Assembly (NCBI GenBank): GCA_033064195.1
Contig: JARBJD010000386.1
Location: forward strand, 1-64,000
DNA length: 64,000 bases
From: Blattamonas nauphoetae
Taxonomy: Eukaryota; Preaxostyla; Oxymonadida
Direction: 5' to 3'
Below are positions 1 through 64,000 of this stretch, in pieces. Position 1 is the stretch's first letter. Every line of letters starts with the position of its first letter. Made by a program: the position numbers and the translations under genes. The notes beneath the pieces are model-generated. The model was not told the origin of the DNA. It did not search any database and was given only the letters and a program-made list of their open reading frames with translations.

Positions 1-2620
1 GTTGCACAAACCAATCATAGTCTGCTTCAGTGACATTTTTATCAGTATTGCGGTGAGCTTTCTGGTCTTGATAAATGTACGATGCAACCTTGTACTTCCA
101 GTATTGTTTCGTGATTTTTATGTCACCAGATTGATCCACTCCATTGAAATCATCATCGATATCAAAGTCCTTGTAGGCACAAGCATACTTGATTGCTGAA
201 GCATTGGCTGACAGTGAGAGATTATGCAACATGTCGATTTTGTATTGGAAGTTCAGTTCAATGAGATTGTCGAGTGGTGCAATCATGCATTCGACGTCTC
301 TGATGTTGTAGAATTTCAGATATTCCCATCTGTTCTTGAATCCTTGCTTGTTCCAATCATCAAGATATAACTGGTAATCACTGTCGGACATTTCACTGTT
401 GTTCAGACTCGAATAGAATTCATATTTGGAGAATGGTTCTTGTTTGCTCAGCACTGTGTCGTAGTCTGATGAGTCAAATGATTCGTAAGCGAAGAATGAT
501 TTCTGAAGTGTGGTCTTTCCTCCGAAAGCCTTCACTGCATTATCCAAAGTCATTGGTCCAGTGTATGACATCATGTCAATGAATCGAAGAACTTGCTGAG
601 TTCTCTCGTGTCTGATCAAGACTTGTATGTACTTCGTTGTGGATCCAAGGAAGCTCACCACTTTCCAATCCTTGTCAACGAGATCACGGAAGATGAGATT
701 GATATCGAATCTAGAGCTATTGAATCCAATCACACTGACTTCATTTTGTGAGGGAATTTCTGGATCTTCAAAGTAGTTGTCATCTCGAACTTTTTCTGCA
801 AATTTGAAGAGTGCTCTGATCCATTGCTTCACAAAGTCCTTTCCATCTCGAAGATCAAAGTAGATTGACTTCACTCCTGATTTTGTTTTGATTGCTGATG
901 CAACGGAGAGAGGCTTCAAGTGTGAAATCAATTGAGTGTTGTCATCTGAGAATAGATTGTCAAGAATGAGATCTTCCATGGTTTCGAAATCGTAAGTGAT
1001 GTAGTATTGAGTGGGTTTGAATTCGTCTTGTCTCTTGTGTGCCATGAGAAACTCATAAGTTCTATTGTTGAGAATATGTGGAACATACGGTCTTGGAGTT
1101 TTGTCCAGGGAGATCTTCTTCACATGTTTTCCATCAAGCTCTTTGCACTCTCTGAGATGCTTCTCAAAATCTCTGCTGTAGTTTTTATTCTTCACTTGGA
1201 ATCCTCTTGATTGACAATATGGACAGAGCTTGTATCCAGTGATTTTCTCAGGATCAACAATGAACATCACATGAACGAGTGTGGCTGTAAGTGGAATCAT
1301 CAGGATGGGAAGAACACGAGCATCATCATTTTCGTTGACATACGATTGACTTAGGAAATATTTCTTCTGGTCTTCATCGTATTCATAAATGTGAACTGTG
1401 ATATTGTGCCTTATCATTTCTTTCTCCAAATCACAAGCAATATCAAATCCAGGATAATTGCGTAAGTGTTCAGTAAGTTGATGTGACTTCAGGTGAGTCA
1501 GATTCATTGATTCTGCGAACAATCTTTTTGCTTCAATGTTTCTCATGTTGATAGATATTTTCTTACCAGGAACCTCTGGAAGTGTGAGGAATGATAGTGC
1601 TTGAAAGAAGCAGATGTTGAACTCAGAATCAATGTACCGAACATTCCTCGTTTTGATGTGTTCAGTGAGAATGGCATTAGCTTTTCCTGCAACTGGAAAT
1701 CGATAGACTGCAACTAGAATTGAGTGGAATGCGATGTACATAGTCTTGGTATCCATTAGTGTTCTCTCTTGAGATTCTTTGATAAGATTGATTGCATATT
1801 TTGAATACTCACTAATGTCTCCTGTACTTCTTATCACAGTTGGGAAACTCTTCGATGTGTTCTCCAATTAAGGTCTGAAGTCTTTGTATGTTGTCTCATC
1901 TTTATCTTTTCTCTCAATAATCTTTCCAAAGTCAATACTGATCTTGAATGGATGATCCTTCTCTCTGTCGAACACTGCTTTGATGAAGGTTGTGATTTCC
2001 TCAACGTTCTTCAGATGATTGTGGAAGTACAACTGATATGGTTTTCCATTGTCTTCAACCTTCTCGACCTCATTCTTTTTGAACTTCCTTCGTGCATTCA
2101 TGAGACAAGAATTGAATGCTGCTTTGTCACGTGGTTCTGCGAGTAAAATACATTCTTCAAATCCATCAAATGACTGCACTTCTCTCTTTTCCATTTGTTC
2201 ATTTTTCTTTTGAATGATCAATAGATTCTTCATCCAATGATCCATCAGCTTCTCTTCAATTGATTTCAGCTTCCACGTCATTCTAAACACTTGTTTCTTC
2301 AGTTCATCTTTGATCACTCTTGGATTTGCTTTCATGTTTTCAACAATCATTCGATGAGCGAGTCGATCTTCTGATGCCATCTGTTGTCGAAGTTTCACTT
2401 GTTCAATAAAATCTGGAATGAGATTAAGATCGAGATTCTTTATTGGATGTGGAAACTCGAGATCTGTGTGTTGTAGTATATTCAGGAGAAATGAACGATG
2501 ATGTTGATAATTTGTACTGTCAGGATTGTACGTTCGACCATCAATAAATTGAAACTGTGTATTCGGAAAGAGATCTCGAATTTCTTGAATTCTATCCTTG
2601 ATTGGTTTTAGCAGTGCCAT
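1..2620 (-). pseudogene. Protein-primed DNA polymerase B, N-terminal part, broken (Polinton copy A)
   Basis: Read on the minus strand, this matches the first part of the 1456-residue polymerase at 53714-58084, covering its N-terminal domain, zinc-finger-like segment and exonuclease region up to the window edge. In Polintons this enzyme copies the element by protein priming. The coding frame is broken at least once in the visible part, so it is treated as a fossil. From roughly residue 100 onward it is nearly identical to the right-hand copy, whereas the first roughly 100 residues are strongly different. That contrast is described in the findings. The start is the ATG directly behind the element's A/T-rich start motif. 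Confidence 0.85.
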
Positions 2621-2655
2621 TTACTACAAAATAAAAAATCAGAAAATAAAAAAAG
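2621..2655 (-). promoter_or_regulatory. Polinton start motif before polymerase (copy A)
   Basis: On the minus strand a T-rich run ends in GTAGTAAATG, where ATG is the polymerase start. It is almost the same as the sequence at 53681-53713 in copy B. Confidence 0.5.
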
Positions 2656-2663
2656 TTGAGCAT

Positions 2664-3053
2664 TTATTTTTGTTTTCTCAGGTGGGGTTTTTTCTTAGCA
2701 GTCAGCCATGCATCAAGTCTAATTCTGAACACTTCACTTCCACCAATCTCTCGATATGTGAATGGAACCAGAACTTTGGTGTACTCACCTACGAGCTCAC
2801 AATTGTATTTCTTCAGTTCATTTTCGACGAATGATTGAGTGTAGTGTCGACGTTTCGCGATGTGAGGTCTGTTTCCCTGATTCCACAACTTTGGTTTTAT
2901 TCTCCATTCAACTCCCTCATGAACATACGTCACCGGCACATTATTTCTGACATACTCAGAGACTAGCGAACAGTTCTCTTCTCTCATTGATTCAATTAAT
3001 GCTTGTTCTGAACATACTCGACGTCTTTCCTTGTACATCTCAGTTGGATTCAT
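2664..3053 (-). CDS. 129-residue Polinton protein, unknown role (copy A)
   Basis: The frame is open over 129 residues and rich in basic and aromatic residues. It contains two short segments of similar layout: 'ENCSLVSEYVRNNVPVTYV' near residue 26 and 'KYNCELVGEYTKVLVPFTY' near residue 82. These look like an internal duplication of a small domain. I do not recognise the family. It lies directly upstream of the polymerase gene, with about 45 bases between them, in both copies of the element. The copy at 53281-53670 differs at two residues (E/A at residue 5 and I/L in PHIAKRR). The shared position next to the polymerase suggests a role in replication, but that is inference. Confidence 0.7.
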   Translation of the reverse strand: MNPTEMYKERRRVCSEQALIESMREENCSLVSEYVRNNVPVTYVHEGVEWRIKPKLWNQGNRPHIAKRRHYTQSFVENELKKYNCELVGEYTKVLVPFTYREIGGSEVFRIRLDAWLTAKKKPHLRKQK

Positions 3054-3084
3054 TTAATACAAATTAAAAAATTCAAAAATGAAA
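3054..3084 (-). promoter_or_regulatory. Polinton start motif before the 129-residue gene (copy A)
   Basis: Minus-strand T-rich run ending TTTGTATTAAATG at the start codon. Similarity to copy B (53248-53280) stops just upstream of this motif, so the promoter and gene look like one conserved block. Confidence 0.5.
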
Positions 3085-4560
3085 ATTCTTTCGTTGATTT
3101 CTCAGTTTTGGATTTTTCATCAGAAACGAGGATCAATGGGTTCGATCACTCAATTCTCACATATGATAGTTTCGTTCCGATTCTTCGCGTTTTGGAATCT
3201 CCGGAACTGTAGGATCATCGTGGTATGCTTCGTTTTTTGGATTTTCCGAACTTTTGCAGAGTTATTTGAGGTTTTTGGATCGTCATCAGATCTCGGTACT
3301 TTTACGGAAAAAGCAGTATGTCACTCTCATTTTCTCCTTTTTTCAGCTCTGTTTTCACTAGTTTCAACCGAATTGTCACTTCATTTTCACTAGTTAGCAT
3401 TTCATTTTTGACCTCACTTCCGTCTTCGGTTTTTCATTGTTTACTCTTTTTAACCATTTCATTCATGTTTCTTTCAACTAAACTTTTTCTCCAATTCAAC
3501 ACACTAATTCTCGTTTACTGAGTTTTCCGGACTTTTGCAGAGATCCGCCATTCAACGGCTCACTTCATATCTCGGTATTTTTCCGGAAAATCCAACATTT
3601 CACGAACATTTTTGAGTCATTTTTGTTGTTTTTAAGACATAAAACCGAGAACACAGACCTAATTTTCACTATTGGTGTCACATTTCACGTCATTTTCACG
3701 TTCGTCAATTTCCCTCTCAGTTTCATACTTGCCCGTTTCATTCATGCTTGTTTCACTTTCTTTTACTCTGTTTTTGTGAAAAAAGTGATGAAAACTTGAC
3801 TAAAATGATGTGCTAGTGAAGTGAGAACGACCCACAAAATGGAAGTGAGATGAGAAAAATGAAGAGGAGTAATGGTTCAACTCGAGGTGAAATGTGGAGA
3901 GAATGATGTGAGAAAGAAGGGGCTGAAGTGGCGTTCAAACATGCAAACACTGTGAAAAGCTGTGAAATGACGAATCAAAAAAGTGAAATTTTGAGACAAC
4001 TATCCGACAAAAAATTCTGAAAATTTGAGCACACCTTCCTCTAACAACGAGAAAGAAGGCGCAATATGTGAAAATCGGGGCAAAAATCTAATAGTGTGCA
4101 AGTTGTGAAGAAAAGAGTCGTCAAAACGGTGAAGTGAAGAACCAACAAAATGAAACTAAGGAAATGCGCTATACGTCTCGCGTTGACTTATGTTCGTTAA
4201 AATGATGCAATAACGGAGTAAATGAAGTGAAAGTAGTGAAATGTGAAAATTCATGAAAAAGTGTACGAACCTTGTGGTGTCAAAAGTTTTCAGAGATGAA
4301 TGACACAAAAAGACGCCAACTAGCGTTTTCACACCCAAAAACACCATATGACGACGAAAAGTGATCAAAAGGACATAGTCCCGAACGTCCATACCTTTTC
4401 TAAAAAATCTCGAACAATTCGAAAAAACCTCAATGGGTCGGATCAAACCAAAAATCTCAGAAGTGCTTTTTATCGAAAATCCTACCTTTCAAAATGATTT
4501 CCGTCACAATCAAACGTGTTTGAACACAATTTGAGCCATAAAGCAGTTCATAGTAGCAAA
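3085..4560. other. Non-coding stretch specific to Polinton copy A
   Basis: This A/T-rich stretch has many short runs such as TTTCACT and GTGAAATG but no convincing gene. In copy B the corresponding place holds a 163-residue gene (52744-53235) and two tRNA-like segments instead. No similarity between the two stretches was visible by eye. It may be an insertion, a replaced gene or strongly diverged end sequence. Confidence 0.4.
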
Positions 4561-4960
4561 ATCGGAACATCGACTTTTTTGGTCACTTTTTGGAACAAAG
4601 TTCGGTACGTAGCTCCACGAATTATCAACCGATTTTCATCGGGATTGTTTTGATCGATGACAGACAGTGTCCCCGAGATTTTAGAATTTTTTGCAGAATT
4701 TTTCGAAATGGTTCTCACATTGGTTTCACTTGATTTGTGGTCAAAAAGGGAAAACCACCAAAAAAGTGCCAACATTTTTTCGAATGTTGTCAAAATTTGC
4801 TTCAAAATTGACACTTTTCACGAGGTCAAAATATTGGACATATTTTTAGAATTTAGGCCAAATATTGATGTCATCAAAATGTCATAAATTCCTTTTAATA
4901 CAAGATTCAAAATTGGTCAATCGGACTTGACTTTTAGTTTTGATTTCAATGACAATTTCA
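4560..4960. repeat. Polinton terminal repeat, copy A
   Basis: About 400 bases match 51625-52050 in inverted orientation with clear divergence. Shared segments include 'GACCAATTTTGAATCTTG' (read on the minus strand) and a block around ATGACATCAATATTTGGCC. Because both copies have this block at the same end, it is most simply part of the Polinton terminal inverted repeat. The opposite ends that would prove this lie outside the window. Confidence 0.5.
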
Positions 4961-5960
4961 GATTGGTTCTCCAGTCTTCTTCTATACTACTCACCATTCA
5001 ACTGAAGATTATTTAGTCTTGTTCCATTTCATTTTGATGTGAATGTTTTGAAGTCCAAATAGAAAGGTTTCAATGAAATGAAGGAAGATCATCCCATTGA
5101 AGAAAAAAGTGGGACCTGTTACCTTTTATCAAACCGACTGATATATAGGGTGAATTTATCTTTCAATATTCGATTGTATCTGTCGTGTGATGTTGAAAAT
5201 GGCGGAAAAGTGCATGAAAATCGTTTTGGTGACGAATCACGAGCTGTAGGGACTCTGTCCTACAAACTCCTAATTAGGAGTTAAGAGGACGATCGGCCCA
5301 AGAGAGGACAGAGAAGGACAAAATCGGACAAGCACCTTATATTCAAACTGGAACTTTCTCTCAATTAGTTCATCCAACTTCTGCAGTAATCTCCAAACAG
5401 AACAAATCGGACATGTCCTGTCCTGTCCTATGATCTGATCAACACACCCATCGCATCATGTGACACTCCTCTCTTTTCTTTCAGGATCTCTTATCACGTT
5501 ATTTGACTTCAAATATCCATTTAATCCTTTCCTTGTCTGACTTTCTGTCATTTTCTTCTTTGTAGAAGTAAAATTCGTGGAGATCCGCTCGACTGAACAT
5601 TCACTCTCCTCTTCTCTGTCCATGACTACTAACTCCTTTGATAGATGCTAGTCTCGCAGTGATCGTTTGCACTTCCATTCTTTTTACCATTTTATCTGTG
5701 TTTTTCTGTTCATTAGTTTGGAATAGATGTCTTAATCAAACTCGAAATGGTTATTGATGCTTTTCCAAAATCAATCGTTCGATTCATCTTCTTTTATAAA
5801 TCTGTTGTGACTGGCCACATATTTCACTTTCTTCACTCGCCATTCGACAATAAGTTGCCGATCCTCATGATCCTCTAGTCCACCTCATGAAAATCGTCCA
5901 CCAATTGATGGCAATGTCACAATTCAACAACCATTCTTCTTCATCCTGCAATGTCCAGGG
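4961..5960. other. Intergenic DNA without a supported gene
   Basis: Short frames only. The one visible structure is the pair of palindromes at 5246-5282. The sequence from about 5300 to 5440 repeats GGACA-type words (for example AGAGGACAGAGAAGGACAAAATCGG), which may be a low-complexity tract. Nothing else is supported. Confidence 0.4.
5246..5282. repeat. Two adjacent palindromes
   Basis: Positions 5246-5263 (GTAGGGACTCTGTCCTAC) form an 8-bp stem with a 2-base loop and one imperfect position. Positions 5265-5282 (AACTCCTAATTAGGAGTT) form a perfect 18-bp palindrome. They are separated by one base. They could be a cruciform or a paired binding site. No gene start lies close by. Confidence 0.5.
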
Positions 5961-8117
5961 CGAATGAGATCACCGATCACGGAACATAGCTCTCCCAAGG
6001 ACCAAACAAATGCACGCATCCTCACGTCATTGAATGAAGACCACCATCTCTTCTCACTTCACAGCAGCTCACTGTCAATGCGCTTCTCACAGCACATAAC
6101 GCAACCGGATACAATTTCCCTGATAGCATCTTCTCTGACAACGACCGAAGAGAAGAGGCTCGTTTCTTCGTTTGGATCCCCGATTTTGTCCTGTCCTTCA
6201 TTTCACCACCTGGATGATGTTTCACAAACGACACTTAACCTCGTTTTTCCTCTGATAGTGAGCTCAGATATGAAAGACAACATGGACACAATCCCATCGA
6301 CTATTCTCTGCAACAAGCTGATATCAGCTTTTAACAGCCTGTCACACGGTCGAGCCACAATTGGTAACCGTCTCGACTTGTGTTTCGAACAATCTGACCG
6401 GACCTGACCCAACCACGGCCACCCAAAATGGTGTGTCGTCATGGACAACACTTCTTTTTGGGACGGCGACAGAAAAAGTGGAGAGTCTACTTCATGAAAG
6501 CATAATATCAAATATCAACGGCGACGGGCGTTTCATCGTCCAGAACTCGACTTTCACAACATCAACAGCTTCAGACACTGAATGCTGTTTCACCAACTGC
6601 TAAACCACATCCATATCTCACTCATTTCATCACTGCACCCCCTTCTATTTCTGACATTAGGTACTCTCCTCATCACTCCGCCATAAACAAATTCTTGCAG
6701 ATTGCACTCATCCACCTGATCCACGTTGAAATATGTCTACTATTCGGTCTTTTTTCATCACTCCTCTGAAAGATTATGTTTTATGTCATTTGGCTTCGGA
6801 AATTAGACCATCACCCATCCTAGTTCTATTCTTCGTGATGAAGGAAAACAGCGATTTGAAAACGAGGAACATCTGTGAGAAGATGACAAAGAATTCGTCG
6901 ATCAGGAGAAGTTGGGGGAAAAGACATCAGGAAGAGAACGAGAGACATGTCGGGGAAGAAGACAGGATGGTTGGAGAGAATGTACTGGACGAATCAAGCT
7001 GTGGGGGCAGTGTCACGTTCTCTGCCTCTTCTTTCCCAAATTTTGAACCAACAAGCTCGTCTCTCATCGACACCACACGGTCTGGACCAACATTTCTCCT
7101 TCGTTCATCACATGAACTCTGAACCAGCCTCGCTCTCTCGATGTGTCGATCCTGTTGTCGGTTTCTCTCACAATCACTTCTCTCTGCTTCAAAATATCTC
7201 CGACCACTGCAGAGAATGGAATGGGCGCCTTTATCATCATGGCAGGCCGGTTGAACGTTATCTCGTTTTCTTCCACTGCGAATGAATGAGTAGTCTTTCA
7301 TGATCTGTCACAGACGACGTCCGCCACCCCGACACTTCTCACCTCTCATCAGAGTTCGCGGAGCTGCGAGTGGAACAATCAGCAGTGGTACAACAGGAAA
7401 CATTCACAATGCCGCCTTCACGGTGTCTTCTGCAGCGAATGGAGGAGAAAACTCCGCCATACCTACAGATGGACGGCTCTCCATCCGAACATCATTGACT
7501 GCGTGCACAGCCCCATCGAATGGGGAGCGACATTCTCAACCACGTCTCTCGTTCGATTCGAAGATTGTGAACACTGCCCAATCAGGAAAATTCCTCTTCC
7601 CTTCAGTGTGTCTGGAGCATGTCGTTGCTGGCATAGGAACGATCGAAACGACGGGAGAAACAATTGAGATCAACGCATGCGATGTCAATATTTCCACATC
7701 AACAACAATCACACCTGCACTGTTCACAGCAAGATCCTCAGCCATGACAGCCACAACCACGTTACGAGTCGTTTCATCCACCTTCCAGAACATCAAGCCA
7801 AAAGGTGCACCAACGTTGTAAGATCCTCAGAAGGGTGTTCCTTCAATCCCAAGTTGTGTTGTGGAGAATGGGACAACACAGATAGGACACGGCCGAGGAG
7901 CGAGTGAGATGTGTGGGATTATACCCGCTTGTTCCATCCTCCCCACGATCGCCTGCTCCATCCTCCCCAGGTTTCCTACGTTCAATGGATGATATTGACA
8001 GTATTCTCACTCGATCTTGTACCATTTGTCCCGACACTGCTTGAGAAAGTGGTTTCAAATAGATGGAGTGTGCTTGCTTCGACACAAGTCCATCCGGACC
8101 CTTCTAACATCTTTTAA
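5961..8117 (+). pseudogene. Remnant of a Ser/Thr/Cys-rich, possibly beta-helix, surface protein gene
   Basis: Plus-strand frames of 147, 80, 129, 112, 173, 76 and 68 residues follow one another with repeated frame changes. They share an unusual composition: high Ser, Thr, Asn and Cys, with pieces such as 'FIVQNSTFTTSTASDTECC' and 'INACDVNISTSTTI'. Such 'N-S-x-F' and 'x-C-x-V/F-x-N/S' patterns are typical of right-handed beta-helix (pectin-lyase-like) repeats. Large families of these occur on the surface of some protists. No start, signal peptide or end could be fixed. I read it as one long decayed gene. A heavily spliced live gene is possible, but I found no consistent set of short GT-AG introns that restores one frame. 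Confidence 0.35.
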
Positions 8118-9840
8118 ATTCTGTTTTCCGTAACATTTCATCGGAAACAAGAGTATTCGAGATGAATCTTTTGTGATCAACCCATGATATAATTTTCCTC
8201 ATCGAAGTCGTTGGTTTTCAGGTTTTTTCGCAAAACCAAGCCACAATTTAACCTAAAATGCAATGTTAACACCGGAAATCTATACCTGTGTGACAGGGTT
8301 TTTTTCGATGTCAAAATGTCAATAATTATTGTCTATGGGAATTGATCACAACATGATCTTGTCAAGCTCTCGGATTGTGCCCTGGGTAGTTTGAAACATA
8401 TGAAAATCTGAATTTCCTTCGATTTGGAAAGCCATTCCGGTAGAGTCTGATGCGGGAGTGCATGATGAAAAAATCAAAACAACACTGTAATGATGATGAA
8501 ATGTGATTTTAAAACTCCTGAGTTGGATCAAACAATGTCAAAAAAGACAGAATAAGACCGTGTGTTGAGATATACCCCATAGAAGATGCCGAAAAGCATG
8601 TTGATGATTGCATCGTGTGACAGGCGGATCGAGACTGAAGGTACAAGAGAGATGGTATGATTTGATCACGACTATCGCTTTGACATCATTGAAGAGTCGA
8701 GGTCGGTTCACTGAGTCATGTGAAGCAAAACTCAACGTTGACACGTTGAGGAGGAGAGATGTGGACTCTAAACATGATGAACGATGAAAACACAGGAATT
8801 AGGTTTGAATCCCTGTTTTCCTGCAGATATCACTGGTTTTTGGTAAGATAGTGAGACTCGCTGTTCTGTGAAAGAACATGCTGATCAACGGGAAAATGAT
8901 GAAGAAAAGTCGTCAAAAAGAGCATACAGATCATGAGAATGACGGTTGAATGAACTTTCAGACTAATTAACTTGCAAATTCAAGAATCGAGGATGATGTT
9001 TTGACAAAGGCGCATGTGGAATGGGGATTGAACAAATCTAGGTCTGCTTTTTCAAAATAAGGATGTCGATTATGTGTGTACTTGTGAAAAAAGCAAATTT
9101 GTGTCTTATGGTTCTGTTCTTTGCAGGTCGTTGAATGAATTCAGATGACCTGGGATCCAACTTGCGATCGGTGTGAGAGTGATGACCAAAATCTGGAAGG
9201 CGATCATAATTATGCTGTGAACAGGAAAGAAGCATACAGAATCATTCAGATCTCGTCGGATAGACACGGTGGGTCATCAAATTTGAGATTGTCGAAACCA
9301 GGATGAGATTGTGTTAAGTTCAAACTCATTACTCACTGATGGACAACGGGTTATCGAAGAAATCCGATAGAAGAGCATATATTGCCTTTTCAGCAAGTGG
9401 ATCAGGATCATCCCATGATTCACACATTTTGTGCAGGAGTCTGAGTAAGAAGACAGTAAATTGCAACGCGTGCCACATAAAACTGCATTAAAGTCACCCC
9501 ACTGTCAGTTGTATATCGAATGGACCTGATTATCGTCTTATTCAAGGAAAAGAGAAAAGATCTCGGACCCACAAACAAAAAGTCCAATGTCATGGCAGTC
9601 AACGCTTTTTTCGAAAAAACAGGTCTGTCATGTCAAGTCAGACAGGTATACGGAAATCACAAAAAATCGCAAATTTCTCTCATTTTCAAAATAGGACAAG
9701 AAAAAGTGGAGGACGGACAGAAAGCGAGGAGGACAGGACAACTACTCATCATAATAATTCACTTCTAAAACGATTTTCACGCACTTTTCCGCCATTTTTA
9801 ACATCACACGACTGATCCAAACGAATATGGGTCGTTCCCA
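8118..9840. other. Intergenic DNA, no supported gene
   Basis: Only short frames on both strands, and none with a recognisable domain. Composition is A/T-rich with many ATGATGA-like words. No repeat pair, tRNA or transposon end was noticed. Confidence 0.4.
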
Positions 9841-9944
9841 CTCAGAATGACCCCCCTCTTTTTATTGTTTCAAATCACTTCATTCGTTCTAATCAAACTA
9901 TTTTTTGGGGCAAAACCTTATCTTTTCACTAGATCGGTTTCATC
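9841..9944. repeat. Dispersed repeat, left copy of an inverted pair
   Basis: About 100 bases including CTATTTTTTGGGGCAAAACC and TTATTGTTTCAAATCACTTC recur in inverted orientation at 17389-17482 with few differences. The two copies bracket the 10-17 kb gene region. They could be ends of a composite element or two separate short elements. Confidence 0.65.
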
Positions 9945-10739
9945 GCATCTCTCAGAAATAATTATGAGTCCGATCGTCTTCAATCGCAACAATTGATTAA
10001 AATCGTCGTCCACCTTGTCTCTCGTCATGTATTCTTCTATGATACGGGGAAAAGGTGGAAGACATCAGTTATCCGGCAGCGTGTCGCAGTCTCCACATTT
10101 TGACCCGTCATCGGTCAGATCTCTGCCGTTTTGATTCTTATCTCAGGAATCAATCGAGACAATCATCTCAACGAGTGTTCACGTTTGATTTCGGTCTCCT
10201 GACAAAGCTATGTTCGTCATTTGACGATCCTTCTCAACCACTTCTGTAATCCAACTATGCCCTCACATCGTCAGTGGTCGCTGCCTCATATTCCTTTTGT
10301 CAAGATAACTCTCTTGAAACCAAACCGCAATCGTCAAGTTCTGTTCGAACCGTCAGAGTTAAAACGACTTCTCAAGTACTTCGTCGAATTTCCGTCCCGA
10401 TCCGCTCCTCAGCCTCTAAATCTGCCGTCAATCGCCATAATTCGGATGATACCCAGCAGAATCATCTCTTCGGCAGTTAAAGCTCTCCTTACATCCACAC
10501 AGGCACTCTGCTCTTTGTCGTGCCCCCCCCAAATCCCTCACAGGAACAGAACAATATCTTACTCTCACTTACGTTGCTCTCCCTATCACTGTTGCCCCTC
10601 ATCTTCTCCCATTCCACTCCTTCTCTCCTTGCCTCCTTTCTGGACCAACGCAAACTTTGGCCGCAGCTGGATTAGGCAATCGAGATCCTTCTCCTCTTCA
10701 TTCACCACCAACATTCTCTCTCCCCCACAACCATCCCAT
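9945..10739 (+). other. Weakly coding stretch ahead of the 10.7-14.9 kb gene
   Basis: Plus-strand frames of 64, 179 and 68 residues overlap here. They have few stop codons but no clear domain, and are rich in Ser, Pro and Leu. The part from about 10480 may be an early exon of the gene that follows. No start codon or splice site could be fixed. Confidence 0.3.
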
Positions 10740-13700
10740 TTCTTCCCTCACTTTCGGTAGACCTCACCATTTTCTGCACAACCAGCTTTGACGCATCGCC
10801 GGCGAGTGCTCTCCCTCTCCCGTCGATCACAACATGCCCAATCACCCTCCTCGACGAGTATCCATCGCTCTCCTCCTACCTCCACATCCAATCCACTCTC
10901 ATCCTCTTTTCTCTCCTCCATCCATCGCTTCCTCTCGACCAACCAATCAAATCGAAAGCTGGTGCCTTCATCTCCGTCACTGAACGCCTCGTCGCCCTCC
11001 ACACTCGACCAGCAGACTCTCCTATTGGCGATCTGCCTGTCACCTTCCGCTCCCAAACGGACGATCTTGACTCGAATGTGAGGGGTCGTCGACAAACTCT
11101 TCGAAAGCCATCGTCGCTCTCAAAATCTGTTGTCAGTGTGTCGCCTCCGCCTGGAATTGGAAAAAACCAGCCTTTCCCTCTCGTCGACACAACTGAACAC
11201 ACGCCAGCTGTGTCAACCATGTTCACACTGCCAGACCATGTCCAGGGTGCTTCCATGCCATCAGCAGAGTCGGAGAACACGCTGTACCATTCGCAGAACT
11301 GGAACATGAGCATGCCACTCACTCCATCCAGTCAGCAGACCGAAGTGACATTGGACTATGCCCGACAATCGTGCTGAACACTACCCAACTCAACGAAGGA
11401 CGATTCGCGAGCTTCAGTTCATTCACTGCGACTCTCCTCACCAAAGATCCTCCTCCTTTCGACTCGCTCTTCCGTCCGAAGCGGTTCAAGAGTCTCGGGA
11501 TCCGACCGAACACAACTTCGTTTATTGTCTCTCCAGCATCCACAGCGCTCGCGTCGTTGATCATGCCACTTCTCTTCGTCAGCTGATCCCTGACACCAAA
11601 ACACCTCCATCACAACACGTATTGGGAGTTCTGCAGTGGCTGTTTCATGTTCTTCGCCCTCTTCTAACAATCGTGGAGGAGACGAACGCGTTCTCGAACC
11701 CTGTCGCTGTTGACGTGTCGAATCCTGACAATTCCACTGTTCCAGCCGTTAAGTTCACGCAGGCACAGAAATTATCGTTGAGACATCACTCGATTGGGGA
11801 CAGCGAAGACCACAGCGGATCATCGGCCACGCTGAACTCGGACCAACGCCCGCCAGCCGACGAGAAGGCGAACATGGCACAAGCTCTGACACTTCTCTCG
11901 AAACAGCCTGAAGTTCAACTTTCGTCAAGCCGTCTTCAACCAAAATTCACAGTTTCGATGATGAGTGACAGCACGGACAATCTGCACGCCTTCTTCAAGT
12001 CCAATTCACATCAGAGCACATCACAGAACAGACTGAACACGTCTGACACTCACAACACTCCCTCCTCGTCTCCACCATCACGCACTCAAGGGCAGTACGA
12101 TTCGCCATCAGCACCTTCGACCGTCTCTCCAGCCCTGACCGACTTCAAAATGGAACAATACGACCCATTATCACATCGAGGAAGCATGCAGACACCTGTC
12201 GCACTGTCGCCCATCTCTCAGCCGATGCTGAACGCTCTCCTCGCACTGTTTTCGGGAGTTGTGGAACACTTTCAGAAGACGGGAGGGTTGGGTGATTCCC
12301 AAATGATGTCGCTGCTTCTCCCTTTCGTTGTTTCGCCCTTCCGTTCTGTGGAATCTGTTTCGAGGCGAGCTGTCATGTTTCATCTTTTGGATGAATTTCG
12401 GGACACACCCACACTTCAAGCGAGAGATAACACCGATATGCTGTTGAAGTTCCTGCGAATGGAGAACTCCTTCGACAACATGAAGACAAGATCGCTTCCT
12501 CCCACACCATCCTCAACTGACAACAAGCGACTCAACAGCCATGGTCCTATCCTGCCTGCGCTGAGAATCAAGAAGAACAAGGACCCAGGCGAGATGAACT
12601 TTGCGTTCATTTCTGTCTTCAAGTTCAACGCGAGGCAGATCCCTGTGATCCACCAGGCAGCAAGCACGTCCTTCCCTTCGCTGTATTCCGTGATGTTGTC
12701 AACTCTCTCGCCTCTCCTTCAGCGATATCTCCGTCATCGCTCTGTCTCGTCCATCGCCAGCATCGACACCCTCTTCTCAATCATCCTTCTCATCGTCCAA
12801 TCCACTTTTGTCTATCATGAGACCAGCCATATCCAGCCAGCTCGCCGTATCTCCTCTCCGCTCTCGTCATCGATTTGGTCGGATTCAGTCAACTTCATCA
12901 TAGTTTTGAAGAGGCAGACGAGACACACAGCGATCCGCTCTCATTCTTCACTCCGGTCAGTCAGTTTCGGATCGGGATGGAGGCAGATGAGGACACGATG
13001 TTACTTCGAAATCTGACGACGAAGGCGGCGAAGATTGTGAATGTTGTGTTGGAAATGACGAAGCCGATTCCACTCCTCCACTCCTCGTTCAAATGGAAGG
13101 GACAGATCCACACATCCAGCCCCCAAATCTTCCCCTCCACCGCTCATCCCTTCCTTCGAACATTCCTTCACTCGCAACTGATGAAGGATGAAGAAGTGTC
13201 GATGGAGTACTGCAAGTTATCTCTGAACGTGATGCTGTATGGGTTGAGTGAAAAGGAACAGGCAGTGTTTGTTGTTGACAACATTATAAGATCGTCGCCG
13301 GAACGAAATGCCATCACACGAGCTCCCAGACACTGCACAGCTGCCCATCCGCATCCATACCATCCACACGCCCTCGTTCTCTCCTCTCTCCTCAGACTGG
13401 AGACGATTCTGTCAAAAAGTGACCACGTACGAGCGTTCTTCATCAAGGAGATTCCGCAGTCGCATGTGATTGTTGCACAGTATGCGTCACTTCGGAAGGA
13501 GCAGACTTGGCATCACGGACACAATCACAGCACAGCAACGAACGATGGATTGTCGTCGACAGTGAGCAGCTTTAATTCTGCACACTTTTTGTCTCCGAGC
13601 GTGCTGGAATTGGCAGACACGCCTTCGCAAACGGACGAGGAGAGAGACGAAGAACTTCAGGTTGCTGTGAGAAGAGTCATCCACGCGTTTTTGGAAGGAG

Positions 13701-14853
13701 AAGACGAAGAACTGGACAACGACCGTCTTTCGATCAAATGGGGCGCGATTTTCATTTCGAGTCTTTGGGAGTTGTATTTGAAGCAACCCTATCCCGTTCC
13801 TGTCTCGTCTGCCATCCCTCCTCGCCCACCTCCTGGCGAGACACCAACACCAGCTCCTGCCCCGACACCGTCCGAACCACACATTCTCCCACAAGCGCCA
13901 AGCCCAGTTCCTGATGCTGCGACGAGCGCTCCTCTTCCAGCGACCTCGCCCGCCCAGTCCAGTCCACCCGCATCGGCAGTGATGGTTCTGGACTTGTCAA
14001 AGTCGAACGTCATCACACCATACTCCATCCCCCACGTTGAAGAATCGTTCGTCCCTCCACTCGGCTTCGAGATTGTCTTCCACGCGACGTTGCGAGGTCT
14101 CCTTCTCTTCGCCCGCTCCCACCCGCCCGACAAATACGCCCACATCTGGCTGAACATCTTCAACCAGCTGTTTGTGGCTGCTGTTGTGAGGAACCTTCCT
14201 AAAGAAGATCAGGACGTGTTTCGTATCTGATTCGATTGTATTTCGCTGATCATGGGAACACATCGAACATGTCGGATTATGCGCCGCACGCGCAGTTGAT
14301 GCTGGTTGACTCTGTTCCTCTCGCTCCAATGAAAACTGAATATCTCCACTTTTTCTGTCGAAAGCGACGAGGTCGGCGTGGAACAAGCATTCTGGATGTG
14401 TACGAAGATCCACGGGAGGACAGGAACTTCGCAATGAAACGTCTTCTGATGGCAGTTGGGATGATTCCCGAACAAATCGCACAGCTGTTGGCGTCACCGT
14501 TGGTCGAGCTGAGGACTTTGGCGACTGACTTCTTTGTTCTATTTCTGTCGTCGATGTATGGCACACTCCGTCCAACTCTGAATCAACTCGAAATCCCTGG
14601 ATACTCTTTCAAATCGCCAGCTGAGATGGTTGGAATGGCATCGCAGGGGTTCGTGTATCGTCACTTCAAACAGATTCTGAGCGAATCAGTTGAGCAGCTG
14701 AATCAACTACGGAACGACTTGAACGATCCATCCAACACCCTCGTCGATCCGCATGTTCTGAAAGGAATGCTCAGGCTTCTGATAAGGATCCGACTGATCG
14801 GACCCTTTTTGATCCGACCATCAAAATACAGCTTATTCATCATTGTTTTGTGA
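10740..14853 (+). CDS. Large host-type gene, alpha-helical and disordered segments, frame disturbed
   Basis: Long plus-strand frames join end to end: about 200 residues to 11376, a frame near 11371-11586, then frames to 13016, 12875-14230 and 14236-14853. The N-terminal part is polar and likely disordered (Ser, Pro, Gln, Asn). The middle and end have helical, armadillo/HEAT-like stretches such as 'QPMLNALLALFSGVVEHF' and 'QIAQLLASPLVELRTL', plus a Pro-rich linker near 13800-13960. I cannot name the family. The changes of frame near 11.58, 12.8 and 14.22 kb may be introns or real breaks. At 14.22 kb no GT-AG intron shorter than about 80 nt fits. A duplicated piece of this gene lies at 32675-32812. 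Total coding length would be about 1300 residues. It could be a live gene with introns or a young pseudogene. Confidence 0.4.
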
Positions 14854-15104
14854 AAATATTGTGTTTATTCGAACAAAAAAGTGAAAATAAAGAAAAAACA
14901 GAAATGTCAAATTTATGCTTTCGAACTTGGGTTCACGAAGTCGATCGACGAAAATGGTTTTCCTATCAAGAGTTGAGACAAATTGAGAGGAGGAGAACCG
15001 TTCCGTGATCAAGAATGGCGAATAGGAACACAGATCGCTCAAAAAATTGATGAATTCTCGGAACCTCAGTGGCTCACTGTGGGATCGATCCTTTTAGGAT
15101 TCTA
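14854..15104. other. Gap between gene end and TIR element
   Basis: Short A/T-rich stretch after the stop at 14853. It contains 'GATCCGAC'-like words that also occur at 14780-14820 and 16500-16560. No gene is seen. Confidence 0.3.
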
Positions 15105-16371
15105 CAGTCGAAAAGGTAAAACTGTAAGGCTGACGGAAGCTTCAGTTTTGACTATTTCCTCCATTTCACGGTTTTTATGTATCTGAACTTTTCTAACAAT
15201 AGACGCTGTGAAACGAGGTCAATGAAGTGACGAGAAAAAGCAACATCATGGTTTGATCTTCCTCTCCTCATCCTCTCACCGCGCCCAGACGCCTTCACCT
15301 CTCGCAACACGCAGTATTCGCACACTCAAATTAGAAATAGCGTTTCTTCCACCATCAAACATGAACTCCCGCCAGATTCGACTGAAGTTCCATTTCCGCT
15401 CTACAACGGTGTGCATTGGATTTAAGTTCAGATATATTATAACGATTATCCCAATATTCATCATCATTCAGAAATGCTCTTCCGAATGACGAGAGTTGGA
15501 GTCAAACTGAACAGAAACCGACGCTCGTTGACAGATCGCAACAAGATGCAATTCCACTTAAAGAACAAAAAAAATCCATGTTTTCATCGGGTATCATCCC
15601 TTTTTCTTCATTATTTCAGACCTTACGATGTTATCTCGCCGTTATTGTTCCATGGTTTCCAACTCTCTTCCCATCGAAGCCGAAATTGTGCATTCTTCTG
15701 TAAATTTCTGGAATCATTCTGTCGAACACAGACGCACTGCTGAATACCAAGATTTGGAGTGTCGCACAGTGCGAAACGGAAGGAATGTCTGTGAGGAAAG
15801 GACCAGATCAGATATTTCGACCCTTCGGCCGTTTGTCCTCCCAACTCTAGTTTCTGTTTTAATCAGATGTTTTCTGAGATGTCTCAGACTGAATAAGCTC
15901 AACCCTCAATACACAGGTCGGAACGTCAAGTCAAAAATCAAAGCGACTGTCTTTCACTCTTCCACTCGAATGAAGACAACACATGACGAGATAAGTGATG
16001 AAGAGACCAATTTACATTTGTTTGATCTCATATTTTCAATCGATTCGAAACGACGAAATCGTCGTGACATCTCACTTTTCTAATTAGACTCTTTTCTCTG
16101 TATAGCTATCCATTTCAACAATGATTTGATTTATCTCTGTTTTTCTGCCGAAATTGTTACTGAAAACCAAATTGAACAATTCCAATGATTGTTCTTGACA
16201 GAGATTGGATCCGTCCCCCAATTGAACATTTCACCTCCAAACTGACCAACAAGGCTGGTTTGGTTGTTGGCGTCAAAAATATCCCCACAGAACTCTGCTG
16301 TGAAGAGAATAAAACATAGGTCAATATTATATCTTTCGTATTACGTCCTTACAGTTTTACCTTTTCGACTG
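15105..16371. mobile_element. 1.27-kb TIR element with TA target site
   Basis: A perfect 25-bp inverted repeat starts CAGTCGAAAAGG at 15105 and ends CCTTTTCGACTG at 16371. It is flanked by TA on both sides (15103-15104 and 16372-16373). TA duplication and a CAGT start are typical of the Tc1/mariner/pogo superfamily. The inside has a 151-residue plus-strand frame (15628-16083) that I do not recognise as a transposase, so this is probably a non-autonomous or decayed member. It sits between the gene ending at 14853 and the helical piece at 16613. It may therefore have split one gene. That is inference. Confidence 0.75.
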
Positions 16372-16612
16372 TAATTGTGACTTTGATTCGAACTCCACCT
16401 CACTTATATTGTGTTACAGACATGTTAAAGTTGGAAGAACTAACGAATGTGCGAAAAAACAACTGAAATGAGCAGAAAATGATAATATTTGAGAATTCTC
16501 GAAACGCCAAAATAAGCGTTGATCGGACGAAAAATTTGTGTCAGACGGATCATTTGATCCGACGTTTCCTCTAAAATGTGCTCAGGTATCAGAACCCTGG
16601 GAATGCTGAAAA

Positions 16613-17266
16613 GTGGAAGACGCTTTCGACCTCGGCAAGCCCTACACACTCAGGTTTTATGGAAACCAGTCGCTCTCTCCGCCAGATACGAAAGCAATGA
16701 GAAAGACATCACACGGCCTGCACTTCTCAACGACGACACCGCTCTCTCTTCACCGCTCGTCTGATGAATATCCGTCGATCGAAGTGCCGGTGACACTCGC
16801 GCTGCTTCATTCGTCGTTTAGAGGGGCAGAAGTGCGAATGAGTCCTGACAAGCCGTATTCGATGCTCATCCGACAATCATCGAATGCCGTGGCGTTCTTC
16901 GCAATGTTGGCGGAGATGGGTTTTAGAGGCGACAGGGCAGCTCACGACAATCTCGTTCCTCTCCTCACTTCTGCACTCTCCTTCCGTTTCCCAACTCGTG
17001 TCCTCTCGATCAGCGCAGTGGGATACATCGCTAAGAACCAGCCGCTCGTTCAAGACAAGATCAGAGAAAGCGGAGCAATCATAATTGTTTTGAAGATTCT
17101 CTCGAAGAAAATCTCACTCCAACGCACATTCATTCCTCACACAAGTCATCCCTTCGCTGCAATCACACACATCTCAATCCTCACTCACTCCAATCACTGT
17201 CATCCAACGACTTCTCAAATCCTTCCTTCGCATCGTTCAATCAGTCTTAGAGAAGGAACAGGTTGA
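16613..17266 (+). CDS. Armadillo/HEAT-like protein segment, partial
   Basis: An open frame of 217 residues. The central part is helix-rich with an ARM-like run around residues 90-155 ('NAVAFFAMLAEMGF', 'VLSISAVGYIAKNQPLVQDK', 'SGAIIIVLKILSKK'), a pattern seen in armadillo or HEAT solenoids that bind other proteins. The last 45 residues become Ser/His/Thr-rich and are probably read-through of an intron or of non-coding DNA. The upstream end likely continues in other exons. It lies just right of the TIR element at 15105-16371, on the same strand as the long gene to its left. It could be that gene's 3' part. The function is unknown. Confidence 0.4.
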   Translation: MEDAFDLGKPYTLRFYGNQSLSPPDTKAMRKTSHGLHFSTTTPLSLHRSSDEYPSIEVPVTLALLHSSFRGAEVRMSPDKPYSMLIRQSSNAVAFFAMLAEMGFRGDRAAHDNLVPLLTSALSFRFPTRVLSISAVGYIAKNQPLVQDKIRESGAIIIVLKILSKKISLQRTFIPHTSHPFAAITHISILTHSNHCHPTTSQILPSHRSISLREGTG

Positions 17267-17388
17267 AAGAATAAGCAGTAATTATGTCTTCTTTTGTCAT
17301 ATTTCATTACCATTCACATCAATTCTCAGCTTTGAACCCCCTGACGATCTTTGACAAAATAATGGGTTTGATCAACTTCAATTGTGAT

Positions 17389-17482
17389 CTAGTGAAAAGA
17401 TAAGGTTTTGCCCCAAAAAATAGTTTGAATTGAATGAAAGAAGTGATTTGAAACAATAAAATGGGGAGGGTCATTCTGGTCA
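17389..17482. repeat. Dispersed repeat, right copy of an inverted pair
   Basis: Inverted counterpart of 9841-9944, including GGTTTTGCCCCAAAAAATAG. The inner ends of the pair lie at about 9944 and 17389. Confidence 0.65.
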
Positions 17483-17694
17483 AATGGAGCTCAATTGAAA
17501 GGGCAAACTATAGTCAAAAAACCATTCTATCAGTCTCTGCCGACTTAATCTTCATCGAACATGTTCGGGGAATGCTCTCCTCTTTTTTTGTCAAATTTTT
17601 ACGATTTTCGACACAATTGACTCACTTCGTCATGAAATCACCAGTGACTACTTCATCGAGTGTTCCTCTCGTGTAGGTAAAATAACGAAATATT

Positions 17695-17745
17695 AGAAGG
17701 GCTTCTAGTCCCTTCAGCCCATCACAAAACCAGGGCTCCACTTCA
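17695..17745. repeat. Short dispersed repeat
   Basis: Fifty bases beginning AGAAGGGCTTCTAGTCCC recur exactly or nearly so in inverted orientation at 37391-37440. The copy here lacks the hairpin partner found beside the other copy. Confidence 0.65.
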
Positions 17746-17749
17746 TTTG

Positions 17750-18700
17750 ACATAAGGACGTGACCGGTGAAATGTTTTTATTAATGGATAGGCCTGACCA
17801 AATTTGTCGTTCATCTTCAGTTATAAGACCTCCTCATCCTTCCTGACCGATCTATCTCTTCACACATTCGGTCATCCTCACGTTGATGCTCTTAATGTGG
17901 ACAATTCTGATCCCGAGACCTCACTTCATTCAACGCATCATTCTCACTCCAGGCTGGATAACTTGCGATTCCACTTCACTTATGACGAACTAACGAACAA
18001 GATAAACTTCAGGATCCTTACCCCAATCCAATTGCCAGCAAACACTTCACTGTACACATCATAGGAGACCAACAACCATGAACAATTTTCCACAACACCT
18101 GATGTGGTCAGAGGATCAGCGTCCTCAAGATCAGGAGGATATCGTCGAATATGCAATCACTTCACTCGCAAAGGTTAGTTCTCCAAATCATCGCACACTT
18201 CACCGAAAGGTCTCATTGTCCACCACACCAACCGAAACAGACAATTCACCACGATGAGGAGGCAGGAATAAGCACCATATATCTTAACAGATGTTTTATC
18301 ACCAAACGTTCGAAACTAGAACTGTCCAAGCGGACTCATCCTAACTCAGATCTTTCAAAGGAAGAAATTCTCAACAATAGCAATTATTATTCCGGACTAG
18401 GTACCAGCATACTTAGGGATAGCAATACAAGACTAAAATGTGATGAAAAATCCATTCCTGGTGATTTCCAGTGCGCTTTAAGATGACATGGATTCATCTC
18501 CACGACCAACGATTCCTTCCAACGAAACACCACGGAAATAGAACCAGATCAGCATCCAAGATGTCTGTGTCCCCAAGTGAGGTCGTTTACGAGCATGAAC
18601 TCAGTCCATGGACCATGTGACAGGTGGGATTCAAATGTCACTCTCACCAACGACTACGATCGACACTACGGACTGGAAAAGAGCATTCCCATCATTAAAT
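17750..18700 (+). other. Weakly coding stretch, remnant
   Basis: A plus-strand frame at 17804-18064 gives a plausible protein stretch ('LRFHFTYDELTNKINFRI'), followed by a short frame at 18151-18486. Both end without domains I know. Composition resembles the Ser/Thr-rich remnant that follows, so they may be pieces of the same decayed gene. Confidence 0.25.
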
Positions 18701-21085
18701 GAACACAAATCAAAAGAAGAGGGGGACTAAGAGATTAATGATGACGCACAGCAACCGAAGCCGAAATACCAACCAAAGGTCCTTCCGAGAGGAGGAGAGT
18801 GCTGTTGAAGACAAAGACAGATCGTGAATCGTCCTATAAGCTGAACCATAACATCCTATTTACGGTTCCCACATCATCCAGACAGCACTATTGACATAAC
18901 CAAGCTACCATATCACAACTCCCTCTAGCCATATGACAGCTTCTATTTCACAAATCATTGAGCTCAAATCGGCTTCGCTTTGTCTACAATTCACATCATT
19001 CACTCTCATTTGAGTTCAACCATCTATGACACACAACGACTCCGACGCACACATTCGTCCTGAACACAACCAGCTCACAGTGTTTGGGGCTCGATCACCG
19101 AAAGCACGAACCACTTCACTGGGACGGCCACACTCAATGTCAACCATGCTCAGCACTTCAGCACAATCAACACGAAAGTGACGACCTGTTACAACTCCCT
19201 CCAATCCAACGACGATGTCTCAAGCAAGGATTCTTCGAGACGACTCAGGTCCTATTCGTTGACCACAGGCGTCACGCGCTGTATTCTCAAGGGTTACTTC
19301 TCAACTTTCTCTGAAGGCACCGCAATCAGCCTCAACACGCCACAATTCAAGAGAATCACAGCGTCTCTTCCGCTGACAAACCTACCTTTATGCCACAACC
19401 GGAAAAGAGGAGCAATCTAGTGGACGAACATGTTATAATGAGCCAGACAACAACCAACTGTGTCCAAATTGTCGATTGTGGACTGTCACACTCACTGGGG
19501 TCCGCCCTCTGCATGAATAACCATCAGTCAATTACCGTCTCCGGCTCTCTTGTCGAGAATTGATGGAGACTCGAGACGTCACTACCAATCGAGTCTCCAA
19601 CAACATCTTCTCTCGTTGCCACTACAACGACAAAAGGAAGCATCGTTCTTTGAGGGTCAATTCTCCAACACAAAATCATTTCTCTCGCTTTTCGAGCAGC
19701 GCCGTTGAGAAATGTGGCAACTATCGCGATTTCGCCTCCACTCTTCCATCATCCGCTGACTTGACATCGATGTTCTCCAACTGAGACTCAACATCGTTCG
19801 GAAATGACGAGACACTTGTCGCAGTTGGAATGACAGACTCGTCCGGCAACTCGGCATTCACCAGAAGCATCACTAACCTGATTCATTGTGTCCCAACACT
19901 TCAGACACTCACAATCACTACCTTCTTGCTCACTGAAGATACGGAAGGCACAAAGTTCACCAAATGTACAACCAGGGATGAGACTGTTAAAGAATCAATG
20001 CTCCATCCCCTTGACAACTCGTTGTTGAGAGGTGGCACGTCCACAGCACCAACACAGCAACATTTGGCTTGTGTGACACCAGACAAAGAGAAAGAGGCAT
20101 TGATAACATCGGCATCAGTCAAGGACAGTACAACTGGAATCCTCCAACCATCGCTGAGTGACTATCTCATCAGACAATGTCGATGAATGCATGGAGATCT
20201 ATGCCGTCCATCTCCATCACAAAATGAACTCTCAGTTTGGGAGGTAGGTAATTTTCATACGGCACACAACACATCTGAGCGAGTGTTCAAGGGAGATAAA
20301 GCTGATCATATCACTCCAGCTCGCCTGAGCAGAATTGGAAAGTCTTGTTCACTGAAGTGAAGTAGCGACTATCCCATTGAACTCATCGGGATTCTCACCC
20401 ACTTCAAACTCGTATTCAAAACTGATTCGGTCACCAATGAATCATCATCATCACTTTCTTTCACGCTCTCTTTCACCACTGTCAACCTCGGCACGCACTT
20501 CTTTTCCATTCAAATTGTTTATCTGCAAACTTCATCTCTCCCCTCGTTCGGAACGGAAGACAATGTTCACATATTCGATCTGTATGCAGATCCGGCGTTC
20601 ATCCCTCTGATATCAGGCGTTTTATCCAATGCTGGAAAGTCGAGCAGTTTATCAGGCGTCGCCATTTCGTACAAATCCAACGAATCTGTGGCCGCCCTCA
20701 TTCCGTCTGGGATTCCTTTTCCCTGACGACTACACGCTCATCCGTGAAAACACAGCAGACCCCGAGGATATTTCAAGAAAGACAGATGGCTTATTCGTCG
20801 ACAAGACCGGGCTTGTTATCTGCCTCACTCTCACTCGTCGAAGGTCTCCTTCAGAAGGATGGACAGAAATACAACCAACAGGATTCAAGGTTGGGGGAGA
20901 GAGTTGAAGATATGTTTGCTGATGATTCTTCGACAGTCGCGGTTACAACAGAGCCGGCTGTCATCTGTGATCTTTCTTTCGAGGTCGACACAGGCACCCA
21001 AAAGACATGGAAGAGATGGAACTAGACCTCTTCACGATCAAAACGTCTCGCCTGGAGGGGAGAGCAAAAACAAGATAACTTGAAG
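18701..21085 (+). pseudogene. Second remnant of a Ser/Thr/Asn-rich, possibly beta-helix, protein gene
   Basis: Plus-strand frames of 60-118 residues in changing phase run from about 19080 to 21085. Pieces such as 'VTTNRVSNNIFSRCHYND' and 'TFLLTEDTEGTKFTKCTT' show the same N-x-F/C-x pattern as the remnant at 5961-8117. Near 20500-21000 the tone changes to 'LVEGLLQKDGQKYNQQDSRL', which may be another exon or another gene. No GT-AG scheme was found that restores one frame. I read the stretch as decayed coding DNA, with low certainty about what the protein was. Confidence 0.3.
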
Positions 21086-22080
21086 GAGAGCGAACATGGC
21101 CTCACCTTCATCAATCACCTCACATCGACAGCAGGCCTCGACACAGGAGATGTGAACGTTCACGAAACCTTACAAGGCAAAGGGTTCATTAATGAGAACA
21201 TCGAAACACTTCGCATTATTCTGTGCTTAGCGCTCAATCACTGATTCCATTTCATTTATCATTGACTCGAACAGATTCCATTATCAACGACTTCAAACGC
21301 CTTCCTCAGCAAACAGAATCATCTCTAATCAGCTCCGAGGCTACGAATTCATCTCACAACCACTTCACCACCCTAGACCGCCAACAATGAACCGCTGTTC
21401 TCACCCTTGCCTACTCCTGTCTTCGTCGGGAAGCACTCTTCTCCATGAATTGGGAGGAATTGGGTCAATATTTTTGACATCATAGAAAAGTTCGAGCCCA
21501 CATCGAAACCAACCGTCGCCATTCTTTTTTCAACTTTTCCGGTCTCTCTCCAATAACTCTTTCATACCTCAAATAGCTGATTACGTGAGTTTTTTTTTCA
21601 AAATCTTCCCACCAGAAGTCTAATCAGACAGAGAAAAAACAATTGATGGGATGATCTTATTGTGGTGGGCGATGTTCTCTCAACTATCGTCCTCACTTCA
21701 CTAGTTTTGTTTTTTTGAGAGATAGCTTTGATGCTGAGATGAAATTAGAAGGAAATGATATAGATTCAATTAAGATGGTTTGTGATTGAGAGAGATGAAT
21801 TTGAATCTGTGGTGGATGAATGAGAAGTGTCATTAGAGTGTTGGTTTGGATATTTGGGGTGTGTGGAGGGTTTAGGAGGATGAGTGGAGAATGAGAGATG
21901 ACGAGAGAGGACATTGGTGAGACGAGGGAGGTGAGTGGAGAGCAAAATAGTGAGAGGTCTATGAGAAGGAGGACAGGAAAGTGGAATGGACAGTCGGATA
22001 GCGATAGGGATGAGCGATGGACAATAGTGGTGAATAGGGGTGGATGATGGTGAGCAGCGGTTGACGATGGAGAGCAGTGG
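21086..22080. other. Intergenic DNA before the minisatellite
   Basis: No gene is supported. From about 21720 the plus strand becomes very rich in GA and GATGG words that grade into the tandem array, so this part looks like an early, diverged edge of the minisatellite. The long minus-strand frame here (134 residues of His, Ser, Pro and Leu) is a by-product of that composition. Confidence 0.4.
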
Positions 22081-23060
22081 TTGACGATGGAGGGCAATGG
22101 TGACTTGCTGTTGACGATGGAGAGCGATGGTGAGTGTTTGGTGGCGATGGAGAGCGATGGTGAGTGTTTGGTGGCGATGGAGAGCGATGGTGAGTGTTTG
22201 GTGGCGATGGAGAGCGATGGTGAGTGTTTGGTGGCGATGGAGAGCGATGGTGAGTGTTTGGTGGCGATGGAGAGCGATGGTGAGTGTTTGGTGGCGATGG
22301 AGAGCGATGGTGAGTGTTTGGTGGCGATGGAGAGCGATGGTGAGTGTTTGGTGGCGATGGAGAGCGATGGTGAGTGTTTGGTGGCGATGGAGAGCGATGG
22401 TGAGTGTTTGGTGGCGATGGAGAGCGATGGTGAGTGTTTGGTGGCGATGGAGAGCGATGGTGAGTGTTTGGTGGCGATGGAGAGCGATGGTGAGTGTTTG
22501 GTGGCGATGGAGAGCGATGGTGAGTGTTTGGTGGCGATGGAGAGCGATGGTGAGTGTTTGGTGGCGATGGAGAGCGATGGTGAGTGTTTGGTGGCGATGG
22601 AGAGCGATGGTGAGTGTTTGGTGGCGATGGAGAGCGATGGTGAGTGTTTGGTGGCGATGGAGAGCGATGGTGAGTGTTTGGTGGCGATGGAGAGCGATGG
22701 TGAGTGTTTGGTGGCGATGGAGAGCGATGGTGAGTGTTTGGTGGCGATGGAGAGCGATGGTGAGTGTTTGGTGGCGATGGAGAGCGATGGTGAGTGTTTG
22801 GTGGCGATGGAGAGCGATGGTGAGTGTTTGGTGGCGATGGAGAGCGATGGTGAGTGTTTGGTGGCGATGGAGAGCGATGGTGAGTGTTTGGTGGCGATGG
22901 AGAGCGATGGTGAGTGTTTGGTGGCGATGGAGAGCGATGGTGAGTGTTTGGTGGCGATGGAGAGCGATGGTGAGTGTTTGGTGGCGATGGAGAGCGATGG
23001 TGAGTGTTTGGTGGCGATGGAGAGCGATTGGTGGCGAAGGCGTGTGTTGGAGAGCGATTG
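22081..23060. repeat. Minisatellite, 30-bp unit, about 30 copies
   Basis: The unit contains GTGGCGATGGAGAGCGATGG followed by TGAGTGTTTG. From 22141 to about 23010 the copies are identical base for base, with diverged or shortened units at both edges. Because 30 is a multiple of three, the array is open in more than one frame (ten-residue periods such as AMESDGECLV or AMVSVWWRWR). I do not treat these as genes because no flanking coding sequence or domain supports either frame. The array likely spread by slippage or unequal exchange very recently. The copy number in an assembly may be wrong. Confidence 0.95.
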
Positions 23061-23164
23061 GTGGTGATGGCTGGTGTTGGAGCCTAACGGGAGTCAGTGG
23101 AGTAGGTAAGAACTGGAGAACTGAATGTACGGTTGAGTGTTGGCGGAGATAAAGGATGGTTTGA

Positions 23165-23286
23165 CCTCACTCATTCCAAGTCCTGCTGTGAACCTAGTAC
23201 CGGACACAGGGCCATAAATGGTACTAGGCTAGCCCTGTTCGGCCAAAAGGCCTGGCAGGATAAGCCAGGTATGGAATGAGTGAGGT
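23165..23286. repeat. Branched palindrome cluster
   Basis: The outer arms ACCTCACTCATTCCA and TGGAATGAGTGAGGT are perfect 15-bp complements about 90 bases apart. Inside are CCTAGTACC/GGTACTAGG, ACAGGGC/GCCCTGT (crossing the previous pair), GGCCAAAAGGCC and CCTGGC/GCCAGG. The crossing pairs would give a pseudoknot or two alternative folds. It lies between the minisatellite and the 3' end of the minus-strand transposase gene. It may be a small hairpin element, a transposon end or a structured RNA. The sequence alone does not decide. Confidence 0.7.
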
Positions 23287-23295
23287 GTTGAAGAT

Positions 23296-25451
23296 TTAAA
23301 AGTTAAAGTGTTGTGAAGTGAAAAATGAATCTGAAGAGAAAAGAATAGGAGAATGAGGAGAAGAAAAAAGAATAGGAGAAGGAGGAGCAATTGGTTGAAT
23401 AAGGGAAGTTTGAGAATTAAGAGAATGAGGAGAATAATGATGAATAGGAGAATGATTAGATGAATGAAGACTAGGTGAATTTGGTGATGAATCAATAAAA
23501 TGAGAATGATGAGAAGAATGAATATGAACAGAAGTAGGAGAAGATGAAACAGAAGTTGTAATGCAAGAGTAACGAAAAGAAGTAAGAGACTGAAGACCCG
23601 AACTCAACTCATTCTCGTCCCGCCTCTCCACTTCTTCCTTCTCATACACCTTCCTCTCCCTCTTATCCACTCCCCTCTTCTCATGAAAACGTAAGAGAAA
23701 AGAAAAGGAAGATGAGTTAACACAAACTGGGGCACCGGTCAAAGACGAATCAGAACGTAAAAAACCAAGATATTCTTTGAGACCGGTGATAATAACGCGA
23801 AAGTAAGAATGACTGTCTGGGAAGACAGTATGCCTAAAAGTCAGAGAAAAGGTCACTATGGAAAAAGAGACATACTCGGGGAAGTAATGAAAGGTATTAC
23901 TTTCATTACTGGGAAACTTTTCGAAATGCGAAGTGAAAAACTCACGAAGTTCATCCGAAGAGCGGATGGGGTGTTTGAGGTGATGTGAAACACAATTCGT
24001 TAAAACTCCGAATTCGGAGTCGCAGCAGTTTTTGCCATGCTGCTCCGCAAAGAAACAATAAGAAACTTTCTTCCCTAAAAACAGGGGGTTTTCAGAAGAA
24101 AGGAAGTAACCGAGAACATACTGGTTCCTAAAATGAGGACCAGTATCAGAAAAAACAGTGATATGAGTTTTGGAACGATATGAATCAAGAGGAAATAAAT
24201 CAGAGAGACATTCTTGAACAAAACGGTGGTCGTGTGATAAAACAGGGGAAATAAAGTTGTGATATGATTTAGTGATAACAGAATTCTGTGAGGTGAAACA
24301 AGTGATACATAAATGGGAAACTTGTGTCTGAGAATAAAAGTCGTGTCCGATTTGGTCGTTTGCAAGAGGCAAACGCCAATTTTCTTTAAAATCCATCACG
24401 ATAACTAAAGAGTTATCGTCGATGTGTGAAGTGCAGTAATTGTAATAATTTCTTTGTTTTTCTGCTATTTCTTTGTGTTTTTTTATTGTTTCTAATTCTT
24501 TTTTTTCTTTTTCTGTTAATTTGTTGTTTGTTTCTTGTTTTTTTTGTAGATGTTTGCCTCGCTCACAAATTGAGCAAAGGTCTGTTCTTTTTGTTGCTTT
24601 TTTTAGAAAATTTGTTTTTTTACAAAATGAAGAATAGGACATTTTGGTTTTGCCATCTTGAACCAATTTCCGATGAAGGTCCTTCTTTGTTGAGGAGAGG
24701 AGCCTTGGTTCTAGTTTTGGTTTGATATTTGTTGAGGTATTTGGAGATATGGTTTGGTGTTGCGAGTTCGAATGATTCAGAAGGAAGTCCTCGTCGTCTT
24801 TGTCGAGCGAGTCAAGGACCGAAGGTTCTGTTTGAGAGATTATGAAACAATGAGAATAAAGAGGGCAAACTGTTTTTCTTCTTTTTTTTACTGAGTTTCG
24901 ACTGTGATTCACAGCTTGGGGATGTCTTGTCCATGATGGCTTTCATCAGGACTTCGTCATCCTCAATGTTGATTTTCTGTAGACGAAAATGGTGAGTAAT
25001 ACAAAATTAAACCTGTTTCGAGGCCGGTCTTTTGCGGGTTGGAGCTCTGGGTTTTCCATTTATTGTGTCGAAGCGGGAGTGTGCGTAATAGAAGCCTCCC
25101 TCTTCGACACGGAAGCCGAAGGTTTGTGTTTCGTGGAGACTACATACCTGCGAAACACACTGCATCAACCTAACCTTGTCATCATTATTCCTCATTTCGT
25201 TGTACAAATGAGATAATGATGACAATAATGAAGTGAATTTTGCTAAAGAAAGAAAGAATGAGAGAAAAGAGATACAAACTATTGTAATGAGCAAGGACAA
25301 TCTGCCTAATTGGTATAAGTTCCCGACGACTATCCAGAGCTCGGATGAGAGGAGCTGCTGGATAGTCACTATGCTGTTTCAAGAGAAGGTCATAAATCGC
25401 CTTCCCATGGGTACTTGTTGTTGAATCGGATTTAGCGAAGTATTTTTCCAT
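23296..25451 (-). CDS. Probable DDE-type transposase, four exons, unnamed family
   Basis: Joining 25451-25280, 25242-25013, 24976-24871 and 24827-23296 gives one open frame of 679 residues. The introns of 37, 36 and 43 nt start GTTTG, GTTTAA and GTTTG and end AG. Features in order: an acidic and basic N-terminal part, a Cys pair 'CSICERGKH' near residue 230, a Lys/Glu-rich coiled stretch, then acidic-residue motifs 'VIVMDFKENW', 'VFSDTGPHFRNQ' and 'FFAEQHGKNCCDSEFG'. These three motifs are spaced like a DDE nuclease and recall uncharacterised transposase-like proteins of animals and protists. The last 80 residues are Ser/His/Pro low complexity. The start is an ATG 77 bases from the end of the Harbinger-like element, so an original upstream exon could have been cut off. 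No terminal repeats were identified. Confidence 0.6.
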
Positions 25452-26276
25452 GATTGAGATAAGATATGATGGGGATAAGGATTTTAGAGTTTTGCAAGAA
25501 TATTTGTTGGGGGACGAAAGAATTACTAGACCCAACCCGTGTATAATGGGAAAACTCGTGATCACTAAGGTCAATTCGGTTCACGCAACTTAACTCGAGA
25601 TACCTTGTGAAAACCGAATAAACAGCAGAAAAACCGAATAAACCACACTTCACTCGAGTTCTCACCCCATAACATTTTTTTCAGGTTGATCTTGACAAAC
25701 TTTCGTCGAATTGAATCATTTCATCGTGTTTCCTCATTTATAACTTGTCATTAGTACGAAAAGAAACAAACCATTGAAGAAAAACTCTTTTTAAAAATTT
25801 GAAGTCGATCCGACCCTTATATCGAAATTTTATCAAAATTCTCACTATAACCGTCGGCGACGCCCCTACGTGTTTGAATTGAACTTACCTCAAGTAGGTT
25901 CTGTGTCATCTCGATGTAAGTCGCTCTTGCTTGGATATTGGTTCCCCTCTCGCTGTCCGCAGACATCATTCATGGAACTTGGGTCGGGTAGGATTTCATG
26001 GGCTCGCGCTAATATGGTCCTCCCCAAGTGTCGAAGTGAATGTCAGTCGCCAGGAAACAGAATGAGGATGCCCTGAATGTGGGCCTAACAGCAAGACGTT
26101 GTCTAAAGAATCAGACACAGAAAACAAATCAAATATTTCTAAAAAAAACATGAAAAACAAGAATGTGGGAGTTTTTATCATTTATGACAGTTTAAGACTC
26201 TTCATCGTCGTTTTGAGAACATTTTTCAACAAAATTGAGAAAAAGAAAGTGTGTGTTGTGAATTGTGATGAATATT

Positions 26277-27786
26277 TTAGTCAGAATCTGAAATATCAAA
26301 GACTCCATCGAATCCTGTTGTTCTTGGATCATAATCATTCTCAAAGTCCTCAATCTCGGCTTGATGTTTTCGATAGAGTTGTTTTCTCCGTGGAATTCGT
26401 GATTCTTTTCTTGAAGAAGCCGAAAGAGCCCTCTCATGAAAATCGTCTGGAAGTCGGTAATTATGTCCTTTTTCGAGGTGAATATTGGTTAACCAGCACG
26501 CATTTTTGAAGTCTTGCGTGATATGTTTGACGCCAGCAGTGTATTTCCCTCCCATTCGAAGCCACAGCCATTTGAGTCTTCCGAAGAATCTCTCCACTTG
26601 AACTCTGTCAGATGCAATTCTCACATTGAGATCATTCTGTTCTTCTTCGTTTGTTCTTTCTTTTTTTCTTCTGTTCGGACGATTGAATCGAAGTGTAGGA
26701 AAATCTCCGAGATATCCCATGTCGCCTTGAATTCCCCATTTTGGGTCGTTGTCTTGTGGATAGAGCTCTTTCTCCTGGTCTGTCTTGTTCAGATATTGTT
26801 CGATCGGTTGGAGAGTCTTTTGGAGTAGAGCAACATCGTGGATTGAGCCAGCAACACAATCAGAAACGAAGAGCGCTTTGTAGGGTGGTTTGGCTTCAAC
26901 ACACACTTGAGCCTTCATCGCATAACAATAATGATGACCTTCCCAAAGTACTTTCTTATCTTCAAAATCCGTCAATGGTCTGGGGACAACAATTGTTGTT
27001 GCATCAATATAAAGTGCGGTGAAAGGAAAATTGGCTTGAAAATTTGGAGTTGGGCGAGGCGGTACAGAATATCGTTCCTGAAGGACAGTGAACAGGAGAG
27101 GGCGAATGTGTAGAATTGCTTTAGATGCGAGATTTGGACTGATTCCCAATGCCGATGCCAGCCGATTGATTTTAACTGTTGAGCTCAACCATTCAAGATA
27201 AACGACTAATTCATCTTTGAGAGTGAGTTTCCCCTTTGGTCCTGGATGATTGTATTCTGGACAATTCGATTGGATGAGAGCTGAGAGATGAAGAAGAGTG
27301 TCTTTCTCCAATCTGAGTTGTTTCCACAAGTTTGCATCGTCATACTTCGACCAAATGATTCCTCCACTTTCTGGAATTGGCACAATTGGTTTTGCTGACA
27401 GAAAGACTTGTCTTTGTTTGTTTTTGAGTTCTCCAAGAGACGCAATGGAAGTTGAAGATTCTCGCTTTTGAGGCCTGATTGTGGGCGAAGCTGACCGAAT
27501 ATCAACAGATGATCGTGACGATTGTGAAGATTGAGGTGTTGAAAAAAGTGATCTCGAATCTATCAACGAGTTTTGTGACGAGAAGGGAGAATTGATGGTG
27601 AAACTTGGGGACGGGAATCCAATGAAACTTCCAGCAGAGGGTCGTAATCTTCAAAAGAGAAAGAACAAAATATCATTATAAAATCTCACACTGGAATGGT
27701 GATTGTGGAGTTCCAGGTTTGAGAATGATCTGTGATTGTTGTGGTGACGGTGTCACATTTTCGTCCATCAAATCTTGACTATCCAT
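26277..27786 (-). CDS. PIF/Harbinger-type transposase (DDE_Tnp_4-like), two exons
   Basis: Exon 1 (27786-27692) and exon 2 (27648-26277), joined across a 43-nt intron (GTGTGAG...AAG), give 488 residues. The N-terminal 100 residues are Ser/Pro-rich. A helix-turn-helix-like stretch follows ('NRLASALGISPNLASKAIL', near residue 195). The nuclease core shows 'YIDATTIVV' near 247, 'VAGSIHDVAL' near 302, 'GDMGYLGDFP' near 340 and 'VQVERFFGRLK' near 395. These are the D, D and E blocks expected for this family, which cuts and pastes its element. The intact core, intron and ends suggest that the element was active recently. The start was chosen because the joined frame reaches back to this ATG inside the element. 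A second in-frame ATG lies six codons later. Confidence 0.85.
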
Positions 27787-27990
27787 CTTTGTCACCTAAT
27801 ATGATCAGAAATCAGTTGAAAAGAAGTGATAATATCAACTTTTTCAGATGTTCTTTTTTTCTCAAAAAACAGTTATGGGAAGGAACTCGAGTGAAATGTG
27901 TCAATTCGGTTGTGAACGTGTGCAACTCGGTTTTCAAGAGTTATCTCGAGTTAACCATGAATAACTCGAGTGTCCACTGTCTTACTCATA

Positions 27991-28581
27991 GTGACGTCAC
28001 CAATACGTTCCATGTCAACAATTAGTGCTTTTTTCTGAAATTATCACTTTTGGTCCAACTAAGAAAAAAATGAAATTTTAGAATTTTCCTCCCACTGGAT
28101 CCCGAGAAAACCTCAAAATACGTTATACAGCGAACTGCCACACATTTTCCAAACTTTTGACGATCATTTTTCCATAACCAGACATCCGTTTGAGACCGAA
28201 GAAAAAGCATTATTTTCGTAAACATATCGATAAAAGACGTTCAAAAAAATAAATTTTTTTTTCCCATGAAATTTTTCTGGGCGAAAAACAGCCTTTTTTC
28301 ATATCTTCCCAGATACCCACAATTTTATTTCCATTTTTTTTCCAAATGTTCATTTCACCAAACAAACGTTTCTGTGGAAAATTTCAGCAAAATCGGTTCA
28401 CAGGTTGTGAAGTTATGACGAGAACACATGAAAAAAGTGGTTGAAAAGAGCTATTGTGAAGATTTTTTGGGATCCAGTGGGAGGAAAATTCTAAAATTTC
28501 ATTTTTTTCTTAGTTTGACCAAAAGTGATAATTTCAGAAAAAAGCACTAATTGTTGACATGGAACGTATTGGTGACGTCAC
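27991..28581. mobile_element. 591-bp MITE with about 110-bp inverted repeats
   Basis: Both ends start with the palindrome GTGACGTCAC, and the arms include CAATACGTTCCATG and CCTCCCACTGGATCCC in near-perfect inverted form. TA flanks both sides (27989-27990 and 28582-28583). No coding capacity is seen. It lies inside the right inverted repeat of the Harbinger-like element, so it is the younger insertion. Confidence 0.85.
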
Positions 28582-28636
28582 TATCAATTGTTTCATTTTT
28601 CTCGAGATTACCCATAAAACTCGGGTTGGGTCTACT

Positions 28637-30300
28637 GAGAAATCTGTCTTCCATGGCCCACAATTCTGTATCATCACCTGGAAAGACATTCAACCAACCG
28701 AAGATTCACTCCTCACATCACCCAACTTGTTCACAATCCACCTCGCATTGCCCTCCTCCCTCCTCCAATCGACCTGTTTATTCCCTTCTCCCACCTCCAT
28801 TCAACAGGATTCTGCCCTTCTCCCCTTCCAATCGACTCTACAATACACACACTCTTCCTCTATTCAACCTGATATTGCCCACACTCTTCTTCTTATCAAC
28901 GCTACCGTGTTCTACGCCACCCCAACTGCCGAAATGAGATTTTTTTCGCTTCATCTGAATGGGTCCTACAAGCAAAGCCTCGTCAGGTGGTCCTCCCTAT
29001 AAGCAAGGTATTCCTCCTCCCTTTTTCTCTTCTTCTTTCCGACTATTGTCAGTTAAGTCATACGCTTATTTCAGAGCGAGATATTCAACTCCAAGGGATT
29101 GCTATCCTTCACCGTTAGTCAGGTCGAAATCTTCAGCTCGATATCCAACTCCTTCTCTTCAAAAAATGATGACGAAATTTAACTCGGAAGTAAACTCATC
29201 CAAAAACTCCGCGGCCGACTCATGATACCCCAGGATGGATGCACCTGAAAAGCTATCGTGTTCACACTCGCTATTCCTGGATATGAGCTGAAAATGACAA
29301 ACTTTCAAAGCTAACATGACAATACCGTGTGGACAACGAAATTCATTCCTTCCACGGCACACACGGTCATAACTCCTCGTCTTTAAGGCCAAGGCGTCTT
29401 GGCGAAATATCGCTGCTTGATGATAACGATACCGACTTCACAATGGAAAGTGGTGAATGGAAAGATGTCGACTTCTGCCTTCAATACACCCGTCAATGTG
29501 TGTGAAAAACTCATCATTTTCGAATGAAATCCTATTTAATCTGAATAGTGACGAGAAAACCAAGCAACAATCCGAATCCTTCCCGAAAAGGTTGAAAATG
29601 AACCATCTGATGATTGGCTTGTCTGGTGTGAGTGACTCATTCTTCTCATTCATCACTATCACTTGTCTTCTTCTTTTTTTCAATCCTCCTCTCATCTCCT
29701 CTCTCCTCCTTATCCATCCCTTCTCAGATCTCATAGAGCAGATCTCAGAAACACATCCTATTTTTCTCATTGAGATTGGAGTCTCCCCATATTCCCATCG
29801 TTCCACAACCATCCACTCTTTGTTTGAGGGGTATCCCACTTCCTTGGAGATCGATAATTATCTTCTCAGGATTCTTTCAGTTTCGCTCTTCATGTCTCTT
29901 CAACCACTCTCCACCCACTCATCCAACCACGATAAGAGGACCCCCATCACCATCGAAGTGTCTTTCTTGTGCAGATTACAGATTCTGGCCAAACGGAGGA
30001 AGAAAACGAGAAATCAACAAAATGACAACGATGTGGATCAACACAGACAAAGTAACTTCTGCATTTCCAAAAGAAGAGCATGTGCATTGATCCCAACAGC
30101 AATCAAATCCTCGTCGCCTACAGCCTTCACCTCGTCCTCCTTCTTCCGCCACGTGACCAGCACTGTTATTGGGAGAGTCTCGATGCTTTCCTACTTTGTG
30201 GCGGGGGTATCTACGTGGGAGAGAGAGGTCAGGAAGGCATACACGTTGCTTATGAAGTTGTTTGACGACGTCTAACTTATTTTTGTCAAAGGATGGGATT
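28637..30300 (+). other. Weakly coding host DNA
   Basis: Several plus-strand frames (147, 88 and 272 residues) cross this stretch. A short run near 29420-29500 ('LLDDNDTDFTMESGEWKDVD') and another near 29980-30110 ('YRFWPNGGRKREINKMTT', 'CIDPNSNQILVAYSLHLV') look like exons, but I could not join them or recognise a family. The minus strand offers nothing better. Confidence 0.25.
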
Positions 30301-30718
30301 TGAGAGAGAAGGGACAACTAAAGGGAAGCAGAGGGATACCTGAATAGTTGGTTTATTTTTTGCCAAATATTTGCGTCAAGAAGAGCCTTGCAGTCTTTTT
30401 CGAAGAAAGAGTGAGAGAATGTGATTGAATAAGGGAGAATGAGCTAAGGCAGACCAGGGACACCAGTCAGGCATGGGAGGATTTGAAGTGGGCCTATTCT
30501 CGACATATATTCTCCGTTTGCAATTTCAGCGGCAACTGTGGAGATGATCAGCTTGAAATCATCGTCCATCAACTTTCTTCTGCGGAGAATGCACAGAGAT
30601 CCCGCTGCTGAACGTTCACTGCCCTCGTCAGCCTTCCTCGTTCACAACTGTTAAATACTTGATAAACTTCCAGAATTCAATATTTTGTGAAAAACTGGTA
30701 GTGGATCGTTGTAAGGTG
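30301..30718. other. Intergenic, nothing recognised
   Basis: No open frame, repeat or RNA-like structure stood out here. Confidence 0.4.
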
Positions 30719-31160
30719 TCACCTGGGCGCTGGCGTTGATAATATGTGCAACACAACGGTTGATGCATTTGTGTTGTTCAGGTTAGGGTGTTCAAGCAAG
30801 TGGACGAGGACCGGGAGGGCGCGTTGTTCGACGAGTTGAATCTTTTTCTGAGTTGTCCCTTGCGACAAGTCGCAAATCGCAACAAATGTCTCCTCAACAA
30901 CATCCTGCTTGGAAGCATCCGATTTCTCGATCAGCACTCTGCTCAATCCCTCCTTCAGAATCGAAACAATGACATCTGGATTGTCTTTAGCAGGAAGAAA
31001 CCAGAAAAACGTGACTAGTCCTAAAGTAGCCCAAAAATGGAGATTAGAGCATGTTGGCAAGAGCGTTGCATATTTCACTATCGACGATAGTCAGCTCATT
31101 AATTGGTAGCAGTGGTTGGAGCTTCTCGATGGACGAACACAGCGGTCAGAATGTCAACTG
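30719..31160 (-). pseudogene. Armadillo-like protein fragment
   Basis: A minus-strand frame contains about 80 residues of ARM-like sequence: 'VIVSILKEGLSRVLIEKSDA', 'VVEETFVAICDLSQGTTQKK', 'RALPVLVHLLEHPNLNNT'. This is the helix-helix-helix pattern of armadillo repeats, which usually bind peptides or partner proteins. A short upstream piece in another frame ('LPINELTIVDSEICNALANM', near 31060-31130) may belong to it. I found no GT-AG intron that joins them cleanly, and there is no domain on either side. It is either an exon of a larger gene or a leftover of one. It is not closely similar to the importin-alpha-like gene at 43893-46112. Confidence 0.4.
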
Positions 31161-31226
31161 TGTTGAGAGCGTTGATTTGACCTTTTCCATTGGATCTATG
31201 ATCATGATTTCGTTTCATTGAGACAT

Positions 31227-31481
31227 TCAGGGGTGTTGAAAGGCGATTGGTGATTGGGCTGTTGCTGACGCTTGTGTCTTCCACTTTGTTTTCGATGCCG
31301 AAGAATTCAGTGGCTTTGCTGTTGAAGTAGCAGGTGAGGTCTTAGCTTTTGGACAACGACTTGATGTTGCTGCTTTTGGTGTTGAGACAGATTTTGGCGT
31401 TGTAGGTTTGGGTTTCGGTTTTGGGGCTGCAAGCGGTGAGATTGGTGTTGCCACTTTTGTTTTCATCGACGGAGTGTGCAA
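31227..31481 (-). CDS. Lys/Pro/Ala/Ser-rich segment, partial
   Basis: An 84-residue minus-strand frame of strongly biased make-up ('PKPKPKPTTPKSVSTPKA', 'KTSPATSTAKPLNSS'), like the tail of a linker histone or a disordered hinge. It lies just upstream of the armadillo-like fragment on the same strand and could be its N-terminal exon. Composition alone could produce such a frame, so confidence is low. Confidence 0.3.
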   Translation of the reverse strand: MHTPSMKTKVATPISPLAAPKPKPKPTTPKSVSTPKAATSSRCPKAKTSPATSTAKPLNSSASKTKWKTQASATAQSPIAFQHP

Positions 31482-31770
31482 ATGAGGAGAAGAATGATGA
31501 TGTGGAGATAGTGATTCGATCGGCCCTCACGTGGTCTGGTCAAGTTCTAAGCACCATTGGACACAATCACAACCAAGATACTCATTCCCACTATATTTTA
31601 GACTCCATGCTGGATCAGTTGTTAGTGTTGTCAACAAGAATGTGACGAGAGACAAGGAAGAGCGTGAGTGTGTTTGTGGATGGATGTTTCAAGATCAATC
31701 TGACGAATGACGATTTGTGTGAGCACTTTGAAGAGAAGATGAGCGAAGAGAGAGAGAAGGACAGAGAGAC

Positions 31771-32329
31771 GTGGAGCGAGAAGAAGAGAAAGAGAGAGAC
31801 GAAACAGAAGCACAGAATTCCCAACCAGCCGCTGAACAAGAAGAGTCAAAGGAAGAACTAGCTGAAGACGACAACGAACCCTTCCAATCTCCATTCCTGA
31901 CGGATGAAAATCTGGATAGGATGGAAGGAACCGATGCGATAGTGGTTGAGAAGGAAGAAGGGGAGGAGAAGAAGGAAGAGGTCGAGGTGAGTGGAGAAAG
32001 ATCAACAACCGCAGGAAGGAGAAGAAGGACTAAAGACAGATGGTGGCGAACCAGAAGCGAAGGAGGACGAAGAAGCAGCTGCTCAACCAGACGAAACGGA
32101 ACAGAATCAGGAGCCTCCATCTTCCCAAATCACTCATGAGTCTTCGCATCCATCCACAAAGCACACTCTCTCCTCTCTCATCCGCACCAACACCCCACAC
32201 CACACTCATTGTCCCTCCAACTACAATACCCAGTCATCACCGGATTTAGAATCTGAATGGCACTCGTATTCACATGTTGGGTATTTGGTGGGCGTGATTG
32301 TGTTTTTGGGTGGATGGATGGAGAAGTAA
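31771..32329 (+). CDS. Acidic, disordered protein, two exons, 5' end uncertain
   Basis: Exon 1 (to 31986) and exon 2 (32015-32329) join in frame over a 28-nt intron (GTGAGTGG...CGCAG). The product is at least 176 residues, dominated by Glu, Asp and Lys ('EEKKEEVE', 'EDEEAAAQPDETEQNQ'), then Ser/His/Thr-rich, and ends with a hydrophobic run 'HVGYLVGVIVFLGGW' that could be a C-terminal membrane anchor. Upstream, a charged stretch in another frame (31664-31790, 'HFEEKMSEEREKDRE') probably belongs to an earlier exon. No catalytic domain is seen. A tail-anchored coiled or disordered protein is possible but unproven. Confidence 0.4.
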
Positions 32330-32674
32330 AGGAAGGGAGGGAAAGAGAATGAGTTTGAGCTGATGATGCAACAGATTGGGCTTGTTATTATGAACTCGCT
32401 GGTTGGAATGAAGTCAGAGTGGTGAGTGAGGTGAATACGGAGATAGGGATGGAGTGGAGTTAGGGAGCAAATGAGAGGAAGAAGGGCGTCGCCAACTTGA
32501 TCTACAGCTTCCTCTCGTCCATCCGAAAAGACATGAAGACAAGATCTCTCAAGCAAGTCACTCTGAACCCCACTCGCATCGTCGACAACGCCAAATCCGA
32601 GCTGATCGAGAAGATGGCTTATCGTCCACAGTGAGCAGTCTCGTCTGTCATCTCTCCACGCCGTCCTCCATCCC

Positions 32675-32812
32675 TCACGTGGATGAATAGTTTGTCCTTC
32701 CGCCCTCCCGATAAATCTGCCTGTATCTTGCTGAACATCTTCTACCAGCTGTTTATGTCATCTGTAAAGCGCAACCTTACTGACGAAGATCAGTTCTGGT
32801 GAAGAAAATGAT
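32675..32812 (+). pseudogene. Duplicated fragment of the 10.7-14.9 kb gene
   Basis: This stretch is clearly similar to 14038-14220: 'CTGAACATCTTC' with 'CAGCTGTTT' and 'GAAGATCAG' occur in the same order and spacing. The encoded pieces match 'YAHIWLNIFNQLFV' and 'RNLPKEDQDVF' with changes. It is cut on both sides and shows only a piece of the parent. It reads as a partial, decayed duplication. Confidence 0.6.
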
Positions 32813-32848
32813 CGCAAAGTTCTCTATCGAAGTGCAGTCTCACTCTCG

Positions 32849-35363
32849 TTGAGTCGGTCATGTTTGAAAGCTGTTCTTTCTAAACTCTCGACGTCGAACC
32901 TCTCCCTATCTTACTTTGGAATCTCACTACTATCACAAGATTGTTGGCCACTCTTGCTCCCATCTGACGTTGATCTGATTTCTACGTTTTGTCAAGCCCA
33001 TCCACACTGTTGTCTCGATCTCGGATGTGTCGTTCTGATTCCTTCCGATTTCCTGGAATTTCCTCACCCACTCCAAATATATCGAGCTCCTGCGAACAAT
33101 AACTCCTCACCTCGTCATGTTGAGACGAGACATGAGATGCAGCCTCCCACACAACTTCCATCCGAAACAACTCGCCCCTTAGAACGACCTATGACTTATC
33201 AAACACCAAAAATGATTTCACCCACAACTATCCCGGCAGTTCCTGTCTTTTCCTCGATTCTTCCTCCTCATTCTGCCGCAAAACCGAATCTCCAGCTACC
33301 CGTGAATCAAGCTCGTCCAATCTTCAATTCCATCCGATATCCTGACTTTTCTACACCGTCATTCAAATTTTTGAATGAAATACAAAGCCAGACCTCATCT
33401 CCTCTATTGATCCCACACTCCTCATCTAATCATCAACAATCCCAAACACCGACTGATCCTAAACAGAAAAACCGTTTTACTGGACTTCCTATCCCACGAG
33501 AAACTCTTTCATCATTCCTTTCAAGTGATTCAAGTGATGATTCATCTCAAAACATCATTGAACACGTAATTCAACCGAATCAGAAACAGCCTCGTCCCCC
33601 TCCCTCCCTGCCGATAAAAATCCCTTCTACTTCCTCTGATGACTACACTATCTCACAAATCTCCCCTAAATCCCCAATACACATCCTCAAAATCACCTCT
33701 CAAACGGCACATCAGATCAACCAGCACTCCACACTACGCCTCTCCCATCCGCTCACCGATTGACCGAATTCTTGACACCCTCAGAAAGAAACGACGAACG
33801 AACCCCGCCCTCGATTCTGTGCTGAAGAAGACAGAAAGGGAACAATCGTCTCGTTCCACATCAACTCCAACCAGACCCTCGCGTCTCTCGTTTGTGTTGG
33901 ACGATGAAAACGCAAACACTCCATTTGAGAAACGAAAGGAACGAAACAAAACGTCGAAAGGAGAAAATGAACAAAGTTGGAAGAACCGCGTCTGGAGACG
34001 ACCCGAAAGATGGACAGGCGGACAAGAATCGACGCTGAGCGAGCTGAACAACGAAGACTCCTCGCAGGACGAGTGTCTGTTCGAGCAGAACACAACATTC
34101 AACGACGACAGGCCTTCTGATGTCGCCATCACCGCAATCGGGCATCGATCTCATCCAGTCACTCTGCCATGCGGAACAAAGAACGAGGACGACATTACTG
34201 AAGAGGAGAACTGGACAGACCAGACAGATTCTGCTGGTTTTGATTCGTCGTCGTCCACTTTCGATTCCCTTCCTGTCCACTTCTCTCCACAGCACGAGCA
34301 TCAAACGAGATGGGAGAGAATTTCAGATGGAAAGCGAGAACACAACAAATCCATTCAGGCCAAGCACGATGAGAAGGAAAGAGACACCTCTGACGATGAC
34401 GACGACCCGGAAATCGACGCTCTGCTCGACACTGTCATCACCAAACTGAAGACAACACTCGCACAGACCGTCTCGTCGGTGGTTCAGCGACAGCAGAACC
34501 ATCCTCCGTTCCACACACACAACGAGCACCCGCAACCACATTTTGATGCACGCGAGACGATTTCAGAACAGCTTGCGCGTCTGTCTCTTCCATCGACACA
34601 CGTTTCGAGGCAGCTCAATCAACACCTCACACATCCACCTACTCAGAACATACTCCATCCGCACCAGACACCTCCCCAGCGAGACACATTTGGAGAACAG
34701 CACTTCCAGCCGATCGAAAAGAACGATGCTGCTGCCAGTTACGTCCCTGTTCAGCAACAAGACCAGTTTTCAGCGTTTTTCACCAACACACTGACTCTTT
34801 CGAACTGGCTGCACAAGACACGAGCTGGACGAAGCTACAACGAAAGGATGGTTGAGATGGAAGGGGCAGAAAGTGCTGAACGCGAAGAGAGGACGAAGAT
34901 GAACAAACACGAATCGCTCGACAGTCTGACCAGCGAAGAAGGCAGAACGACAATCCAAGTTGGCGAGACAGCCGAAGAGGAGCAAGACGAAGAGAGCGAG
35001 GTCAACAAAGAGAAACAGAGCGTTGTTGTCGCTTCTGAGTCGAAGAAAGCAGGTCGGGAGGAGAAGCGGACAGAGCGGGAATTGATGTCGCTCAACACAT
35101 TCGACACCTCACTCGATCTCAGCGAGACTGTAGCAGAATCTCGAACGGTGTCAGATGGGCCACGCGGAGAGAAGAAGGAGGAAGAAGATGAGGAAGACGG
35201 CGGAGACAAACACGCACCACACTCGAGCGAGGCAGACAGCAGCGATGGAACTGAATCGGACTCGGAATATTCGTCGTTGGGACAGCGAATACCCTGCTCT
35301 TTTCATCTCTCTCGTTCGCAGAATCCCTCCAAATCACATCATGCTCCTTCTCCTCCTCGATGA
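32849..35363 (+). CDS. Long disordered Ser/Thr/Glu-rich protein with one frame change
   Basis: Frame 1 (32849-33763, 304 residues) is followed by frame 2 (33639-35363, 574 residues). In both, the make-up is that of an intrinsically disordered regulatory protein: many Ser-Pro and Thr-Pro sites, acidic patches ('SSDSSDDSSQ', 'KEEEDEEDGGDKH'), a basic patch 'DTLRKKRRTNP' and possible coiled coil near the end. No enzyme domain is seen. The switch from frame 1 to frame 2 lies between about 33600 and 33740, where no GT dinucleotide is available for an intron. A real frameshift or a base-call error is therefore the likely cause. The beginning of frame 1, rich in Cys, Leu and Ser, may be intron or flank rather than protein. 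Confidence 0.5.
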
Positions 35364-35630
35364 ATGACTCGATCCTTCTGGTTAAACTCAGATCTGACGC
35401 AATCTTCGTTCTTTTCGTTTCGAGAGCACAATCTTCTCTCCGAAAACTTCACCATCGATTGGTTTTCTCTCGATAGTTTTTCATAAACTCAAATCAATGG
35501 CACAATTGACGAAATGAGCTGATATTTCCTGATCTCGTTGGCAGTGCCGTAAAAGGGATCTACAGAACAAGCGAACACCTTTCATGATCTATTGAGGGTC
35601 GAAGACATTTAATTCACATTTTCCGGTCGT
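35364..35630. other. Intergenic gap
   Basis: Short A/T-rich spacer between the disordered protein gene and the 3' end of the minus-strand membrane protein gene. Nothing else is seen. Confidence 0.4.
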
Positions 35631-36693
35631 TTAAAGGTGGATTGGACTACAACAAGGGGAGAGAACGATCAGACACAATTTCAATGTAGTGAGGAGAATT
35701 TGTGATGATACAGCCCGTGAAAACCTTCCCCGTAGCTTCTGCTTCATTTTCACGGAAATGGCAACCATCCCCCAATTGGAGGACAGAATTGGACTGAGCA
35801 CAGATTGAACGAGCACGATCGTAATGTATCCGGGAATCTGCCGTACTTTCACTTCATTGCTAACCAACTTGATCATTTGTTGGTCATTCCATATGAACGA
35901 ATCATCCCAAGGTACGCTGAGTTGGATCCCGATGAAGATCGAGATGGTTGCGCAGGACATGTTGATCTAGACAGGTGTCTGAGTGGTTGTATCGTATCGA
36001 CCTGTGAGCTGTAATGCGAAGAACAAGAACGCACTGCAAATGATGCCATCGAGAGCAAGAAAATTGGTTGATCTTTCCGTTGGGGAGAAGAAGACAAGAA
36101 GCGATGAGAGGAAAGTGTAGATGAAGCGATTCCAGAGGAAGGGAAGTGCTGATGGTAGTTCTTTGTGGAGATTGACTGAAACACAGTTGACGATGAAGAT
36201 GGTGAGGATGGCCAATGGGAGGATTCTCAGAACAGGCTGAAGCGTGACCCATGTGCTATCCGCCGAAGTAACTCACACGAACATCGCCTTGGGAAGCTGA
36301 CCGATGTGCTATGCCTGTTATGTTGAAAGTTGGTATGATATCCTTCATTCATCCTTCTGAAATGAAAACACAGAGGATGGAAACATCGTGGTAAATGATC
36401 GATTGGTAGAGCAATAATGAGGCAATGGAAAAAGATGGAGACTGATAGACCTGAGATGATAGAAAAGGTTGACGATTGGCACAGGCAGTAAAGGTACGTT
36501 CGATGACGGTGGTTGAGCACTGGGAAAAGTGTTGACTGGGAAAGAGGGATAGATGAAAGGAAAAATGAACAAATAGGAGAGAGAGAAAAAGAAAAAGGTG
36601 ACAAAAGGGCTGAGAAACCAACGGTCTGAGATTGTCATGAGATGACGAAATAGAGAGAACAAACTGTATCCAGGACACTGGTTCCGAATTCAT
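35631..36693 (-). CDS. Multi-pass membrane protein, in-frame TAG, exons uncertain
   Basis: Minus-strand frames from 36693, 36215 and 35960 encode several hydrophobic helices ('HLFLFLSLLFVHFSFHLSLF', 'LAILTIFIVNCVSVNL', 'FIYTFLSSLLVFFS', 'IICSAFLFFALQLTGRY', 'ISIFIGIQLSVP', 'YITIVLVQSVLSPIL'), which suggests a polytopic membrane protein. The pieces at 36215-35967 and 35960-35631 lie in the same frame with only a TAG and two further codons between them. This is either a true stop, a very small intron or decay. The join to the upstream piece near 36230-36350 needs an intron that I could not place. No family was recognised. Confidence 0.4.
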
Positions 36694-36905
36694 TCATGAC
36701 GAAACTGCATTTGACAGACAGCGAAATCGGAAAACGCTCTTTTCAGAAATTCTCTGACAGAAGATGATTATTATGGTTCGATCTATCGATCTTTTTGAGA
36801 AGAGCAATCATTAAGGTCAGAACGTCGAGAATCTCAGTTTGAAAATACGCATCATCTTCTTGGATGAAGGATTAATGGATTTTCGGAAATTCTTCTTTTT
36901 AGGTT
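36694..36905. other. Spacer
   Basis: A/T-rich spacer with no feature seen. Confidence 0.3.
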
Positions 36906-37313
36906 ATGAGCTATGATGTCAAAAATATTGTCCCAATTGGAAGCATTCGAGAGGTCTACCCTCAGCCCGACACCCTTCGCCACGCTATCAAACCTCCCCT
37001 GATGCATGCCAGATCAGTTCACGACAAGGCGTCTCCGCTCATCACACATCACAAATCTCTTCTCTGGCGCTCTGCTCCAACTTGCACTCCCTCTTCACTT
37101 CAACTCTTGTTCCATCAAGCCCGCTCAAGCAAACCATCTCTTATCACAGCGGAGATTCAAGAAATCAGCCATTCGAACGTTTGTAGGCTGGGACCTCACT
37201 TCACACGCCATGCAACTCCACAACTCAGTGCCCACTCAGATTGGACAAACCGCTCTGGACTGGCCTCCGCCTGGTGGCAGCAGCTAAACGCTGGATCACG
37301 GCCTTTGTTTTGA
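36906..37313 (+). other. Open frame of uncertain status
   Basis: A 135-residue frame overlaps a 93-residue frame in another phase. The second contains 'RRFKKSAIRTFVGWDLTSHA' and 'IGQTALDWPPPGG', which look more protein-like. Neither matches a family I know, and there is no support from neighbours. Confidence 0.2.
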
Positions 37314-37390
37314 CTATATTACTCCTTCGGCATACCTCACGGCGTGTTCCTTTCGCATTCTCTTTTTTCAGGTCCTTTAAAATCTCAAAT

Positions 37391-37459
37391 GAAGTGGAGC
37401 CCTGGTTTTGTGATGGGCTGAAGGGACTAGAAGCCCTTCTCAAAAACCAGCGCTCCACT
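37391..37459. repeat. Hairpin-forming dispersed repeat
   Basis: GAAGTGGAGCCCTGGTTTT at the left pairs imperfectly with AAAACCAGCGCTCCACTTC at the right, giving a hairpin of about 19 bp with a loop of about 30 bases. The first 50 bases recur inverted at 17695-17745. Confidence 0.65.
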
Positions 37460-37493
37460 TCATCACTTCATCTGCCACGCCGTCGCCCATCAC

Positions 37494-37594
37494 GTCGAGT
37501 AGTTGCCGTGCCCCGTTCGTCGAGTAGTTGTCATGTCCCAATTGTCAAGGAGTTTCCAAGTCCCATTAGTCAAGTAGCTGCCAGGTCCCGCATT
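37494..37594. repeat. Degenerate tandem repeat, 25-bp period
   Basis: Four units begin at 37494, 37519, 37544 and 37569 with the pattern GTCgAGTAGtTGcC-TGTCCC. They are imperfect, unlike the minisatellite at 22 kb. Confidence 0.7.
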
Positions 37595-37644
37595 CAGGGG
37601 GTTTCTTCTCTAAACGAGTTTCTTCCTCCTTGCTCCCTCATTTA

Positions 37645-38109
37645 CAGGGGGTTGCATGAAAACTTAGCATCGGGTTTCTGGGGCCATTAGGCATGTATTG
37701 AGTTTTAAACACCGTTTTTTGTAATTAAGTCAATGAAATGCACATAATTGGGAAAAGGTCAAAAAAGTGAAGTGTTAGAGTTTTTCGCCTTGATCGCTCC
37801 CGAAAGATGTTTTGATTGAGAATCCAGGCCTTCCTGTTCAGTTTTTTTGACTTCTTCAGATGTTTATCCGCATCTGGCAGCCTCTCGTCATGTTGATTCA
37901 ATCAAAAAAACTGAACAGGAAGGCCTGGATTCTCAATCAAAACATCTTTCGGGAGCGATCAAGGCGAAAAACTCTAACACTTCACTTTTTTGACCTTTTC
38001 CCAATTATGTGCATTTCATTGACTTAATTACAAAAAACGGTGTTTAAAACTCAATACATGCCTAATGGCCCCAGAAACCCGATGCTAAGTTTTCATGCAA
38101 CCCCCTGTA
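37645..38109. mobile_element. Foldback element, about 206-bp nearly perfect arms
   Basis: The element starts TACAGGGGGTTGCATG and ends CATGCAACCCCCTGTA, with TA at both edges. The arms (37645-37850 and 37902-38109) are almost identical inverted copies around a loop of about 50 bases. There is no coding capacity. The TA site and CAGGG start fit a mariner-type MITE. The high arm identity points to recent origin or arm conversion. Confidence 0.85.
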
Positions 38110-38358
38110 TTATCAAACTGTGTCTAACTCTCTCAATTATCATTGACAGAAAATTGAACCACATTGAGCATCAATTTGGAAAAATATTATAGTTTTACAA
38201 CTGAGGGACGTCGTCTTGTCGGGCAGTACACTGTCAGCATTCCGAAACTTTCAACTGTAACTCACTCATTCTGTCCACCAGATACGATACAGCCAGGTCA
38301 TCACCACGTGAAATGTCCAAAACAAGACTATTAATTCTTTTTCTTTCTGAGAAGAGGA

Positions 38359-41300
38359 TCAGTGAGGATGCTCCGATCGTGCAGGTTTTCTCAGCGTAGG
38401 GAGGTTTGCATCATCTACATCGTCCTCATTTTTCCTGGGTATTCCATAAGATGATGAGCACAGTTGTTTGACGAGTGGCTTTGGAGTATCTGGGTGAATA
38501 ACTGTTAATTCGGAATCATAGTCGTCGCTGTCATCATCAAGCTGCTCATCGGAGCCGGTAAGTGAATTTTGCGGGTCTGGGAACAGTGTATCCAAAGCGG
38601 GTAAATAAGGCAATTGTCCTCCGTTCGGACAACAAAGAAGACCTGTATAGTCTTTCCGAGAGAATCGGTTCCCTTTGAGACGTTCAAAGAGAAGAAGCTG
38701 CGTTTCAGTAATTCTGCTCCTGATTCTGTTCATTTCATCCTTGAGCAAAATCGGATCTAGACTTTTCAAAATCTTCTTGTCTCGAAAACTCTGAAACATG
38801 TCTGTAATGTTTTGACGAGTGGTAGAGATTTGCAAACCGCTGTCATTCCACACCAACATAGTATCAGAGCTTGAGAAGAGTGTGCGAAAAACTTGGGTGT
38901 ACAATGTTTTCTTTTCTTCTTCGGATAAAGTTGAGGATGCAATGAGTTTATTCAATTTAGTACTTTCATTTAAGGTCAGTGATGTTCCACCATTCACCAA
39001 AGTCAAGAGGCATGATGTGTCTTCTACTGAATGATTCGGAGCTTTGATTTTCGCTTTGAAGTCCTCTTGTTGGGCTTCTGAGAGAGCATGAAGTTTGGGA
39101 TTAATTCGGTCTCTGAGATCAGCCGACAGTCTTGGATAGCCACACACCAGAGCAATCATCGTTTCCTGAGCTGTTGAACGGTCTGAACGAAGTTTGATTT
39201 CGTTGACCAGGTCTTCTGTGTTGCCCAGTTCCGGTGCTGGGTTCGAAAACAACTTGCGCAAAAAAATGACGTCGCTCTGTTTGAGTGATCCTCCCTTTCT
39301 GATATTATCCAGTGTTTGTGTCCATGGAGCGGGATTATTCCAAGACATTTCATCCGAATAGTGATTCACAAGAGACAAGAGTTCTTCTCGGGACGTGTCA
39401 TTGGGGATTTTATCGACAACTAATTTGAGAGAGTCTTTGTCCGATTTGCTAATGGGTGCATGGACCATCATACCTGCGATCAAGACCCACCTTTCATGTT
39501 GTTGCAATGCTTTAGAGGGGAGACACTTTCCTAGAAGGCGTTGTGCTTTAACCCGAGCGTCTTTCATCACCCAAGGAATCAGGAGACTCTGGTTCCACTG
39601 AGCCAAAAGGGCATCATCTTCAACACATCTGATCTCAAAGGAGTCTTCTTCAAAATCAACAAACGCCCTGTCGTCTCCCTCGAGGCAATCCAAGAACGGT
39701 TTCAATCGTTTTTGTGCTGCCCAAAAGCCGTTGATGAGCCTCTGTTCCATTCCGTCAAGAACAGACTCTTTTTTGGGAATTCGTGACAGATCTTCGAGAT
39801 ACCCACAACAATTCTCCAAAATCTCAAAAATGTGATTTCGTGACCCATTCACAAGAGAGATCAACAACTGGAGATCATATTCGCTGATCTCTTGCTCTTT
39901 CAAGCACGGGATTCGAGTGTAGAGGAGAGCAAGATCAGCTGAGACGAGAGGATCCATCTTCCCCAGGCGTTTGAGGGAATCAATAGTTACAGTGGATGAA
40001 TCAGATTGACCCGAAGGCAAGAGCCAACTGCGCATGTAGGATTGTGAGAAGCAGGTCTGATTGACGTAGACAGGCAGCCTTCCAAAGCAGCTTATTGGAA
40101 CATGCATTGGACAGACTGGGATGCTCGCGTCCTTCCACTTTTGAAGATCCTTGAAGCCTTGATTGGGCATAACCTCTTTTCCTGGAACTATCTCTCTCGT
40201 CCCAGAAATACCAATTTTAAAGCCATTGAGCCACATATGGACCATGTTCAATGTGACATACAGATGGCTCGTTGGATCTGAATCATCCAGCTGAAGTGTT
40301 TGAGCTGGATCACCCAGATTATCATTGGTTGAGAGAAGGAACTGAAACTGTGGGAGCTTGATATTCGGGAGTTGGCTGGCTGTGTCTTTTGGAATCGGTG
40401 GTACAAGCAAAAAGAAGTTTGGCAGAGGCCGTGTGGGGTGGACTGTAAATACACTTGTCCTTGGGTTTTGCCAACGTTTCTCAACAACAGGAGGACGGTA
40501 CGACTCTATTGGTGTATTGAGACGGAGCATCGTTATGTCCATCATGTCGAACTTTCTGAGGCTTTGGCTGATGTTTGGAAGCCATCCCTGCTTCGGATAC
40601 TCCAGTGTAATTTCGAAAACTCGCTTTTGATTACAAGAAGGATCGTTGCCTCCGCCCGAAGTTGTGCTCCTCAGGTTGAAACCAAACTTGGTTTTGCTTT
40701 TGCCCAATGGAACCCCCACCACGGGCGCGGGATGATCAAACATTCCAACGCCAACGTTTGAAGAGGTGATGTTCCACACAGTGTATGCAGATGAGTTTTT
40801 GGCAACTTTTTCCATGATATATGGGCATTGATGATCGACAAACATCTCCTCCAAGATGAGGCCACAGTAATAGCATCGAAAATGATACGGATCGTCATTT
40901 GCAGGGAAAGGGTTAATACAGTTCACCATCAACCGTCCTGTGTACTCAATTTCCTTGAAGGCAACGACATCAGGATCATAACTCATTTCCCAAATATTGT
41001 CTGGATTCATGAAAAATGCTGTGGGAGCACCTTTTCCGTAGTTGAGCTTGCCTTTTAGTGGTTGTGTCACATAGAAGAGATGGGGATATATCTGGTTTTG
41101 CCTGAGATTGTAGACTTTACTGAGGAGACAGAGCCAAAGATACATCAGATTCGGGCCAGAATCGCACAGAGTATGCTCCTTGTCCAATGTTGATTGGATG
41201 AACATCACCGCCAATCTGTTGATTTCGAGCGGCAATTCGTTGCCGTTCTTATCCCATTCATCGATCACTTCGAAGAAGAGGAGAATCGAATCGAAGCCCA

Positions 41301-43568
41301 CGTTATTTGCACCCAACGGATTCAGATAGAATGTGAAACACTTAAGACATCGAGCGTCAGTATGTAGTGGCGTGCCTGGTGGTGGGATTTTTGTGGATGT
41401 TCTGGACCCGTCATCCCTCTTCACAAGTTCTCGTAAAGTAACAGTGGACTCCGTCATACAATTCACAAACAGATGCAAATATTCGTCTGAGACTTCACGA
41501 AGTTTGCGTTTAGGAATTGCTTTGATATCCGGGAGTTCGGTAGACCTCATGTTTGAAGGGCCTCGCAAGAAGACATATGCTTCTCCGAGAGTTGGTGGGA
41601 GCTTGATTGTTACATTTGTGTTTGCATCTTCTGATGGATTCAGAATTGATTTTCCGGAAAGCCCGTATTTTGGCTGGTGGATGATAAACCCCTGCACGAT
41701 CGCATCCGAAACGAATGTGTGGAAAGCTGCTCCCTTCTCTTGAGAATGTTCGGGATGGTCCTTTATTGTTCGGAGAAATTCGACATAGTTTTCTTTTTCG
41801 CGCAGTCCGAATACACGCAAGATATAGCGCTTCGCCAAATCCGTTGCATATTTCGTGTGCCAGTTCGTGCAGTCGAACTGTGGACATGAGAAGTGAATCA
41901 GTTTGTGTGAGACGTCCACATTAAAGAGTTCGCCTGGACCTTTTGGAATCATCGTTTTCGGGTTTTCTGAGACGCATGTAAATGCTTCGGAGCTGAAATG
42001 TGAATCCAACACAAAGCGTGGGATGAACGAGAAGAGTTCAACTCCACGTTGAACGTCTTCTCTGTCATTGAGGCTGAGCGCTGAAGAAGCCCGGATTGTA
42101 TTGAGGAAGGCGGCTTCCTCCTGAGGAGTGTACTTCGGAACGACGTACTCGATGATAATGCGACGTCGACTTTGTTCCTGACTGTCGAATGTCCTCCATC
42201 TCGAACCCTTGGGTGAGCTAAAGAGAACATGGAAATCGTTTGGGTCCAGATCATAATTATCAGCAATTTGTAGGCTGAAAAAATGAGGAGAAACGGCACA
42301 AACTCATCAATGACATGCCACTTGGTGTTCTTGAGGCGGTTCCAAATCGAGCAATAGTTGACAGTTGATTGAGGGGCGATTTTTGATCCTTTCTTGATGA
42401 TTGATCCAGCTTCGATGATGATATCTTCAGGGATCGGCTCTGTGTTGTTAAGAGGTAATTCAATGATCTCCTTGAGGGTCACACATGAACCTTCTTCGAA
42501 GATGGTACCGGCTTCGACAATCTGATCAAAATCTGTGACTTCATTATCCATAACGAGTCTTGTCGATTCTGGTGAATCAGTACTGTCCAGGCAAAGAAGA
42601 GAAGCATCGCCCAGTGTTGATCCTTTCATCAAAGTCATTCTGTTTCTGACTTTGTAAAACCCATTCGCAATTATCAGGTTAGCCTGGTATAATATTGAGC
42701 CTTCCGCTATCACTGATCCGCGCTTGAGTTCTGATGTTTGCGTGATAATCCTGTCCCTGTTGAGTGATCGTGGCTCCGTCAATTGTCGGGTTCCCATCAT
42801 AAGACGGACGAAATAGGGGAAGTACTCCACACTTGGCACAGAGATTCGTCCCAGAGACGAATTTGGAGGGCGTTTTGCTGGGTCAGGGTCCACTTGATAT
42901 GCAGCTGGATAGTACTGTATTTCGGTCTTTTTGTCATTGGACCGTTCATGTGGATTGAAGTAACGGACTTCATACGTGTAGAGATACGAAGGCGTATCAA
43001 ACTCGATCGGAATTCCATCCACATTTGTTTTGATTTTCACTGTTCCCGTATTCGTCTTGCTTATCTGTGTAAACACAAACGCACCTTCTCCTCTCTTTTC
43101 TGTCGTGACATTCTGAAATAGCTGATGGAACAATGCAAAGTGACATACACTCACGCCAGAACTCATCAACAGTGTGATGAATGGATATCTGCTTGCTGAT
43201 TTCCCCATTCCAGGTGTTCCCGTAATAACATTGAGTAAGAAGGGGGACCTCAACTGAAGTACAGAAGCGGATGTTGATTTTGGTTCTTTCGCGAAAAGCT
43301 GCGTGTTGACAATGATGTGACCGAAGAGAGAGTATGTTGACGACCGGAACAAGTACGTGTCAAGTGGTTGCATTTCATTATGTTCATTTGCAATCGTTGG
43401 AAATGACTGGTAGAAGAAACGTGTGAGATCTGAAAGTGCTTCATTTGTAAGGTCAGTTTCGAGATTAAGAAAGTCTTCGCGTTTTAGGACCCCAACACAA
43501 GAATCAACGATAAGTTGAAGTTTCTGGATGAGGGACATATTGTTTCGGGTGGGGTCCACACGGTTCAT
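38359..43568 (-). CDS. Large P-loop NTPase like RHS/Crinkler proteins
   Basis: Exon 1 (43568-42304) and exon 2 (42274-38359), joined across a 29-nt intron (GTTTGTGCC...TTTCAG), give 1726 residues in one frame. A Walker A motif 'VITGTPGMGKSAS' lies near residue 112 and a Walker B 'WHVIDDL' near 420. The splice itself completes the DD pair. After it comes 'DPNDFHVLFSSPKGSRW', the layout of the NTPase domain in trypanosome retrotransposon-hot-spot proteins and Crinkler effectors. Between Walker A and B sits an unusual insert of about 250 residues with repeated 'GS-I/V' turns ('KRGSVIAEGSILYQANL', 'EAGSIIKKGSKIAP'). The long C-terminal part has a C2HC zinc-knuckle-like motif 'CYYCGLILEEMFVDHQC' near 890 and an acidic tail. 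Known relatives act in host-cell or nuclear settings. The role here is unknown. The neighbour, on the same strand, is the importin-alpha-like gene. Confidence 0.65.
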
Positions 43569-43892
43569 CGGTTCTTGTGACTGCAGAGGTGTGCTGGCTG
43601 AACTGTGTGGAATAGAGCAGAAGGGTATTTAACTCTTAGATCAAGATGTCGCAAATCATGGTCAGATCCATTTCTTATCTCCTTTCAAGGCTCGCGTCAT
43701 GAATTCTCAACTTGAATTCCAAAAACAGACCACTGTATTTCCCATAGTTTGACAATAAATCTCATCCCCACAAACAGGCCGTTCTTTAAGAATGAACGAT
43801 GTCGGCAATTCTGCTGTCTCAATGTTCGAGTGGAGGTACATTTCAGAAATGCCCCGTTCAATTTCAGTGGATATGTTGACCTTGTTCTGACA
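43569..43892. other. Intergenic gap
   Basis: About 320 bases between the stop of the importin-alpha-like gene and the start of the P-loop gene, both on the minus strand. It would hold the 3' end of the first gene and the promoter of the second. No conserved motif was noticed. Confidence 0.4.
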
Positions 43893-46112
43893 CTATGTTT
43901 TGATGCTCTTGGCAAGTTCACCACACGAACGATTCTTTTGGAGAATTTCGAGTTGGTCTCGGAGGAATGCCATGAGTTGCACGGTCCTATCCGAATAACC
44001 GCACGGCAAATTGAACAAAGTGTGCTCGATTCCATCTTCGGACACAGAATCGAGGATGGTTGATGGGTCTGGAGTGTTCAAGAGAAAGAGGGACAGTGTA
44101 TCAAGAAAAAGATCGACAGAACTGTCTGCGAGACGATGGTTGCACCGATACCACTTGAAAGCGAAGAGGGCGTCAAGAAGGTGACTGCGTTTGATTTCTG
44201 CGAAGATCGCCTCACTTGGATGGTGAACCAAGCTATGGACAACAAACAAATCATTAAAAAACGATGTAGAGGTCTCATCTAACAGCCTGTTTGACAGAAA
44301 TCGCAGAAAATCCTGGCACGGTTGGAGTCCAGGGAGCGTTTCATTCAGGACACGCCATGAGTGCTGCTCAGTGCCTCCTGCAGTGTTCGAGAGACAAAAC
44401 GACAATTTCTGAAAGGCTGTTTGGATGTGCTTTGTGAATGTGTTCGGAATGTTAATTTGGCCATGATCATGAATCCGCGAAGTGGAGAGGTCGAAAGCAA
44501 GTTCCTCTTCCGTCGCGAGCTTGGAACAATCCACATGCAACAGAATTTCCAGCGTTTCCTTCCACAATTCTCCATGGGTCTCATTCATTGCATCCAATTG
44601 TGCCGAAACAAGCACCGACCAATCATGAGCGAGCTTGTCGTCCCAAATCGTCTGGACAATGTGGAGACACTGTCCGAGTGTGGGAAGAAGACCAGCATTG
44701 ATGTAGAAATCAACTACATCATCCGTCCCACCCAGGGCTGTTCCCAGGAGCAACGAAATCCTCGTGATGATGTCAAAGTATCTTCCCAGCTCTGTCACGA
44801 CGGTTGTCTGGAAGGCCCCTCCTTCCAATGATTGGATGTCTGTCTGCATTTCGTGGGTTTGTTTGCGGCGTTGAACAATTCGGTGTTGGAGTTGGGCGAG
44901 GTTCAAAACGGTGAGAGCACGATAAGAACTGTACAGACCATCACATGCGAACGAGAGAACGGAAACCGCTAGTTGTGGGAATGTTTGGATGTGAGGAGGG
45001 AAGAAGGACGGCATGGGAACTTGATAGAGGATAGAGGTGATCGTTCGGAGTTGATCCTTGTCAGTCATGAGCAAGTCTATAGCACTGTCAATGCAACTCG
45101 AACAACCTGACACGAACACCAGAAATATAAAACTGATGATCTCTGCCGGGACTGCCTTTTTGGCGACTATCGCCAGATTTCTGAATGTTTTGAGGAGAAA
45201 ATGGGGCGAAGCTGCGTAATCCGGCAAAACCATCACCGTCTGAGGAAATGCCAGGGCTGAGGATTTTGGGATATCCCCAAGTGACTGGAGATGCCAGGCT
45301 GGCTTTTCGACAAATCTTGTGGTGAGCAGCGTCAGAGATGGTACAAAAGTATCGAAAATGCCGAGTGCCTCGAGAACACAAGCAAAGTCGTGCTGATCAT
45401 GGTCAAAGATCGTGATGTTGTTGAGGAAGCGCCATGCCTGAATCAGTGTGAAGGAGGAAAAGTCGAAAACCATTGAAATGACTCGAAGAGAAGTGCTTTG
45501 AGTGAAACTAAAGATCTTTCTGATAACATTCTCACCAAAGTAATGATGAACGTCGTCTGTAGGTAAGACAGCTTCTCAAGATAATCCAACGGGAATCAAG
45601 GATGAAACATATCAAACCAATGTTCGTGAATATCCACAAGATTTCAACCTTGAAGAACGTCAACAACAATAAAACCCAACCGTTATCCTTTCATCCTGCG
45701 AACACATCAAATGTCGGACCAACATGGGAATTGCATTGTGCTGAATCAGTCTTTCGCAGGTTCCGATAGTATGAACTGTGGAGAGAGTCAACGAAAGAAA
45801 AGTGGCTTACTGGTTAATTCCCGGAGGGCCATCATCAATTCAAGAATATCTAATCGGTCCTCTGCACACAGATCTGCAAGAATGCCGTTGAGGTCCTGAC
45901 ACTAATCATCTGAAAGAATGCTCGGAACACACCTGGCCTGACATAGCGATAGGTTGTATGTTATTATCAGTTCTGTCAATGTCATGGTCAAATGTGGTTC
46001 TCTTTCGGTTGCGCAGAACAATCGTGTTCGTTTGAGTCGAGCGTTCCTGTTCTGATGTATTTTGCACATAGTTCAGGTGCTCCGAGAAGCGAGTGTGATC
46101 CGTTTCACTCAT
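43893..46112 (-). CDS. Divergent importin-alpha-like armadillo protein, five exons
   Basis: Exons 46112-45933, 45901-45811, 45775-45681, 45648-45618 and 45574-43893 join into 692 residues. The introns are 31, 35, 32 and 43 nt, and all are GT-AG. The order fits importin-alpha: a basic N-terminal stretch ('VLRNRKRTTFDHD', IBB-like), then armadillo repeats beginning 'LNGILADLCAEDRLDILELM', 'LIQHNAIPMLVRHLMCSQDE', 'VEILWIFTNIEAVLPT', and further ARM-like helices to the end. The known protein is about 530 residues and carries cargo with nuclear signals into the nucleus. This one is longer and lacks the usual W-N pairs in most repeats, so cargo choice may differ or it may be a paralogue. The ATG at 46193 is an alternative start. 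I chose 46112 because the extra 27 residues look unlike the family. Confidence 0.6.
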
Positions 46113-46311
46113 TTGTGAGGGTGGTGAAGAAGGTTGTCCGAGAGTGAACCCATACAGGGTGGTCACGAGGAACTGTAACCGAATTGTTCTCATCCAATTT
46201 ATCGTTATTTTCCTTTTCCTTCAAAATCACTCGAGCAATTGACCGTCTCCTTATTTTGAAAAAACACCAAGACAATCTAAAATTTTTGAGAATGAAGTGC
46301 GAGTGTTTTCG
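46113..46311. other. Spacer upstream of the importin-alpha-like gene
   Basis: Likely promoter side of the minus-strand gene. No clear motif. Confidence 0.3.
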
Positions 46312-47775
46312 ATCAGCGTCCATTGTCGTATCGAGTGGTCCTCTGTGACTGTCGTCCCAACAAACTTTGTTCTCATCATGTGTATGTTCCTTTTCTTCCT
46401 TATTTTCTTCCTTATTTATATTTTCAGCGAGAATGAGTTTGTGGCTTTCAGATCTCACAATTGGGCAAATATGATGTATGAATCCATGGAAATGGTGTTT
46501 CATGTCAGTTTCAGCATTTTATCCGAATTCTTCCATTTTAGAGGTTGTTGTGCCATTTTATATTCTTTCAGGGGATGACCGCCAAAGACAGGCCAGTTTT
46601 GTCACAAAGGACCTTGATCTCTGACAATAAACATGAATTGGGCAGATAAATGCCGAATATAGGACTGAGGCTGTATCGGTGTCTTGACTTGTGGTTATGT
46701 TGGAGTTTCGTGAGGGTCGAAACTACAGGGTGGCCCAAAAGTCTGAAAAAAGAAAGGGCCGATCAACGACTGATTTGACAGATTCGAAGCTTTATCATGA
46801 TTTCTCTTTTTCACAACGTAACTGGCATTCTCATTATATTATCTCCCCTCAACATCATTGGCAAGAAATCCCTGTTTGAGTGCCAACAAGTGAGTCTTTG
46901 TCGCGATCGGCCCCTTTTCTTTTCAGACTTTTGGGCCACCCTGTAAATCGTAGTAAACCCCAGAGATTGGCCCTTCATGTGTATTTATTCCTTTTCCCTG
47001 TAATTCTACTCTTTCCACATCACAATCATGTCTTTTTCTCCTTTCTCTCTTCCAATTCCTCTTCACACTGAGGCAAAAAGATTCAATCGCAATTGTTGAA
47101 ATGTTGAATCATAAAAATGAACAAATAATTTCTTCAGTAGCATTCCTCTCCTAAGAGGACGTCCAATCTTGCTCATTTGCATCCTGTTTCTCCATCTGAT
47201 CGGCGTTTCGAGCTGTTCTGTTTTGAATCCAATCAAGATCGGCATAAACAAGTTGCTTTGAAACAAAATAAGAAAGTTGAAGGCAAACCGGTATTTCCTT
47301 GAGGTGATCGACAGGGTTGACGAACAGTAGGTGAACAGACGGGGGTATCCTGGCATCTTGCAAGAAACCTGAATGCAAATATATTTCATGGAGTCGAATC
47401 TGCACACGTCCTAGGGTCGGCATTCAACTCTCGTATTCATGTTTGGAGTCACAGATCAAGGTCCTTTGTGACAAAACTGGTACGTTTTTGGAATTCATCC
47501 GCTCAAAGGGCACGAAATGGCAAATCAATAGCCAAAATGGAAGAAAAAGGTTAAAACACTTAAACTAACATGTCATACCATTTCCATGGTTCAACAACTC
47601 ATCTTTGTCCAATTGTGTGAGCAGGAAATCACAAGCTCATTCTCGCTGAAAAAATAAATAAGGAAGAAAATAAGGAAGAAAATAAGGAAGAAAAGAAACA
47701 TACGCATGATGGAAACAAAGTTTGTTGGGACGACAGTCACAGAGGACCACTCGATACGACAATGGACGCTGATCA
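46312..47775. mobile_element. Inverted-repeat element A, about 330-bp arms
   Basis: 46312-46640 and 47440-47775 are inverted copies sharing GATCAGCGTCCATTGTCG, TTTTCTTCCTTATTTTCTTC and ACAAAGGACCTTGATCT with perhaps a fifth of bases changed. The inside holds the mariner MITE at 46726 and a short unrecognised frame near 47151-47423. The outer edge runs into the arms of the next inverted repeat, so the two may be related members of one family. Confidence 0.6.
46726..46943. mobile_element. 218-bp mariner-type MITE
   Basis: The left end CAGGGTGGCCCAAAAGTCTG and the right end, its inverted copy (CAGACTTTTGGGCCACCCTG), are followed inward by similar GGGCCGATC blocks, giving arms of about 45 bp. 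TA flanks both sides. The terminal sequence is of the kind found in mariner elements. There is no gene. Confidence 0.85.
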
Positions 47776-48358
47776 GGGCAGATCCAACCACTGTCCTGAC
47801 CATATTTCGTGTTTTTTCGATCGATTCTCCAAAATCTAATCATCGTCTTGTTCTTTCTAAGCAAGCTCCTAAATCGTTCACAGAGATCATAAACGGCCTC
47901 TCATTGACTTTCAAGGTTTGATGATCTCCATTCATTCCACCTTTCGTTTTCACTTTTTTGCCTGATTTCAATCTCCGTTTCTTCGCATCGTTCACCCTTG
48001 CCATTATGATTTTCTTCAATCACTGTCCATTTTTCCCTCAATTTTCAATTTTCATTGTTGAATTCTCATTTTTCATTAATTGCTCACAAGTCATCTTTGA
48101 TGCGGTTCTCTCTCCTCAATATGACTTCCCTTGCCATCCTCACGCTTTCCCTGATTATCAACATAACATCCCGTTCGATCAAACTCTTCTTTCCGTCCAT
48201 GTCCTCAGAGACATTTCAGCAATCTGAAGCACATCTCGATTGTTCTCATCCATTTGTCATTGTCTCCTTAAATACTCTTGAGTGCTTTCTACCCGTTTTG
48301 TGAGGACGCTTGGTGACCTGTAGATGCCATTTTTGAATGTTAATCGAAGAAGAGCACA

Positions 48359-50010
48359 GTCAGTCCGGAATACGTGAATCCGGAATCAAACAGAAATCAA
48401 TGGGGAGATCACACTTCACTAATGTTCATCATTCGTATCTGTTATTCGAAAGAAAAAATATGACGTGGACAAAACAAAAAGCATTTTATCAACTTTTGTT
48501 GTTGGTGCCCGAAGCGAGGGCCGAAGAAATTGCTGGCGGGATTCAGGAGCGGATTGGCCAAACGCAACCTCGCGAGAGAATTCTCTGGCTGAAGCAGCAG
48601 CTTGGTGACGATATCTACAATCCATTGACCCAACGATTGGTCGCCTTGATCGTTGGATGTTCACAGAAAGCCGTGCATTCAGCAAGACATCCACGATCAC
48701 GTCCTAAAAACAAGAGAAAGAAGACCGCTCATTTCTCAATGGAAGAAGAGGAGGAACTAGTTACCTTAGTTTTGGAGGCTAGTGTGACAGATGACCCATA
48801 TACGCCAAGCCGCGTGCGTGATTGGGCCTCCAACAGAATTGACAGGCCAGTCCACCAGAGCTGGCATCAAGGCTTCCTCAAACGTCACTCTGATCGCCTG
48901 AAACAGATTCTAATCGAACCGAAGGAATTAAAAAGGACAATGATCACACCTAATGACATTCTCAACTTCAGAGAAAGAGTCACACCAATACTCCAGGGTC
49001 AACCCGCCAGTTTCATCTACAACATGGACGAAAGCGGATATCATTGCTATGAGGATGCCCCCAAGCAATTCATCATCTCGAAACAATGTGATGAAACGAA
49101 ACAAGCATACGGCATTGAACGTTCTGAAAAGCGGATCACTGTCGCGGGCTGTATTTGTTTGGATGGGACGAGTTTATTGCCGTATTTTGTAGTAAAAGGT
49201 GACATTGATGAACGAAAGCTGTCAAACGCTGGGGCGACACAAAGTACTCACTGTGAAGTGGTTCGACGGGAACAGTCGGCGTACATGACTACTGATTATT
49301 TCGTGGATTGGTTGCGACGGGTTCTGATTCACGACATAAAAACAAAACGAATAGACCTAAAGATGCCAGATCAGACTGCTTTTCTTCTGATGGACGGTAG
49401 TAAGATCCACTCGGCGGAACTTCCAATGCAAATCTTGACTGAGCATGATATCACTCCTATTTTCTTTGTTCCATACGCAACGCATCTGATGCAACCACTC
49501 GACCTCGTGGTTTTTGGGCCCTGGAAACGATATATCAAACAAATGAGAGGAACCAAACCCAGAAGGAGCCAGGAGGAAATTGTAGCGATTGCGACGTCTG
49601 CTTTTGACAAGGCCACTGTGCCATTGACAATATACTCCGCCTTCCGAGCTGGTGGATTTGGACACGTGTATTGTGACGATATGCAACGTTGTGAGATCCA
49701 ACCTGACCGTTTTGATCAAATGGCGGAGAAAGCACGAAAAGGCCCTGTTGGAGTCCTAAAAAACGATTCCGATGAAGAAGGCGAAATGATCTTACCTTTA
49801 CTCGACACAATGCTGATAGATCGGGATGAGTGAATGGACTGAAGGAACTGAACGAAGTAGGTTGATTAAATATAATTTAATCTCCATTTCAATCGAATTC
49901 ATTTGAAATAGTTAGGCGTTGACGAGTGATTAGTTGAATGTTCGTGTGGAGAGGTTTGATCAAACCCATTGATTTCTGTTTGATTCCGGATTCGCGTATT
50001 CCGGACTGAC
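48359..50010. mobile_element. Pogo-like DNA transposon
   Basis: Terminal inverted repeats of about 46 bases start GTCAGTCCGGAATACG at 48359 and end CGTATTCCGGACTGAC at 50010, with two or so mismatches (ACGTG versus ACGCG). It carries one open transposase gene. The flanks do not show the usual TA. AGCAC occurs just outside both ends, one base displaced on the left, and may be the target duplication. The gene and ends look whole. Confidence 0.8.
48460..49833 (+). CDS. Pogo/Tigger-like transposase with CENP-B-type HTH and DDE_1 domain
   Basis: 457 residues without introns. The N-terminal 80 residues are helical. A CENP-B/Tc5-like DNA-binding part follows (basic 'RSRPKNKRKKTAHFS' then 'VRDWASNRIDRPVHQSWHQG'). 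The nuclease domain shows 'FIYNMDESGYH' near residue 190, 'AFLLMDGSKIH' near 312 and 'THLMQPLDLVVFGPWKRY' near 345, the three acidic blocks of the DDE_1 family that cuts the element out and pastes it elsewhere. The frame is open further upstream across the left terminal repeat. I took this ATG because it is the first one well inside the element with good protein character. The acidic C-terminal tail 'DSDEEGEM' is normal for such proteins. Confidence 0.85.
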   Translation: MTWTKQKAFYQLLLLVPEARAEEIAGGIQERIGQTQPRERILWLKQQLGDDIYNPLTQRLVALIVGCSQKAVHSARHPRSRPKNKRKKTAHFSMEEEEELVTLVLEASVTDDPYTPSRVRDWASNRIDRPVHQSWHQGFLKRHSDRLKQILIEPKELKRTMITPNDILNFRERVTPILQGQPASFIYNMDESGYHCYEDAPKQFIISKQCDETKQAYGIERSEKRITVAGCICLDGTSLLPYFVVKGDIDERKLSNAGATQSTHCEVVRREQSAYMTTDYFVDWLRRVLIHDIKTKRIDLKMPDQTAFLLMDGSKIHSAELPMQILTEHDITPIFFVPYATHLMQPLDLVVFGPWKRYIKQMRGTKPRRSQEEIVAIATSAFDKATVPLTIYSAFRAGGFGHVYCDDMQRCEIQPDRFDQMAEKARKGPVGVLKNDSDEEGEMILPLLDTMLIDRDE

Positions 50011-50340
50011 AGCACTCATTGACAAACTTACTCTAAAAGAGAGAATTCAACAATGAAAATTGAGGGAAAAATGGACAGTGATTGAAGAAAATCATAATGG
50101 CAAGGGTGAACGATGCGAAGAAACGGAGATTGAAATCAGGCAAAAAAGTGAAAACGAAAGGTGGAATGAATGGAGATCATCAAACCTTGAAAGTCAATGA
50201 GAGGCCGTTTATGATCTCTGTGAACGATTTAGGAGCTTGTTTAGAAAGAACAAGACGATGATTAGATTTTGGAGAATCGATCGAAAAAACACGAAATATG
50301 GTCAGGACAGTGGTTGGATCTGCCTTGACGCTGATCACTC

Positions 50341-50523
50341 TTCAGTGATCTCCGATTAATGGCCATCTCATTCCGAGATGAAGAAATATTGAGTATAATA
50401 TCCGTGAATTGTTGTAATATCAAGCAATAATGAAGCAATTATGAATGAAAACTGTTGTTTAATTGATAGAATCGATCAACCCCTTGTTACTCCTAAAAAT
50501 TGTTAGCAACATATCAAGCTTGA
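50341..50523. other. Spacer before the Gag-like frame
   Basis: A/T-rich. GTGATCAGCG and TGATCACTCT lie close together at its left edge. No LTR-like repeat was seen. Confidence 0.3.
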
Positions 50524-51597
50524 ATGTCAGACGCGAATCAGGGTAAGATAGATGCGGTACAGGCCTCTATGGAGACGATAAGACCGCACATAAACGATCT
50601 GTTCAACCTTCGACAGGAATTCACCAATGCGCTTTCGGCTCTTCACGACGGGGATCAGGAGGCACTTCAGCGCTATGGAACGTTTATTGTGCCTCCAGGG
50701 GCAGAATTGGCCGTAGGACCATTTTTTCATATTGCCCGGTTAATGTCCGCCGCTGTTGACAAGATTGTTGGGGCAGACTCTCAAGAATGGCTTCGACTCG
50801 CTCCGCATGAGAGCACTTGGCTCACAGCCCAGGGGCAACAAACAGCAGCGCCTTATATTCCGTCGTTTTCTCGATCGGTGTCACCAGGGCCTGAGTCGGG
50901 CCGACGAATCACCCCCGCGCCGTACCAAAACTTACGGCACCACCAACGAATCAGGTGGGCTGATCCTCCGGCATTTGAGGGGGGAACAACGGAAGAGCAC
51001 GCAAGGGGCCATGAGGAGCGCAGAGATAGAGATGGTTCTGACACAGAGGATTATGAAGAATATGCAAATCAGGGACTGAATGAGATGGTCAGAAGACTTC
51101 CAACCTTTGCATGGAACCCAGAGGATGAAGATGAAATAAAGGAACGGATGGCGGTCATCGGGGAGTCATACTCGATGTATCCCGATGCAGTCAAGGAAAA
51201 CATGAGCCGGAGACCAAACCCGCTTAACAATGCGCTGAAGGGCATCGAAAGGGAGGCTTTCCACCTTGTAAAATTAGGTACTGGATCCTTATTACAACAC
51301 ACGGACAATTTGGAGAAGACACGCATCGTCGAATTGATGACCCTTAAAGCAGGCGAGATTGTGAAGCGTACGTACGATGCTCGCTTGGCTCACGTCATGA
51401 AATTAGATGTCGCACCAATGCAAGATAGTGCCCGGCAGGAATCGATGATGTTACAGCAGGAATACATTGACCAGTTAAAAATGAAAACTCGGAAGAGGTT
51501 GGATGAGAGGAAGGAGGACTGGCAACGACGACAACGCTTTTTTCGCGAGGGCCCCGCACAGGGGCGGTACAATCAATCCAGAGGACAACAGCAGTAG
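50524..51597 (+). CDS. Gag-like frame of a retroelement fragment
   Basis: An open frame of 357 residues. It begins with a helical part ('IRPHINDLFNLRQEFTNAL', 'GPFFHIARLMSAAVDKIVG'), continues with a charged linker ('GHEERRDRDGSDTEDYEE') and more helices, and ends in an Arg/Gln/Gly-rich tail ('RRQRFFREGPAQGRYNQS') that could bind nucleic acid. This order and length recall Gag-like first frames of DIRS-type or LTR retrotransposons. No reverse transcriptase, recombinase or terminal repeat follows, so only a piece of such an element would remain. Base composition is more G+C-rich than its surroundings, which fits insertion from elsewhere. It could also be a lone host gene. Confidence 0.4.
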   Translation: MSDANQGKIDAVQASMETIRPHINDLFNLRQEFTNALSALHDGDQEALQRYGTFIVPPGAELAVGPFFHIARLMSAAVDKIVGADSQEWLRLAPHESTWLTAQGQQTAAPYIPSFSRSVSPGPESGRRITPAPYQNLRHHQRIRWADPPAFEGGTTEEHARGHEERRDRDGSDTEDYEEYANQGLNEMVRRLPTFAWNPEDEDEIKERMAVIGESYSMYPDAVKENMSRRPNPLNNALKGIEREAFHLVKLGTGSLLQHTDNLEKTRIVELMTLKAGEIVKRTYDARLAHVMKLDVAPMQDSARQESMMLQQEYIDQLKMKTRKRLDERKEDWQRRQRFFREGPAQGRYNQSRGQQQ

Positions 51598-51624
51598 TAT
51601 AGAAAGCGAATTGGGAACCCGATT

Positions 51625-52050
51625 GAAATAATCTTTGAAAACCAAAGTTGAAAGTCAATTCCGATTGACCAATTTTGAATCTTGTATTAAAAGGAATTTA
51701 TGACATTTTGATGACATCAATATTTGGCCTAAATTCTTAAAATATGTCCAATATTTTGACCTCTTGTAAAACGTCCATTTTGAAGTAAATTTTTGCTTTA
51801 TTTCGAAAATTTTGTCACTTTTTTCGACTTTTTGATTTTTTCAATATGACTAATTTGGCGCTTATTTGGGAACCCTATTGAGAAAATTCTTGAAACAAAA
51901 ACTAAAATCTCGAGGACCATGTGACTCATCGATCAAATGAAACCAGATGATAATCGGTTGAGTATTCGTCGAGATCTGAGTTATTCTTCATTCAAAAAAG
52001 TTCGAAAAAAAAGTGAACCTCTTTTGAGAAAACACTCGTATCTCGACAAC
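51625..52050. repeat. Polinton terminal repeat, copy B
   Basis: Inverted, diverged match to 4560-4960. It begins just 28 bases after the stop of the Gag-like frame. Confidence 0.5.
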
Positions 52051-52159
52051 GAGCAGAGATCGGGACTCGAAACCACTCGCAATCGATAGAGGACTCGATT
52101 TTGCATATAGGCAAAAAAAGTGCAAAACCTTAGGGAGGGAGGAAGCTGGTGGTTTTTAT

Positions 52160-52326
52160 TGCCTGGTGTGTTGGCAAGTCCCTAAGGCCCAGGGTTGCGA
52201 TCCCTGTTTCTGACATTTATCTCATTTTTTGCATTCCGACGTCGGACAAATTATTGCTTCCTCCGGGGTTCGAACCTGGGACTCCTAGCCTAGTGGTACG
52301 TGCACTTACCACTCGACTACTCGTCC
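52160..52326. repeat. Two tRNA-like segments in opposite directions (SINE or tRNA pseudogenes)
   Basis: On the minus strand 52326-52254 shows an A-box-like TAGTCGAGTGG and a B-box GGTTCGAACCC at tRNA spacing. On the plus strand around 52161-52206 a T-arm-like hairpin CAGGGTTGCGATCCCTG follows GTGTTGGCAAGTCCC. Neither folds into a full acceptor stem, so they are not working tRNA genes. They may be SINE heads or decayed tRNAs inside the Polinton end. Their internal promoter boxes could still attract RNA polymerase III. Confidence 0.4.
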
Positions 52327-52709
52327 CTAATTTTCCGAGGATTTACCCTGGCTATATATCTGTGTAGAGGGGTTTTAATGACGATTTTTAAAAAGTTACG
52401 GGACACTTCAAAATCAAGTTTTGAAAACAGTAGTTGTTCGTCAAATCAACTTCAAATTTCACAGAATGGATGTCAAACTTGATATAAAAACGATTTTACA
52501 AAAATTTTTGAACAATATTGATTTTTGCCATATATCATTTTTTGGTGCATATGGTGCACTTGAAAAAATGAAGAAAAATCGATGTTCTCAGATCTTGATC
52601 AAACTCTCATCTAAGGTCATATCCGACACGCTCTTTCGATTGGTGCAAGAATTATTGAAATCGGATCAGTAGTTATCGAGTATTTTCACTTTTGAAAAAA
52701 CAAAGGAGA

Positions 52710-52743
52710 TTTTTTATTTTTCGAATTTTTTATTTTGTACTAA
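52710..52743 (+). promoter_or_regulatory. Polinton start motif before the 163-residue gene
   Basis: TTTTTTATTTTTCG followed by TTTTTTATTTTG and then TACTAAATG, with ATG as start codon. This is the first of a series of such motifs in copy B. The common form is a run near TTTTTATTTTT, a short gap, then TA-rich bases up to the ATG. Confidence 0.5.
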
Positions 52744-53235
52744 ATGGCACAGCTAGAACACATCGAAGAACTTGAGCAAATTTTAGAATACACTAATCCT
52801 AATCGAAAGGACAGTGATATCATGAATTTCCTGAGTCAGAATCATTTATTTCTCATGAAATTAGGATTGTGGAAACCAGAACTGATTGTCAATTTCAAAA
52901 CTTTAAAACAATTATTCCAAAAATATGTTGACATCGATAACCCAACTTGGATGAACTATGACACAAAGAAATGGAGGCGAAACCAACCTCAACTGATCTG
53001 TCAAATAGCGAACGTCAGAAAACTTCCCGATGCATCGGAGAATTTAAACGTCAGACTATCGAAAGAACAGATCAGTCAAATGGTGAAGAACATGATGAGA
53101 GCAACACCTCAAAGTTTCTTGAAGATGAAACTAGAATCGTTCGAATATTATCGACCAATCTGTGCCGAAATCTGGATGAAGTACGTGAAAAGAAAAGTAC
53201 CAAATTGGTTACTTCAAAATGATCAACAGAAATAA
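52744..53235 (+). CDS. 163-residue Polinton protein, unknown role
   Basis: An open frame of 163 residues directly behind the start motif. It is mostly helical and basic, with 'EELEQILEYTNPNRKDSDIM' near the start and a C-terminal 'WMKYVKRKVPNWLLQND'. I do not recognise the family. It is the first gene of copy B, is followed after about 45 bases by the 129-residue gene on the same strand, and has no counterpart in copy A at the matching place. It may be an optional cargo gene of this element family or a gene lost in copy A. Confidence 0.6.
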   Translation: MAQLEHIEELEQILEYTNPNRKDSDIMNFLSQNHLFLMKLGLWKPELIVNFKTLKQLFQKYVDIDNPTWMNYDTKKWRRNQPQLICQIANVRKLPDASENLNVRLSKEQISQMVKNMMRATPQSFLKMKLESFEYYRPICAEIWMKYVKRKVPNWLLQNDQQK

Positions 53236-53247
53236 AACTCGTTGTTG

Positions 53248-53280
53248 TTTTTTATTTTTGAATTTTTTAATTTGTATTAA
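53248..53280 (+). promoter_or_regulatory. Polinton start motif before the 129-residue gene (copy B)
   Basis: TTTTTTATTTTTGAATTTTT, then AATTTGTATTAAATG at the start codon. It matches copy A closely. Confidence 0.55.
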
Positions 53281-53670
53281 ATGAATCCAACTGCGATGTA
53301 CAAGGAAAGACGTCGAGTATGTTCAGAACAAGCATTAATCGAATCAATGAGAGAAGAGAACTGTTCGCTAGTCTCTGAGTATGTCAGAAATAATGTGCCG
53401 GTGACGTATGTTCATGAGGGAGTTGAATGGAGAATAAAACCAAAGTTGTGGAATCAGGGAAACAGACCTCACTTAGCGAAACGTCGACACTACACTCAAT
53501 CATTCGTCGAAAATGAACTGAAGAAATACAATTGTGAGCTCGTAGGTGAGTACACTAAAGTTCTGGTTCCATTCACATATCGAGAGATTGGTGGAAGTGA
53601 AGTGTTCAGAATTAGACTTGATGCATGGCTGACTGCTAAGAAAAAGCCCCATCTGAGAAAACAGAAATAA
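53281..53670 (+). CDS. 129-residue Polinton protein, unknown role (copy B)
   Basis: Same protein as at 2664-3053, with two residue differences over 129. The internal duplication of a 'C-S/E-L-V-x-E-Y' module is present. It stands between the first gene and the polymerase gene, all in one direction, with spacers just long enough for the start motif. High conservation between copies, beside a very variable neighbouring polymerase N-terminus, shows that this block descended as a unit. The function is not known. A replication accessory protein is one possibility. Confidence 0.75.
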   Translation: MNPTAMYKERRRVCSEQALIESMREENCSLVSEYVRNNVPVTYVHEGVEWRIKPKLWNQGNRPHLAKRRHYTQSFVENELKKYNCELVGEYTKVLVPFTYREIGGSEVFRIRLDAWLTAKKKPHLRKQK

Positions 53671-53680
53671 ACGCTCAACT

Positions 53681-53713
53681 TTTTTTATTTTCTGATTTTT
53701 TAATTTGTAGTAA
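53681..53713 (+). promoter_or_regulatory. Polinton start motif before polymerase (copy B)
   Basis: TTTTTTATTTTCTG, then TTTTTTAATTTGTAG and TAAATG at the start codon. Confidence 0.55.
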
Positions 53714-56700
53714 ATGGCGGCGACACTGAAATTTGTAACTGACAGCATCACGAAAATAAGAGCACTATTTCCAAACACCACCTTTGAATTCAAGGATGAA
53801 CATGGTTATGATCGAACATACAAGCCAGAGAGTAGAAACTACCAACATCAGAGAGCATATCTCCTGTCAATGCTCAAGAATCCAGATCTCCATTTTGAGG
53901 GACAAACAAAGAATTTAACTAACTATCAGATCGATGATTTTATTCACAAACTTGAAGAGAACGATAACAACGCAAAGATGAATGAAGAAGACAGCAAAGC
54001 AAGAATGCAAATCATGAAAGAAAAGCCAAGAGTGAACAAAGATGAACTGAAAAAGCAAGTGTTCAAAATGACGTGGAAACTGAAATCAATTGAGGAGAAG
54101 CTGATGGATCATTGGATGAAGAATCTGTTGATCATTCAAAAGAAAAATGAACAAATGGAAAAAAGAGAGGTGCAGACATTTGATGGATTTGAAGAATGTA
54201 TATTACTTGCTGAACCACGCGACAAAGCAGCATTCAATTCTTGTCTCATGGATGCACGAAGGAAGTTCAAAAAGAATGAGGTCGAGAAGGTTGAAGATAA
54301 TAGAAAACCATATCAATTGTACTTCCACAATCATCTGAAGAATGTTGAGGAAATCACAACCTTCATCAAAGCAGTGTTCGACAAAGAGAAAGATCATCCA
54401 TTCAAGATTAGTATTGACTTTGGAAAGATCGTTGAAAGGAAAGATAAATATGAGACAACATATAAGGATTTCAGACCAGAATTAGAGAACACATCAAAGA
54501 GTTTCCCAACAGTGATCAGAAGTTCAGGAGACATCAACGAGTATTCTAAATATGCAATCAATCTGATCAAAGAATCTCAAGAGAGAACACTAATGGATAC
54601 AAAGACAATGTACATTGCATTCCACTCCATTCTAGTTGCAGTCTATCGATTCCCAGTTGCAGGAAAAGCGAACGCGATTCTCACTGAACACATCAAAACG
54701 AGAAACGTTCGATACATAGATTCTGAGTACAACATCTGCTTCTTTCAAGCACTATCATTCCTCACACTTCCTGAAGTTCAAGGCAAGAAGACATCCATTA
54801 AAATGAGGAATACTGAAGCTTACAAACTGTTTGCAAAATGGATGAATCTCACACATCTCAGATCACATCAATTGACACCACATTTACGAAAATATCCTGG
54901 CTTTGATATTGCATCTGACATTGAGAAAGCAATGATTCAATTCAACATCACGGTTCATATTTATGAAGACGATGAAGACAAGAAGAAATACTTCCTGAGT
55001 CAATCGTATGTCAACGAGAATGATGATGCAAGAGTTCTCCCACTTCTAATGATTCCACTTGCAGCAACTCTCGTTCATGTGATGTTCATTGTTGATCCTG
55101 AGAAAATCACTGGATACAAACTCTGTCCATATTGTCAATCAAGAGGATTCCAAGCCAAGGATTCTCACTTCAAGACATACGACGAGAAACATCTCAGAGA
55201 GTGCAAAGAACTGGATGGAAAACACGTGAAGAAAATCTCACTTGATAAAACACCACGACCATATGTTCCACATATCCTCAACAACAGAACGTATGAATTT
55301 CTGATGGCACACAAGAGACAAGATGAATTCAAACCAACACAGTACTACATCACATATGATTTTGAAACGATGGAAGATCTCATTCTTGACAATTTATTCT
55401 CTGATGACAACACTCAGTTGATCTCACATTTGAAACCTCTGTCAGTTGCATCAGCAATCAAAACAAAATCAGGAGTGAAGTCAATCTATTTTGATCTTCG
55501 AAACGGAAAAGACTTTGTGAAGCAATGGATCAGACAACTCTTCAAATACGCAGAAACAGTTCGAGAGAATAACTACTACGAAGACCCTGAAATCCCCTCA
55601 CAAAATCAAGTCAGTGTCATTGGATTCAACAGCTCCAGATTCGACATCAATCTCATCTTCAGAGATCTCGTTGACAAGGATTGGAAAGTGGTGAGCTTTC
55701 TTGGATCCACAACAAAGTACAAACAAGTATTGATCAGACACGAGAAAACCCAACAGGTTCTTCGCTTTATTGACATGATGTCATACACTGGACCAATGAC
55801 ATTGGATAATGCAGTCAAAGCATTTGGAGGAAATACAACACTTCAGAAATCATTCTTTGCTTACGAATCATTTGATTCATCTGACTACGATACAGTATTG
55901 AATAAACAAGAACCATTCTCCAAATATGAATTCTATTCCAGTCTGAACAACAGTGAAATGTCCGACAGTGATTACCAGTTATATCTTGATGATTGGAACA
56001 AGCAAGGATTCAAGAACAGATGGGAATATCTGAAATTCTACAACATAAGAGACGTCGAATGTATGATTGCACCACTCGACAATCTGATTGATCTGAGTTT
56101 CCAGTACAAAGTGGACATGTTGCACAATCTCTCACTGTCAGCAAATGCTTCTGCAATCAAATATGCGTGTGCCTACAAGGATTTTGATATCGATGATGAT
56201 TTCAATGGAGTGGATCAATCTGGTGACATAAAAATCACAAAACAATACTGGAAGTACAAGGTTGCATCGTACATTTATCAAGATCAGAAAGCACATCGTA
56301 GTACTGACAAAAATGTCACTGAAGCAGACTACGATTGGTTTGTTCAGCAGTGCAAGAGAGTGTGCTACATCTGCAAATGTCACTTCTCACAAGCAGTAAG
56401 ACCAACACTGGATAGAATCGACAATTCGAAAGGACATTCAAAAGAGAACGTGAAGATCTGCTGTGACTACTGCAACACCTACAAGTCAGACAAAGACGAG
56501 CATCTTACACGACTGAGAATTCAACTGAAGAAGTACTGCATCTGGAAATCACTACCAATGACTCTGACACATGAGCAAACCTATCACAAGTTGAGAGCAG
56601 CTGTGACTGGCGGATTATCGAATGTTCAACATCGACAGAATATCAAAGATGTGACACCAATCAATCACTTCAAGTTCGAAGACGGTAAGGTCTTGTCAAA

Positions 56701-58084
56701 AGATACAGAACACATCATGACTCACGTCTGTGGTGTTGACTTTAATTCACTTTATCCAAGTGCTTTCTCATCAATCAAGAACAAGAACAATCCATACACC
56801 AAACACAGAATGTACATGCCAGGACGATGCTTATTCACCGCAACAGGAGATAAAGAATGCCGTAAGATTATCGAAGACAAGAATCAGAAGACACTGTTCG
56901 TTGCAGAATTGAAAGGACACATCGATGAGAAATATATAAATGATTTCATTAACTTCCCACCAATCTTCAGGAACATCGTTGTCAATACAACAGAAGAGAA
57001 CATTGGAGAGAAGACCTATTCGTTGATGAAGAAACATGGATTGAAGACTGATGACAAACAAAGGAAGCTGACTCAACTCTTGAGCACACACGATCAGTAT
57101 ATGTTCTTTTCGACATACTATCTGTGGTTCCTCATCGACTTCTGCCACTTCATTGTGGACGACATTAAGAGTGTGATGGTGTTCTCGAGACACGCTGGAT
57201 TTGAACCATTTGTGACCTCATTCATGAACGATAGAATAGAAGCAATGAAGGTTGGAAACAAGGGAAAAGAACAATTCTGTAAGACCAACTTGAATGGAAG
57301 TTACGGATACGATGGAATGAACACTGAGAAGTATAACTCAATCACAATCTGCTATGAGAAGAGAACATACTTGAAACAAATGATGAAGGGATTTGTGGCA
57401 ACAAGAGAGATCAATGAGGACAACTACATCGTGATTGAAGACAGAGAGAAAGCATCATGCAAAACATGTCTGCAAGAAGCAGTATTCACACTCGACAATG
57501 CCAAGTTCTGGTATCTGAATTTCATCTACAACTTCATGTACAAATGCCTAGACATGAACAAGATTCACTTCTGTGAGGGAGACACTGACTCTGCATACTG
57601 GGCAATCTCAGGTGATCCAAATGCAGGAATACATCAACAATTTGAACATGTGATTGCTGACAAGGAATTCTATGATGCACACAAATATGAATGGTTTCCC
57701 AATCCTGAAAAAGGTGTCGATGATGAGAAGAAGCTGTTGGGATTAGCAATTGAGAAGGAAGGTGAGCAGATGATCTGTCTTGCACCAAAGTGTTACTCGC
57801 TCGATGAGAAATGCAAAATCAAAGGAGTGTCTCTGAAGAAAACAAATATCACAAGTGACGATTATGTGAAGTGTCTGAATGGAGAGAAAACTGTGACTAC
57901 AACACTGAACTTTCAGACGAAAAGAATCGTGAGCGAAGAGGACAGCAATGGATTTGAGATTGCCAAAATACAACAACAGAAACTCAGTCTCAGTGGAGTT
58001 CATCTGAAGGCAATCGTACTTGAAAATGAATCGTGTCCTCCATTCATTCATGGACTGAAAGCTACTGATTATATTATTGAATAA
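53714..58084 (+). CDS. Protein-primed DNA polymerase B with HNH segment (Polinton copy B)
   Basis: 1456 residues in one open frame. An N-terminal region of about 450 residues is followed by a zinc-finger-like 'CPYCQSRGFQAKDSHFK' near 471. The 3'-5' exonuclease has 'TYDFETMED' near 544, 'GFNSSRFDINLI' near 636 and 'YNIRDVECM' near 776. The polymerase palm has 'DFNSLYPSAF' near 1007, 'KTNLNGSYGYDG' near 1190 and 'GDTDSAYW' near 1288. Between the exonuclease and palm lies an HNH-like nuclease segment: 'CYICKCHF' near 882, then 'LDRIDNSKGHSKEN' and 'CCDYCNTYKSDK'. The family copies linear element DNA from a protein primer. The start is the ATG right behind the element's start motif. The N-terminal domain could include the terminal-protein part, but I cannot confirm that. 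Confidence 0.9.
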   Translation: MAATLKFVTDSITKIRALFPNTTFEFKDEHGYDRTYKPESRNYQHQRAYLLSMLKNPDLHFEGQTKNLTNYQIDDFIHKLEENDNNAKMNEEDSKARMQIMKEKPRVNKDELKKQVFKMTWKLKSIEEKLMDHWMKNLLIIQKKNEQMEKREVQTFDGFEECILLAEPRDKAAFNSCLMDARRKFKKNEVEKVEDNRKPYQLYFHNHLKNVEEITTFIKAVFDKEKDHPFKISIDFGKIVERKDKYETTYKDFRPELENTSKSFPTVIRSSGDINEYSKYAINLIKESQERTLMDTKTMYIAFHSILVAVYRFPVAGKANAILTEHIKTRNVRYIDSEYNICFFQALSFLTLPEVQGKKTSIKMRNTEAYKLFAKWMNLTHLRSHQLTPHLRKYPGFDIASDIEKAMIQFNITVHIYEDDEDKKKYFLSQSYVNENDDARVLPLLMIPLAATLVHVMFIVDPEKITGYKLCPYCQSRGFQAKDSHFKTYDEKHLRECKELDGKHVKKISLDKTPRPYVPHILNNRTYEFLMAHKRQDEFKPTQYYITYDFETMEDLILDNLFSDDNTQLISHLKPLSVASAIKTKSGVKSIYFDLRNGKDFVKQWIRQLFKYAETVRENNYYEDPEIPSQNQVSVIGFNSSRFDINLIFRDLVDKDWKVVSFLGSTTKYKQVLIRHEKTQQVLRFIDMMSYTGPMTLDNAVKAFGGNTTLQKSFFAYESFDSSDYDTVLNKQEPFSKYEFYSSLNNSEMSDSDYQLYLDDWNKQGFKNRWEYLKFYNIRDVECMIAPLDNLIDLSFQYKVDMLHNLSLSANASAIKYACAYKDFDIDDDFNGVDQSGDIKITKQYWKYKVASYIYQDQKAHRSTDKNVTEADYDWFVQQCKRVCYICKCHFSQAVRPTLDRIDNSKGHSKENVKICCDYCNTYKSDKDEHLTRLRIQLKKYCIWKSLPMTLTHEQTYHKLRAAVTGGLSNVQHRQNIKDVTPINHFKFEDGKVLSKDTEHIMTHVCGVDFNSLYPSAFSSIKNKNNPYTKHRMYMPGRCLFTATGDKECRKIIEDKNQKTLFVAELKGHIDEKYINDFINFPPIFRNIVVNTTEENIGEKTYSLMKKHGLKTDDKQRKLTQLLSTHDQYMFFSTYYLWFLIDFCHFIVDDIKSVMVFSRHAGFEPFVTSFMNDRIEAMKVGNKGKEQFCKTNLNGSYGYDGMNTEKYNSITICYEKRTYLKQMMKGFVATREINEDNYIVIEDREKASCKTCLQEAVFTLDNAKFWYLNFIYNFMYKCLDMNKIHFCEGDTDSAYWAISGDPNAGIHQQFEHVIADKEFYDAHKYEWFPNPEKGVDDEKKLLGLAIEKEGEQMICLAPKCYSLDEKCKIKGVSLKKTNITSDDYVKCLNGEKTVTTTLNFQTKRIVSEEDSNGFEIAKIQQQKLSLSGVHLKAIVLENESCPPFIHGLKATDYIIE

Positions 58085-58091
58085 ATACAAA

Positions 58092-58107
58092 CTTTATTTT
58101 TGTATAA
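58092..58107 (+). promoter_or_regulatory. Polinton start motif before integrase
   Basis: CTTTATTTTTGTATAAATG, with ATG as start. It lies only about 10 bases behind the polymerase stop. Confidence 0.5.
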
Positions 58108-60066
58108 ATGAACACACGACAGATTAATACTTTAGTGAAAAGGTTACTGAATTGCACACAACACTCTCAAATGAAAATATTCGATATCAAGTTCAATAGA
58201 ACCAACACTTTACCAGTATATGATGTCTATGATTCACATGGAGAGTATATTGCAAACGATGAGACATATTTCGAAGATTGGTTCAATGGAGGTCTCTCTC
58301 CTGAACTAACATTACATGATGGAACAAAAGTTGTCTCACAGTTTCTGACGGAATTCTTGGGAAAACGTGTTAGTGATTGGAGATGTGAAACTGCATACAA
58401 AAAGTATCAAGAATATCATCGAAAGTACAATCGGGAAGTGACTCCAATACCAATTCTCACACCAAGAGTTCGAAGCCCTGCAGAGGCAAGACAAATCCCA
58501 ACACCAGTGCAGAGACCAATAGTTATTGAATCACCTGAATCTCCAATAGTGCCGGGACTGAAGAGAAACTTGAAATCAATGGGGTTTGAATATGAATATC
58601 CAATGAAGGAGAGGAGATTTGAAGAGGAGGAGGGAGATGACATTATTCCTATTTCACAGATGCCGCATCCAATTGAGAGAAATCCCTTCTTCACACCAAC
58701 TGCGGTAAAACACCCAGTGAGAGAGAGCAGACAGTATGAACAAACGACACAACAAGTACTAAATAAGTTGGCACGTATGAAAGGATTGTTTGATCACCAA
58801 CAAAGAAATGATTCTGAAGATGAACAGATCAAAGCTGAGAACTCAATACTGAATAATCAAAAGCAAATGGAACACTTTATTACATCACACATTCTGGATG
58901 CAAATAAAATGAACAGAGACACATTTGTTCGAACCTCAATTAACAGACCTATTGCGAACGATGATATTGACTTCATTCTGACTCACACAAAACAAATCCC
59001 ATTCGGAGGAAGATCATTTCAGGATTGGTATGAGGAATTTGATCACAGATGGAGTGCTGCACATCCGAGGAAAACACAGAGAGAAAAAGGAAGTGACAGA
59101 ATGAGAATTGATCCACCAATGATTCCTAAAACAACAGAGAAAATCATGTATCCATTTCGATCAAAAATGCAATTCATGTCGAAAGCAATAACAGGTGATC
59201 CACAGAAGACATCAGACAGAAAGGTTCCTCAGAATTGTGATCGACCTTACTTTTCTCCCAAGTTCGGATCATGGGAAATTGATCTTGTCTTTATCCAATC
59301 ACCAACGTCGAAAACAGTTCTTCAGATCTACCTCTTCGCAATTAACATCAACACAAAATACCTGGTTGTCATTCCAGTTCTGGATAAATCATGGAGCAAA
59401 GTCAAGACTGCAATCAACGATTTGATTAATCATCGTGGAGTTAGCGTCAACAACATTCGAGGTGATGGAGAAGCTGCATGGACAAGTGGAGAAGCACAAA
59501 CGTATTTTGAGCAACAGAAGGTCAGTACATATTTCACAAGCTCACCATTCACAAATCACAACAGGATTGTCGATCGAGTGATCAGAACAATCAGAGACGG
59601 ATTCCAAGATAATGCAACACAAATGGCAAATCATTCACTGATGAATCAGATGGTTGAATACTACAACATGACTCCACATCGAGCGTACTGGAACAAGTTC
59701 ACTCCACAGCAAGCACAAAATAATAGAGAGATAGAGGCACTGTATATCTCCAGTTGTGAAGAACAATTAAAGAATATCCAAAGACAACAAACAACACAGA
59801 TGCTCTGGAAATACAAACCAGGAAACATTCTCCTGATTCACCTTGATTTGGACAAGACTGTTGCTAAGTTTCAGAAGAAGCGTAGACAGTTTCAATTCGT
59901 GGGGAAATTCATCGAATACAAACATGGTAATGTGGTTGCTACTCTCCTGAATGGTCTCACTTGTCTGTCAAAAGTTGTCTACGTTCCAATCCAACACACA
60001 AAGTTCCATGCAGACTCAATTGACGACTTAACTCCAGAGTTCATGGCTGAATTTAATTTGGCGTAA
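58108..60066 (+). CDS. Retroviral-type (RVE) integrase of Polinton copy B
   Basis: 652 residues in one frame. The first 250 residues are an unrecognised N-terminal region with Pro-rich and charged parts. The RNase-H-fold integrase core starts near 385 with 'WEIDLVFIQSPTSK' and 'YLVVIPVLDKSW', then 'NNIRGDGEAAWTSGEAQTYF' near 446, 'TSSPFTNHNRIVDRVIRTIR' near 478 and 'MVEYYNMTPHRAYWNKFTP' near 512. The C-terminal part has an SH3-like stretch 'KFQKKRRQFQFVGKFIEYK'. Integrases of this kind insert Polintons into host DNA. It follows the polymerase by 23 bases on the same strand, the standard gene neighbourhood of the family. Confidence 0.9.
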   Translation: MNTRQINTLVKRLLNCTQHSQMKIFDIKFNRTNTLPVYDVYDSHGEYIANDETYFEDWFNGGLSPELTLHDGTKVVSQFLTEFLGKRVSDWRCETAYKKYQEYHRKYNREVTPIPILTPRVRSPAEARQIPTPVQRPIVIESPESPIVPGLKRNLKSMGFEYEYPMKERRFEEEEGDDIIPISQMPHPIERNPFFTPTAVKHPVRESRQYEQTTQQVLNKLARMKGLFDHQQRNDSEDEQIKAENSILNNQKQMEHFITSHILDANKMNRDTFVRTSINRPIANDDIDFILTHTKQIPFGGRSFQDWYEEFDHRWSAAHPRKTQREKGSDRMRIDPPMIPKTTEKIMYPFRSKMQFMSKAITGDPQKTSDRKVPQNCDRPYFSPKFGSWEIDLVFIQSPTSKTVLQIYLFAININTKYLVVIPVLDKSWSKVKTAINDLINHRGVSVNNIRGDGEAAWTSGEAQTYFEQQKVSTYFTSSPFTNHNRIVDRVIRTIRDGFQDNATQMANHSLMNQMVEYYNMTPHRAYWNKFTPQQAQNNREIEALYISSCEEQLKNIQRQQTTQMLWKYKPGNILLIHLDLDKTVAKFQKKRRQFQFVGKFIEYKHGNVVATLLNGLTCLSKVVYVPIQHTKFHADSIDDLTPEFMAEFNLA

Positions 60067-60083
60067 GTTCAAAAATGTTTCAG

Positions 60084-60096
60084 ATTTTTTTATTTC
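60084..60096 (+). promoter_or_regulatory. Polinton start motif before the coiled-coil gene
   Basis: ATTTTTTTATTTC directly before ATGG. It is shorter than the others and lacks TAA before the ATG. Confidence 0.35.
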
Positions 60097-60462
60097 ATGG
60101 AAATGTCATCACTGAAAATCTTAGAACCGTTTGATCCTGAGCAGAAAGAGTTCACAAACATCCACGACTTTCAGAGATACTTGGAGAAGAATAGAAAAGA
60201 ACTGAATGAGTACACAACTCAGAAACTGAATAGGATGATCCAAATTGATGGATATCGAATAACAAAAATAAGAGGTGAGATTGCACTGAGGAAACGATAT
60301 AATGATGCTTCCACTTCACCTAATTCACTCTCGATTGATCAAAGATTATCAGACATTGAAGAATCAATTCGAACGTTGACAGATACTCTCAGCATGAGGC
60401 TTCGAAGTCTTGACGAGACCATTGGAAACCTACTACAAGAGTTCTCTGACCCTTCTGATTAA
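60097..60462 (+). CDS. 121-residue coiled-coil protein (Polinton copy B)
   Basis: A small frame behind a start motif. The first 70 residues are polar and basic. The last 45 form a likely coiled coil with heptads ('RLSDIEESIRTLTDTLSMRL', 'LDETIGNLLQEFS'). Short coiled-coil proteins occur among Polinton accessory and virion proteins, but I do not recognise this one. Its end overlaps or touches the 3' end of the packaging ATPase gene on the opposite strand, so the two are convergent. Confidence 0.6.
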   Translation: MEMSSLKILEPFDPEQKEFTNIHDFQRYLEKNRKELNEYTTQKLNRMIQIDGYRITKIRGEIALRKRYNDASTSPNSLSIDQRLSDIEESIRTLTDTLSMRLRSLDETIGNLLQEFSDPSD

Positions 60463-61275
60463 CCCATCTTTGTTGATCTCATTCAGTGCAACTCCATCAG
60501 TATTGTATCGAAGAATGATTGCTTCACACTTTTGTTTTCGTTGATAGACATTCCAGAAGTGTCGAATATCAATTGGTGAGTTCAACTGAGGATAGACTCT
60601 GCTGATTCGTTCTTTGTTGAATCCTCCAAAGATCCACATTGAATCAATGTTTGACTTCATGTCTGCTGACAAACTGAAGAGCTCATGCATCGTCAGAAAG
60701 AATGTGAACTTTGGTTGTCGATTCTCAATAACAAGTCCATCATTGTCATTCTATTTTTGGATGTTCTTCGTTCACCAAGGATTCTGCGACAGTCATCAAG
60801 GAGGATAATCGTTTGGAGATTCTTGACTGAGAAGTCATCAATGTAAAGTGAGTCAAAGAGATCCTCTCTGCATTCATCAGTGATTTTATTCTGCCATTGA
60901 TTGTCAATGATCTCTTCATATGCAGCTTTCGATTCAGAGAGTTCCAACAGAAAAGGAAGTGCTTCATCATATTTGACTTTCACATAAGGAACGTTCAGTA
61001 TTGGTTTGAATTTATCGAATGTTGGATCAATGTTCTTATCAGTGACGAAGACAAAGAGATGGAATAGTTCATTCCGAACCTGAACATTCTGTAGCTTGGC
61101 AACCTCTCGAAGAGCATTAAATGTCTTCCCACTTCCTCTGTTTCCAACAAGTACATTCACACTATTGCGATTAAAATTCAGAGGTCTGGATGAATCTGAG
61201 ATTGCACTTCATGAGAAACATTCCGATTTGATGCTTCACTCAATTTAGCATTCACGTATGCTGTAAGAGACATAT
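60433..61275 (-). pseudogene. Packaging ATPase (FtsK/HerA, A32-like), broken (Polinton copy B)
   Basis: Minus-strand coding of a P-loop ATPase of the kind that pumps DNA into capsids of Polintons and related viruses. The Walker A 'LVGNRGSGKTFNALRE' and Walker B 'TIILLDDCRRILGE' are visible in order. The gene is the only clear one on the opposite strand in this part of the element, which agrees with the mixed strands seen in Polintons. It is broken, with about one break. The 5' limit is approximate and extends to a likely start near 61270. Confidence 0.75.
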
Positions 61276-61323
61276 TCGATTTGTTCATTTGTTTGATTTA
61301 ACTCTAATTAAAATATACTTTTG

Positions 61324-61349
61324 GTTTTTATTTTGTATGAAAACACACA
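61324..61349 (+). promoter_or_regulatory. Polinton start motif before the 251-residue gene
   Basis: GTTTTTATTTTGTATGAAAAC with the start ATG a few bases later. The gap to the start is longer than in the other motifs. Confidence 0.4.
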
Positions 61350-62105
61350 ATGTCACAAAAGATAGTGTACGTTCAACCACAAAGAAAAGCACAAGCGAAG
61401 AAACCAAGAATGAGATACGGACCAGAGACTCAAGCAGCATTGAAACAAATCTTTGCTGACGATGATATTCAAACCAGACGCAATGATGCTCTGTGTAGTC
61501 TTCCATCAGCTCGAGAGTATATAACGAGAACTGGACGAAATTGGACTGCGAAAATAGAACAATATGGACAAGTTCCTGATGTGATGGTCTACGATAATGA
61601 TACTGGAGATCTGATTGCAGTCAATGGTGCTATGCTCACTCCATACAACAGCAGACCAGTCAAAGAGACATACTATGCAATGAATCCAACACCAGATATG
61701 CGAAGACTGAAACCATACACATCATTCAATCAAGAAAACGGAAGGAAAATAAAAGCGGTGCATAGGAATTTCCTCAAGAATGGAACATACGATTTACCAA
61801 CCAATTATCGAGACATCAGTTATGCAGAGATGAAGACACAAAGATCTCAACAACCATATGCAATAATGAAGAGAGCTGTTGGTGAACACATGACAAACAC
61901 ATTGGGAATAACTCGTGCAAATCGAAGCAATCCAGCTGATCCCAGCAAGAATGTGTTAGACAATATGGTGTTCAATTCAATTCAATCACAGATTGCATCA
62001 CTGATGTGGGATCAATGGCTTATTGATCATGTTCAGGACTACAATCCCAGTATGAAACAAAGAAAGCCTTCAAAGATCAGATTTATCCAGTGTTTCTCCA
62101 AATGA
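61350..62105 (+). CDS. 251-residue Polinton protein, probable virion or accessory protein
   Basis: An open frame beginning 'MSQKIVYVQPQRKAQAKKPR', so a basic N-terminus, then a mixed polar body ('REYITRTGRNWTAKIEQYGQ', 'DISYAEMKTQRSQQPYAIMK') with many Gln, Asn and Tyr. It has no signal peptide or membrane segment. I cannot assign a family. The place, after the packaging ATPase and ahead of small genes, is where Polintons keep capsid-related genes, so a structural role is a reasonable guess only. A 73-residue frame in another phase overlaps its end (62090-62311, 'DPTYLPEYCTRYSTHISTEV') and may be part of the same product or the next one. Confidence 0.5.
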   Translation: MSQKIVYVQPQRKAQAKKPRMRYGPETQAALKQIFADDDIQTRRNDALCSLPSAREYITRTGRNWTAKIEQYGQVPDVMVYDNDTGDLIAVNGAMLTPYNSRPVKETYYAMNPTPDMRRLKPYTSFNQENGRKIKAVHRNFLKNGTYDLPTNYRDISYAEMKTQRSQQPYAIMKRAVGEHMTNTLGITRANRSNPADPSKNVLDNMVFNSIQSQIASLMWDQWLIDHVQDYNPSMKQRKPSKIRFIQCFSK

Positions 62106-62330
62106 TCACTCAAGATCCAACGTATTTACCGGAATACTGTACTCGCTATTCAACTCACATATCAACAGAAGTTAATAAACTGAAAGCCAAAGCATTCAAA
62201 ACAGTCACAGATGATGATCTCGATCAGTACCAATCTGAGATGCCTGGATATTATCGATTTGCACAGTTGGACAGTTCTGGAATGGGAGCTATAGATCGAG
62301 CAGAAATGTGAATTTAAAAACATTAATATA

Positions 62331-62350
62331 TATTTTTTATTTTTATAGAA
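62331..62350 (+). promoter_or_regulatory. Polinton start motif near 62.3 kb
   Basis: ATATATTTTTTATTTTTATAG followed within a few bases by an ATG. Which frame it serves is not clear. Confidence 0.4.
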
Positions 62351-62427
62351 AGTGATGCAACCAATTCTAAGTTGTCAATTTACAAAACACACAAGTTCTT
62401 CTTCAGTACCAACATCAATCACCAACA

Positions 62428-62934
62428 ATGTCATCATCGATAACAAAGGATCCAATTCCGGAAGATCGAAACTCGATGATCGGAATGAACAATGCTAATG
62501 TTGAACTAGACAATGTTCCAGGAACGTATGATCCACCACTAGAGACGTATCCATCTGCTCCAATCCAAAGCCGTTCTATTCCTGAGAGAATACACTCTAA
62601 CATTTCAGCATTCAAAGATCAACTACTGTTAGTGTACAAGAATGCATTCGCATGTGAAAAGAAACTATTGAATAACCTGATTGAACCATCAAAGAAACTG
62701 ATCACGAACCAAAGTGATTTATGTGCTCTGATTGCGACTCTCACTGGGATCAATGATGTGGTGATCGAACTGGATGATTTGTCTGACAAGTGTCTATGTC
62801 TGAATAAACTACCAGTGTTTCGAACCATTTTCAAGATCCTCGTTGGTGGAAAAGATATGAGTATTGCCTACAATGAAGCATACAACACTATTCTCAATTA
62901 TGGCATTTCTCTGACGAAAGCAATACCCCGTTAG
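62428..62934 (+). CDS. 168-residue Polinton protein, unknown
   Basis: An open frame of 168 residues. The N-terminal 50 residues are disordered and Pro/Asn-rich ('ELDNVPGTYDPPLETYPSAP'). The remainder is helical ('FKDQLLLVYKNAFACEKKLL', 'NQSDLCALIATLTGINDVVI'). It has no motif I know. It is on the plus strand among small genes with the shared start motif, though this frame's own ATG lies about 75 bases behind the nearest motif. It may be a minor virion protein. That is a guess from position. Confidence 0.45.
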   Translation: MSSSITKDPIPEDRNSMIGMNNANVELDNVPGTYDPPLETYPSAPIQSRSIPERIHSNISAFKDQLLLVYKNAFACEKKLLNNLIEPSKKLITNQSDLCALIATLTGINDVVIELDDLSDKCLCLNKLPVFRTIFKILVGGKDMSIAYNEAYNTILNYGISLTKAIPR

Positions 62935-62988
62935 AGGCAGAAATCTCTTCTGAGATTATTTCCTCGTTAAAATTATAAATGAATTGTA

Positions 62989-63006
62989 TTTTTTATTTTT
63001 ACATAA
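62989..63006 (+). promoter_or_regulatory. Polinton start motif at 63.0 kb
   Basis: TTTTTTATTTTTACATAAATGG, with ATG at 63007. Confidence 0.5.
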
Positions 63007-63260
63007 ATGGCACCAGGAAGTTTCAACAAACTCAAAATATCGGCAAGCAATTCTTTCAATTCATCAAACCTCTAGCTCCAACATTGCTTCAAGTCGGTGG
63101 AGGATTACTCTCTCAAACGAACAGTAAATTCGGACAAACAGCAGGTGGAATACTCAATGGATTAGGAGGAATGATGGATGTGTATCAACAGTCTCGTAGA
63201 GGCTCAGAGTGGGACACTCAACAAAATAAGGCGATCAATCGTCAACAAAACCGCAGATGA
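63007..63260 (+). pseudogene. Small Polinton gene, Gly/Gln-rich, broken
   Basis: A short coding stretch behind a start motif. Visible protein character includes 'LLQVGGGLLSQTNSK' and 'GGILNGLGGMMDVYQ', a Gly/Leu-rich helical pattern found in some minor capsid or membrane-active virion proteins of double-jelly-roll viruses. It is broken about once. It starts with the same MAPG residues as the next small gene, so the two may be paralogues. Confidence 0.4.
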
Positions 63261-63369
63261 TCGAGTACGAACCCCCCTCGAAATGGACGATACTCAAATG
63301 ATGAGATGCCACTCTCGTCCAATTCCAAAATTCAATTCAAAGGGTAAACATTCACTAGTATTCGAATAT

Positions 63370-63386
63370 TTTTATTTTTACATAAA
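63370..63386 (+). promoter_or_regulatory. Polinton start motif at 63.4 kb
   Basis: TTTTTATTTTTACATAAAATGG, nearly the same as the motif at 62989, with ATG at 63387. Confidence 0.5.
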
Positions 63387-63649
63387 ATGGCACCAGGTTG
63401 GTTATCAAAATTAGCAGCAGTTGGCAAAAACATACTCAGAGTTGGAGCTCCATTTCTGAACTCATTCCCTTTGTTGGACCATTGATTTCAAAGGTCGCAC
63501 AGACAGGTGTTGAGATGATTCCAGATGTGAAGTCGGATCAGCAAATCCATGCAGAAAAGATGGCACAGTACGAACAAGCAATGAATGAAGGAAACACAGC
63601 AGTTGCGAACAAACTCAGAGGCGAAATACTGAGATGGAAGAAAAGCTGA
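63387..63649 (+). pseudogene. Small Polinton gene with MAPG start, broken
   Basis: Second small gene of this type. Visible pieces include an N-terminal 'MAPGWLSKLAAVGKN' and a later 'LIPFVGPLISKVAQTGVEMI', amphipathic and hydrophobic as in small virion proteins, then a Gln/Glu/Lys-rich end. It is broken about once. No family name can be given. Confidence 0.4.
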
Positions 63650-63736
63650 AGCCGAAAGCGAAGAAGAAGAAACTGAAAAAGTCTCGCTAGAGGCTTCGAA
63701 CCCTTCCGGAAAAGGGAAGAGAAATAAGCATTCTTG

Positions 63737-63753
63737 TTTTTATTTTTGATAAA
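63737..63753 (+). promoter_or_regulatory. Polinton start motif at 63.7 kb
   Basis: TGTTTTTATTTTTGATAAAATGA, with ATG at 63754. Confidence 0.5.
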
Positions 63754-63891
63754 ATGAACTCACATATAACACATCTGACAAACAAAAGAGCTGGAGCATC
63801 ATCATTGACTGGAAATTCCACAGGAAGGATAGAATACACGAGAGATGACATGGGTCAAATACAACAGCAACTCATGTCTGAACATCATTAA
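63754..63891 (+). other. Short frame at the start of a further Polinton gene
   Basis: Behind the last start motif an open stretch of 45 residues begins 'MNSHITHLTNKRAGASSLTG'. Protein-like sequence appears to continue towards the window edge, so this is probably the beginning of another element gene whose state cannot be judged here. Confidence 0.35.
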
Positions 63892-64000
63892 TTACCTCAT
63901 GAATGATGGAGCACATAGTACTTCGATTCAAGAATTGAAACCATCAGAGAATGCACGATTCTACAAAGGACAGGAAATAATCATTCCATTGACTGGTAAT

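What the first reader, a model, noticed from the sequence alone, without database searches (positions are those of the whole stretch)
53681..54060. Polymerase N-terminus swapped between two otherwise near-identical Polinton copies
Seen: the 129-residue genes of copies A (2664-3053) and B (53281-53670) differ at two residues, and the polymerase from about residue 110 on is almost the same in both. In between, the first roughly 100 polymerase residues agree at perhaps one position in three, although length and general layout are kept (for example 'LFPNTQFQFIDG' against 'LFPNTTFEFKDE'). The sharp borders on both sides argue for recombination between Polinton lineages or a variable cassette. The N-terminus may hold the priming or partner-binding part, so swapping it could change element specificity.
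Basis: partly seen in the sequence, partly recalled or inferred. Interest (0 to 1): 0.8.

Follow-up and report, generated by a model that had tools for sequence, protein, structure and literature searches.

The report
Swappable polymerase heads in Polinton transposons
A family of several hundred virus-like transposon copies in one genome shuffles its DNA freely, yet keeps at least three sharply different versions of the first 100 residues of its DNA polymerase, two of them tied to particular end regions, as if the elements carried distinct replication identities.

Summary
Copies A and B are near-identical up to the polymerase start codon, about 56% identical over the next ~300 bp, then ~92% again. 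The genome has 422 sites matching the shared polymerase core, 193 sites with head A, 139 with head B and 64 with a third head, C. Among 60 aligned copies A and B never intermix inside the block, and no fixed difference lies in the ~1 kb of aligned flanks. Ordinary variants more than ~75 bp apart are almost unlinked (r2 ~0.03-0.05). Head type is nevertheless tightly linked to the left arm (r2 0.81) and to a patch in the OTU-like domain ~1.1 kb away (r2 0.76), and to the adjacent C-terminus of the 129-residue protein (128 of 135 linked sites). The head precedes the predicted terminal-protein (priming) domain. Most likely two or more Polinton lineages merged by recombination and kept co-adapted replication-initiation modules. 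That function is inferred. A neutral alternative (old lineages, with only similar stretches homogenised by gene conversion) is not excluded. New variant of a known kind.

The parts
53714..54016 (+). Head type B: first ~101 codons of the polymerase, the dimorphic block
   Evidence: ~56% nt identity to A with sharp borders; 99 fixed A/B alignment columns (gaps counted) among 30+30 copies, none in the aligned flanks
2333..2620 (-). Head type A: first 96 codons of the polymerase of copy A
53281..53670 (+). 129-residue gene of copy B; two tandem ~55-residue repeats
   Evidence: repeats 20 of 56 identical, E 1e-8; no homolog found
2664..3053 (-). 129-residue gene of copy A
   Evidence: 127 of 129 residues identical to B
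53618..53664 (+). C-terminal patch of the 129-residue gene, linked to head type; the window's copy B is one of the exceptions (A-like patch with B head)
   Evidence: Fst 0.73; 57 A-A, 71 B-B, 4 and 3 discordant among 135 linked sites
53696..53716 (+). Promoter-like motif ending in the start codon; left border of the A/B block seen in the window
   Evidence: 5 matches in the window, 0.04 expected
54029..58084 (+). Remainder of the polymerase: linker, predicted terminal-protein domain, OTU-like domain, exonuclease, palm
54770..54910 (+). Second polymorphic patch, in the helices after the putative OTU catalytic Cys342
   Evidence: Fst 0.52; main B cluster linked to head type r2 0.76
51593..52743 (+). 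Left terminus (AGTAGTATAGAA) and left arm of copy B
52744..53235 (+). 163-residue gene, found with copy B's left-arm type only among the 60 copies
   Evidence: present in L009, L010, L012 (head B) and L045 (head A)
3072..4991 (-). Left arm of copy A (apparently non-coding), ending at the terminus AGTAGTATAGAA at 4991
1..2620 (-). Polymerase of copy A, interrupted by a stop after residue 250 and cut by the contig start
58108..60066 (+). Probable integrase of copy B
   Evidence: rve, E 0.0013, below curated cut-off
60693..61160 (-). Probable packaging-type ATPase (GNRGSGKT near the start)
   Evidence: sequence; AAA E 0.0028, below cut-off

Best explanation
SHOWN: one Polinton family (422 core sites) exchanges sequence so freely that ordinary variants are almost unlinked beyond ~75 bp. 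It nevertheless carries at least three discrete, deeply diverged versions of the polymerase head. Two of them (A, B) are each associated with a left-arm type, a C-terminal patch of the 129-residue protein and an OTU patch, and each of these two is under purifying selection. INFERRED: the head is the N-terminal part of the protein that primes replication. It recognises the element's own ends or the parental terminal protein already bound there, possibly with the 129-residue protein, so head, arm and partner must match. Two or more Polinton lineages met in one host and merged by recombination. Only the replication-initiation module stayed in matched sets, because mismatched combinations replicate poorly.
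For: Pattern: identity in the block is 0.94/0.95 within types and 0.565 between (never above 0.603); in the terminal-protein core A/B 0.930 lies between A/A 0.929 and B/B 0.947. Core pS is 0.27 between types and 0.22-0.28 within; head pS 0.68 between types; within-type head pN/pS 0.21-0.23. LD: ordinary SNP pairs 400-1200 bp apart reach at most r2 0.36 in 4348 pairs (47 de-duplicated copies), against 0.75 head-arm and 0.68 head-OTU cluster (0.81 and 0.76 with all 60). Single SNPs in the OTU stretch reach r2 0.87 with head type, mean 0.43 of 43. Left-arm length differs: 2364-2370 bp in 4 of 6 A elements, 3340-3642 in 7 of 11 B elements. The right border falls at the start of a low-confidence linker. 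Function: Polinton polymerases are argued to carry terminal-protein then OTU domains (PMC11071308; abstract and sections 6, 7, 9 read). [quoted passage not shown]
Against: No functional test. No homolog of the head was found and its model is poor (pLDDT 47-67), so DNA or TP binding is a guess. Mismatched sets exist: 7 of 135 for the C-terminal patch; for arms L019, L037 and L045 of 60, plus L013, head B with a 474-bp stretch like arm A. Element C123:45111 has an A-type end and arm length with head B and a possible right end 25 kb away, so mismatched elements may have moved. A and B termini share their first 12 bp and an inner ~100 bp almost exactly, which leaves little room for end-specific recognition outside positions 13-60. 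The stretches between islands are not wholly unstructured: Fst 0.06-0.12, reached by 0 of 200 shuffles, and pS in the 129-residue gene is 0.166 between types against 0.12-0.13 within. The 60 copies are best hits, not a random sample, and the OTU cluster was chosen after clustering.
Confidence: 0.5

Rival explanations
1. Neutral relic of merged lineages. Two or more old lineages met in one host. Gene conversion homogenised stretches that were still similar. Stretches already too different (head, arm, OTU patch) cannot be converted, so they stay linked as markers of ancestry without any co-adaptation.
For: Undifferentiated stretches are those with high identity; left arms fall into clusters without long similarity. 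Conversion-dominated exchange would mix SNPs while leaving distant islands linked. A conversion origin of two deep lineages has been argued for Plasmodium surface proteins (PMC10919680, abstract).
Against: The OTU patch is only moderately diverged (A/B mean 0.72, up to 0.99) and the C-terminal patch is 47 bp, yet both stay linked; short divergent stretches should be crossed by ordinary conversion tracts. The C-terminal patch could, however, simply belong to one block with the head, 50 bp away.
Confidence: 0.35
2. Variation driven by the host or by other elements: several heads are kept because a host factor or a rival element targets the common one (frequency-dependent selection), with no matching to the ends.
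For: Three discrete heads, none rare, with purifying selection inside A and B.
Against: Does not predict linkage of the head to an apparently non-coding arm ~430 bp away or to the OTU patch.
Confidence: 0.1
3. Assembly artefact or two organisms mixed in one assembly.
For: The genome is a draft in 837 contigs.
Against: A-head and B-head copies lie on the same contigs (C319, C436, C57, C291, C195), sequence outside the block is shared, and each of the two types has over a hundred sites.
Confidence: 0.02

Closest known systems
Polinton/Maverick protein-primed DNA polymerase (TP-vOTU-exonuclease-palm; PMC11071308)
   Same: Large polymerase with N-terminal extension, terminal-protein-like and OTU-like regions; inverted termini; probable integrase and ATPase genes
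   Different: A ~100-residue head in front of the terminal-protein domain exists here in discrete, exchangeable versions; the parts of that paper I read (abstract, sections 6, 7, 9, passages) describe no such polymorphism
phi29 terminal protein N-terminal domain (PMC4357725)
   Same: A separate N-terminal domain of a replication-priming protein, involved in origin use and proposed TP-TP contact
   Different: phi29 TP is a separate, elongated helical protein (PMC11071308 section 7); I know of no allelic series (recall)
Dimorphic surface proteins of Plasmodium (MSP/DBLMSP; PMC10919680, abstract)
   Same: Deeply diverged lineages confined to one protein domain
   Different: There host-facing surface proteins at one or two loci; here a replication gene of a several-hundred-copy transposon, linked to distant segments

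Membership tests
Polinton/Maverick | Protein-primed family B DNA polymerase | tested here: met
Polinton/Maverick | Retroviral-type integrase | tested here: inconclusive
   rve 19.4 bits, E 0.0013, cut-off 32.6
Polinton/Maverick | Genome-packaging ATPase | tested here: inconclusive
   AAA 18.5 bits, cut-off 21.2; Walker-A-like GNRGSGKT in the sequence
Polinton/Maverick | Terminal inverted repeats, 15-25 kb element (size recalled) | tested here: met
   Terminus motif at 257 sites, control 0; six oppositely oriented pairs 17.4-29.9 kb apart among the 100 listed sites. Pairing by position only; the right end of the window's own copies was not seen
Polinton/Maverick | Double jelly-roll capsid genes | not tested
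   Genes 61350-62934 not identified by Pfam; capsid not searched further
Polinton/Maverick | 6-bp target-site duplication | not tested
   No complete element with both flanks held
TP + vOTU polymerase architecture of PMC11071308 | OTU-like domain with catalytic Cys and His | tested here: inconclusive
   OTU chains at Foldseek probability up to 0.96, but E 0.067 or worse and no match at E <= 0.001; Cys342 and His455 nearly invariant (90% or more) in the 40-row alignment
TP + vOTU polymerase architecture of PMC11071308 | Terminal-protein (D1) domain before the OTU domain | tested here: inconclusive
   Mostly confident alpha/beta domain 171-312 in the right place; not compared with D1 models

The most novel reading that the evidence does not exclude
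The heads are self-recognition types of a selfish polymerase. In a freely recombining transposon population each element's priming head replicates only elements with the matching end region. Element 'strains' therefore share one gene pool but privatise their replication machinery, like incompatibility groups kept apart by islands of co-adapted sequence.
Probability: 0.3. Interest if true: 0.9.

Novelty: new variant of a known kind. Interest (0 to 1): 0.76.

Why it matters
How Polintons choose their origins, and what the part in front of their terminal-protein domain does, are open as far as I know. Hundreds of natural copies that mix nearly everything examined except the head, arm, partner C-terminus and OTU patch amount to a natural recombination map pointing at the parts that may have to fit together. 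If the match is functional, it shows how selfish elements sharing a nucleus stop relatives from using their polymerase.

Tried and rejected
Rejected or unsupported: (1) the 129-residue protein as a treble-clef DNA-binding protein: that was recall; searches gave nothing credible and its model is poor (pLDDT 38.5). Only the internal duplication is shown. (2) Donor family for a head: one own-genome relative, at C62 (L069), has a different, longer N-terminus, and a head profile finds nothing credible in the listed homologs longer than 1150 aa (best E 0.018). (3) Relatives in viral contigs: 7 stretches matched a pattern, none confirmed. (4) Residues 1-420 against the protein database: none of 2820 candidates, although full-length relatives exist, so that search was insensitive here. 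(5) End sequence against head type: letters of only 12 of 257 termini were printed. Of the ends linked to a head (window ends read), 4 with head A carry GAACCAATC, 2 with head B differ, and 1 with head B (C123) is A-like: too few to count.

Limits: L001-L008 (hits of the Pfam family) were left out of all copy counts. The 60 copies are the 30 best hits for each of two queries. Frames with stops or shifts were dropped before codon counts (5, 3 and 6 of 60). Of 14 core sites not assigned, 1 is a known A copy and 6 were fetched: 1 A, 2 B, 1 frame-shifted B, 1 with a mixed tail behind an unrelated stretch (L070), 1 with no readable head (L073). 7 were not looked at. The A+B+C motif counts (396) against the core count (422) are totals, not matched site by site. 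The linkage uses lists cut at 100 places each (of 137, 157, 193 and 139).

Full report
What was claimed and what is there. The window holds two Polinton copies: A at its left edge on the minus strand and B from 51593 to beyond the window. Aligning them gives 28-30 matches per 30 columns through the 129-residue gene and its downstream spacer, an immediate fall at the polymerase ATG to 9-22 per 30, and a return to 26-30 from 54013. The head proteins are 43% identical over 98 aligned residues, the following 45 residues 93%. A second, weaker patch lies at 54763-54942.

Census. The genome (88.3 Mb, 837 contigs, unnamed) holds 422 sites matching a 34-base word at the start of the shared core with up to 3 mismatches, 193 sites of a head-A word and 139 of a head-B word; the backward controls gave 0. 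Among the first 100 listed core sites 39 are A, 47 B, none both and 14 unassigned by the truncated lists. Looking into unassigned sites revealed a third head, C, with 64 sites. Two examples (L076, L077) carry a similar promoter-like stretch before the ATG, a head 43-48% identical to A and B (L077), and a core 82-85% identical over the 33 residues compared. One further copy has a mixed tail (L070).

Sharp block on a mixed background. In 30 A and 30 B copies (the 30 best hits of each query) the block holds 99 fixed columns (gaps counted) and the ~1 kb of aligned flanks none. Pairwise identity in the block: A-A 0.938, B-B 0.952, A-B 0.565, with no A-B pair above 0.603. In the core behind it: 0.929, 0.947, 0.930. 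Synonymous differences in the core are as high between as within types (0.27 against 0.22-0.28), whereas in the head they are near saturation (0.68). Within each of the two types the head is constrained (pN/pS 0.21-0.23). Both heads are therefore old and maintained, and the surrounding sequence has been exchanged between their carriers.

Islands. Differentiation by head type: residues 1-110 of the 129-residue gene 0.06, its C-terminus 0.73, the promoter stretch 0.43, the head 0.87, the terminal-protein core 0.12, the OTU patch 0.52, the following stretch 0.09. None of 200 label shuffles reaches any of these, so the low values are small but not zero. The C-terminus reads DAWL... (mostly DAWLTAKKKPHL) in 30 of 30 A copies and 3 of 30 B copies, and DSWLKATIKPHQ or similar in 27 of 30 B copies. 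Because best-hit sampling could bias this, I linked separate genome-wide pattern lists, each cut at 100 places: 57 A-A, 71 B-B, 4 and 3 discordant among 135 linked sites.

Left arms. Upstream of the 129-residue gene the copies cluster by arm: arm A in 31 copies (29 head A, 2 head B), arm B in 19 (all head B), arm C with the 163-residue gene in 4 (3 head B, 1 head A), and six further B copies outside these clusters, one of which (L013) has a 474-bp stretch like arm A. No long conserved frame was seen in arms A and B (representatives only). Terminus to polymerase ATG measures 2364-2370 bp in 4 of 6 A elements (others 2183 and 2971). In 11 B elements it is 3340-3642 in 7, 2767 and 2821 in 2, 2121 in the window's copy, and 2366, an A-like arm, in one. 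Six oppositely oriented pairs of termini 17.4-29.9 kb apart among 100 listed sites support these as the element's inverted ends.

Linkage. Ordinary variants outside the islands lose association within 75 bp (mean r2 0.25 below 25 bp, 0.06 at 25-75 bp, 0.04-0.05 beyond). Head type is associated at r2 0.81 with arm A and 0.76 with the main B cluster of the OTU patch; arm and OTU cluster with each other at 0.59. After removing near-identical copies (47 left: 29 A, 18 B) the values are 0.75, 0.68 and 0.45, while none of 4348 ordinary pairs 400-1200 bp apart exceeds 0.36. Separate segments thus stay together across stretches that mix.

How it may work. PMC11071308 (abstract, sections 6, 7, 9 and passages read) argues that D1 primes replication and the OTU domain frees it. 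PMC4357725 (passages) reports that the phi29 terminal protein's N-terminal domain is needed for amplification and proposes that it mediates contact between priming and parental terminal proteins. By analogy I infer that the Polinton head reads the element's end or its bound terminal protein, so head, arm, OTU patch and perhaps the 129-residue protein must match. The rival without selection is gene conversion homogenising only the still-similar stretches of merged lineages; a conversion model is in print for Plasmodium proteins with two deep lineages (PMC10919680, abstract). The short OTU and C-terminal patches argue mildly against it; discordant elements such as C123 argue mildly against strict matching.

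Novelty. In the listings of searches for Polinton with recombination, mosaic, gene conversion, allelic or hypervariable terms and for terminal-protein variability I saw no report of discrete polymerase-head alleles. Only titles and abstract starts of the top rows were seen (8 of 6,938 for, 8 of 66), in an open-licence library. Most relatives of the polymerase are unnamed; those with an organism name are from Streblomastix strix, an oxymonad, except one labelled Methanobrevibacter. A protist host is likely but not shown.

Noticed in passing
window 2618-2638 and 3051-3071 (-); 52726-52746, 53263-53283 and 53696-53716 (+): A near-identical AT-rich motif ending in the start codon precedes successive Polinton genes (5 matches, 0.04 expected): probably the element's own promoter. 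One base of it mostly differs between head types.
   Followed up: partly
window 53281-53670: The 129-residue protein is an internal duplication (20 of 56 identical, E 1e-8); one search of the 5.8-billion-protein set found no homolog.
   Followed up: partly
G000 contig C70:48469-58123: Five Polinton termini in one orientation spaced about 2.4 kb apart: looks like a tandem array of element ends.
   Followed up: no
G000 contig C153:66807, 69590, 72373: Three core sites 2783 bp apart: looks like a tandem repeat of part of the polymerase.
   Followed up: no
window 47773-50328: 280-bp inverted repeats (99%) around a 498-residue DDE transposase frame: a separate DNA transposon next to copy B.
   Followed up: no
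window 26277-27566: Frame with a DDE_Tnp_4 domain (E 2.9e-14), another DNA transposon.
   Followed up: no
window 52744-53235: A 163-residue gene seen with one left-arm type only; weak, sub-threshold D5_N similarity.
   Followed up: no
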